DNA of 45,512 nt from Jimgerdemannia flammicorona. Taxonomy: Eukaryota; Mucoromycota; Endogonomycetes; Endogonales; Endogonaceae. Under the pieces are notes generated by a model. The model was not told the DNA's origin, did not search any database, and was given only the letters and a program-made list of their open reading frames with translations. Below, one piece after another: positions 1 to 45,512 of this stretch. The stretch lies in NCBI GenBank assembly GCA_003990745.1, contig RBNI01000065.1:1-45512 (forward strand), in the 5' to 3' direction. How positions within the stretch are numbered: the first letter of the stretch is position 1; each line of letters starts with the position of its first letter. A program made the translations under genes and the position numbers.

Positions 1-1029
1 TTCTTTGGTGCTGATCCCTGAGGCGGAGTATGGTTCCTTAAATAACATGGTCTTCATTTTGGCTCGGATCATCTTGTCTTCTTTTGGGATGATCACCTAA
101 TGGGTCAGGCTGTCTATTTGATTGTCACACCATTATGTCATCTGATCTTAGCAGTCACCGGCACTCTGTTGTCAATTGCGTACGTCATAATAGAGATTGC
201 CTGCTACTCAAAAAGGAAACTACTAAATTGTCAGATTGTCCTACATAAGGAATCCATCACACTATATAAAGAGATTATCATACAGAAATTATATAAAGAA
301 ACTCATTATACTATATAAAACCATTATACAAAATTACTGCTATGCTCAAAAACTTATCTCAATAAGGAAATTGCTCACAGATATCCAGTTTTGACTATTA
401 TACTACTAAATATCAAGGATCTTAGGAATCTTAGAACATTTTATTGCTTTTTGACAAAGTAACTAAGGGCTCAAGCCAAACTATATCAATCTTCAACCTT
501 GTAATTTATCTCTATTGAGCCAGGCATATTACATTTGGAGGCTCAACTAGGAATAGATTTCAAAATCAATATGACTTTTTAGCTCACAAGAACCCACAGT
601 CAAACTGGATACATTTGATATAACACTAATCTCTGCTACTATAGAAGAACCAGTCATTACCAGTATTTGGATAGGAAAAGAAGTAATCACTTTAAGACTT
701 GTCAACTACTTAGTATTGGAGAGATCCTAACCAAAAGCCAGTATAGTATAGAATCCTCAGACAGTACCAACAGACTTATTACAGGATCAACCAGATCAAC
801 CAAATTATATAGGCAGTTCTACCAGAGTTTTTGATGAGCTTGTATAATAATTTAAAGACCTTATTGCATGAGCCTGAGTTTCTGCAGAAGACCCACCAAT
901 TTCACCTATTAATTCTCTACCACCAGCTGCCACAGAACAGGAAGACTAAGAAATAGCTCTATCAAGAATATCTAGACCTATTCCATCTTATCCAAGATCT
1001 CCAATACTATTCTCAAGATATCCAAGCAT
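1..1029. other. No recognisable gene; decayed repeat sequence
   Basis: AT-rich sequence with no frame I can match to a protein. A few CpGs occur in the first 190 bases and then they vanish. It leads into the gag relic that follows, so it may be that element's LTR or leader, but no LTR edge is visible. The 72-codon frame near the start has no recognisable features. Confidence 0.4.
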
Positions 1030-3010
1030 CCTACTTCAGTAACAATTCAGAGAGTGAATCAGAATCAGAATCAGAATCAGAATCAGTATCAGAATCAAAA
1101 CCAGAATTAGAAGACAGTGATGACAAAATAGCCACCCTATTGCCAACCTTTACAAAATACCCAGATGAAGACCTAAGAGAATTCCTTGATGAAATTGAAG
1201 GAATTGCAGCCCTGAAGAACCTTTCTCATAAAAGAAAAGCTGCTATCTACAAGACCCAACTCAGAGAACTAGCTAAAGGAATTTTCACCTAAGCTATGAA
1301 TGACATAAACTCAGATCTTGGAGCTACCATCTATATAGCACCAACCTGGCTAGCAGAGTATCAAGCTATGACCCACTAGCTCATTAAGAAGTATGCAGAA
1401 AGTGAGACCTGCTATAAGGCCCAAGAATTTATCATAAGAATGAAGATGAATATTGAAGAATTGCTCAGAGTTTTCTTTATAAGAATCCAGAAGAGAATGC
1501 ATACAGCTGGGTTCAATACTACCAACCAAGACATCATAGGTCTAATGATCTTCATGAATATGATTCTACCAAATATTGCTCAGCATATCTACACTCTAGG
1601 TATCAGAAGGCCCAAGGAACAAGTAGATATAGCCCAAGGATTTTTTGATATCAGATAAGGAACTACCTGAAGTGACTATGATAAGAAGGATAACAAAGAA
1701 GATATCCTGGTCAAAGCTCTATAAGAACTCCTTTAAGGACAGGAGAGATCTGAAGAAAGAAGGTCAGCCAAAGAAGAAAAGAAAAACAGAAGTGAAATTC
1801 AAGACCTCAGTTCCAAGTTGGACTAATTGGTTAGACAGATTGAAAAACTTACTATATGCAAAAATCAGAGTTATCAATAAGACAACAGAAGATATTCACT
1901 ACAGAGAAACCAAGGTTATCCACCTAGAGATAACAGGAGTTATCCATAAGAAGAAAGAAGATATTCAGTCTAGGATAGAGCCTAAGTCCAATATATACTT
2001 TCACTATGGACAATTCAGACACTATGCAACTGAATGTGATAATAAAAGAAGTGACCAAAGAGACTCAGAACTTCTAAACCAAAGGAATGAAACCTAGTAT
2101 AAGAAGACTGAGATCCATCCTGTCAAAGATTTTGAGAAAGAAAGCAACAGTGAAGACTATAGTGACCTAGACTTGTACCCAGCCAAAGTCATTACCCAAA
2201 AGACAGTTTATCTAGCAGAGAAAAGAAAGAGATCTGTAGGAAGGTCATCCAGGAATACCAGCAGAAGAATCCAAGAGAAAGATGAAGAACATGAAGAGGA
2301 GTAAGTAGAAATATCTCTCTAGTCTCTCTCATCTTTTGTCTCTGAAACAAATGAGCTACCTCTAGAGAATGAAGAAATGGAGCAAGAAGAATGGGAATCT
2401 GCTGCCCTAAAGTTCAAAAAGAAGTATACTCTGAAGACCATACCCAGAGACATCTATAATGAAGTCTGGTAAAAGATTCAAGAAGCCAAGATGGAAGTTC
2501 CTCTCCTGCAGTTTCTGCAACTGATACTAGCTGGAGTCTGAAACAATTTGCTAAGGACTACCAGATCTAGCACTGGCCAAGTTCTAATCCCACAGCAAGA
2601 TCCAGCTCCCACCCCTATCCAAGCTGCAGAGAGATATGTCAGCACCTACCTATATGGAGATATTGGAGAACAAAAGGCAAAATCCTTATAGATATAGGAG
2701 TAGTTGTCTGTGTTATTGCCAAATGATTCCTGGATACCCTCCAATGGCCCATTGATGGACCATCCAATCTCAGTATCATAGTAGCAGATGGAGCCTGAAC
2801 TCAACCCCTTGGAGAAGTATAAAACATTACTATCTCTCTTGGACACATTCAGTTCTCTATCTCAAAAGCTGTTATTACTGAAGCTATCACCTATGACATA
2901 ATCCTTGGCACCAACTGGATGAAGGAAATGAATACAGTTATTGATATCAGTCAACAAGTTCTCAAGTTTGACTACTGAGGCAAGAAGTACAGAGTTAAGG
3001 TAACTAGCTA
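1030..3010 (+). pseudogene. Decayed Ty3/gypsy gag-protease (element G2)
   Basis: Reading the plus strand across frames gives the order of a gypsy Gag-Pro region. A Ser/Glu-rich acidic stretch (about 1040-1130) leads into a Gag core (1140-1658) containing DEDLREFLDEIEGIAAL. A Lys/Arg-rich segment (1690-1985) follows, then a CCHC zinc knuckle (1996-2037), an acidic linker (2100-2400) and an aspartic protease (about 2670-2960, with YDIILGTNWM). It is dead: many stops, a frame change near 1650, the first two knuckle cysteines read as Tyr, and the catalytic Asp-Thr-Gly reads Asp-Ile-Gly (2691-2699). All three substitutions are G:C to A:T transitions. Gag would coat the RNA in the particle and the protease would mature the polyprotein. 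It is only distantly related to the gypsy element at 10618-19330. No RT follows; the element seems cut off near 3475. Confidence 0.7.
1996..2037 (+). other. Ruined CCHC zinc knuckle of G2 Gag
   Basis: The spacing is that of C-x2-C-x4-H-x4-C, but residues 1 and 2 of the motif are Tyr (TAC, TAT instead of TGC/TGT); His and the last Cys remain. Nucleic-acid binding through zinc would be lost. Confidence 0.65.
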
Positions 3011-3017
3011 TAAGTAA

Positions 3018-3475
3018 TTAAAAAAGAAGAAGAAGGTCACTATGCAGGAAGAATATGCCCATAGTAAAGAGTCTACTATAGAAGAGAAAGAAGAATCTGA
3101 AGATGGAAATGATCTCAGACTTAATCCCCAAATCAATATAGTAGATAACAGACCAGAAGACAATATATATATGGATCAGAAATACTATCTCTATTACTAT
3201 TGAAGCCATTGTAGAAGAAATTAAAGAATGCCCCATCTGTCTCAAAAGACACAAGTGTCCTGAGCACTCCTTCAAGATCATTGGAATAAGGAATTCACCT
3301 GGCATAGCCTGCTCTGAGTATAGAAGAAAGAAGAAGAAATATAGACATATTTCAGAGATACCTATAGCCAAAGCTACAGAAGTGTAAGCAATCTAAGATC
3401 AAGAATTATCCAATGAAGAAAAATCTCCTGAACAGAAGGTTATATGTTTGTCTTGATCATTCAAGTATGAATCTG
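3018..3475 (+). pseudogene. 3' remainder of G2 with a Cys/His-rich stretch
   Basis: After the protease the plus strand reads a Lys/Glu-rich stretch (about 3020-3180). Near 3225-3265 a short segment with CPICLKRHKCPEH follows, which could bind zinc. It is interrupted by stops and ends where the strand of the homology switches at about 3478. Expected RT motifs are absent, so the element is 3'-truncated. Function unknown. Confidence 0.4.
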
Positions 3476-3479
3476 ATGG

Positions 3480-5330
3480 TAGAAGCTTTTTGGGATTTTA
3501 TTAGTAGCTTGACTCATATAGGTTAAAGCTTCTTATACTTCCTATTAATACTCAAGTCTATTGAACTGAGTGTAGAGCCAAGCCTTATAAATATTATATC
3601 TATCCATATAGTCTCCATTTACTCAAAGATTGTTAGCTTATTCTATTCTATAGATATCTTCTCCAATTTGCTTTGTTTAGTTATACTTCTATAGAGCAGG
3701 ATCTCTCAGAAGTAATTCTATGATTCTGAGCTTTCTCTGGACATCTCACTGCTTAGCTGCTACTTATACTTCAATTTCTCTAAGGAATTCCTTAATATCT
3801 TCACTGTCTGTACTATGGAATTTCTAAAAATAGCTTATATCTGGTTCAAATTTGCTATCTGAGTTTAGTTCTGGAGTAGAGTTTCTTAATGATCCTTGAG
3901 ATAGAGATAGTAGAGGTACTTGATGAGCTAGTGGTACTGGCAAAAAGTAGTATCTTAGTGAGAATATAGGGAGTCTGATCCTTTTAATTAAAGCTAAAAT
4001 AGAGGTTCATAATAGTAATAGTTCTCTAACTAAGTAATAGTGATTACTAAATACTGAGGTACTGAGAGGACTAGAGCTTTTTATCTTTTAAGGATAGTAT
4101 TAGAGTATAAAGGACCAAGGTACTGAGGTTCTGGCAATTAAAATAGAACTGATGTAGCTAATGTTTAGTTTGTCTGCCCCTTGCTGTTAAGAAGTAGTAG
4201 AGTTCTATTCATCTTATCAAGGGTCTATATTACTATCTGAATAGTAATAAAGGTTAAATATGTCCCTTAGATAGTCTGATTGAATTTTCCAATTATCATC
4301 TTTCTCTTATTCTAGAAGGTAAGAATGGTAGTCTTCTTCTCCTTCAGATGTTTCAAAATATACTTGATCTAGTAGTATGGCTCAGATGATGACAGTAGTA
4401 ATGTAGTTACTTCTGCCTAAATCTCTTCTATAGATTAGTGTCTGATATTTTTTAGAAAAATCTTCTTCTTATTCTGAGTCTTAGATCTAGATAGACTCAA
4501 GTTATCCTCTGAGTTATCTTCTTTCTCTTGAGATTAAACTGTAATCTGAATCATTTCTTTCTTTTGACTTAGTTTCTTAACTATTAGTTCTGAATAGAGT
4601 GAGAGCTATCTTGACAATAGTGTGAGCTTCTCTTCCTAAAGTAGGCTGTTGTTGGCTCTGGTCTTATTGCTGGCTAGTTTCTCCTAAATTCTCTACTATA
4701 AATAGCTGCTGAGTTTTTGAGCCAAATGGTCAAGTCTTTAGGAAAATTTTTCAGTTAAGTCTCTAAAATATAGTATGTGATTTGTATGTCTAATTTACTA
4801 ATATGCATAGCTCAATATGCTACTGATTATTTATATAATATTTATCTCTTTATCTACTAATAATATTCTGGCTTAATATTCACTTTAACTGTTGTTCAAT
4901 TTGTTTATATTTGTATATCTCAAGTTATTGGTCATATGACTGATCATTTGTATATCAAATAAGCACTTATTTATATTATATATTGTTCTTAAGTTTTCTG
5001 GTGAGTTTGCAATTCTCATATTATCCTTGAGTTTTCTGGTAGTATTCTGATATTTCCTAGGTTTTGTATTCTAATAGTAGTCATTTCCTTATCTGACTGT
5101 GACAGTATTTTCTTACTTGATAGGTTTCATTACTGGTAGTGGTTTTCCAGATAGTTTCAAGTAATAAGAGTGATTTATCTTCTCAATCTCTGAACTTTGT
5201 GCTCCAGGTAGATATATTGATCTCTAGAATCATTTATTCTTTGTACCTTAAAGAAGTGGTCTTGATCTTGTATCTGAGTTTTATGATGATTTTCATAATA
5301 GTATTTATAAGAGTAAATTCCTTCAGCTTA
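3480..5330 (-). pseudogene. Decayed gypsy gag-like fragments, inverted relative to G2
   Basis: On the minus strand the segment 3880-3480 reads a Gag-like core (DSEDIKEFLREIE and on), resembling DEDLREFLDEIE of the plus-strand relic. Further upstream on the same strand lie a possible zinc-knuckle remnant (about 4760) and Ser/Glu-rich acidic frames (about 4620-4280), the order expected of the end of a second Gag. This suggests pieces of two minus-strand elements or a rearranged one. Stops interrupt every frame. The meeting point with G2 near 3478 is a junction of two truncated, convergent elements. Confidence 0.45.
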
Positions 5331-5773
5331 TAATAACTCTTATTTTTAGCTTATAATAACTCTTATTTCTATTCCTCTCTTATCCTTTAGATACTGAGGG
5401 AAATAAGGTATTACTTAGGGACTTAGTACACAATGTATACCAAGAAGCCTTTAGTATGAGAAAGTGCTCACTTAAAAGTAGTTATAGTAGCAGTATCCTT
5501 CTTATCAATCTTGGTTGTAAGGGACTTGTTCTTTACTGTGCACAGACTGAATTTGCCTTGGAATTCAGGTTCAATGGGTTTACTTAAGTCTTTGTGATTT
5601 ATATATCAGTCTCAGTTCTGGCAGAAGTTAGCTAGGCTTCTGGAGTTTAGTCAAAAACACTAGAGTCACTTAGGTATTATTACTAAGACTCAGGAGAAAT
5701 GTATGTGTGTGGGGGGAACTTGATTCTTATATCAAGGACTGAACTAAAACTACTTTATTTTGGATGGAAACTG

Positions 5774-5788
5774 GGGGGTATTTATATA
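5774..5788 (-). promoter_or_regulatory. LTR-type TATA box remnant (minus strand)
   Basis: On the minus strand it reads tatataaatacccc, followed about 20 bases on by aataaagt. The gypsy LTRs at 11893, 19092 and 45488 have the same arrangement (tataaatacccc, then aataaagt). It is probably a remnant of another LTR of this superfamily. Confidence 0.4.
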
Positions 5789-5937
5789 AGTTGGTCTGCA
5801 ATTTCTGACTAAGTATAAGTGATTAATTTGGTAATTATGGTGAGGTTTGTGATCTCAACCTTTGTCAGGTGGTTTGGGATCAAAAACACTTTGTGATCAG
5901 GACCTCTATTGCTAGGCAATGATCAGCATTGCTACAG

Positions 5938-6080
5938 CGCTGGTTGCTGTGGCGCCGATTACTGGGGATAAGCTGGATATCGTTTATTCGCGTCGTTCGC
6001 ATTGTTCGCATCGTTCGTTACGTTCGTCGTATGTCGCGCTCGATCGTGACGTCATCGCCGGGTCACGTGATCGCGTCTCG
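5938..6080. other. CpG-rich islet in a CpG-depleted background
   Basis: About 25 CpG dinucleotides lie within 143 bp, while by eye I find essentially none between about 190 and 5930 or between 6085 and 9290. Inside are a 9-bp tandem motif (gttcgcatt, gttcgcatc, gttcgttac, gttcgtcg at 5995-6029), a perfect CRE palindrome TGACGTCA (6047-6054) and an E-box in GTCACGTG (6062-6069). Overlapping short frames here have no protein features. It could be a recent insertion, an unmethylated promoter-like element, or a preserved LTR segment. Confidence 0.75.
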
Positions 6081-6139
6081 TTCTATTACACAGCTCTTGG
6101 AGTCTTTTTTCCAAAGTTCTTACACTCAACTTCCTTTAT

Positions 6140-7460
6140 CTTTCAGAACTAATTGACTGAGGTTTATTCACTACAGATCAGGGGTATTTATATAATTTTC
6201 AGACTATGTATAAGGCTAGGTAATTGGTTATAACTCATAATTACTAGGAGATACTATTTAGTACACTTTTGAAATTCAGGTGACTAACTAACTGGATAAG
6301 GCTAATTTTATATTTATGATGAATTTAGCTAGTTAATATGCAGTCACTATTTGTACAAATAACTAACTTACTCAATTTGGCTAATAGAGTCATCCTCATA
6401 TATCTTAAAATTTCATATAACTGAGATTATATCATCCTTATCCTTTTTCTTATTTTTTTCAAGAAGTCTGGCCAAATCATTTTCTGCATCTCCCACAATT
6501 ATACTGAGGTCAGTAGTGGGCTCTGGGAGTGAGAAAAGGAAGTTATTAATGTCATCTTTCAATAAAATAAGTAGATTACCATTATTCTCCAAGTTGTCTA
6601 AAGGGATGATATCATCAAAGAATATAAGATCATTTTGCTCTTAAGGTCTCTAATCAATAGTGAGGTCATCCACAAAGTAGGGAATATCTGTGGAATTCTG
6701 AAGATAGTAGACTCTCAAGAGAGGGCCTTAAAATAGTACAATCAGACCATAAATAAATTGATCTAGATTATTCTCTAGGATAGAGTTCCAAAGATCTTAA
6801 ACCTTATTACTTTTAACTATAATAGTAGATTGGGTCTCTTCTGTAACCATTTCTTCAAAATAGTCTATATAGTAGCTTATCAGTTTTTAGATATCAGAGA
6901 CTTTGACATATTCTAAATTAGGAATAGCTCAGGATATATGCCTGAAGAATTGATGGACTTTTTTGGCTAATTTCTATTTATGCTCATCTATACATATAGT
7001 GTCTGCAATTTCTTAAGAGCTGGCTTGAGTAAATTCTTAGTAGAGATAATGTCCCATCTTATATTCTTGTCATATCCAAAGATACTTAGTAGCAGTAGTA
7101 ATTCTTGTCTCTATTTCTTAGTAGTTGAGAGTATAGTAATAGAGGTCTCTTATATAGAGATTCAGACTAGGAGTCCTTCTTATATATAATCTCATTATCC
7201 TCTTAATATCAGTAAATATCTATTCTTGAACTGATGGATCTAAGTGGCTTCTTGATCTTACTACTTAGCAGATAGTAGATATTTTGTTTTATAGTAAGTC
7301 TCTTATTTATGGTTGATATTTGTACTTCTTCTCTTAATACTTCTTTTATATCTTGAGGGTCTTCTCCTTTAGTCCAGAGAGTAGAGTCACCTAACTAATA
7401 CATAGTAGTATATCACTAAGATCATTATGAGTCATTGTAAGTTCAGATGCAAATTATCTT
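6140..7460 (-). mobile_element. Diverged gypsy LTR, minus strand
   Basis: The minus strand carries an ORF homologous to the LTR ORF of the gypsy element, followed downstream by a TATA box with tataaataccccTGA (6181-6195) and gtttattc-type sequence as in those LTRs. The order ORF, then TATA, then aataaa-like signal is that of the 1514-bp LTRs, but the nucleotide sequence is far more diverged and AT-shifted. Outer edges are not resolved. It may be a solo LTR or the 5' LTR of the minus-strand relic at 3480-5330. Confidence 0.6.
6370..7275 (-). pseudogene. Diverged homologue of the LTR-encoded ORF
   Basis: Translation of the minus strand aligns collinearly with the 274-codon LTR ORF. It shows RTPSLNLY, EIETRITTATKYLWI, AKKVHQFFRH, IPNLEYVKVSD, TEETQSTI, DLWNSILENNLDQF, IPYFVDDLTID and then an acidic tail. 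The counterparts in the gypsy LTRs are RTPSIYLG, EMETRITIATEYLQI, AKKIHQIFRH, IPNLEYVRVSD, TEAQSTI, DFWYPILQDNPDQF, VPYFVEENLID and an Asp-rich tail. Many stops (Trp, Arg and Gln positions) and loss of an obvious start show it is dead. Protein-level similarity over about 270 residues between such diverged LTRs argues that the ORF was translated in the common ancestor. Function unknown; no known domain recognised. Confidence 0.7.
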
Positions 7461-7659
7461 ATAATTAAGATAAGTTATAGTTGAGTTATGATTTGCAACT
7501 AGTGACTTATAAAGTCAAGAAGTCTTCTGAATTCTAATATCACTGGTTTCAAAGGTGTTATCAAACTATATTATAATAAAACTATATATTGATAAAATTA
7601 ATATATTACAGATAATTAGAGATGACTATCAGCTCTAAGTTCTGAGTTCTATGAGAAAG

Positions 7660-8125
7660 TACTAAGTTTTAAATATCTGTATAAAGAGATAAATTCCTTC
7701 TTTATATTAGAAATTAGATCAGAGTAGAAAGAAAATAAGCTCACAATTTCTAATAGTAGCTCTCAGTAGGTATTCCTTAATTCTTTTTGAATTAAGTAGC
7801 TCTCAGTAGGTATTCCTCTTAAGTATATCAGACAATTGACTATTGACTATTACTTTTCTTCAGCTTTCAGACTGAGGTTTATTTACTTAAATCTCTAAGA
7901 TATTTATACTTATTGAGGCTATAGCTAAATATAATATACTAGATATATGTATCTATATATAATTATTTTATATATTATATTTTATAACTTCTATATTGGA
8001 AATTCTATTATAAATTCTTTATAATTTCTGTTAGTATTTTTAATAAAAATTTCATTATAATTTCTATTAATATTTCTATTGATAATTTTTAGTAACTTAT
8101 TATTATATAATAAACTATTATATTC
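7660..8125. repeat. AT-rich direct repeat, copy 1
   Basis: It shares long matches with 8440-8795, including agaaaataagctcacaa, gacaattgactattg and ctaaatataatatactagat. An internal ctctcagtaggtattcc is duplicated within this copy. The tttatttac...atatttata stretch resembles LTR promoter ends on the minus strand. It is probably a pair of LTR remnants about 780 bp apart. Confidence 0.55.
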
Positions 8126-8439
8126 TTTCCTTTTTTATTAAGTATGATAAATTTCTTGAATACTTTTTATATAGTTTTATTATTGAGTTTATCAAATTTT
8201 TCTTAGCTAATATTTACTTATTCATAATTCTATTAGTTTCTTTAGCTTAGTTCTGAAAGATAGCTAAGATGAAGATATTCTTTAATTATTACTAATAGTA
8301 TTGATATATTGATTGAGTTTTCTATAGAGTTGTTTGTATTATAGTAGACTTCTTGAGAAAAGATTACTTATATATAAGAGTAACTTCTACTTCTATCAAA
8401 TTATAATAGACTTTTTGAGAGAGAGAATAGCAAAGCTTC

Positions 8440-8795
8440 AGACTTAGTTAGATAAGTATATATATTAAAATATAGTGAACTTCTTTATATCAAAAAATAG
8501 ACTAAAGTAGAAAGAAAATAAGCTCACAACTTCTAGCAGTAGCTCTTAGCAGATGTTCCTTTTAAGTATACTAGACAATTGACTATTGCTTTTTTTTCAG
8601 CTTTTAGATTAAAGTTTATTTACTCAAATCTCTGAGATATTTATATAGATTAAGACTATGACTAAATATAATATACTAGATATATCTATATATTATTATA
8701 TATATTATATATAGTATCTTATAACTACTATATTGAAAATTCTATTATAATTTTTAGTAGCTTGTTATTATATAATAAATATATTATATATAATT
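8440..8795. repeat. AT-rich direct repeat, copy 2
   Basis: Second copy of the repeat at 7660-8125, in the same orientation, with scattered substitutions and a shorter AT tract at its end. No gene lies between the two copies. Confidence 0.55.
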
Positions 8796-8807
8796 ATTAT
8801 ATATATC

Positions 8808-8957
8808 TAGTGCTCTGAATAGATACAATTTATCTGGATGAGATTTGAATTAGATTCATCATATGATAGATTCAAATCAACTCAGATTAATCCAGATTGA
8901 TCTAGATTGATCCATTTAGATTGATCTATCCAGATTGATCTATCTAGATTGATCACA
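8808..8957 (+). repeat. hAT-like terminus with sub-terminal satellite
   Basis: It starts TAGTGCTCTGAAT and continues into tandem units of the form ccagattgatctatctag (8890-8950). The beginning of hAT-2 at 26127 (TTGTGCTCCAAAT followed by caattt and 12-14-bp satellite units) has the same architecture and similar bases. The hAT-1 end at 20553 also starts TAGTGCCCTG. I read it as a left end of a hAT-type element, possibly that of element X. Confidence 0.45.
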
Positions 8958-9296
8958 CAAAATCTTTAGTGATATTATCCTTTCTTTTATTCATTTTCAC
9001 TCTATTTTTTTTTTCTACCATACTTTGGTGATATTACCCTTTCTTTTGTTTCTTCTCTTCTTTTATTCTTTCTTTATTCTTTTTCTTTATTTTTTTTCTT
9101 TCCTGCTGCATCATGAGCAAACAAAACAGTAGCTCTTAATCATACATTAGTCAGTCTACTTATTTTTTTACCCTGCAATAATCATCAAAAGAGGGAGTAT
9201 TTGAGATAGAAATATACTCTCTGTTGACAATGTTAGATTTTTTCTCATATGGGCAGTACATAAGCTACTCATCAAGAGTAGTAGTAGTGGTAATAG
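8958..9296 (+). mobile_element. Element X copy 1, 5' segment
   Basis: A pyrimidine-rich tract with two variants of tttggtgatatcaccctttc is followed by gagggagtat and a segment ending in a GTA/GTG-rich simple repeat. The same sequence is present, inverted, at 44206-43880 (X copy 2). The nucleotides resume at 10523 after an insertion. No coding frame is recognised here. Confidence 0.65.
9284..9296 (+). repeat. Target-site duplication, left (13 bp)
   Basis: gtagtggtaatag is repeated exactly at 10510-10522, directly after the poly(A) tail of the inserted sequence. Confidence 0.85.
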
Positions 9297-10509
9297 TCGT
9301 CTCCTTTCTCCACTACCTTACCGGTCACAAGGTTTGGTAGGTAATCTTCTGAGTCCCCTTTTCTCTATTATTACCCCCTCTACCTCAGGTTGGTTTGCTG
9401 TACCTGCATGGGCATAGTGGGAGGAGGGCAATGGTGATGAGTTGCCCCTTTATCAGTGTCAGATCGGTATCTTCTCCACTTTTTCACGGTTTCTGGTGTC
9501 TTCGGCTGTGTCTGGAGAGTATCCATTTTGGTGCGGTACCTTCTTCCTTTTGCCATCACCAACAAGGTGTTGTCTCAGTGTATCTTGGGCTATGTAGGGA
9601 GTCAGCCAACCTTGGGCATCAAGTGCTCAGTGTAGGTTACCTGCAGGTCCTCAGTGCCTGTGGTGGGGCTCTCTGGCTTTGGCGAGCTTCCTGGCGAGTA
9701 CAGTTCTGGCATAGGTGACTGCTTTTTGGGTGATGTTGGGATGGGAGGGGAGATGGCTGTCACAGATAGGAGGAAGGGCAATTATGGTGAACCAGTGAGG
9801 TGCCAGGCTGGGGGCAGTCATTAGGACTGGGGCAGATAATATTTCAGTGGGGCCTTTCAATTGGCTGATAGGGGGTGGGGTGGTGTAGGGGCTGGCATCC
9901 TGGCTGTACCCAACTAGAACCGGGAGCTGACACGGTAATGCAATTGAGGCCCGCAGGCTTGAGGAGTGGGACCTTCCTCATTTGGCAGTACTCGACTGGA
10001 ATCAAGAGCTGACATGGCAATGTGATCAAGGCCTGCAGGCTCAGAGAGTGGGAGTGGGGTCTTTTCAGGCCCTAGCCCATATGTAAGTCCTTTGAGGAAG
10101 GTGCTGTATATAAGTCCTTTACTCACCCACTTTGAATCTACTTTGCTCTCTATTGGTTGGTTGGGGGGTTTTTTATTTGCCTCAGGCTTTCCTTTGGGAT
10201 TTGGGGGGCTATTCTTTATTCAGTTCCGGTGCTGCTAGATCCGACACGTAGGTGTGCTCTCATGTGTAAATGATGATCCAGCCCTGGTGAGCAGACAAGT
10301 CTAGTCTATGTCATGGGGGTCAACTTAGCTAGTGTTCGACAGGCATAGCTGGAGCGGTAGAACTACTGGACAATTTAGTAGTCTAGGTTAATGGGGGGAT
10401 ATTGTTCGGTGGGTGGTGGGGGAGGGTTTTGGCCTATATAGTCTAGGTTTCCTTCCAATAAAATTCTGTGGGACTATGAGTCCATTAAAAAAAAAAAAAA
10501 AAAAAAAAA
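9297..10509 (+). mobile_element. Young poly(A) retroposon insertion (1213 bp)
   Basis: It is bounded by a 13-bp target duplication and ends in a run of 23 A (10487-10509) preceded by an aataaa signal (10458). It is richer in GC than its surroundings and retains many CpGs, so it is recent. An internal tandem duplication of roughly 80 bp (about 9900-9970 and 9980-10055, sharing gagctgaca.ggcaatg and ctgcaggct) is visible. No RT or other known protein is found; the frames of about 60-107 codons on both strands show no domain. It could be a SINE, a 5'-truncated LINE consisting of 3' UTR, or a retrocopy of a host transcript. The tail and duplication are characteristic of target-primed reverse transcription. 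Confidence 0.75.
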
Positions 10510-10522
10510 GTAGTGGTAATAG

Positions 10523-10617
10523 TGATAGTAATAATAGAGATGAGGGAGAATTCCAGCAACAACTCATGATAGTCCTTCAGACCTCAGAATTTACAGACCT
10601 CACAGCTATGTATACAG
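10523..10617 (+). mobile_element. Element X copy 1, middle segment
   Basis: It continues X after the poly(A) insertion (gatgagggagaattc, ccttcagacctcagaatt, acctcacagctat). It is interrupted at 10618 by the gypsy 5' LTR and resumes at 19331. The uninterrupted counterpart is at 43825-43730 on the minus strand. Confidence 0.75.
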
Positions 10618-10859
10618 TGTAATAGTGATCCCAGAATGATGACATCAGCACAGGAGACAGCCTTTCCTTGTAAGCTACCAGATCGGAGCACAAGAAGATT
10701 ATACAGTATACGAGATGAGCAATGATGACCAACTGTGAGTCATTGTGACCACAGTACAAGCATCCTGAAGAATATAAAAGAAGGATCAAGGAACTGCAGT
10801 AGCAGCAACCAACAAGAACCACCAATCCCAAAATAGCTCAAAGACTTACTACAAACAAA

Positions 10860-11684
10860 ATGCCTGCTGCCCACCAAACCTCAAGGTCAAGGAACCACCA
10901 AGGTATCTCAGTCAAGGAAAGGATGTTCTAAGACATCAGAAGAGCCATGAGGACCTGCTCAAGAAGGACTCCTAGTGTCTACCTGGGTACTGCAGACCCC
11001 TATCACTTTATCCTCTACTATCGTAAAATGGAAACAAGGATCACCATTGCTACCGAATGCCTCCAAATGTGGTAGGAGTACGAAATAGGAAACCTCCTCT
11101 GCTGGGAGTTCCCATAGGCCAGCACCTAAGAGCTACAAGATTCTACTTCCATGGACATATGCGAAACAAGGACAGCTAAGAAGATCCATCAGATCTTCAG
11201 ACATACACCATGGTCGATCCCCAACTTGGAGTATGTTAGAGTCTCAGATTTCAGAGACCTGTCATCCTGCCATATCAATACACTAGAAGCCAGGGTGGCT
11301 ACAGAAGCCCAGTCCACTATCACCCTCAACAGCGAAGAAGTAGAAGACTTCTGGCATCCTATCCTTCAGGACAACCCAGACCAATTCCTGCAAGAATTGA
11401 TCTCAGTATTCTAAGGCCCAAGCATCTGGGTTAGATCCCCTCAAGACCCCACATTTGTCCCCTATTTTGTGGAAGAGAACCTCATAGACTGAAGAGCTCC
11501 AGATCTTGTTCCTGATTTTCCCACCACAGCCGAATGTGATGATGTCATTGGCAATGACATCATCTTGCGCAACATATCCAAAGTATGCAAAATGCGCAAC
11601 CTGCATGAAGAATTCACAGATCTCATCTCCTTCAGTAATAATGATGATAATGAAGCCCCCATGGTCCTGAACTTTCTGCTCTAA
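10860..11684 (+). pseudogene. LTR-encoded ORF (5' LTR copy), 274 codons, unknown function
   Basis: It starts at an ATG 242 bases into the LTR and ends in VLNFLL-stop. This copy has about six in-frame stops, for example MF*DIRRAM where the 3' LTR has MFQDIRRAM (CAA to TAA). No known domain is recognised. Visible features are a basic N-terminal part (SRSRNHQGISVKER), a central conserved block around IPNLEYVRVSDFRDLSS and NSEEVEDFW, a PYFVEENLID motif, and an Asp-rich C-terminus before the hydrophobic end. It lies upstream of the LTR TATA box, that is in U3. A transcript from this LTR would therefore carry not this copy but the one in the 3' LTR. See the 18059 and 44449 copies. Confidence 0.7.
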
Positions 11685-11892
11685 GTTCTTTGTTATACTG
11701 GATAATGCCAGTACCGGTATTCTCATGTAACACTAGATAATGCCAGCACTGGTATTCTGAGATGATATGAAATTGTTCCAGTACTGGCATTTTGATGTAA
11801 TACCAAATAATACCAACCCTGGAACTTAGTAGTTTTAGTTATTGGAATTTATATTTAGCTTTATATCTTAGCAACCATTGAATTATATTTTG

Positions 11893-11900
11893 TATAAATA
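11893..11900 (+). promoter_or_regulatory. TATA box of G1 5' LTR
   Basis: tataaata followed by cccctcttatt and about 25 bases later gaaataaagtcag, so the RNA start and the polyadenylation signal are close together, implying a short R region. Conserved at 19092-19099 and 45488-45495. Confidence 0.7.
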
Positions 11901-12131
11901 CCCCTCTTATTTTCTCTGAAATAAAGTCAGTTCTGGTTTCACTTACACACTTTCTTGCAAGCAATCTAAGAGATAACAAGACAGTTAAAGATAAGAAGTT
12001 TGAGGACTATAAGACCTTGGGAAGGCACTCCAATAAGAACTTGCTTATAACAAACTTGAGTTAGTCTAAGAGATACACCTTGAAGAGAATCTGGCATATT
12101 TGAAGGACTCAGCAACCACTATGTGATAACT

Positions 12132-12150
12132 TGGTACCCATTGGCTAGTG
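12132..12150 (+). other. Primer-binding site of G1
   Basis: tggtacccattggctagtg begins immediately after the LTR. TGG at the first position matches the CCA end of a tRNA. The tRNA identity is not determined. Confidence 0.65.
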
Positions 12151-12157
12151 ATTAAAG

Positions 12158-13678
12158 ATGAATCCCTCACTTTCAAGCTGAAAAATAAACAACCCCACAA
12201 CAACTACCCTGACTACAGGAGTCACCCCTGCAAGAATTCAAGACAAGATGGAAATGCATCCCTCTACATTCTATAGATATACTACTGAAGAGTCAATCCT
12301 GATCTTCATTGAAGACTTTGAACAATTCGCCACCATACGAGCCCTTGGTGTGGATGCTCAATTGGCCCTTCTACCAGTCAGCCTTAGAGGACCTGCCAGA
12401 GACAAGTTCAATATAGCCATCATTGCTGGCACTGATGTAGTCAAACTTGCCAATATGAAGGTCTTCCTCAGAACAACATATTATACCAAAGAGATCAAGC
12501 AAGCTCTCAAGGATCAACTCAATACTATCTGCCAGGGACTTAGTGAAGATCCCAACTCATTCTATATCTGAATCTGCCACCAGATTGTCTTGGCTGGCTA
12601 TGATGACTGCCTCAAGGAACAAATAGCAGATTCAACTTTCCTCAAAGGAGTTCATCCTGAAATTGCCCTAGCAATCCAGTCTACCCCAGCTGTACTGATT
12701 CTTAATCAGAAAGTGGTCTTTGCACAGAGATATTAGACTGCCAGACACCCTGCCGAACACTCAATAGAGAAAATAACTGGCATCAAGATGGAGCCATCAA
12801 AACCAACTAGCATCTTACCTGCTACAGTTGTGAACAGACAACCAACCACACCTACTCCCAAGATAGCCAAAGCTGACCCAGTAGAAGAACTCACCAAGCA
12901 GTTTGCTGAGATGATTACACATCTTGGTGATGTTGTTAGAGAAGTCCAAAGTGCCAACAGAAGACCAGTACAGAGATTTGCAGCTGCTACAGAAGAATGC
13001 AATAACATCACATGCTTCAGATATGGAGAAGAAGACCACTATGCAAAGAATTGCATGACCGAAATGAGACGCAAAGCCCAACCAAGCAATGTTAGCAGAA
13101 CCAGAGAACAAACCAATGCAGTAGTCATTGAGGAGATTGGTGACACTGATGATGAAGAATACTATGAGGAGCTCGAATTCTACCCTGCTACTGAAGGTAC
13201 CAGAACCCGGTCCAAGCCCTATGACAAGAAGAGCAACAGCAAGTCAGTTGGAAGACCAAAGAAGACCCCAGCTGTTACCATTCAAAGCAAGACCCAACCC
13301 GAGGAGATTGATCAAGACATAGAGTTAGACAAAGCTGACCACCAAATTATTGAAGGCACTACTTCAGTCTCAGGAGAAAGTGAAAGCAAGAAGGAACAGA
13401 AGCTGCGTAAGACCAAGATCCACCAGTATGACATCTATAAGGACCTCAAGGAACAGAAAGTCAATGCCACTTTTGGACAGCTAGCTGAAGTCCCTGCCTT
13501 CAGACAGCAGTTGAGAGTAGGACTTGCAACTACTGCCAAGAATCAAGAGTACAAGATTGTAGAAGCTCACAATACACAAGAAGAATCCAAGAACTCAGGT
13601 GAAGAATCTGAAGACCAGTGCAAGACATCAGCCTATACCCTCTGCCAGATTGAAGACTGTATCTTTGATACCATCATT
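12158..13678 (+). pseudogene. gag: G1 Gag
   Basis: The first ATG after the primer site (12158) is in frame with all that follows; a second ATG is at 12248. The capsid-like region includes ILIFIEDFEQFATIRAL and LRGPARDKFN, as in fungal gypsy Gag (residues about 40-200). A zinc knuckle sits at about 13015-13060 with C-x2-Y-x4-H-x4-C; the second Cys is replaced by Tyr (TAT). An acidic/basic linker follows. In-frame stops are at 12179-12181, 12569-12571 and 12733-12735, all explicable by one transition in Arg/Trp/Gln codons. Gag forms the retrotransposon particle. There is no frameshift from Gag into protease, so gag and pol were one polyprotein frame. Confidence 0.75.
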
Positions 13679-14340
13679 GATACTGGTGCTGGAGGATGCC
13701 TCATGAGTAAGAAGGCAATTGACCACCTAGGTTGGGATATTGAAGAGTCTGCCAAGATGATCTATGTCATAGCAGACAGTATACGAGCTACCCCACTTGG
13801 TAAAATCTGAGAAGTCCCCATCAAGATAGGAGGAGCTACTATTTCAGTAGATGTGATTGTTACAAGCACCACTAACTATAACATCCTCATTGGCAACCAA
13901 TGGCTTCACAAGGCCAGGGCCATCATTGACCTCAATGCCCAGAAGATACAGATCAACTACAGAGGGAGAAAGGTATGAGTCTCTATCAATGTCCACAAAG
14001 GAGTCCTACCAGACATGGAGGAAGAAGATGAAGAAGACACAGAGGTCTTCATGCACTCGGTGAACAAGAACAAGAGCAAGACACCCAAGCTCACAGATGA
14101 GCAGTGGTATAACAAGATCATTGATGGCTATGCCCCTCAAGGAAGATGCCCCCACGGTACTAGAATATACTGCTCTGAACACCTGAATGACTGCTGGTCC
14201 TGTATCAGTGAAGTTGGGAAAATCTGCTAACAGAAATATGAGTAAGAAGCCACCGAAGTAAAAAGGAAAGCTGAAGAAGATGACCAGCCCCCAGAGCTTC
14301 AAGCTGACAGTGACGATGAGGAGGAACAAGAATCAGACAT
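13679..14340 (+). pseudogene. pro: G1 aspartic protease
   Basis: Catalytic IIDTGAGGCLMSKK (DTG at 13679-13687) is intact, followed by IADSIRATPLGKI and the typical YNILIGNQWL near 13875-13910. Stops occur at 13808-13810 and in later codons. It would cleave the Gag-Pol polyprotein in the particle. The frame runs on, after a Cys-rich linker (14140-14230) and an acidic stretch, into the dUTPase. Confidence 0.75.
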
Positions 14341-14884
14341 CACCCTCAAGGTCAAGAAGTTTCACTCCAAAGCCAAGATCCCAGAATACAAGACTGAAGG
14401 AGCCATAGGAATGGACCTTGCCAGCATTCAAGATGCTATCCTTGAACCACAGACCACCACCCTACTTAGCACTGGAATTGGAGTCAAGCTACCAGAAAAC
14501 CATGCCAGAATTATCAAGACCAGGAGCAGTCTGGCCAAAAGCAAAATCTCAGTTGAAGGAGGAGTAATTGACCCTGATTACACTGGCAAGATCTTTCTCA
14601 TAGTCAGAAATCACAACCATACCACCCCCTTCGAAGTCAAGAAGCATGACAGAATTGGCCAGATGCTGATCCATGAAATCAAGAAGCCCAAGATCATAGA
14701 AGCCATCAAACTCATCAAGACCAAGAGAGGAGAACAAGGCTTTGAATCTACTGGAAGAGGAGCCTATGCTACTACCAAGATTACCGAACTTAAGCACAAG
14801 AGAGAAAAGGACCAGAACAAGCACACATATACCATTGGAGAAAACTTTCCCCTGGAGGAACAACTCCACAAGATCCTGCACTAG
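14341..14884 (+). pseudogene. G1 dUTPase domain (trimeric dUTPase family)
   Basis: All five trimeric dUTPase motifs are in order. Motif 1 GAIGMDLAS, motif 2 TRSSLAKSK, motif 3 GGVIDPDYTGKI, motif 4 HDRIGQMLI and motif 5 RGEQGFESTG (family form GFGSTG; here Gly reads Glu through GGA to GAA). The enzyme family hydrolyses dUTP to dUMP and pyrophosphate, keeping uracil out of new DNA. Within a retrotransposon it would act during reverse transcription. It sits between protease and RT in one frame with both and is uninterrupted for 157 codons. To my knowledge dUTPases have been reported in some basidiomycete gypsy elements and in some retroviruses, so this arrangement is uncommon but has precedent. 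Confidence 0.88.
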
Positions 14885-15619
14885 AATGAAGAAGTACTTG
14901 CTACAGACTTTAGAGATATCCACAATCAAGAACCCAAGCACTACCATGAAGTTGATACCGGTGACACCAAGCCTATCTACCAGAAAGCCAGATCCATACC
15001 ACCCACCTACAGAGAGTGGCTGCGAGCTGAACTCAAGGAAATGGAAGAAGCCGGAATCATCAAGCAAGCTATCAGCCCCTGGGCCTCACCCATTGTCCTA
15101 GCCCCAAAGAAAGGAAGCAAATCTAGAGAGTTTGCACCAAGACTTTGCATTGACTATAGGAGGCTCAATGCCATCACCAAGAAGGATAGGCAGCCCTTGC
15201 CGAATATTCAAGAAATCCTTACCACTCTTGGAAGTAAAGCCAAATACTACACCACCTTGGATTTGTTCTCAGGCTTCCATCAGATCAGTCTCACTCAAGA
15301 TGCCAGTGAGAAATCAGCCTTCATCACACCTGACGCCACCTATATCTACCTATGAATGCCATTTGGAATATGCAATGCCCCAGCAAGTTTCCAGCAAATG
15401 ATGAACAGAGTCTTTGGTAATGAGATTGGAAAATGGCTCTTTGTCTATATTGATGATGTGATCATCTTCAGCAACACTGCATGGGAACATGTCAATCACA
15501 TACAGCTAGCCCTCAAGAGGCTCAAGGAGCATGGCCTCTACATCAAGTCCAAGAAATGTAAGTTTGCTGCTCAAGAAATCACCTCATCAACCAGACTGAA
15601 ATCCATACAGACCCTATGA
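14885..15619 (+). pseudogene. G1 reverse transcriptase
   Basis: Motifs in order: AELKEMEEAGIIKQAISPW, RLCIDYRRLNAITKKDR, YYTTLDLFSGFHQISL, MPFGICNAPASFQ and the catalytic FVYIDDVIIFS (about 15441-15473). It copies the genomic RNA into DNA. A TGA replaces the residue before MPFG (15353-15355). Near 15590 about 20 bases corresponding to the FLGH region are missing, and the frame shifts by one for the RNase H. Confidence 0.85.
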
Positions 15620-16240
15620 AGATCGAGACTGTTGCAGTCTACCCAAGACCCAGAATAACCACAGAAGTCCATGCCTTCCTTAGACTGGCCAGCTACTATA
15701 GAAGATTCATCAGAGGATACTCCAACATTGCAGCACCTATCTATGAGCTACTGAAGAAGGAGACCAAATTCGAATGGACCAAGGAGCACCAAGAAACCTT
15801 CAATGAACTCAAGACCAGGTTGACCTAAGCACCCATCCTCAGAAGACCAGACTGAAACCTAGAATTCATCCTGCAGATAGATGCAAGTGCTATAGGACTT
15901 GGAGCAGTCCTAGCTCAGAAAAAAGATGGATATGAATATGTCATCTCCTATGCAAGCTGAGGTATCTGTGGAGCAGAACAGAACTATGAGTCATATAAGC
16001 TTGAATGCTTAGCAGTAGTTTGGGCAGTAGACAAGTTCCACTACTACTTAGCCAGGAAACACTTCACTATTCAAACAGACCACTCTGCTCTTGCCTGGCT
16101 ATTCCACACTCTGAACTCCAAAGGAATATATGCCAGATAGATCTACCGGCTACAAGAGTATGACTGTACTGTCAAGCACCACTCAGGAAAGACCAATACT
16201 AATGCTGATACACTCTCAAGGACACCTCGAAATACCCCCA
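15620..16240 (+). pseudogene. G1 RNase H domain
   Basis: In the shifted frame it reads TDPMKIETVAVYPRP, LRLASYYRRFIRGYS and LLKKETKFEW (RT connection), then RNase H with LQIDASAIGLGAVLAQ, YKLECLAVVWAVDKF and IQTDHSALAWL (Asp, Glu, Asp). Stops occur at 15826-15828 and 15853-15855, among others. It degrades the RNA strand of the hybrid. A further frame change occurs between 16250 and 16370 before the integrase. Confidence 0.8.
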
Positions 16241-16329
16241 TCAAGACTATTCAATATGAATAAGGAGCTATACTATGGATTAATCAGCTACCTTGGGCAG
16301 CGGAAGATGCCCAACTACCTCAAACCCTG

Positions 16330-17503
16330 GACAATCACCATCATCAACTGGACTTGGAAACAGTTTGAATTAGACAACACTATACTCAGAAAAGGAGGAA
16401 AGCTAATAATATCTGAATACAAGAAGTATCAAGTAATGAAGGAAGTACATGAGCAAGGACACTTAGAAGGAACCAACACATACAACAAGGTAAGAAGAAC
16501 TATGTAGTGGCCCAAGATAGAAGAAGACCTGTGCCAATTTGTCAAAGGGTGTGACAAGTGCCAAAAACAGAAACAAGATCAGTAAGACCAGGCACCTGGA
16601 TCATCAAGAATTGAGCCTATCCCCTTCCACCACATTACAATGGATATCATTGGACCACTACTAGTAACACTATCAGGAAACTGCTATATTATAGTTATTA
16701 TAGACCTCTTCACCAAATAGATAGAGGCAGGAGTATTACAAGAAGCCAATGCCCTCTCTATAGCTGACTTCCTGCATCAAGAAATCATCTGCTGCTACAA
16801 GACACCAAAGCAAATCACAACAGACTGCAGAACAGAATTTGTCAATGGATTCCATGAGATAATGTATCAGAAATACAAGATCCAGCACATTAAGACAACT
16901 GTGTACCACCCTTAAGGAAATGGACAGATAGAAAGAACTAACAAGACCCTCAAGAACATCCTAGCAAAGATCTCAGAGACATATGAGAATTGGGATAACT
17001 ATCTCCCAACCACCTTCTCTGTCCTACAAGATATATAGTCACAGAGCACACATTTTACCCCAAGAGAGCTGCTCTTCAGAGAAGAAGATTCTGATAGAAC
17101 CTCAGCCACAAATCTAGACCTAACTTGGAGATGGGTTGATGCAGAAATTCAGAGACTACACCAAATCAGGAAGAAGGCTGAAGATTACATTACTAAGTCA
17201 CAAGCACTGACAAGGAAGAATGTGGAAAAGAATCACAAGGCCCTAGAACCCATCCAAATTGGAGAAAAGGTTCTACTGTATTGAAATATGGTAGAAGCCT
17301 CATGGTCACGAAAACTGGAGCCCAAATGGGAAGGACCCTTCTACGTGCAAGATATCAAGGGAACCACCTTCTGGCTTAGAAAAATCTCAGGGACCATACT
17401 GCCTACCACAGTACATAGGAACAGACTCAAGAAGTACCATGAACCTATACAAGAAAAGCAAAATGTGATGACCACCTGTGAGGTTCTAGTCTGCAAATCA
17501 TAA
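16330..17503 (+). pseudogene. G1 integrase
   Basis: The HHCC zinc region is visible as HEQGH ... CDKCQKQK (16450-16575). The core has ITMDIIGPL (first Asp), ITTDCRTEF (second Asp) and, about 35 residues on, GNGQIERTN (Glu). The C-terminal region with KLEPKWEGPFYVQDI and HRNRLKKYHEP matches the GPY/F-type module. No chromodomain is seen after it. It would insert the cDNA into the chromosome. In-frame stops include 16505-16507. Confidence 0.82.
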
Positions 17504-17816
17504 CAGCATATCCCATGACCAGCAGGCTATCTGTCTGGACCATTCTCTAAGGGATACAGCACTGGCAACTACTCATCCATGAGACTTTCACAGTCAGAGG
17601 AGTTCAAACCATCAACTGATTGGTCAAGATCAGAATCAGGCCCTTGCTCTATATGAAGGGAGTGATCCTTCACCATCATGCCAAAATACAAAGGAAAGAC
17701 ACTAGCCCATAAATACCACTTTTCGACCCCTTGCCAGAGGTTATGGGATCAGCAAATTTTTCAGGACTGGACCAATGAATAAGGATGCTCAGGAAGATCC
17801 TTATTCAGAAGGAAGA
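17504..17816 (+). other. G1 tail between integrase and 3' LTR, with purine tract
   Basis: About 310 bases with coding-like composition but stops in all frames; no domain recognised. It ends in cagaaggaaga immediately before the LTR, a weak polypurine tract that would prime plus-strand synthesis. Confidence 0.55.
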
Positions 17817-18058
17817 TGTAATGGTGACCCCAGAATGATGACATTAGCACAGGAGACAGCCTTTCCTTATAAGCCACCAGATTGGAGCACAAGAAGATTA
17901 TACAGCATACAAGATAAGCAATGATGACCAACTGTGAGTCATTGTAACCACAGCATAAGCATCCTGAAGAATATAAAATAAGGATCAAGGAACCACAGTA
18001 GCAGCAACCAACAAGAATCACAAATCCCAAAATAGCTCAAAGACTTACCACAAACAAA

Positions 18059-18883
18059 ATGCCTACTGCCCACCAAACCTCAAGGTCAAGGAACCACCAA
18101 GGTATCTCAGTCAAGGAAAGGATGTTCCAAGACATCAGAAGAGCCATGAGGACCCACTCAAGAAGGACTCCTAGTATCTACCTGGGTACTGCAGACCCCT
18201 ATCACTTTATCTTCTACCACTATGAAATGGAAACAAGGATTACCATTGCTACCGAATACCTCCAAATATGGCAGGAGTATGAAATAGGAAACCTCCTCTG
18301 CTGGGAGTTCCCACAGGCCAGCACCCAAGAGCTACAAGATACTACTCCCATAGATATATGCAAAATGAGAATAGCTAAGAAGATTCATCAGATCTTCAGG
18401 CATGCACCATAGTTGATCCCCAACTTGGAGTATGTTAGAGTCTCAGATTTCAGAGACCTGTCATCCCACCATATCAATATACTAGAAGCCAGGGTGGCTA
18501 CAGAAGCCCAGTCCACTATCACCCTCAATAGCGAAGAAGTAGAAGACTTCTGGTATCCTATCCTTCAGGACAACCCAGACCAATTCCTGCAAGGATTGAT
18601 CTCAGTATTCCAAGGCCCAAGTATCTGAATTAGATCCCCTCAAGACCCCACATTTGTCCCCTATTTTGTGGAAGAGAACCTCATAGACTGGAGAGCTCTA
18701 GATCTTGTTCCTGATTTTCCTGCCACAGCTGAACGTGATGACATCATCAGTGATGATGTCATCCCACATGACATACCCGAAGTATATGAAATGCACAACC
18801 TGTATGAAGAATTCGTGGATCTCATCTCCTTCAGTGATGATGATGATGATGAAGCCCCCATAGTCCTGAACTTTCTGCTCTAA
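18059..18883 (+). pseudogene. LTR-encoded ORF (3' LTR copy), 274 codons, unknown function
   Basis: Best-preserved copy in G1: only two internal stops (18410-18412, TAG for Trp; 18626-18628, TGA for Trp). The start ATG lies 242 bases into the LTR. Conserved blocks: SRSRNHQGISVKERMFQDIR, RTPSIYLGTADPYHF, METRITIATEYLQIW, LLCWEFPQAS, AKKIHQIFRH, IPNLEYVRVSDFRDLSS, NSEEVEDFW, FVPYFVEENLIDWRA, and an Asp tail ending VLNFLL. No signal peptide or membrane segment is evident. It is in U3, so it would be present in the 3' part of the genomic RNA downstream of integrase. I do not recognise any family. Confidence 0.75.
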
Positions 18884-18892
18884 GTTCTTTGT

Positions 18893-19020
18893 TACACTGG
18901 ATAATACCAGCACTGGTATTCTCATGTAATACCAGATAATGCCAGCACTGATATTCTGAGGTGATGCAAAATTATTCCAGCACCAGCATTTTGATGTGAT
19001 ACCAAATAATGCCAACTCTG
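18893..19020 (+). promoter_or_regulatory. U3 repeat cluster upstream of the LTR TATA box
   Basis: Three to four degenerate copies of gataatgccagcactggtat/ttctgatgtgatacca lie 70-200 bases upstream of the TATA box, as enhancer repeats often do. Equivalent clusters are at 11698-11825 and 45293-45418. Confidence 0.5.
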
Positions 19021-19330
19021 GAACTTAGTAGTTTTAGTTATTGGAATTTATATTTAGCTTTATATCTTAGCAATCATTGAATTATATTTTTTATAAATAC
19101 CCCTCTTATTTCCTCTGAAATAAAGTCAGTTCTGGTTTCACTTACACACTTCCTTGCAAGCAATCTAAGAGATAACAAGACAGTTAAAGATAAGAAGTTT
19201 GAGGACTATAAGATCTTGGGAAGGTACTCCAATAAGAACTTGCTTATAACAAACTTGAGTTAGTCTAAGAGATATACCTTGAAGAGAATCTGGTATATTT
19301 GAAGGACTCAGCGACCACTACATGATAACA

Positions 19331-20552
19331 GTAGCCTTTTTGGAGCAGCTGATAGTAGATGTAGATTGCTCTTTTCTGCTGCTACTTATTTAAATTCCCT
19401 CAGTATGACTCAATTTATCTTATGCTCTTTTTAGGGTCCACAGCTCACTACTTGTTTTAAATTCCCTCAGCATGATTCAATTCACCTTATACTTTTCTTA
19501 AGGTCTACAGCTCTATGGCAAGATCTGCTGACTTTATTCACAATATCTAGTAAAGATAAAGAAAGGCTGGAGGATGTTACAAGGTATACCTTTGGTGGCT
19601 GAGCTATTGAGTCAATATATTGTATAGTAGAGATCTCAAAAGAAACAGAAGTAAGTCTTCATGAGCAATCTTGTACAACTCATCAGCATATGACTCATCA
19701 ATATGCAAATCACTCATATATGCTCTTTTCTGAAAATACCCATCTCTGTATTTTATTTAACTTTATTTTTATATGGTCTCCTCTAAAAACTTCTATGCAA
19801 TATATATGCAACTCATCTACATACAACCTATCTATACACAACTTGGCTCCTCAGATCAGGGCTTAGTTCTATTGGAAGAGAGAATTCAAAGTTACCCAAA
19901 TTCAATCATGTCTGATATCTGGATCAAATAGAGAAGTTCAAGGGCAAGATATTTATTATAAGCTATACCAGTATCACTATCAAGGCTTGGGGGTCTATAT
20001 TCAAATCAGAGCTAATCATTCTTGACCAAGAGGTCCATTGACCAGCAGGAGTATTCAATAATAAAGAGAACTATATCATTATTAATAATCATAGAGAGGT
20101 GGTTGCAATAGTGGTAAGAAACCTCTATAGTGATGAGCTTTACCACCACATCAACAAGATTTATAGAGATTATATCAAATACTAGGTAGCAGGAAAGAGG
20201 GGGCAAAAAAAGCAAGGAGGGGGGGTTTGGATGGAAATTGGATATACTACAATACTGACAAAGGGTGGGTTCTAGAGTTCCAAAGTTCCAAAATCCCCTG
20301 TACTCATCTTTCTTTTTTTTTATTTTATTTTCTCTCTAGATAATCAATCTTTCTTCAACATACTCTTTTTGATACAATTCTAGAAATATACAAGATTCTG
20401 TATCCTTACTGGAACTTTAGAAGTACTATTAAAGAGCAAACTACATATAAGCATGATATGGCCTGTATGGCAATAGCAGCTATGATCTGGGGTTCTTTGA
20501 GTAGGTTGGTAGAGTATATAGCAGGCCAGCTTAGTGGTGATCTCAGTATAGC
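19331..20552 (+). pseudogene. Element X copy 1, coding remnant (unknown protein)
   Basis: It is collinear with X copy 2 (43735 down to about 42380). Readable protein pieces are DKERLEDVTRYTFGG, ISKETEVSLHEQS and IWGSLSRLVEYIAGQL. Stops interrupt the frame at positions that are codons in copy 2. Only about three copies of the 15-bp repeat (19797-19845) are present, against about 13 in copy 2. Homology to copy 2 stops at 20552, exactly where the hAT-like TAGTGCCCTG end begins, so a hAT inserted here or truncated it. No known domain. Confidence 0.6.
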
Positions 20553-20930
20553 TAGTGCCCTGCAAACCTGACCTGCAAAACAGCTAACCTGAAATTAGAT
20601 GTCACCTGTCTTTAACCCAATCTGGAATTATATGTCACCTATCTTTAACCTGACCCAGAATTATACATTACCTATCTTTAACCTGACTCAGAATTGTACA
20701 TCACCCATCTTTAACCTGACCTAGAAAGATATATTACCTATCTTTAACCCAATCTGAAATTAAACATAACTCATCTTTAACCTGACCTGGAAATATATAT
20801 CACCCAATCTGTTATTTATCCTTAACCTAAACCTGAATCTGACCCCTGAACCCAACCCTGAACCTGACCCCTGAATCTGACCCTAAACCTGACCCTCTGA
20901 ACTCTGCCCTGAAAAAATGATTCAGATAAT
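20553..20930. repeat. hAT-1 terminus and sub-terminal repeats
   Basis: It begins TAGTGCCCTGCAAACCTG at the break in element X. At least seven tandem units of about 35-40 bp follow, of the type tatctttaacctgacccaga, then a shorter ctgaaccctgacc series (20830-20910). hAT transposases usually bind sub-terminal repeats. A single related unit in inverted orientation is at 26072-26125 and might be the other end. Confidence 0.6.
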
Positions 20931-20979
20931 ATTTAGATAATATTCAGAGCAATTGGAAGTGAAAAATATCTGAAGACTA

Positions 20980-23340
20980 CTAAGAATCCAAATACATATA
21001 TATATGAATTATATTTACATATAAGCTGTTTCAACGTTTAGTCACTAGCTCATCAGTAATAGAAAAAATATGTTCAGATGGAACAGATATCACCAAAATA
21101 GCAAGATAATCACAAGCCATTTGTGAAAGATTAGGATATACTGACTGATTTCACTACTACCAATCCAGTATATCTATATGAGAATCAGTTGGATTCTCTG
21201 ACAAATAACTGAAATAGAGAAATATGAGTAAAAATTAACCAAGTCAACCAAAAAACATAAAAACAACACCCATCATTCAAGCTCATCATCTATATTGATG
21301 TGCTGTTTCTTCTTATATATTGAGTTGATAAAATCATTGACATTATAGGATATTGAGGGTATAATGACAGCATTAACAGGCTTATACTCCTTTTTTCAGA
21401 TACATTCCATCTGATTCTTCTATTTATCAATTAAGAATTTTTCTATTGTTCATAACAGAAATAATGCATATTGATATATAGATCTAAGGCTGAAGCTATG
21501 CTATATAATGGTGTTGTCTTGTAGTAATACTTTAGAAGTTATATATATATATTCTCAGCAGTGGTAAGCATTATCTATAAAAAATAAAAAATAAATGGAA
21601 ATATACACATATTACTTCCCAATTACTTACTAAATTAGTTCTTAAATTTATAAATAAATTACTTTCAAAATCATATATATACCTGATTAAAATGTTCACC
21701 AGTTTGATATATATCGACAATATCTTCAAGGTGATTATATAGCTAATTAAATAGTGGGATAACAGCCACTATTGTAGAATATTTCAAAGCTGATATCACA
21801 GTTGTCACTTTGGCAAAAGGTTCAAGAAATTGGCAAATCAATTCAAATTGTTGCCATGCATCTTCAGATATATTACTCATTTGCTTATCTATAGTATAAA
21901 ATATATCTAAGCCCTATTTGGATGTAATATTAATTTATTTAGTACTAAAATACTTTCAAATTGTATTCCAAAATCTATATAAATAAATTCAAAATCTTAC
22001 CTTACAAATCTCCAGAGCATGTACTAACATTTCATATATAGAACTCTATCTTATCATAATATCTAAGAGAGGCTTCAAAATGGGAATTCTGGAGGATTCA
22101 CAGACCTTCATCAGTTGTACTTATTATTGCACTGAATTTTTGATCTTCTTTATCAACTCTCATAGCTTTCTAATGGACTCACTAAGAGAATCAAGAGTAT
22201 TATAAATAATGAGATTCAATATATGCTCAAAACAGCATATATGAGTGAGCAGATGATGGAGATTCTCAAACAGAGTATTGTTATTACTGGCATTGTCACA
22301 CACAACAGCAATAATTTTATTGTCACTAGGTAATAAATCATCTATTACCAGCTCCAGACTTTTCACAAGATTGGTACCCATGTGTTATTTTGCTGATATT
22401 CACAAAGTCTAAGATAATGTCATGCATCTTCCAATCACTGTCAATCCAATGAGCTGTTATTCCAAAAAAGGCCTTGATGTTAACATCTGATATCCAACAA
22501 TCAAGTATAAGTGATACCTTCAACTTGAGCCCTGCTAGCCTTGCTTTTACTTGAGTTTGCAATAGTTCGAATTTCTTTCGAATAACTCATAAAATTGTAT
22601 CAGCTAATGGAAGGGCCAGATCAGAGCATAATATGTGAAAGAGATACTTGAAGCCAGTATTTTTGATAGTAGAGAATGGCTGATATCCAGTGATAATGAA
22701 GTTGGCAATTAACTGATGGAAATTTTCATCACTTAAAGTCTTGCTAGTGTGTTTCTATTTGTAATAATAAAATTTGATGAATTATTTTTCTAATAACCTC
22801 CTAAGTACTTCCTGAATTCCATTCTATCCATACTCACAATATTATCTTTCTTAGACTAGTGAGGATTCTCAGCATGCTGGAGAGGTAAGAGTATGGCATT
22901 GTGATACTTCCAGAGATATCATTTAAGATTGTTGATATTGCTATCCTTCAATATATAGCTCTAAGTTGTGCAATGGTTGCAACTGATGAGCTTACTTTGT
23001 AAATTCTATTTGAATAGAGAGATATGAGACTATATTAGAATCTCAACTACTTACAACTGACTACTCACCCTTATAACTGATGAGACCAACTACCCTTATG
23101 AATGCAACCATTAGCATAATGTATTAAACTACCTTTGTGGCATAATTCCATATTCAGCTATCACCAGGTTTTGTTTTTATTTTTATTCTCATGCTTGTTG
23201 GTAATAACAAACTGGTAGAGATATCTGATATATTCTTTGATATATCCTCCAATATATCATCTGATAATTCCAAGATTTCTTCTAAATGTACTTCTTGATC
23301 TTTAGACATTTCAAAAAGTATTTGATGATAGCAGAGACTG
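20980..23340 (-). pseudogene. hAT-1 transposase with BED zinc finger
   Basis: Minus strand, read in pieces. An N-terminal BED finger has WNYATK, then C-x2-C (CNHC at 22969-22980) and NNLKWYLWKYHNA-like sequence with stops. ENFHQLIANFIITGYQPFST follows, then KVSLILDCWIS and FGITAHWIDSDWKMHDIILDF (first catalytic region, 22338-22562), AVVCDNASNN (second Asp, about 22281-22310), CFEHILNL, PLLDIMIR, and near 21000-21110 the dimerisation end with MACDYLAILVISVPSEHIFS. It would excise and reinsert hAT elements. Likely introns (gt...ag) separate parts, and a one-base frame slip occurs at 22381. Stops are frequent, so it is inactive. Confidence 0.82.
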
Positions 23341-23680
23341 GGAGCTTGAGTGAGAGGCTGAGAGCTGGAAAGTGGCTAGGAAGTAGTGAGCTAGGGAGTA
23401 GTAAACTGGGAAATGAGCTGGGGGCAGTGAACTAGGAGATGGGGAGTTGGGGGGAAGTAGCGAAAGCCAGGAACTATGGGGTCTGGAACAGGAGTCAGTG
23501 AGCTAGGGGACAGTGAGATGGAGAGCAGTGAGGTGGCAGTATAAGGTGTGATAGTCAATGATCGATTGTAGATAGAGGATAGATGAATAAATATATATAG
23601 TTGGTGAATTGATACCCATTATGTAACTGCAAACAGCAAACATACTTTAGAGATTCAGCATGTTCTACATAATTCAGCAT
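23340..23680. repeat. GA-rich degenerate minisatellite
   Basis: Degenerate 15-20-bp units of the form agcagtgagctagggag (23360-23550). On the minus strand they read as a Pro/Ser/Leu-rich stretch ahead of the hAT-1 finger, perhaps its N-terminal region or promoter. The rest (23550-23680) is AT-rich with a short direct repeat ttcagcatattctacata. Confidence 0.45.
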
Positions 23681-23681
23681 A

Positions 23682-24136
23682 TTCTACATAAGCCCCAATT
23701 GAGCAAGGTTTGCAATGACATTTGAGTGAGGTTTATAGTGTGTTTGAGCGAGATTTGTAGCAAGGTTTGAGCAAGATTTGCAAGTAAGATTAAAGTGAGA
23801 TTTGCAAGTAAGATTAAAGTGAGATTTGTATGTAAGATTAAAGTGAGATTTGTATAAGCCAGGCTTTATAAGTCTTGCACTTGCAAGCCTGGACAAGCTC
23901 AGTTATAAGCTAATATGACATGTATATAAGCTAATATCATGTGATACATATCAGCTATTGGCTAAGCTTATAAGTACAAGGCTTGCAAAGCCTGGCTTAT
24001 GCAAATCTTGCTTTAATCTTACTTACAAATCTTGCTTGAACCTTGCTGCAAATCTTGCTACAAATCTTGCTCAAATATACCACAAACCTCACTCAAACAT
24101 TATTGCAAACCTTGCTCAATCAGGGCTTATGTAGAA
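23682..24136. mobile_element. Fold-back (palindromic) element FB1
   Basis: The left half reads ttctacataagcccc...ttgagcaaggtttgcaat and the right half returns attgcaaaccttgctcaat...gggcttatgtagaa, with complementarity nearly to the centre near 23920. The left arm has three tandem 24-bp units (gcaagtaagattaaagtgag and on; 23785-23850) where the right arm has one. No protein is encoded. It resembles a fold-back or MITE-type element; a target duplication is not evident. Confidence 0.8.
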
Positions 24137-24151
24137 CCCACTAAATCATAT

Positions 24152-24359
24152 AGAGAAGAGTGGAATGCAGTGAGAAAAGCTCCAGATTGCAAGCATAAGC
24201 ATAAGCATAAGTGTAAGCTTTGTTCCACTCAGTCTGATAAGCTGATAATAAGCTGATATTATATGATATCAGCTATCAGCTGAGCAGAGCAAAGCTTGCA
24301 CTTACACTTATGCTTATGTTTGCAATCCAGAGCTTTCCTCACTGTATTCCACTTCTCTT
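24152..24359. mobile_element. Fold-back (palindromic) element FB2
   Basis: The left arm agagaagagtggaatgcagt...agcataagtgtaagctt is mirrored by aagcttgcacttacactta...actgtattccacttctct. The centre has gctgataataagctgat/atatcagctatcagc. The left arm contains agcataagcataagcataag (a 6-bp unit repeated). It lies 15 bp from FB1 but has a different terminal sequence. Confidence 0.8.
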
Positions 24360-24444
24360 GTATTTCACTTCTCTTGCACAACCCTCATATATTTCTCTAC
24401 CTCCCTTACCCTTATTCCTTAGATTGCAAACAACATGTAATTTA

Positions 24445-24535
24445 GAAATGAGTTTCAAAAGAGATTTCAAAGAGATTCTGAAAGAGCTTCTGAAAGAGAT
24501 TTTAGAGAGATTCCAAAAGAGCTCTGAAAGATATT
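24445..24535 (+). repeat. Short tandem repeat, aagagattyyraaagag type
   Basis: Degenerate 15-18-bp units (ttcaaagagattctgaaaga) that read Lys/Glu/Phe-rich. No gene is recognised between 24360 and 24610. Confidence 0.45.
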
Positions 24536-24644
24536 ATAGCTTTTGAATATTTAAGATATCAAAAGCTTACTTTTGCCTCTCATTCTTTTTACCTTATCCT
24601 TCACTTCATCTCATTCTTTGCTTTGCCTCACTTAATTCACTGCT

Positions 24645-25000
24645 ATGTTGAGAAAATGTGGATATGACTGCCTGGCCAATAAGTATTTACTTGATCCCCA
24701 CTAAGCTCAATATGCTTTAGCTCACCATCCCAAAGCTCAGTGCTCTAAAGATACCCAGCTTACTAATACCCAATCTGCTGAGCTTACTGACACCCAGCCT
24801 GCCAAGCTTGCCAACACCCAGCCTGCCAAGCTTGCTGACACCCAGGTTGCTGAGCTTGCTGACTCCCAGCTTACTGACCCTCAGCTCCCTAATCTCCAGC
24901 TTGACTGCCAGCTCACTACTGGTCTGCAAGCACAAGGTCCCCCACCAGATCTCAATAATACAGCTCAAAAAAGTTATTTTTTTTTTTTTTTTCTTTTTAA
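24645..25000 (+). pseudogene. Octapeptide-repeat coding remnant
   Basis: A plus-strand frame starting MLRKCGYDCLANKYLLDPH carries five 24-bp repeats (24750-24880) reading TDTQPAKLANTQPAKLADTQ, then QLPNLQLDCQLTTGLQ. It runs into a T-run at 24977-24993. It may be the N-terminal part of the frame at 25056-25898. Family unknown. Confidence 0.4.
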
Positions 25001-25055
25001 ATTAATGTCCAAATTTTTTTCCTAATAATATTCAAAATATATATAACCTCCAGCT

Positions 25056-25898
25056 TCTAAGCCTGGGCTGGAGCACAAATCTTGCTACAATTGCCATTTT
25101 TGCCATCAAGTTTGCCCAAGCACTATCTGGAAGTATTACCAAACCAATTTCCCAGATGCTCCAAACCTCATAGAGAAAAGGTCTTACAAATTGGACATTA
25201 GGCATACTTTCACTGTGGCTAATAAATGTATTAAAAAAGTACATAATGACTAACTGAGGCAAGAAGTCATAAGAGTAATAGAAAACTATGTGAAAATTAT
25301 GGAACATTCATCATACCACACCAGCTTCAAGGTGAATGCCAAAGCATAGAATAAGTAAGGTTGTCCAGATAGAATTGTCATCATGGATGAATACAAAAAA
25401 CTGCTGGCCATATTTGAACAAGTACCAGTGAAGAACAATAAAATACTTTATATATGACTGATAGATGGCAGGCTTGTGCATTTTGTTGAGAGGGGTGGTG
25501 GTGGAGAAGATGGAGAGGTGAGAGAGGTTAGTGCCAGTGGAGGGATCAGTGCCAGTAGAGAGGTTGGTAGAGAGGTCAGTACAGGGAAGGTTGGCACAGG
25601 GGAGGTCAGTATAGGGGAGGTCAGCATGGGAGAGATTAGTGTGGAGGAATATAAGGAGGTCAGTATGGGGGAGGTCAGCATGGAGGAACATGGAGAGGTC
25701 AGCATGGGAGAGGTCGGTACAGAGGAATATGGGGAGGTCAGCATAGAGGAATACAGAGAGGTCAGCGCAGAGGACAAAATGGAGATTAGTATAAAGAAGG
25801 TCAGCATAGAGAAGGATATAGAGGAGGAGGATATAGAGGAAAGTGGTTTGAAATATATAAAGGAAGATGGTTTGGAATATGAGAAGGAGAAGGATTAG
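25056..25898 (+). pseudogene. Unknown protein: Cys/His cluster plus VSMGEVSMEE repeats
   Basis: One frame runs the whole length with four stops. Near the start it reads CYNCHFCHQVC (25079-25111), a possible zinc site, then WKYYQTNFPDAPNLIEKRSY, TFTVANKCIKKVHND and IVIMDEYKKLLAIFEQVPV. From 25476 it is open for 140 codons, with imperfect GEVSMGEVSMEEYGEVS repeats and an acidic end. The finger-like N-terminus suggests a DNA-binding or transposon-derived protein, but I recognise no family. It lies between the hAT-1 transposase and the start of hAT-2. Confidence 0.45.
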
Positions 25899-26071
25899 TT
25901 GGTTTATAGTGATGAAGAGTAAGATCTGTTCACACTGATAAGTTCTTTATTTTTCTGATTTACTTCCTATTTATTTCTGATTTCATTTTGATTTCTGATT
26001 CCTAATTATATTTCTGTTTATTTATTCTAAATATATATCTTAAATGTATAATATATTTTTTTTGGTGCCTT
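25899..26071. other. No gene seen
   Basis: AT-rich sequence with ttatttctgatt-type short repeats and a run of T; no frame or motif supported. Confidence 0.4.
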
Positions 26072-26126
26072 GTAGCTTAAAGGTGAATTAAAGATAGGTC
26101 TGTATCAGGTTAAATATGGGTCAGAG

Positions 26127-26465
26127 TTGTGCTCCAAATGAGTCAATTTGAATCAAATCCAGATTCAATTTGTTACATGATGGTTTGATCCAAATCTCAA
26201 ATCCGAAGCCATCTGAATTAACTCGGATTAATCTGAATCACCTCATCCAAATCACCCCATCTAAATCACCCATCTGAACCACCCCAATCTGAATCACTCA
26301 ATCTGAATCACTCAATCCAAATCACTCAATCTGAATCACTTAATCCAAATCACTCAATCTGAATTCTCCAATTCGAATCCTCTAATTCGAATCCTCTAAT
26401 TCAAATCCTTCAATCTGAATCTGAATCTGAATCCTTCAACTGAATCCTCTAATCCAAATCCTTCA
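26127..26465. repeat. hAT-2 left terminus with sub-terminal satellite
   Basis: It starts TTGTGCTCCAAATGAGTC, matching the layout of the end at 8808. It continues into more than a dozen 12-14-bp units such as aatctgaatcactc and aatcctctaattcg (26215-26460). It lies about 350 bp upstream of the hAT-2 transposase remnant. Confidence 0.5.
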
Positions 26466-26814
26466 TATGACTCATATACCAGATGTATCTATATACACAA
26501 TACATACACATATACACAATATACATACATATATATATATGTACATACAAACATGCAAATACACATGTCAATAGATCAGTCTTCAACAGTTCACAGTACT
26601 GATGATGCTTCAAGTCAAACATCTCTAATAGTTCTATACCTTCCATACAATCCTCATTCGAAATCTGACAACATTGTGCTAAGATAGGAGATGATGTTGT
26701 TTGTAATTATTACAGATAAAAAATTAAGATATACTTATTGACTTGTTTAATATACACATAATATTATTTCATCTATCCCCATAAACTACACTAGCCAGAA
26801 GTTCAAAATGCTTA

Positions 26815-27106
26815 GTGGTATGACTTTGAATATGAATCAATACATAAAAGATAAGCACTCTGACAAAATCAAAAAGAACACAGAGATAAATAAAATTGAC
26901 ATCCAAGCTGTGGTGGGTACATTTATCCAATTGCCCGACTATTTCTGTACCAACAATGCTGTTTAATCAAAAATATTTAGCCATACTCTTTAGCAGAATT
27001 TCGAAATCAGCTCATTCGCTGGATTGTGTGCACAGACCAGCTATTCGCAACCATCGAGAGTAATCAATTGCATAGTATCTTTGGCCTCCTCAAGCATGAT
27101 TTATAT
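26815..27106 (+). pseudogene. hAT-2 transposase, N-terminal block
   Basis: The plus strand reads FRNQLIRWIVCTDQLFATIE and then LHSIFGLLKHDLY, the conserved block before the catalytic core of BED-hAT transposases (compare FHQLIANFIITGYQPFST in hAT-1). A frame slip and a stop occur around 26970-27000. It is interrupted by LINE A at 27107. Confidence 0.75.
27096..27106 (+). repeat. Target-site duplication of LINE A, left
   Basis: atgatttatat, repeated at 32970-32980; the next T's could extend it but merge with the tail. Confidence 0.85.
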
Positions 27107-27464
27107 TTTTTTTTTTTTTTTTTATAGTCACTTGGACTTCATCTTTATTATCAGTCTATTAATAAGTATATAGTATCACTACCCACTACCTGATCCCCAT
27201 AGGGGAGCCTCCTCTCACCTCTTCATGAATAAAGACCACCCTCTCACCCACTACTCCAATCCTCTCCCCACTCTGTCCACAGATTTTCCCCACCAAGCGG
27301 TGCCTTTGACCACCCTGCAACTCCCAACCAAGCCACCAGTCTGTCAAGATATCTTCCATAAGACTATACCACTACAACAGCTGGTCCCTCAATCCCTGTC
27401 TCCTCCCATCCTCAAAAACTAATAGCCAGTAACTGGCCAGCCCTACTCAAATGGCCAAAGCCCA

Positions 27465-30400
27465 TCCTAAGGTAAGCCACTCCTTACCCAACCCCCCCTA
27501 CCAGTCTATCCCTCAAATTCTCCCACTGCTCCCATGCATTATCTCCCCTATACATAACCCCCAAATAAACCCCAATGGTCTGCCAAAAGTCACCAAGTAT
27601 CTCACACTCTCCTAGTCAATGTTCAGGCATCTGGACATATTTTCCTTCCTGCTCTACATTATGACACTCCTTATAGTTGAAACAACCTCCCACAATAAGG
27701 TAACCTAAGTGGAAGTTGAGCATTACATTCCTCCTCAGCATGTGCCACCAGACCACCCAGTACTTCAGCAGCATCCACTTCTTCACCACCACACTTCAGG
27801 CCCAAACACTATGCCAGTTCTACTCTTCTCCAATTTCAACTCCTTGTCAACCACTAGGCTACAGATCCTGACCAGGTTCCCTTTGGCAATCTATTCTGTA
27901 ACTAATGTTGAACTCAATTAAGGGAATACTACTCAGCAATACTCAGTCCCATCTCTACATCACTGAGTCCTAAGCCACCTCTCCTTCATTTTCCTGCCAA
28001 TGAATTCCAATGCAGTGTACCCCCTCCACTACCCCCCACCAGAAACCTCTATATTGTAATTGTTCAGTATTCCAAAGCCCAACCAATGAAAGGAGATCTC
28101 CAGTTGAGCCTCTTGAAGATGATCACCTCTCCCAGACTTTCTGCAGTAGGGAAACCCAATTACCTCCTCTCAACTCCACCACTCTCTTTAACCACCATGC
28201 TCTCAAGCAGTATAGCCTTTTGGGGAAGTCAACCAGCCCAAGTCCACCTCTTGCCACTGGTAAGGATAGGATCTCCCAACCAATCTGACTCCTTCTACTA
28301 GCCCAGATCCACCCCTTTGCCAGCTTCATCAATCTCTTCACCACCCAAGCTGGGAAGTCCAGATGATAAGCCAGATACTATAACTTCAGCAGCCAGTAGA
28401 CATTCAAAATCGAGACATGCCCTGCCAGAGATAAGTGGTGACCCCCCCAACTCTGCAGGGCCTCCTCCCAGAGTCCAATTCTCTGCTCCCACCAAAGTCT
28501 GGGTAGAACCAACCCATATATTGAAAAATAAATACCTAAGTACCATACTGTCTCACCAGTGGAGATGATTGTTCCAATAACCTCCCCTCCCACCAGACCA
28601 TCGCCTAGTATATTTCACACTTGTGCCAATTAAGTTTAGCCCCAGAGTACTCCTCATATCACTCCACTGTCTTCTTAAGCTCCTCAATGTCAGCAATTGA
28701 TTCCAGGCCAACCACTATGTTATTTGCAAAGGCCCCAACTTTCTACCCAATTCCAAAGACAGAGAGCCCTACTATCTTTTGCCTAATTCTGTCCATTAGG
28801 GGCTCTAGGAAGAGAGCATATAAAATGAGAGACAGTGGGTCCCCCTGGGGCACCCCCCTACCCAGAGGAAACACTACCCCTCTATGTCCATTACACATGA
28901 GTACAGCCCTACTCTCTTCCAGCAGGCTGACCATTGCTGACCGGAACTGGCATGGAACCCCAGTTCTATTCAATACTTTTGCCAACCAGACTCATCACAC
29001 CCAGTCATAAGCCTTCTCCTAGTCCAAGAAGACCAGCTGCCCATCTAGTCCACAGGTCCATACCCCTTCAATAACTCTATATACCCAGGCTGTGTCATCC
29101 CTAATGAGCTGACCTCCTACAAAGCCCCTCTGCTCAACACCCATGACTTGCTGGGCCACCTTTTGCAGCCTTGTGACCACCACCTTAGTTACCAACTTTC
29201 TGTCCATATCCAGCAGCATAATCAGCTGCCAGTTCTTCCAGTCCTCTTAGCTCCCTTTGTTCTTATAAGCAGTGTCACCAGCCCCAGATCCTGCTCCCCC
29301 ACCCATCTCTCTATCTGTAATATAAAATCACACAATGTCATCATCTCCCCCAGTACTCCTGGGACTCCCACCATTTTCTTCCAGAAGTCTCAGGGCAGAC
29401 CATCCTCCCCAGGTACTGTGCCTGGAGTCATTGTGGTAAGAACCTAGCAGATCTCATCCTCTTGTACTGACAGCATCAAGTCACCTAGCCCATCTACTTG
29501 TGGCAGGTGCCAATCCCCCAATGCCCAGTCGATGGCAGCAGCATCCACCCCACTCTCCTCCTCACTCCACAATCCACTCCATCACTCCTTTAACAATTCA
29601 AGAATATCTTGTATACCATGCACTAGTATACCATCAGAGTTCAGTACCCCCTCCCACCATTGCTGCACCCTTCTTGCCCAAAGGGCCCTCGTAAGATACT
29701 TGGAAGACCTCTCCCTTTCCTCCAGACCTTACCAACAAAGCTGTGCTGCCAAGCCCTGTACCCTTGCTTCTTCCTCTTCCCACAGCACCTATTGTAGTTC
29801 CCTAACCTCTATTTTCACCCTCATTAATCTCCAATCTTCTTCCCCCTCCAACATCACCAGTCTTGCCCACTCCTCCAAGAGTCTAGACAGTCTAGCAGAA
29901 GCTCATCACACCCACTGCCTTCTCTGCTTCCCAGCCTCCTTGCCAGCCTCCCTCCAGTAGATCCTGGCCATCTCTTTTATCCTCATCTACCGAATACCAA
30001 CTGGGGCACCTTCCTGCCTCCAGCTTTCTACCCTCAGTTGAATGTCCTTAGCCTACTCATCCCACTGGGTCCTATCATCTAATAAGAAGGAATTGAGACA
30101 CTAATGTCCAGGCCCATCCCCACTTCCTCCAAAATGTCCCTGTCCTAAAAGCCCCCAGTAATCTGACCATAGATATCATTCCACCTCCAGTGACTTCCAA
30201 ACATCCAAGCCCCAGCAACTAGCTATCAGAATCTAGTCAATCCTTGTCTCCAGGCCTCCTGCCCAATGCATGTATACCCTCCTATCCCCCCAGCACTCTC
30301 TACCAGCATCTACCAGAGTACTAAGCCTTTTTTACTTCCTCTCATGTCACCAGCCCATCACTCCTACTCTCAGCTCCCCATCCTCCATCTGTTCTATCCA

Positions 30401-30855
30401 TCAGTATATCCTGCACCATATTGAAGTCTCTACCAAGCACATCCACCCCAGCCTCCATAAGGATCCCACTCTCCTGGAGACCCTCCACCCAATCCATACA
30501 CTCACTCTATATGGTAGGACAGTAACAGGAGCCCACTGTGACTGGCTCCCAACCTACACATATCCACTCACCCCAGACCAGTCTCTTTCCCCAGCTCCTC
30601 ATATCCCTTATCTCTCCTTGGCCTTTTCAAATCAGAATCCCAACCTTGTCCATCCAAACTGCTACATCTCCCCATTCCTTCATCCATTCTAGTCTATCCA
30701 AATCATTCTCACACCTGATATCCTGCAAGAGGAAGAGATCAGCCTCCAATCCCTTCAACCAAGTAAAAATGTTCCTACATCTAGCAGCACCTCATAACCC
30801 ATTCACATTCAAAGGTTGTACTATTCATAATGAAATACTATGTGTTATCAAATCT
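27465..30855 (-). pseudogene. LINE A ORF2: endonuclease, reverse transcriptase, zinc finger
   Basis: Recognised through RT motifs: VVFPLGRGVPQGDPLSLILY (28865-28806), FLEPLMDRIRQKIVGLSVFG, and then GAFANN in place of the catalytic FADD (28719-28730; both Asp codons are now Asn). Upstream on the same strand LGRDFNMV and the RID...ILIASCWG block mark the APE-type endonuclease. Downstream comes NVYWLLKL. About as many stops as in LINE B. The natural stop aligned to LINE B is disturbed by a small indel near 27465. Confidence 0.85.
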
Positions 30856-30857
30856 TT

Positions 30858-32881
30858 CTCTACTGCTCCAAGTTCATCTTGTCCTGCACCAAGTCCAGAT
30901 TATGTTCTACAGTCACCTCCTCCTCTTCAGCCCTCTGAGCCTCCAATCCAGCCAACAATTTATTTATCTCCCCATCTGCCTTCTTCTCAAACTCCTCCTG
31001 GTACTTTAGGCAGGCCTCCTGCCAGAGCTGCAATCCATGACACTTGTTCCAGCAGTATTCGGCCCTCTCCCCAGCAACACCCACCAGCTCTGCCTCCTGC
31101 TCCTTATCCACCTAATACCCCTCCTCCTCCAGATACACCACAAGGATTTCCATCTTCAATGCCATCATCACTCCATCTCTCTGCAGAATCCATGCCCAAT
31201 GCTCATCCCCCACCACTCTCAAGTTCACCTCCCCCAACTCTTCAGCTGCCAGGTTATTCATCATCTGGCACATCCAAAGTAGGTTCCCCACCTCCTTCCC
31301 TCCAGGAGTCACCAGCCTCCCTCCATCCAGTATTGTGGTATCAGCCCCAGTACTCACAGACTCATCTTATACCTCTGGGACATCCACTAGTTCCTCCTCT
31401 CCTGCCACCACCACTTGTCTCCTGTTTGTCACCTCTGGAACTCTGAATTTCACTCACTGGGCCCCCCACATTGGCACATCCTCCACCACCCTGCTCTGAG
31501 AAGCTGGGCCTCACCTGATAAGAGAAGTAGAGATAGGGGAGGCCTCCTAGTTCTCCTCCCAAACCTCAAATGTACCATCAGCATACAGGTCTTTTCCAGT
31601 TGCCTCCCTGTCCTCCCCAGTCTCCTTCCCAGTATTCTCACCCCCTTCACCAGCCCAGACACTCGCTTTGACCCCCCCCATGTCCTTCATTCCATTCACA
31701 TCCTTCAGTGGTCTGCCTTCCAGCTTAACTAGTAGTTCCTTATATCTCTTATGCCCCTGAGCTCTTTCCCACTGCTCCTTGTTCACTTGAATCTGCTTTC
31801 TATCCACTACCTCCAAATGTGTTGACTCCACAAAAGCCTTCCAAGCCTTTGCTCACTACTCCACAACACCACTCAACTCTTCCAGCACTTCCAATAAGTT
31901 CTCTTCCTCCTCCTCACTCCCCTTCACCCTTGTCACCTTGTACAAGATCGCTCCTCAGACCATTACTGAAGGCCAGTCCCTTGCCTTCCCAGTAGCTTTT
32001 TTCCCTGCCAGCTGAATCCTCACATCCACATCTCCAGTCCTGAGTAAGGTCCCTTCTCAGACTCTGAATCTGATATCCACCACCTCTCTATACTCTGCTA
32101 TGACCTCCTCAACTCTCCTTCTTGTCTCCACCACCATCACTATGGGCACTCCTTTCACCAACAGTTGAACCACCCTGGGATCCCATTTCAGGCATCATAC
32201 CATCAGAACATATACCTTCCCAACCACCAATCCAATCTTCAGTACCTCCTCCAGTGGCTCAGCCTCCTCAAAGTCCACCTCCACTCTCTCCAATCTCTTC
32301 AGAAACTTTACTGATACAGTACCTGCCACCTACTTAGTGATAAGCCCCAGCATCATTTTTGCCATCACTACCAGACCCCAGAAGCACAATGTAATCATAA
32401 ATACTGAGATCAATTTTTTGAGTAATAGGGCCACTGCCAGGCCCATCACACCATCTGCCAAATCTCTTTACCTTCTAAGCCTCAACTGCTCAGCTGTGCC
32501 ATCCACAGTTACATCTGGATTTTTTTTCAGATTAGCAGTCCCATCACCATCAGCCATCATACTCCCCCCAGCCACTACTCCCCCAGCTTCACTGCCCCCA
32601 CTTCCAAGGGCTACTCTCCCACATACTGCCACCTTTTCTGCCTCCTTGCCTTTCCTCAGCTAGCTCTCCAGCCCTGACACCTGCTGTCTCCCCTTCACTG
32701 TCTCCACAAAGCTCACCCTCCCTGACTCTTGGCCTCTACCACTGCCTCCACCTCTTCCACATCTGCCCATCAGCAGTCCCCTCATACTCTCCCCCAGGCC
32801 AGGGCCTCTCCCCACCTACTGCCAGTCGAATGTGCTTGGGCCACCCTGCCCAGTACATACCTTGGATTGCCTGTCAGTCAT
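30858..32881 (-). pseudogene. LINE A ORF1 protein
   Basis: It aligns with ORF1 of LINE B. The end is well preserved: an 83-codon frame (31111-30860) reads a Glu/Ala-rich helical stretch (ERAEYCWNKCHGLQLW, INKLLAGLEAQRAEEEE) and ends MNLEQ, likely a coiled coil. The plus-strand proline-rich 302-codon frame over this region is its antisense shadow. Confidence 0.75.
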
Positions 32882-32969
32882 CATATTACTAGTCTCTTTT
32901 CTCCAAAAACAAAGTTGTAAGTACTTTCCAGAAGTTGTGTAACCTGAATAGTACTAGAGAAAGCTGAGT

Positions 32970-32980
32970 ATGATTTATAT
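32970..32980 (+). repeat. Target-site duplication of LINE A, right
   Basis: atgatttatat, identical to 27096-27106. Confidence 0.85.
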
Positions 32981-34860
32981 TTGCCAAGTACCAATACTAT
33001 TTGCAAAGATGTCCTGGAGGCCTATAGGAAGGAGCATGACAATCTCCACCAGACACTTCAGGTAAAATAAGGGCAGCACCATGACCTTTGCAAGCAGAAT
33101 TATATAAAAGAGCTTACCAATTTAACCTTACATTCAATAAGCAGAATTCGGCAGGCAAAATTTTGTTTACAATTGACACAAGGACATCCCCCAATGCAAT
33201 TTTATTTCTAGACATTACCGGTCATTGAATTGACCTTGATTGGTAGCTTAAATCTCTCACTCTTGACTTCGTCAAACTTGCTGGCCCTCATTCTGGAGAC
33301 AACATTGCAGATGCTTTTATTAGTTGTATCTGGGAGCTTGAGATCACAACCAAGGTAAAAAAAGGGGGGCTTACCATTAGGTCGGCATTTTGAGAGAGGT
33401 TCTAAAACAAAACAGATTTTATTAGTTATTTATTTTTGTATAATTTGCCAACTGAATATTTCAAGTACAGATTTTGGCCATTACAATAGATAATGCTACA
33501 AACAACTCAACATTTTTCCAAGTTTTAGTGGCCAGCCTCAAACAGAAAAACATAGCCTTTGGTGCAGAAAGCTACTGTGTGTGATGCCAGGCCCACATAC
33601 TGAACCTCACTGTTCAGGACTATCTTATATACATAGACAAAACATCTGAGAGAGGAGGGGCCCTGAGTATAATTTCCAAGCTGTGCAAACTAGTTGTATC
33701 AGTCCGATCATCCCCACAATGACAAGACAAATTTGCTATGCAGTATAGGGCAATCAGTTTAGTCCTGAAAGAGCTTATATTGGACATCTATATACATTAG
33801 AACTCAACATTTGCAATGATCCAGCACATGCTAGAGTTTGCTGTAGTATGTATTCTTTTTTTCTTCGGTCAGCTAAAGTAACTTGTTTTGGATGATGGAA
33901 AATTTATTTTTTAAAAAAAAAAAAAACAAAAAAAGCCAATAGATTTAATGGTGGCTGCTGACAAGGAAATATGGGCTGAGGCTCTAGATGAAAGTGAGTA
34001 GAATGTACTTAGGAATGTTGTCAGAGTTTTGGAAGTAAGTGGTGGTTGCTCTGGCTCTACACTTATTTTGTCTGCCTCTACACTCATTTTGTCTACCTCC
34101 ATATAATACAACACCTCACCACATATAACTGCCAGTGTTTTGATGATTGTATGAAGAATATAGTTAAACAAATGACCCCGACAATAAGCTCTGCAATACT
34201 AGTATACAACCTTCTGATTGACCAGCTAGAGGATAAGCTCGAGGACAGGCTAGAGGGTTGCAGTAATTTACAGTTAAGCCTGGATCAGAGAGATGTCATG
34301 GAGGTTGCCCCTAGCAAGCTCAGAAAATACTACTCCCAAACAGATACTACCATATACTCAATTAGTACAGGTATGTTGATGTTGGCATGTGACTGTTGCC
34401 CCTTCCAAAACAGAAAAAACCCTACAAAAACTCACTCTCCTTTTCTTCAAACAGTGCTGGACCCATGCTTAAAGCTACAATACTATAAAGATCAGGGCTG
34501 GGAGCAGCACTTCATTGAGAGAACCAAGCAGGCCATAATCAAAGTGTACTAGAAAAACTATGCACCATCATAAGGTTCTGGCCGAAGTCCAGATGAATAT
34601 GCCAAGAGATCCCTCCTATCCCACATTTACTTCAGCAGAAAGAGGAAGAGAGAGCCATTAGTAGAAGAGCTACTGTCAATAGATGAACTTACCATTTACC
34701 TTGCCAGTGACTGTGTGGTCCTGCTGGAGGGTGCAGAGGTACTCAACTAGTAGAAGGTGGGTTGTCAGGCAGATGTTGGGCCAATTTAACCCATCAATCT
34801 AACCACTGCTCTATCCACTGAGGCTTACAGCTGCATCAAACAGACTTCTCCAGCCTGTAT
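32970..34860 (+). pseudogene. hAT-2 transposase, catalytic core and dimerisation start
   Basis: It continues the hAT frame: LYLPSTNTICKDVLEAYRKE, FTIDTRTSPN, LDITGHXIDLDW, LAGPHSGDNIADAF. A clear intron (33355-33470, gt...ag, phase 0) follows, then AITIDNATNNSTFF (catalytic Asp), CQAHILNLTVQDYL, KLVVSVRSSPQ, NSTFAMIQHMLEFAV, ISSAILVYNLLIDQLED, LQTVLDPCLKLQYYKDQGW and DELTIYLASDCVVLLEGAEV. Stops replace Arg (before CQAHI) and Trp (before NSTFA). LINE B interrupts it at 34861-34870 within SLYGMA. Confidence 0.85.
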
Positions 34861-34869
34861 GGTATGGCT
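34861..34869 (+). repeat. Target-site duplication of LINE B, left
   Basis: ggtatggct, identical to 40759-40767 after the poly(A) tail. Confidence 0.85.
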
Positions 34870-34957
34870 CGGAATAAGTCTTTCTTAGCTAACATTCACA
34901 TTACACACACTTTACAACACACTCTCAAGTCGTTTATTGGAGAAAGGTAATAAGGAA

Positions 34958-36981
34958 ATGGCAAACAACAAGTACTCTGGGGTACATACTGAGCAGGGTG
35001 ACCCTAGTGCATTTGACTGGCAGCAGGTGGGGAGAGGTCCTGGCCTGGGGGGTGACATAAGAGGGCTGTTGGCAGGAGGATGAGGAGGAGGTAGAGGAGG
35101 CAGGGGAGGACAGGGGTCTGAGAGGATGAGCTTCACAGAGACAGTGAAGGAGAGACAGCAGACAACAGAGCTGGAGAGTTGGCTGAGGAAAGGCAAGGAG
35201 ATGGAGATGATGACTGTTTGTAGAGGAGTAGCACTTGGGGGTGAGGGCAGCGGAGCTGGGGGAGTAGTGGCTGGGGGGGGTGTGATGGCTGATGGTGACA
35301 GGACTGCCAATTTGGAAAAAAATCCAGATGTGATGGCTGATGGTGCGGCTGAGCAGCTGAGGCTTAGAAGGTAGAGAGACTTGGTGGATAGTGTGATGGG
35401 CCTGGTGGTGGCACTATTACTCAAGAAATCAATCTTAGCATTTGTGGTGATACTGTGCTTCCAGGGCCTGGCAGTGATGGTGAAAATGGTACTGGGGCTT
35501 ATCACTAAGCAGGTGGCTGGAGCAGCATCCATAAAGTTCCTGAAAGGATTAGAGGAAGTAGAGGTGGGTTTTGAGGAGGCGGAGCCTCTGGAGGAGGCAC
35601 TGAAGGTTAGATTGATCATTGGAGAGGTGTGTGTCCCAATGGCATGATGTCTGAAATGGGATCCCAGGGTGGTCCAACTGCTGGTGAAAGGAGTGCCCAT
35701 GATGATGGCAGTGGAGACAAGAAAGAGAGTTGAGGAGGTCATGGCGGAGTATGGCAAGGTAGTGGATATCAGGTTCAGGGTCTGGGAAGGGACCTTGCTC
35801 AGGACTGGGGACATGGATGTGCAGATTCGGCTGGCAGAGAAAGAAGCTATAGGGAAGATGAGGGACTGGCCTTCAGTGATGGTCTGAGGGTGATCTTATA
35901 CAAGGTGACAAGGGTGAAGGGGAGCAAGGAGAAGGAAGAGAACTTGCTGGAGGCACTGGAAGAGATGAGTGGAGCAGTGGAGCAGTGGGAAAAGGCTTGG
36001 AAGTCCTATGTAGAGTTGACACACTTGGAGGTAGTGGATGAAAAGAGGATCAGAGTAGACAAGGGACAATGGGAAATAGCTCAGGGCTGTAAACATCAGA
36101 AGGAGCTACTGGCTAAGATGGGGAGTTGACTATTGAAGGAGGCTGGTGGAATGGTGGAACCAGAGGGTGCCAAGGCGAGTGTCTGGGCTGGCAAGAAGGA
36201 TGGGAGTGCAGAAAAAGGAACAGAGGAGGACAGGAAGGTAGCTAGTGGCAACCTGTTTGCTGATGGTATATTCGAGGTCTGGGAGGAGGACTGGGTAGAA
36301 TCGCCTACCCCTACCCCTCTCATCAGGTGAGGGCCAGCTTACTAGAGCAGGGCAGGAGAAGATGTGCCAATGAAGGGGGCCCAGCAAGTACAATTTGGTA
36401 TGCCTGAGGTAGCAAAGGGGGGACAGGTGGTGGAGGTTGGGGAGGAGGAATTGGTGGATATCCCAGAGGTGTGGGATGAGGCAGTGAGTACCGGGGCTGA
36501 TACCACGATGTTGGATGGTGGAAGACTGGTGACCCCAGGAGGGAAGGAGGTTGGAAATCTACTTTGAATGTACAGGATGATGAATAACCTGGCAGCTGAA
36601 GAGCTTGGGGAGGTGGACTTGAGGGTAATAAGTGATGAGCATTGGACATAGATATTGTAGAGCGATGGTGTAGAGTTGGCATTGAAGGCAGAGATCCTTG
36701 CAGTATATCTGGAGAAGGAAGGGTATGAGGTGGATAAGGAGTGAGAGGCTGAACTAGCAGAGGTTGCTGATGAGAGGGCCAAGTACTGTTGGGCCAAGCG
36801 ACACAGATTGCAGCTCTGGCAGAAGGCCTGCCTAGAATACCAAGAGGAGTTTAAGGAGAAGGCAGATGGAGAGATGAATGAGCTGTTGGCTGGATTGAAG
36901 GCTCAGAGGGCTGAAGAAGAGGCAGTGACTGCAGAGCATAATCTGGACTTGGCGCAGGAAGAGATGAACTTGGAGCAGTAG
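34958..36981 (+). pseudogene. LINE B ORF1 protein
   Basis: The ATG at 34958 (MANNKYSGVHTEQGDPSAFD) is the first in the element and in frame for the first 920 bases; one frame slip occurs near 35885. A central region (about 35665-35885) with VVQLLVKGVPMMMAVETRKR and VVDIRFRVWEG looks like a nucleic-acid-binding fold of the kind seen in LINE ORF1 proteins, but I cannot name it with certainty. The C-terminus (36690-36980) is a Glu-rich likely coiled coil ending MNLEQ. In LINEs this protein coats the RNA. Confidence 0.7.
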
Positions 36982-36983
36982 GG

Positions 36984-39900
36984 ATGGACTGGATAAAAAC
37001 ACTATATGTCAATATGAATAGTACAACCAATATTTTTTCACTGAACATAAATGGGTTATGGGGTGCTTCTCAATGAAGGAACATTTTTACTTAGCTGAAG
37101 GGATTGGAGGCCGATCTCTTCCTCTTACAGGATGTCAGATGTGACAAGGACTTGGATAAACTGGAATGGATGAAGGAATGGGAGGATGAGGCAGTTTGGT
37201 TGGGCAAGATTAGGATTCTGATATGGAAAGGCAGAGGGGAGATAAGGAATATGCAGAGCTGGGGGAATAGACTGGTCTGGGGCAAGTAGATACATACTGG
37301 ATGGGAGCCAATTACAGTGGGATCTTGTTACTGCCCTGCTATATGGGGTGAGTGTGTGGACTAGGTGAAGGGTCTTCGAGAGAGTGGGATACTTACAGAG
37401 GCTGGGGTGAATGTACTGGGTGGAGACTTTAATATGGTTCAAGAGGCACTGTTAGACAGAACTGATGGAGGACGAGGAGTTGAGGGTCGAAGTGAAGGAC
37501 TGGAGGCATGGAAGGAAGTAGAAAGGTTGAGTGCTCTGGTGGATGTGGGTAGGAAGTGCTGGGGGGATAGGAGGATATATATGCATTGGGCAGGAGGCTT
37601 GGAGATGAGAATTGATTAGATTCTGATGGCTAGCTGCTGGGGTTTGGATGTTTGGAGGTTGCTGGAGGTGGAGTGGTGTTCTTGATCAGATCACTGGGGG
37701 ATTCTTGGACAGGATCAGTATGGGGGAAGTGGGGATGGGCCTGGACATTGGCACCTCAATTCCTCCTTATTAGATGATAGAATCTGGTGGGATGGGTGGG
37801 CTGCAGACATTCAACTACAGATAGAGAGTTGGAGGCAGAAAGGTATCCCAGTTGGTATTCAGTGGATGCAAATGAAGGCATTGGCCAAGACATACTGGAG
37901 TGAGGCTGGCAAGGAGGCTGGGAAACAGAGGAGGCGAAAAGTGAGATAGGCCTCTAGTAAACTGTCTAGGCTCCTAGGAGATTGGGCAAGACTGGTGACA
38001 TTGGAGGGGGAGGAGAATTGGAGGTCCATAAGAGTGAAAAAGGAGGTTGGTGAACTATAACAGATGCTGCAAGAGGAGGAAGAAGCAAGGGTGAAGGGCT
38101 TGGTGGCTAGGCTATGGTGGTAGGGTTTGGAGGAAGGAGAGAGGCCCTCTAAGTTCCTCACAAGGACCCTTCGGATAAGGAGGGTGCAACAAAGGTGGGA
38201 GGAGGTGCTCAATTCAGATGGTGTCCTGGTCTATGGTATCCAAGATATCCTTGGATCTTTAAAGGAGCACTGGAGTAGATTGTGGAGTGAGGAGGAGGGT
38301 GGTGTAGATGCTGATGCGATTGGCCATGCATTAGAAGATTAGCAATCCCCACAGGTAGATAGGATGGGTGACTTGATATTGCCAGTCCAAGAGGAGGAGA
38401 TCCACCAGGTTCTTGCTGTGACAACCTCAGGTATGGTACCTGGAGAAGATGGTCTGCCCTGGGATTTTTGGAAGAAGATGGTCAGGATCCCAGGAGTACT
38501 GGGGGAGATGATAGTATTGTGTAATCTTATTCTACAGACAGGGAGATGGGTGGGGGAGCAGGATATGGGGTTGGTGATATTGCTCTATAAGAACAAAGGA
38601 AGGTGAGAGGATTGGAAGAATTGGAGGCTGATAATACTCTTGGATATGGACAGAAAGTTGGTTACTAAGGTGGTAGTTGTGAGACTACAAAAGGTGGCAC
38701 AGTAAATCTTGGGCATTGAGCAGAGGGGCTTTGTAGGGGGATGGCTCATTAGGGATAGTACAGCCTGAGTACATGGAGTTATTGAAGGGGCATGGGCTTG
38801 TGGATTGGATGGGCATCTGGTCTTCTTGGACCAGAAGAAGGCTTACAACTGAGTGAGGTGAGTCTGGCTGGCAAAAGTTTTAGATAGGGCTGGAGTTCTA
38901 CACCAGTTCTGGTCAGCAATGGTCAGTCTACTAGAAGGGAGTAGGGTGGTGCTCATGTATAATGGACATCAAGGGGCGGCTTTTTCCCAGGGCAGGAGGG
39001 TACTCCAGGGGGACCCATTGTCCCCCATTTTGTATGCCCTCTCTCTGGAACCGCTATTGGATAGAATCAGGCAGAAGATAGTGGGACTCTCCATCTTTGG
39101 CATTGAGTGGAAGGTGGGGGCCTTTGCAGATGACATGGTGGTTGGATTGGGATCAATTGCGGATGTTGAGGAGCTTAAGGAGACAGTAGAGTGGTATGAG
39201 GAGAACTCTGGAGTGAGACTTAATTGGTATAAGTGTGAAACAATGGTGCTAGGCAATAGTCTAGTGGGTGGAGAGATTATTGGAACAATTGTCCCTGCTG
39301 GTGAGGCAGTGCAGTACTTGGGTATCTATCTTTTGGTATATGGGTCAGTACTACCCAGGCTTTGGTGAGAGCAGTGGGTTGGCATCTGGGGGGAGGCCCT
39401 ACGGAGTTGGGGGGGCCATCAACTGTCCCTGGCAGGGCATGTTACAATTTTGAATGTCTACTGGCTGCTGAAGTTGTGGTATCTGGCATACCATCTGGAC
39501 TTCCCATCCTGGGTGGTAAAGAGGCTGATGAAGCTTGCCAAGGGATGAATCTGGGCTGAAAGGAGGAGTTAGATAAGCTGGGAGGTCTTGTCCCTACCAG
39601 TAGTGAGTGGCAGACTGGGACTGGTTGACTTTCCAAAGAGGCTACACTGCTTGAGGGCTTGGTAGTTGAAGAGAGCCATGGAATTGAGAGGGGGTGGTTG
39701 GGTTCCCCTATTGCAGAAGGTTTGAGAGAGGCAGTCCATGCCTAGAGATTCAACTGATGATCTCCTGTCTTTGGTTGGACTTCAGACCACTGCTCAATTG
39801 CGATTTAAAGGCTTCTGGTGGGGGATAGCAGAGGGGGTGCACCACATCGGGATCCATTGGCAGGGAAATGAAAGAGAGGAGGATTGGGACCTAGAGATGT

Positions 39901-40382
39901 GGAGATGGGACCAGGTGCTACTAGGCAGAGTTCCATTGCTTGAGTTTAACATTAGTGATGGGATAGACTGCCAGAGGGGACCAGGCCAGGATCTGTGGCC
40001 CAGTGGTTGGCAAGGTATAGGAATTGGCAAGGAGTGGGACTGGCAGAGTATTTGGACACAGAGTGCTGAGGTGAAAAGATGGATACTGCCAAAGTATTGG
40101 GTGACTTGGTGGCACATGTTGAGGAGGAATGTCATGCTCAATTACCACTCAGGTTACCTTGTTGAGGGAGGTTGTTTTGACTGTAAGGAGTGCTATAATG
40201 TAGGCCAGGAAGGGGGTTTTGTACAGATGCCAGAACATTGGCTAGGGGAGTGTGAGATACTTAGTGACTTTTGGCAATCTGTTGAAGATCATTTGGGGGT
40301 GAGGGGCAGGGGATCTGGCATACAGGGGCAGTGGGAGGACTTGAGAGACAGACTGGTGGGGGGGGTGAGAAAGGAGGAATAG
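36984..40382 (+). pseudogene. LINE B ORF2: APE endonuclease, reverse transcriptase, zinc finger
   Basis: Single frame of 1132 codons. Endonuclease: FSLNINGLWGASQ, LLQDVRCDK, LGGDFNMVQE, RID, SDHWGIL (residues about 15-240). RT: TSGMVPGEDGLPWDFWKK, DMDRKLVTKVVV, IEQRGFVGG, VFLDQKKAYN, LQGDPLSPILYALSLEPLL and the catalytic FADD (39123-39134), which is intact. C-terminus: a Cys-His zinc-finger region with CFDCKECYN ... EHWLGEC (40173-40255), as in zf-RVT domains. It nicks the target and primes reverse transcription there. About 20 stops, nearly all at Trp/Arg/Gln codons; AYD reads AYN. Confidence 0.9.
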
Positions 40383-40758
40383 CTCACACTAGGCTAGGTA
40401 CTGGCCATTTGAGTAGGGTTGGCAGGCCACTGGTTATTTGTTTTTGAGGAGGGGAGGAGACTGGGCTTGGAGGTCTGGTTGCAGCAGTGACATAGCCTTA
40501 TAGAAGATACCTTGACAGGCTGGTGGCTCAGTTGGGAGATACAGAAGAGTCGGAGGTGTAATCTGGTGGAGAAAATTTGTAGGAAGAGTGGGAGAAGGGT
40601 GGGAGTAGTTGGGGAGAAGGTGGTCTTTGCTTGGGTTGGAGTGGGGCAAGGCCCCCCTATGGAGATTAGGTAGTAGGTGGAAGACTGTATATTTAACAAT
40701 AGACTGGTAAAAAATGGCAGAGTCCAAGTGACTATAAAAAAAAAAAAAAAAAAAAAAA
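40383..40758 (+). other. LINE B 3' UTR and poly(A)
   Basis: About 350 non-coding bases after ORF2, then a run of 23 A. The last bases, aatggcagagtccaagtgac, are mirrored in LINE A (tcacttggact near 27128). Confidence 0.7.
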
Positions 40759-40767
40759 GGTATGGCT
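40759..40767 (+). repeat. Target-site duplication of LINE B, right
   Basis: ggtatggct, identical to 34861-34869. Confidence 0.85.
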
Positions 40768-40906
40768 TGAGACTACCTGGTAATTCCTGCCTCCAGCACT
40801 CCCATTGAGTGAGTGTTCTCAGGTAGGGTGGACCTCATTGCCCCAAAGAGGTGTGTGCTAAATACTGAGATAATCTGAGCATATATATGTCTGAAGTCTT
40901 GGTGGG
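40768..40906 (+). pseudogene. hAT-2 transposase, C-terminal dimerisation end
   Basis: It reads DYLVIPASSTPIE-VFSG, then VDLIAPKRCVLNTEII-AYM, the hAT C-terminal dimerisation motif (compare DYLAILVISVPSEHIFS in hAT-1). Two stops stand at conserved Arg positions. The joint to 34860 restores MA(R)DYL. Confidence 0.85.
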
Positions 40907-41059
40907 GCTTGGGCCACTAAAATTCGGCAGGTCCTGGGGGTATATGGATAAGTTGGTTGGCCTTGTAGAATATTTAATACCTTTCAAAAATAATAAAAAA
41001 GGGAAAAAAAACCTGAGGACTTGGCCTAGAGTTTGCAGCCCAAGTGGGGCAGGGTTGGC
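40907..41059 (+). other. hAT-2 3' flank
   Basis: Non-coding sequence between the transposase end and the tandem array, with an A-rich stretch at 40985-41010. Confidence 0.4.
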
Positions 41060-41570
41060 AGTAGCGGTAGAGGAAGCATGCAATATTTGCAGCCCTCAGC
41101 TAGCAGCAAGGGACAGCCCCAAGCTATCAGTGTCTGGGTCAGTAGGTAGGTCAGTGGGTGGGCATGGGGTTGGCAGAAAGAGTATGCAAAATTTACAGTC
41201 CTCCACTGATAACAAGGGGCAGCCCCAAGCTATAAGTGTCTGGATCAGGGGGGTTGGCAGGGGGGGGGGTAGGCAGAGAGGGGAGTAGGCAGTGGGAGCA
41301 TGCAAAATTTGCAGCCCTTCACCAGCAGTAAGGGGCAGCCCCAAGCTGTCAGTGCCCAGGTCAGTGGGCAGGATCAGTTGGCAGGGTTGGTGGGTGTAGG
41401 GTCGGCAGAGAGAGCATGCAAAATTTGTGGTCCTCCACTAGCAGCAAGGGGCAGCCCCAAGCCACAAGTGTCCGGGATGAGTGGGGCAGGTAGAGAGAGT
41501 ATGCAAAATTTGCAGTTCTCTATCAGCAGCATAGGGGCAGCTCCAAGCTACTAAAGAGTCTGGGGTAGAG
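41060..41570 (+). repeat. Tandem array, five units of about 85-117 bp
   Basis: The unit core is gcatgcaaaatttgcagycc, followed by tccactagcagcaaggggca, gccccaagctatcagtgtct and a G-rich spacer of variable length. Cores start at about 41077, 41182, 41299, 41414 and 41499. Position suggests the right sub-terminal region of hAT-2. Confidence 0.75.
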
Positions 41571-41710
41571 GGTGCTTCTGGTAGTCAGAGGATATTTCTG
41601 GTAGTTGGAGGATACTTCTGGTGGTTGAAGTCTACCACAGATTCAGGCCCCATCACTGATTCAGGTTCCATGGGCACTCCAGCCAGTAGGGCTCTATATA
41701 ATAGCTAAGC
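41571..41710. other. No gene seen; short repeats
   Basis: It contains a 25-bp unit ggatayttctggtrgttgga repeated about three times (41575-41630) and cccatcactgattcagg-type sequence. It lies between the hAT-2 array and the end of element X copy 2; ownership uncertain. Confidence 0.4.
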
Positions 41711-41828
41711 TAGTGCTACAGAAGAGGCACCCAGCCCAACCCCCTATATAAGACTGCCCAATCTGTACAAAATGGCTGCCTAACCCTCATGAAAGATTGC
41801 CTAATCCTCATGAAAGATTGCCTAACCC

Positions 41829-42130
41829 TCACAAAAACTGCTCCACCCACCAGTCCCAGGTCTTGATGAGCCTATCATCCATTGTGAGTGCAACAACTGT
41901 TGTGCCCAAGCTCTCCTTGAAGATAACAGTGCCATGGTAGTCATGTGGTTGAAATAGGATGGCTGTGTTGACCACAAATGGGACTCTGAAACTGTAGGTG
42001 AGGTTATACCAGACTCTGCCACTATCCTCCCAGGTTAGGTCCTTCCTTTCCAGGATGTAAAACATTACCAGGATAATATTATTATCTGTGTATATAGATA
42101 GAGAAATGTTGTGCCCAATATATCCTAATG
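41829..42130 (-). pseudogene. X protein, C-terminal segment
   Basis: The frame reads MFYILERKDLTWEDSGRVWY, then SFRVPFVVNTAILFQPHDYH and VALTMDDRLIKTWDWWVEQF before a stop. It is well preserved and not low complexity, so it looks like real protein sequence. No family recognised. It follows the segment at 42130-42480 after a probable frame change or intron. Confidence 0.5.
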
Positions 42131-42480
42131 TGATACAAGCATACAGTTGGGTGAACCCTTGGCCCAGGACCTCATACTGCCAGGCTGTACTGGTGGATGC
42201 CTGCCCTTAGTCCAGCCCTGGGAGCCCTGGCTTGGAAACCTGCTGAAATGGATGACAACTGGTCAGTCCTTTTTACGTGTGGGGGGGCAGAAACCCCTGG
42301 GCCACAGAAATCCCCCAGGCTGTAGTACTCCAAAAAAGCAGAGCTCCTCACCTTATATGGTATACTAAATTGTACCAAGAATGTATATACAGCTGTGCCA
42401 AGATCACCACCAAGCTGGCCTACCATATGCTCTATCAATCTGCTCAAAGAACCCCAGATCATAGCCACCATTGCCATACA
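42130..42480 (-). pseudogene. X protein, middle segment
   Basis: An open 101-codon frame with AMVAMIWGSLSRLIEHMVGQ, AVYTFLVQFSIPYKV and LEYYSLGDFCGPGVSAPPH. The first 30 residues match copy 1 before its break at 20552. Possible intron boundaries lie around 42240. Function unknown. Confidence 0.5.
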
Positions 42481-42602
42481 AGCTATGTCATGCTCACGTG
42501 TAGTTTGCTCTTCAGTAACACTTCTAAAGTTCTGGTAAGGGTATAGAATCTTGTATATCTCTAGAATTATATCAAAAAGAGTATGTTAGTGAAGAGTGTA
42601 AT

Positions 42603-43499
42603 TTATCTGGGGAAGAGTAAAAAAAAAGGGAGATGAGTGTGGGGGATTTCAGAACTCCAGAACCCACCCTTTACCAGTGTTACAGTATACTCAATTCCCA
42701 TCCAAACCCCCCCTCCTTGCTTTTTTTGCCCCCTCTTTCCTACCACCCAGTATTTGACACAATTCTCACAAATCTCATTGATGTGACAGCAAAGCTCATT
42801 ACTGTAGAGATTCCTTACCACTATCACAATCACCTCTCTATGTTTGTTAATAATGATATGGTTCTCTTCATCATTAGTTACTCCTGCTGGCCAATAGATC
42901 TCTTGGTTGAGAACGATTGGCTCTGATTCAAATATCGACCCCCAAGCCTTGATGACAATGCTGGTACTGCTCATGCTGAACATCTTGCCCTTGAATTTCT
43001 CTATTTGATCAGATGTCAGACATGGTTGAACTTGAATAACTTTGAACTCTCCTTTCCAATGGAACTGAGCTCTGATCTGAGAGACCAAGATAAGTATGTG
43101 GACAGGTTGCATATGGACAGGTTGCATGCAGACAGGTTGCATGCAGACAGGTTACATATAGACAGGTTGTATACAGATGGGTTGTGTGCAGATGAGTTGC
43201 ATGCGGATGGGTTGTGTGTGGATGGGTTGTGTGTGGGCAGGTTGTGTGCAGGCAGGTTGTATGCAAGTGGATTGCATGCAGATGAGTTGCATGTGAGTGT
43301 GGGTGTTTTTTAGAGAGAGATCATGTAAAAATGAAATTAAATAAAACACAGAGATGGGTATTTCAGAAAAAGAACATGAGTGAGTGAGTGAGTGAGCTGC
43401 ATGCTGATGAGTTGCATACCAATAAGTTGTATAAGTTGCACAAGATTGCTCACGAAGGCTTGCTTCTGTTTCTTTTGAGACCTCTATCATGCAATGCAT
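42603..43499 (-). pseudogene. X protein, N-terminal segment with pentapeptide repeats
   Basis: One frame with a single stop. It starts MHCMIEVSKETEASLREQS and runs through about 13 QPVCM-type pentapeptides (43290-43096). It continues with ILILVSQIRAQFHWKGEFKV, AWGSIFESEPIVLNQEIYWP, HREVIVIVVRNLYSNELC and a Lys/Gly-rich end. Copy 1 has the same order with more stops and only three pentapeptides. No known domain. Confidence 0.55.
43090..43300. repeat. 15-bp minisatellite (about 13 units)
   Basis: Plus-strand unit caggttgcatgcaga, encoding QPVCM on the minus strand. Units vary mostly by transitions. A short tgag run (43378-43395) lies nearby. X copy 1 holds only about three units at 19797-19845. 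Confidence 0.8.
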
Positions 43500-43799
43500 T
43501 GACTCAACAGCTCAGCCATCAAAGACATGCCCTGTAACATCCACCAGCCTTTCTTCATCTTGACCAGATGTTGCAAATAAAGTTGGCAGATCTTGCTATA
43601 GAGCTGTGGACCCTAAGAAAAGTACAAGGTGAATTGGGTCATGCTGGGGAAATTTAAATAAACACAAGTAAACAAGTAGCAGCTGAGTAAGCAACCTATA
43701 TCTACTATCAGCTGCTTCAAAAAGGCTGCCACATATATAGCTGTGAGGTCTGTGAATTCTGAGGTCTGAAGGGCTGTTGTGAGTTATTATCAGAATTCT

Positions 43800-43895
43800 C
43801 CCTCATCCCTGCCATTGCCACCACCATCGCCACTACCATCGCCATTGCCATCACTACCACTACTGCCATCACCACTACCATTGCCCCTTTGGCTC
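43800..43895. repeat. Imperfect trinucleotide/hexanucleotide repeat
   Basis: Runs of gccattgccaccaccatcgc type. In X copy 1 the corresponding place (gtagtagtagtggtaatag) is where the poly(A) retroposon inserted. The Val/Met-rich frame over it is a by-product. Confidence 0.7.
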
Positions 43896-44206
43896 TCGAT
43901 GAGTAGCTTGTGTACTGCTCATATGAGAAAGAATCTAACATTGTCAGCAGAGAGTGTGTTTCCACCTTGAATACTCCCTCTTTTGATAATCATTACAGGG
44001 TGAAAAATGAATAGACTGGACCAACATACGAATTAAGGGCTGCTGTTTTGTTTGCTCATGATGCAGCAGAAAAGAACAAAGAAAAAGAATAAAGAAAAGA
44101 GAGAGAGCAAAAGGAAAGAGTGATATCACCAAAGTGCAGCAGGAAAAAAAAAACAAGAGCGAAATAAACAAAAGAAAGGGTGATGTCACCAAAGATTTTA
44201 ATCCAG
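43896..44206 (-). other. X copy 2, 5' non-coding part
   Basis: Purine-rich on the plus strand, with two copies of gaaagrgtgatrtcaccaaag (44118 and 44176). It matches 8958-9240. No gene. Confidence 0.6.
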
Positions 44207-45512
44207 TGTAATGGTGACCCCAGAATGATGACATCAGCACAGGAGACAGCCTTTCCTCACAAGCCACCAGATTGGAGCACAAGAAGATTATACAGCATAT
44301 GAGATAAGCAATGATGACCAACTATGAGTCATTGTGACTACAGCACAAGCATCCTAAAGAATATAAAAGAAGGATCAAGGAACTGCAGTAGCAGCAACCA
44401 ACAAGAACCACCAATCCCAAAATAGCTCAAAGACTTACCACAAACAAAATGCCTGCTACCCACCAAACCTCAAGGTCAAGGAACCACCAAGGTACCTCAG
44501 TCAAAGAAAGGATGTTCCAAGACATCAGAAGAGCCATGAGGACCCACTCAAGAAGGACTCCTAGTATCTACCTGGGCACTGCAGACCCTTATCACTTCAT
44601 TCTCTACCGCTGTGAAATAGAAACAAGGATCACCATTACTGCTGAATGCCTCCAAATATAGTAGGAGTACAAAATAGGAAACCTCCTCTGCTGGGAGTTC
44701 CCACAGGCCAGTACCCAAGAGCTACAAGATGCCACTCCCATGGATATACATGAAACAAGGATAGCTAAGAAGATCCATCAGATCTTCAGGCATACACTAT
44801 GGTCGATCCCCAACTTGGAGTATGTTAGAGTCTCAGATTTCAGAGACCTGTCATCCCACCGTATCAATGCACTAGAAGCTAGGGTGGCTACAGAAGCCCA
44901 GTCCACTATCACCCTCAATAGTGAAGAAGTAGAAGACTTCTGGCACCAGGACAACCCAGACCAATTCCTGCAAGGATTGATCTCAGTATTCCAAGGCCCA
45001 AGCATCCAGGTTAGATCCCCTCAAGACCCCACATTTGTCCCCTATTTTGTGGAAGAGAACCTCATAGACTGGAGAGCTCCAGTTCTTGTTCCCGATTTTC
45101 CCACCACTGTCGAACGTGATGATGTCATCGATGATGTCATCCTGCGCAACATACCTGAAGCACACGAAGTACACGAAACACATGATCTGTATGACAAATT
45201 TGCGGATCTCATCTCCTTCAGTGATGATGATGATGATGATGATGAAGAAGCCCCCATGGTCCTGAACTTTCTGCTCTAAGTTCTTTGTTATACCAGATAA
45301 TACCAGCACTGATATTCTCATGTAACACTGGATAATGTCAGTACTGGTATTCTGAGGTGATGCGAAATTGTTCCAGCACCGGCATTTTGATGTGATACCA
45401 AATAATACCAGCTCTGGAACTTGGTAGTTTTAGTTATTGGAATTTATATTTAGCTTTATATCTTAGCAACCATTGAATTATATTTTGTATAAATACCCAT
45501 CTTATTTCCTCT
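44207..45512 (+). repeat. Third gypsy LTR (G1 family), cut by the window end
   Basis: It starts TGTAATGGTGACC like the 3' LTR of G1 and covers 1306 of 1514 positions, with ORF, U3 repeats (45293-45418) and TATA box (45488-45495). It is inserted in X copy 2. Whether it is a solo LTR or the 5' LTR of another element lies outside the window. Confidence 0.88.
44449..45279 (+). pseudogene. LTR-encoded ORF (third copy), 276 codons, unknown function
   Basis: It starts 242 bases into the LTR, as in both other copies. One internal stop only (44659-44661, TAG for Trp); the last 179 codons are open. Compared with the 5' LTR copy of G1 there are four indels: minus 9 (HPILQDNPD to HQDNPD), minus 3, plus 9 (extra residues around HEVHETHDLY) and plus 9 (longer Asp run). 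All are in frame and net +6 bases. It ends DDDEEAPMVLNFLL. This pattern is hard to explain unless the frame was under selection. No known domain. Confidence 0.78.

Follow-up and report, generated by a model that had tools for sequence, protein, structure and literature searches.

A formerly selected coding frame within the U3 of a Ty3/Gypsy-type LTR of Jimgerdemannia flammicorona, and its possible expression from each LTR

The long terminal repeats (LTRs) of a Ty3/Gypsy-type retrotransposon of Jimgerdemannia flammicorona carry a real gene within U3 that was formerly under selection, though none of the copies in the window is open. The window is the whole stretch of 45,512 nucleotides of contig RBNI01000065.1 that was analysed. 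Conserved TATA boxes and an AATAAA accompany the reading frame, and the frame is also present in LTRs that look solo. A few vertebrate retroviruses are known to have accessory genes in U3, and solo LTRs are usually regarded as dead scars or bare promoters.

The element and its LTRs

Three LTRs of a single family, beginning at 10618, 17817 and 44207 as had been reported in the earlier note, were found in the window. The element and its parts are as follows.

10618..19327, plus strand: Ty3/Gypsy-type element around the LTR with the U3 ORF, flanked by a 4-bp target duplication, ACAG, at 10614-10617 and 19328-19331
10618..12128, plus strand: 5' LTR, followed by a primer-binding-site-like TTGGTACCCATTGG from 12131
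13643..17500, plus strand: degraded pol, with protease-like, dUTPase, reverse transcriptase (RT), RNase H and integrase pieces
14369..14755, plus strand: dUTPase domain between protease and reverse transcriptase (PF00692, E = 3.4e-27)
17817..19327, plus strand: 3' LTR, directly preceded by the polypurine tract AGAAGGAAGA at 17807-17816
44207..45512, plus strand: third LTR of the same family, cut off by the window end

The hallmarks of a Ty3/Gypsy element, namely direct LTRs, a target duplication, a primer-site-like motif and a polypurine tract, were all present, with the motifs identified by eye. The 3' LTR had earlier been drawn to 19330; its end was moved by eye to 19327 because the ACAG duplication occupies 10614-10617 and 19328-19331. 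The order of pol was PR-RT-RNaseH-INT, with E-values of 0.009 (protease), 7.4e-17 (RT), 1.8e-17 (RNase H), 2.6e-4 (H2C2) and 0.004 (rve), the protease, H2C2 and rve matches being below the Pfam cut-offs. No env was found in this element of the window. A whole-genome search for the dUTPase family returned 5391 first-look candidates, with 150 matches from the best 150 scored, and dUTPase-bearing elements seem to be very numerous in the genome. The window also contains a large imperfect inverted repeat (27544-32874 and 34968-40313, with arms of ~5.3 kb that are 78-81% complementary) and further inverted pieces at 19456-20553 and 42391-43658 (79-85%).

Further LTR copies were collected from the genome (134.8 Mb, 7754 contigs) by a DNA search that gave 2707 first-look candidates, of which the best 40 were scored. 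Copies L001-L008, whose positions coincide with those of the window LTR and L009-L016, were left out together with partial matches and matches below 85%. The resulting 38 copies and the 3 window LTRs form the set of 41 used below, which, being the best matches to the window copy, is biased to near relatives. Columns with fewer than 30 letters were excluded from the alignment tallies of gaps, stops, C>T changes and dinucleotide indices. Inspection by eye showed the TTGGTACCCATTGG primer motif, or a variant differing by 1-2 bases, 3' of the LTR in 10 of the 41 sampled copies, and the AGAAGGAAGA polypurine tract or a similar 1-2-base variant 5' of the LTR in 18. The insertion sites of the 41 copies also look TA-rich by eye (for example, 4-bp duplications of ATAT, ATAA and CTAT), which is perhaps a target preference of the element.

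The U3 reading frame, its decay and its past selection

The frame starts 242 bp into each window LTR, at 10860, 18059 and 44449, and ends before the U3 repeats and a TATA box, just as had been described. The same description had each window LTR holding an ORF of 274-276 codons; this had to be revised, as 6, 2 and 2 in-frame stops leave none of the three open.

10860..11684, plus strand: U3 ORF of the 5' LTR, 825 nt including the stop, 6 premature stops
18059..18883, plus strand: U3 ORF of the 3' LTR, 825 nt or 275 codons including the stop, 2 premature stops
44449..45279, plus strand: U3 ORF of the third LTR, 831 nt including the stop, 2 premature stops, last 204 codons open

Open ORFs were identified in 9 of the 41 copies, all outside the window, eight with an ATG start and one with ATA. 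Counted along each copy, in-frame stops over the 41 copies numbered 65 in the ORF frame versus 406, 828, 406, 426 and 950 in the other frames. Among the 58 stops tallied in window-copy columns, 56 could be reached from the majority codon (CAA, CAG or TGG) by a single C>T or G>A change and 2 required two steps. Gaps common to at least 2 copies were multiples of three in 9 of 9 cases within the ORF, compared to 1 of 14 in the 3' flank and 0 of 3 in the 5' flank; most ORF gaps sit in an acidic tail rich in GAT, and multiples of three could arise there by triplet slippage alone. Indels that are not multiples of three, which the earlier note had named as evidence against a gene if they appeared in a larger copy set, were checked in the 41 copies: ORF length was divisible by three in 38 of them, and 3 of the 5 single-copy gaps broke the frame.

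Six LTR pairs located on the same contig (e.g. 10618/17817) differed by 5.7-7.9% transitions versus 0-0.37% transversions per site. Transitions exceeded transversions 18- to 86-fold in five of the pairs, and the sixth had 114 transitions and no transversion. Since transversions are few and transitions many, the insertions appear to be young by transversions and to have been heavily mutated afterwards. CpG observed/expected was 0.1 in the window, and C>T variation over the copies struck CpG, CpA and CpC sites alike. Classical RIP was considered and rejected, because its index pattern was absent despite the widespread C>T change: TpA/ApT was 0.69-0.82 and (CpA+TpG)/(ApC+GpT) 1.36-1.54 in six copies. 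The index is described in the available portion of PMC4165359, which likewise reports no RIP pattern by index for the Tuber melanosporum genome.

With this transition excess and CpG depletion, deamination would be the main threat to the element, and the U3 protein could be an anti-silencing factor directed against host DNA methylation or C>T mutation, in the manner of VANC of the Arabidopsis VANDAL transposons. Transposon-encoded VANC proteins are a precedent in the published accounts, as far as these were available. However, the U3 protein has no similarity to any family found, and the copies are heavily mutated nonetheless; this explanation is the main rival of the regulatory reading set out below but is considered unlikely.

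Database searches identified seven relatives of the U3 protein, P0001-P0007, with 58-87% identity to an open copy, on jgi/ena contigs of 0.8-1.6 kb that are presumably from metagenomes. P0002 is full length and 72% identical to the open copy. A search with P0005 returned only itself and P0001, and scans of viral and prokaryote contigs contained no relatives. No Pfam domains are listed for P0001-P0007. Sequence searches of Pfam, NCBIfam, PHROGs and PDB gave nothing over cut-off and only weak matches at chance level. Pfam contains a Sag model; no Pfam match over cut-off was obtained for two window pieces, three open copies and three relatives, and two weak chance-level matches were to other families. 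By these searches, the U3 protein family appears to be new and is unrelated to any known family in the libraries searched.

A second LTR family with a relative of the U3 ORF, henceforth referred to as family B, was found by a protein search of the genome with P0005 as the query (3714 candidates, best 150 scored, 164 matches). A DNA search for family B gave 46 matches from the best 40 scored of 1437 candidates. Most B copies, and 15 extra main-family copies, stem from the protein or DNA search and are therefore biased too. One B copy lies in the window.

6374..7057, minus strand: family B ORF relative, 53% identical to P0005, with 10 stops; the LTR that holds it begins near 7577, with an interruption near 6090

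The ORF was broken in all 15 family B copies, with at least 5 stops in each within the matched region. These copies are mutually ~69-86% alike in pairwise pieces, and the main family and family B share 64-69% identity in aligned DNA. The B ORF lies downstream of integrase-like sequence in L050 and L065 and upstream of a common leader-like region in, among others, L053, L056 and the window copy, positions that are expected of 3' and 5' LTRs, respectively. No complete family B element was found among the copies read. The common 3' end of the family B matches was rejected as an LTR end, since it is an artefact of an insertion nested in the window copy. This insert, below 6090 on the minus strand, is CpG-rich and apparently undecayed in a window that is otherwise CpG-depleted; it begins with TGTAATAGAACGAGACGCG and carries a TATA and an AATAAA of its own (by eye), and its appearance is that of a young LTR from a different element.

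Third-position transversions between the families were compared using 8 open main copies and 15 B copies, at codons whose first two bases agree. Transversions were observed at 1103 of 3657 four-fold comparisons (0.302) versus 941 of 9236 two-fold comparisons (0.102), a ~3-fold difference from which it follows that the U3 protein was selected. Site-level means were 0.348 (four-fold) and 0.150 (two-fold), a difference reached in 2 of 10,000 label permutations. Purine/pyrimidine differences between the families were distributed 35:17:35 by codon position over 231 codons (chi-square P = 0.024), and the equal values for positions 1 and 3 indicate that the constraint on the protein was only moderate. 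Shared within-family transversions fell 1:1:4 by codon position, too few for a test.

The earlier note had also held that dN/dS near 1 would count against a gene. This comparison was run in part, and omega was 0.72 within the family and 0.56 across the two families, while shifted frames gave 1.02-1.57 (1.14 and 1.34 across the two families). The within-family value was obtained with kappa at the program bound (50) and with internal and terminal branches pooled, and its signal of selection is diluted and masked by C>T decay after insertion. As judged from the sequence comparisons, a coding frame lying wholly within U3 was under moderate protein-level selection in the past. A captured host gene with no role in the element, or an ORF held open by composition rather than function, is very improbable, given the frame-specific third-position constraint in the degeneracy test and the existence of relatives down to 58% identity.

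Regulatory sites and the possible role of the U3 protein

Candidate regulatory sites flank the ORF on both sides and are listed for the 3' LTR.

17935..17941, plus strand: TGAGTCA, 37 nt upstream of TATA1
17972..17978, plus strand: TATAAAA (TATA1), present in 41 of 41 copies and proposed as promoter P1 of the U3 gene
18907..18916, plus strand: CCAGCACTGG, a CCRGYRCYGG palindrome, one of those between the ORF and TATA2
19092..19099, plus strand: TATAAATA (TATA2), proposed as the element's promoter P2 and present in 39 of 41 copies, with some of the sampled copies incomplete
19119..19124, plus strand: AATAAA, poly(A)-signal-like, 27 nt after TATA2, in 35 of 41 copies

TATA1 was located 85-88 nt upstream of the start codon in every one of the 41 copies, and TATAAAA was present within positions 100-240 in all 15 extra main-family copies; the chance expectation from base composition is 0.06 per 140 nt, and the copies share descent. 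The upstream TGAGTCA, which we take to be a Gcn4/AP-1-like site, was found as TGAGTCA or TGACTCA at the 37-nt spacing in 36 of 41 copies, and neither form was found beyond position 240 of the 41 LTRs. All 15 extra main-family copies contained TGASTCA. The palindrome CCRGYRCYGG was present as 1-3 sites after position 1060 in 39 of the 41 copies and absent from the first 1060 bp of all 41. It also occurred in 12 of 15 extra main-family copies but in 0 of 15 family B copies, and the U3 palindromes were consequently rejected as a target common to both families. Also 3' of the ORF, the copies differ in how many U3 units of ~35 bp they contain (gaps of 31-37 and 105 bp), with extra U3 pieces in L016 and L024.

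In family B, ATATAAAAG was found upstream of the ORF in 11 of 15 copies, with an exact TGASTCA at most 130 nt further upstream in 8 of those 11. TATAAATA followed by AATAAA 24-27 nt on was observed in 12 of 15 copies, and such pairs also occur elsewhere in the AT-rich family B loci. Two TATA boxes and one AATAAA thus appear to have outlived divergence to the 64-69% DNA identity of the two families, a comparison to be read with their shared descent and the AT-rich B loci in mind.

Six of the 41 LTR copies look solo, with exact 4-bp duplications in five and one mismatch in the sixth, and no adjoining primer or polypurine motif by eye. Three of the six have an open ORF; an excess of open ORFs in these LTRs was rejected, as the comparison with 6 of 35 was not significant (P = 0.11). 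Since the ORF has a TATA box in front of it and an AATAAA behind it within one LTR, each LTR, whether 5', 3' or solo, may be a complete gene that forms a transcription unit of its own. In 24 of 41 copies an ATG intervenes between TATA1 and the start of the ORF, which counts against a separate promoter for the ORF; in the 2 of 6 copies inspected that have one, this ATG looks like CpG decay.

The earlier note had proposed that the protein is expressed from the genomic RNA, by way of the 3' LTR copy. That RNA would indeed carry the ORF downstream of integrase, and both promoters can be used by MMTV sag according to the available portion of PMC9412291. However, with TATA1 and AATAAA inside one LTR such a route is not needed, and the near-fixed spacing of TATA1 in 41 of 41 copies, together with its counterpart in 11 of 15 family B copies, argues against an incidental TATA1. 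Production of the U3 protein from the 3' LTR copy on a genomic or spliced subgenomic RNA is accordingly regarded as quite improbable.

The U3 protein has 273-279 residues in the open copies and combines a basic start with an acidic tail and LISF and LNFLL-like ends. The net charge of the first 40 residues was +5 and +8 in two full-length proteins (L026 and P0002), and that of the last 60 residues was -4 to -15 in 8 of 8 proteins. Acidic tails that contain hydrophobic residues are frequent in activation domains. No DNA-binding domain was found by profile and sequence searches. Hydropathy analysis of the two full-length proteins revealed no membrane segment (highest 19-residue Kyte-Doolittle means of 0.60 and 0.74); among the partial proteins the highest value was 0.48-0.97 in 5 of 6 and 1.78 in P0004. 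An env-like role is weakly opposed by these values. AlphaFold modelling of 9 sequences gave a pLDDT of 38.9 and a mostly helical prediction at very low confidence.

This helical prediction and the basic start would suit a U3-expressed accessory of the particle with a structural or nucleic-acid-binding role (gag-like, chaperone or integration factor). Comparison with one 129-residue Gag-region piece, however, gave an hhalign probability of only 0.15%, and the acidic tail speaks against RNA binding at that end, making a particle accessory distinctly unlikely.

The reading tentatively favoured, though at somewhat less than even chances, is that each LTR is a complete small gene whose protein would act as an early trans regulator of the element's own promoters. 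It is favoured because of the acidic hydrophobic tail, the layout of the sites, and the analogy with foamy virus Tas and the MMTV U3 promoter. P1, comprising TGAGTCA and TATAAAA, would drive the U3 protein, and its RNA would end at the AATAAA of the LTR, a signal that the element itself would also use. As the P1 RNA should end in the same LTR, the 5', 3' and solo LTRs would be equal carriers of the gene. The genomic RNA would start from P2, just before the AATAAA. The protein, presumably nuclear, would act early and in trans on the promoters of its element, by binding at the U3 repeats upstream of P2 or by recruiting factors there. This mode would resemble that of Tas, which is made from an internal promoter and acts on the LTR. 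A doubtful extension is that LTRs are autonomous units for a new trans-acting regulator, in which case solo LTRs would keep supplying the regulator and dispersed LTRs would together make up a gene network that acts on surviving elements.

Comparison with known systems

The frame, its past selection and the null domain searches bear out the earlier proposal of an accessory gene inside the U3 of a Ty3/Gypsy-type LTR, without a recognised domain and in a place like that of MMTV sag. A literature search, which partly covered titles and abstract openings and had subscription papers such as Tmt1 2008 outside its range, met only MMTV and yielded no earlier description of an ORF in the LTR or U3 of such elements. 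What looks to be new here is the type of element in which the accessory U3 gene is found, together with its protein family, each LTR having the appearance of a complete gene.

Several elements share the dUTPase. In the portion of PMC2864245 that was available, the fungal Gypsy element PosPlaTy3-5 has a dUTPase between protease and RT, as here, and a dUTPase-bearing element of the ascomycete Tuber melanosporum is cited to the Tmt1 paper. Unlike here, that portion mentions no U3 ORF, which Tmt1 may nonetheless have; a figure legend also lists an additional ORF of unknown function. Bdelloid rotifer LTR elements similarly combine a dUTPase between PR and RT with an extra ORF, but this ORF3 is named beside gag and pol and, in the available part of the source, is not placed in the LTR (PMC5408684). 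The crapaud element of Podospora is a fungal LTR element with a diversifying U3 and RIP; its LTRs measure 339-443 bp, and the ORFs named in the portion available are gag and pol only (PMC10787394).

The foamy virus internal promoter with tas/bet serves an early regulatory gene as an additional promoter, as is proposed for P1. It sits in env and the function of Tas is demonstrated, whereas the function of the U3 protein is inferred here (PMC12789967, available portion). A similar layout is that of MMTV, in which, according to the accessible part of PMC9412291, sag/naf lies in U3 with a U3 promoter termed P2; as here, the ORF is in U3 and a dUTPase is encoded in pol, and a further U3 promoter is able to drive the ORF, as is proposed for P1. 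MMTV Sag acts as a superantigen on the vertebrate immune system, whereas the present element is of Ty3/Gypsy type and yielded no env, and the two are likened by their layout.

If the U3 gene is transcribed from its own LTR promoter, quite different LTR retrotransposons have reached the same design as vertebrate retroviruses, and solo LTRs could be live genes. The U3 protein family comes with conserved regulatory sites alongside and a genome full of copies. Should the dispersed LTRs form a regulator network, the MMTV two-promoter U3 design would have a counterpart outside the vertebrates, built on a protein family unrelated to any found.
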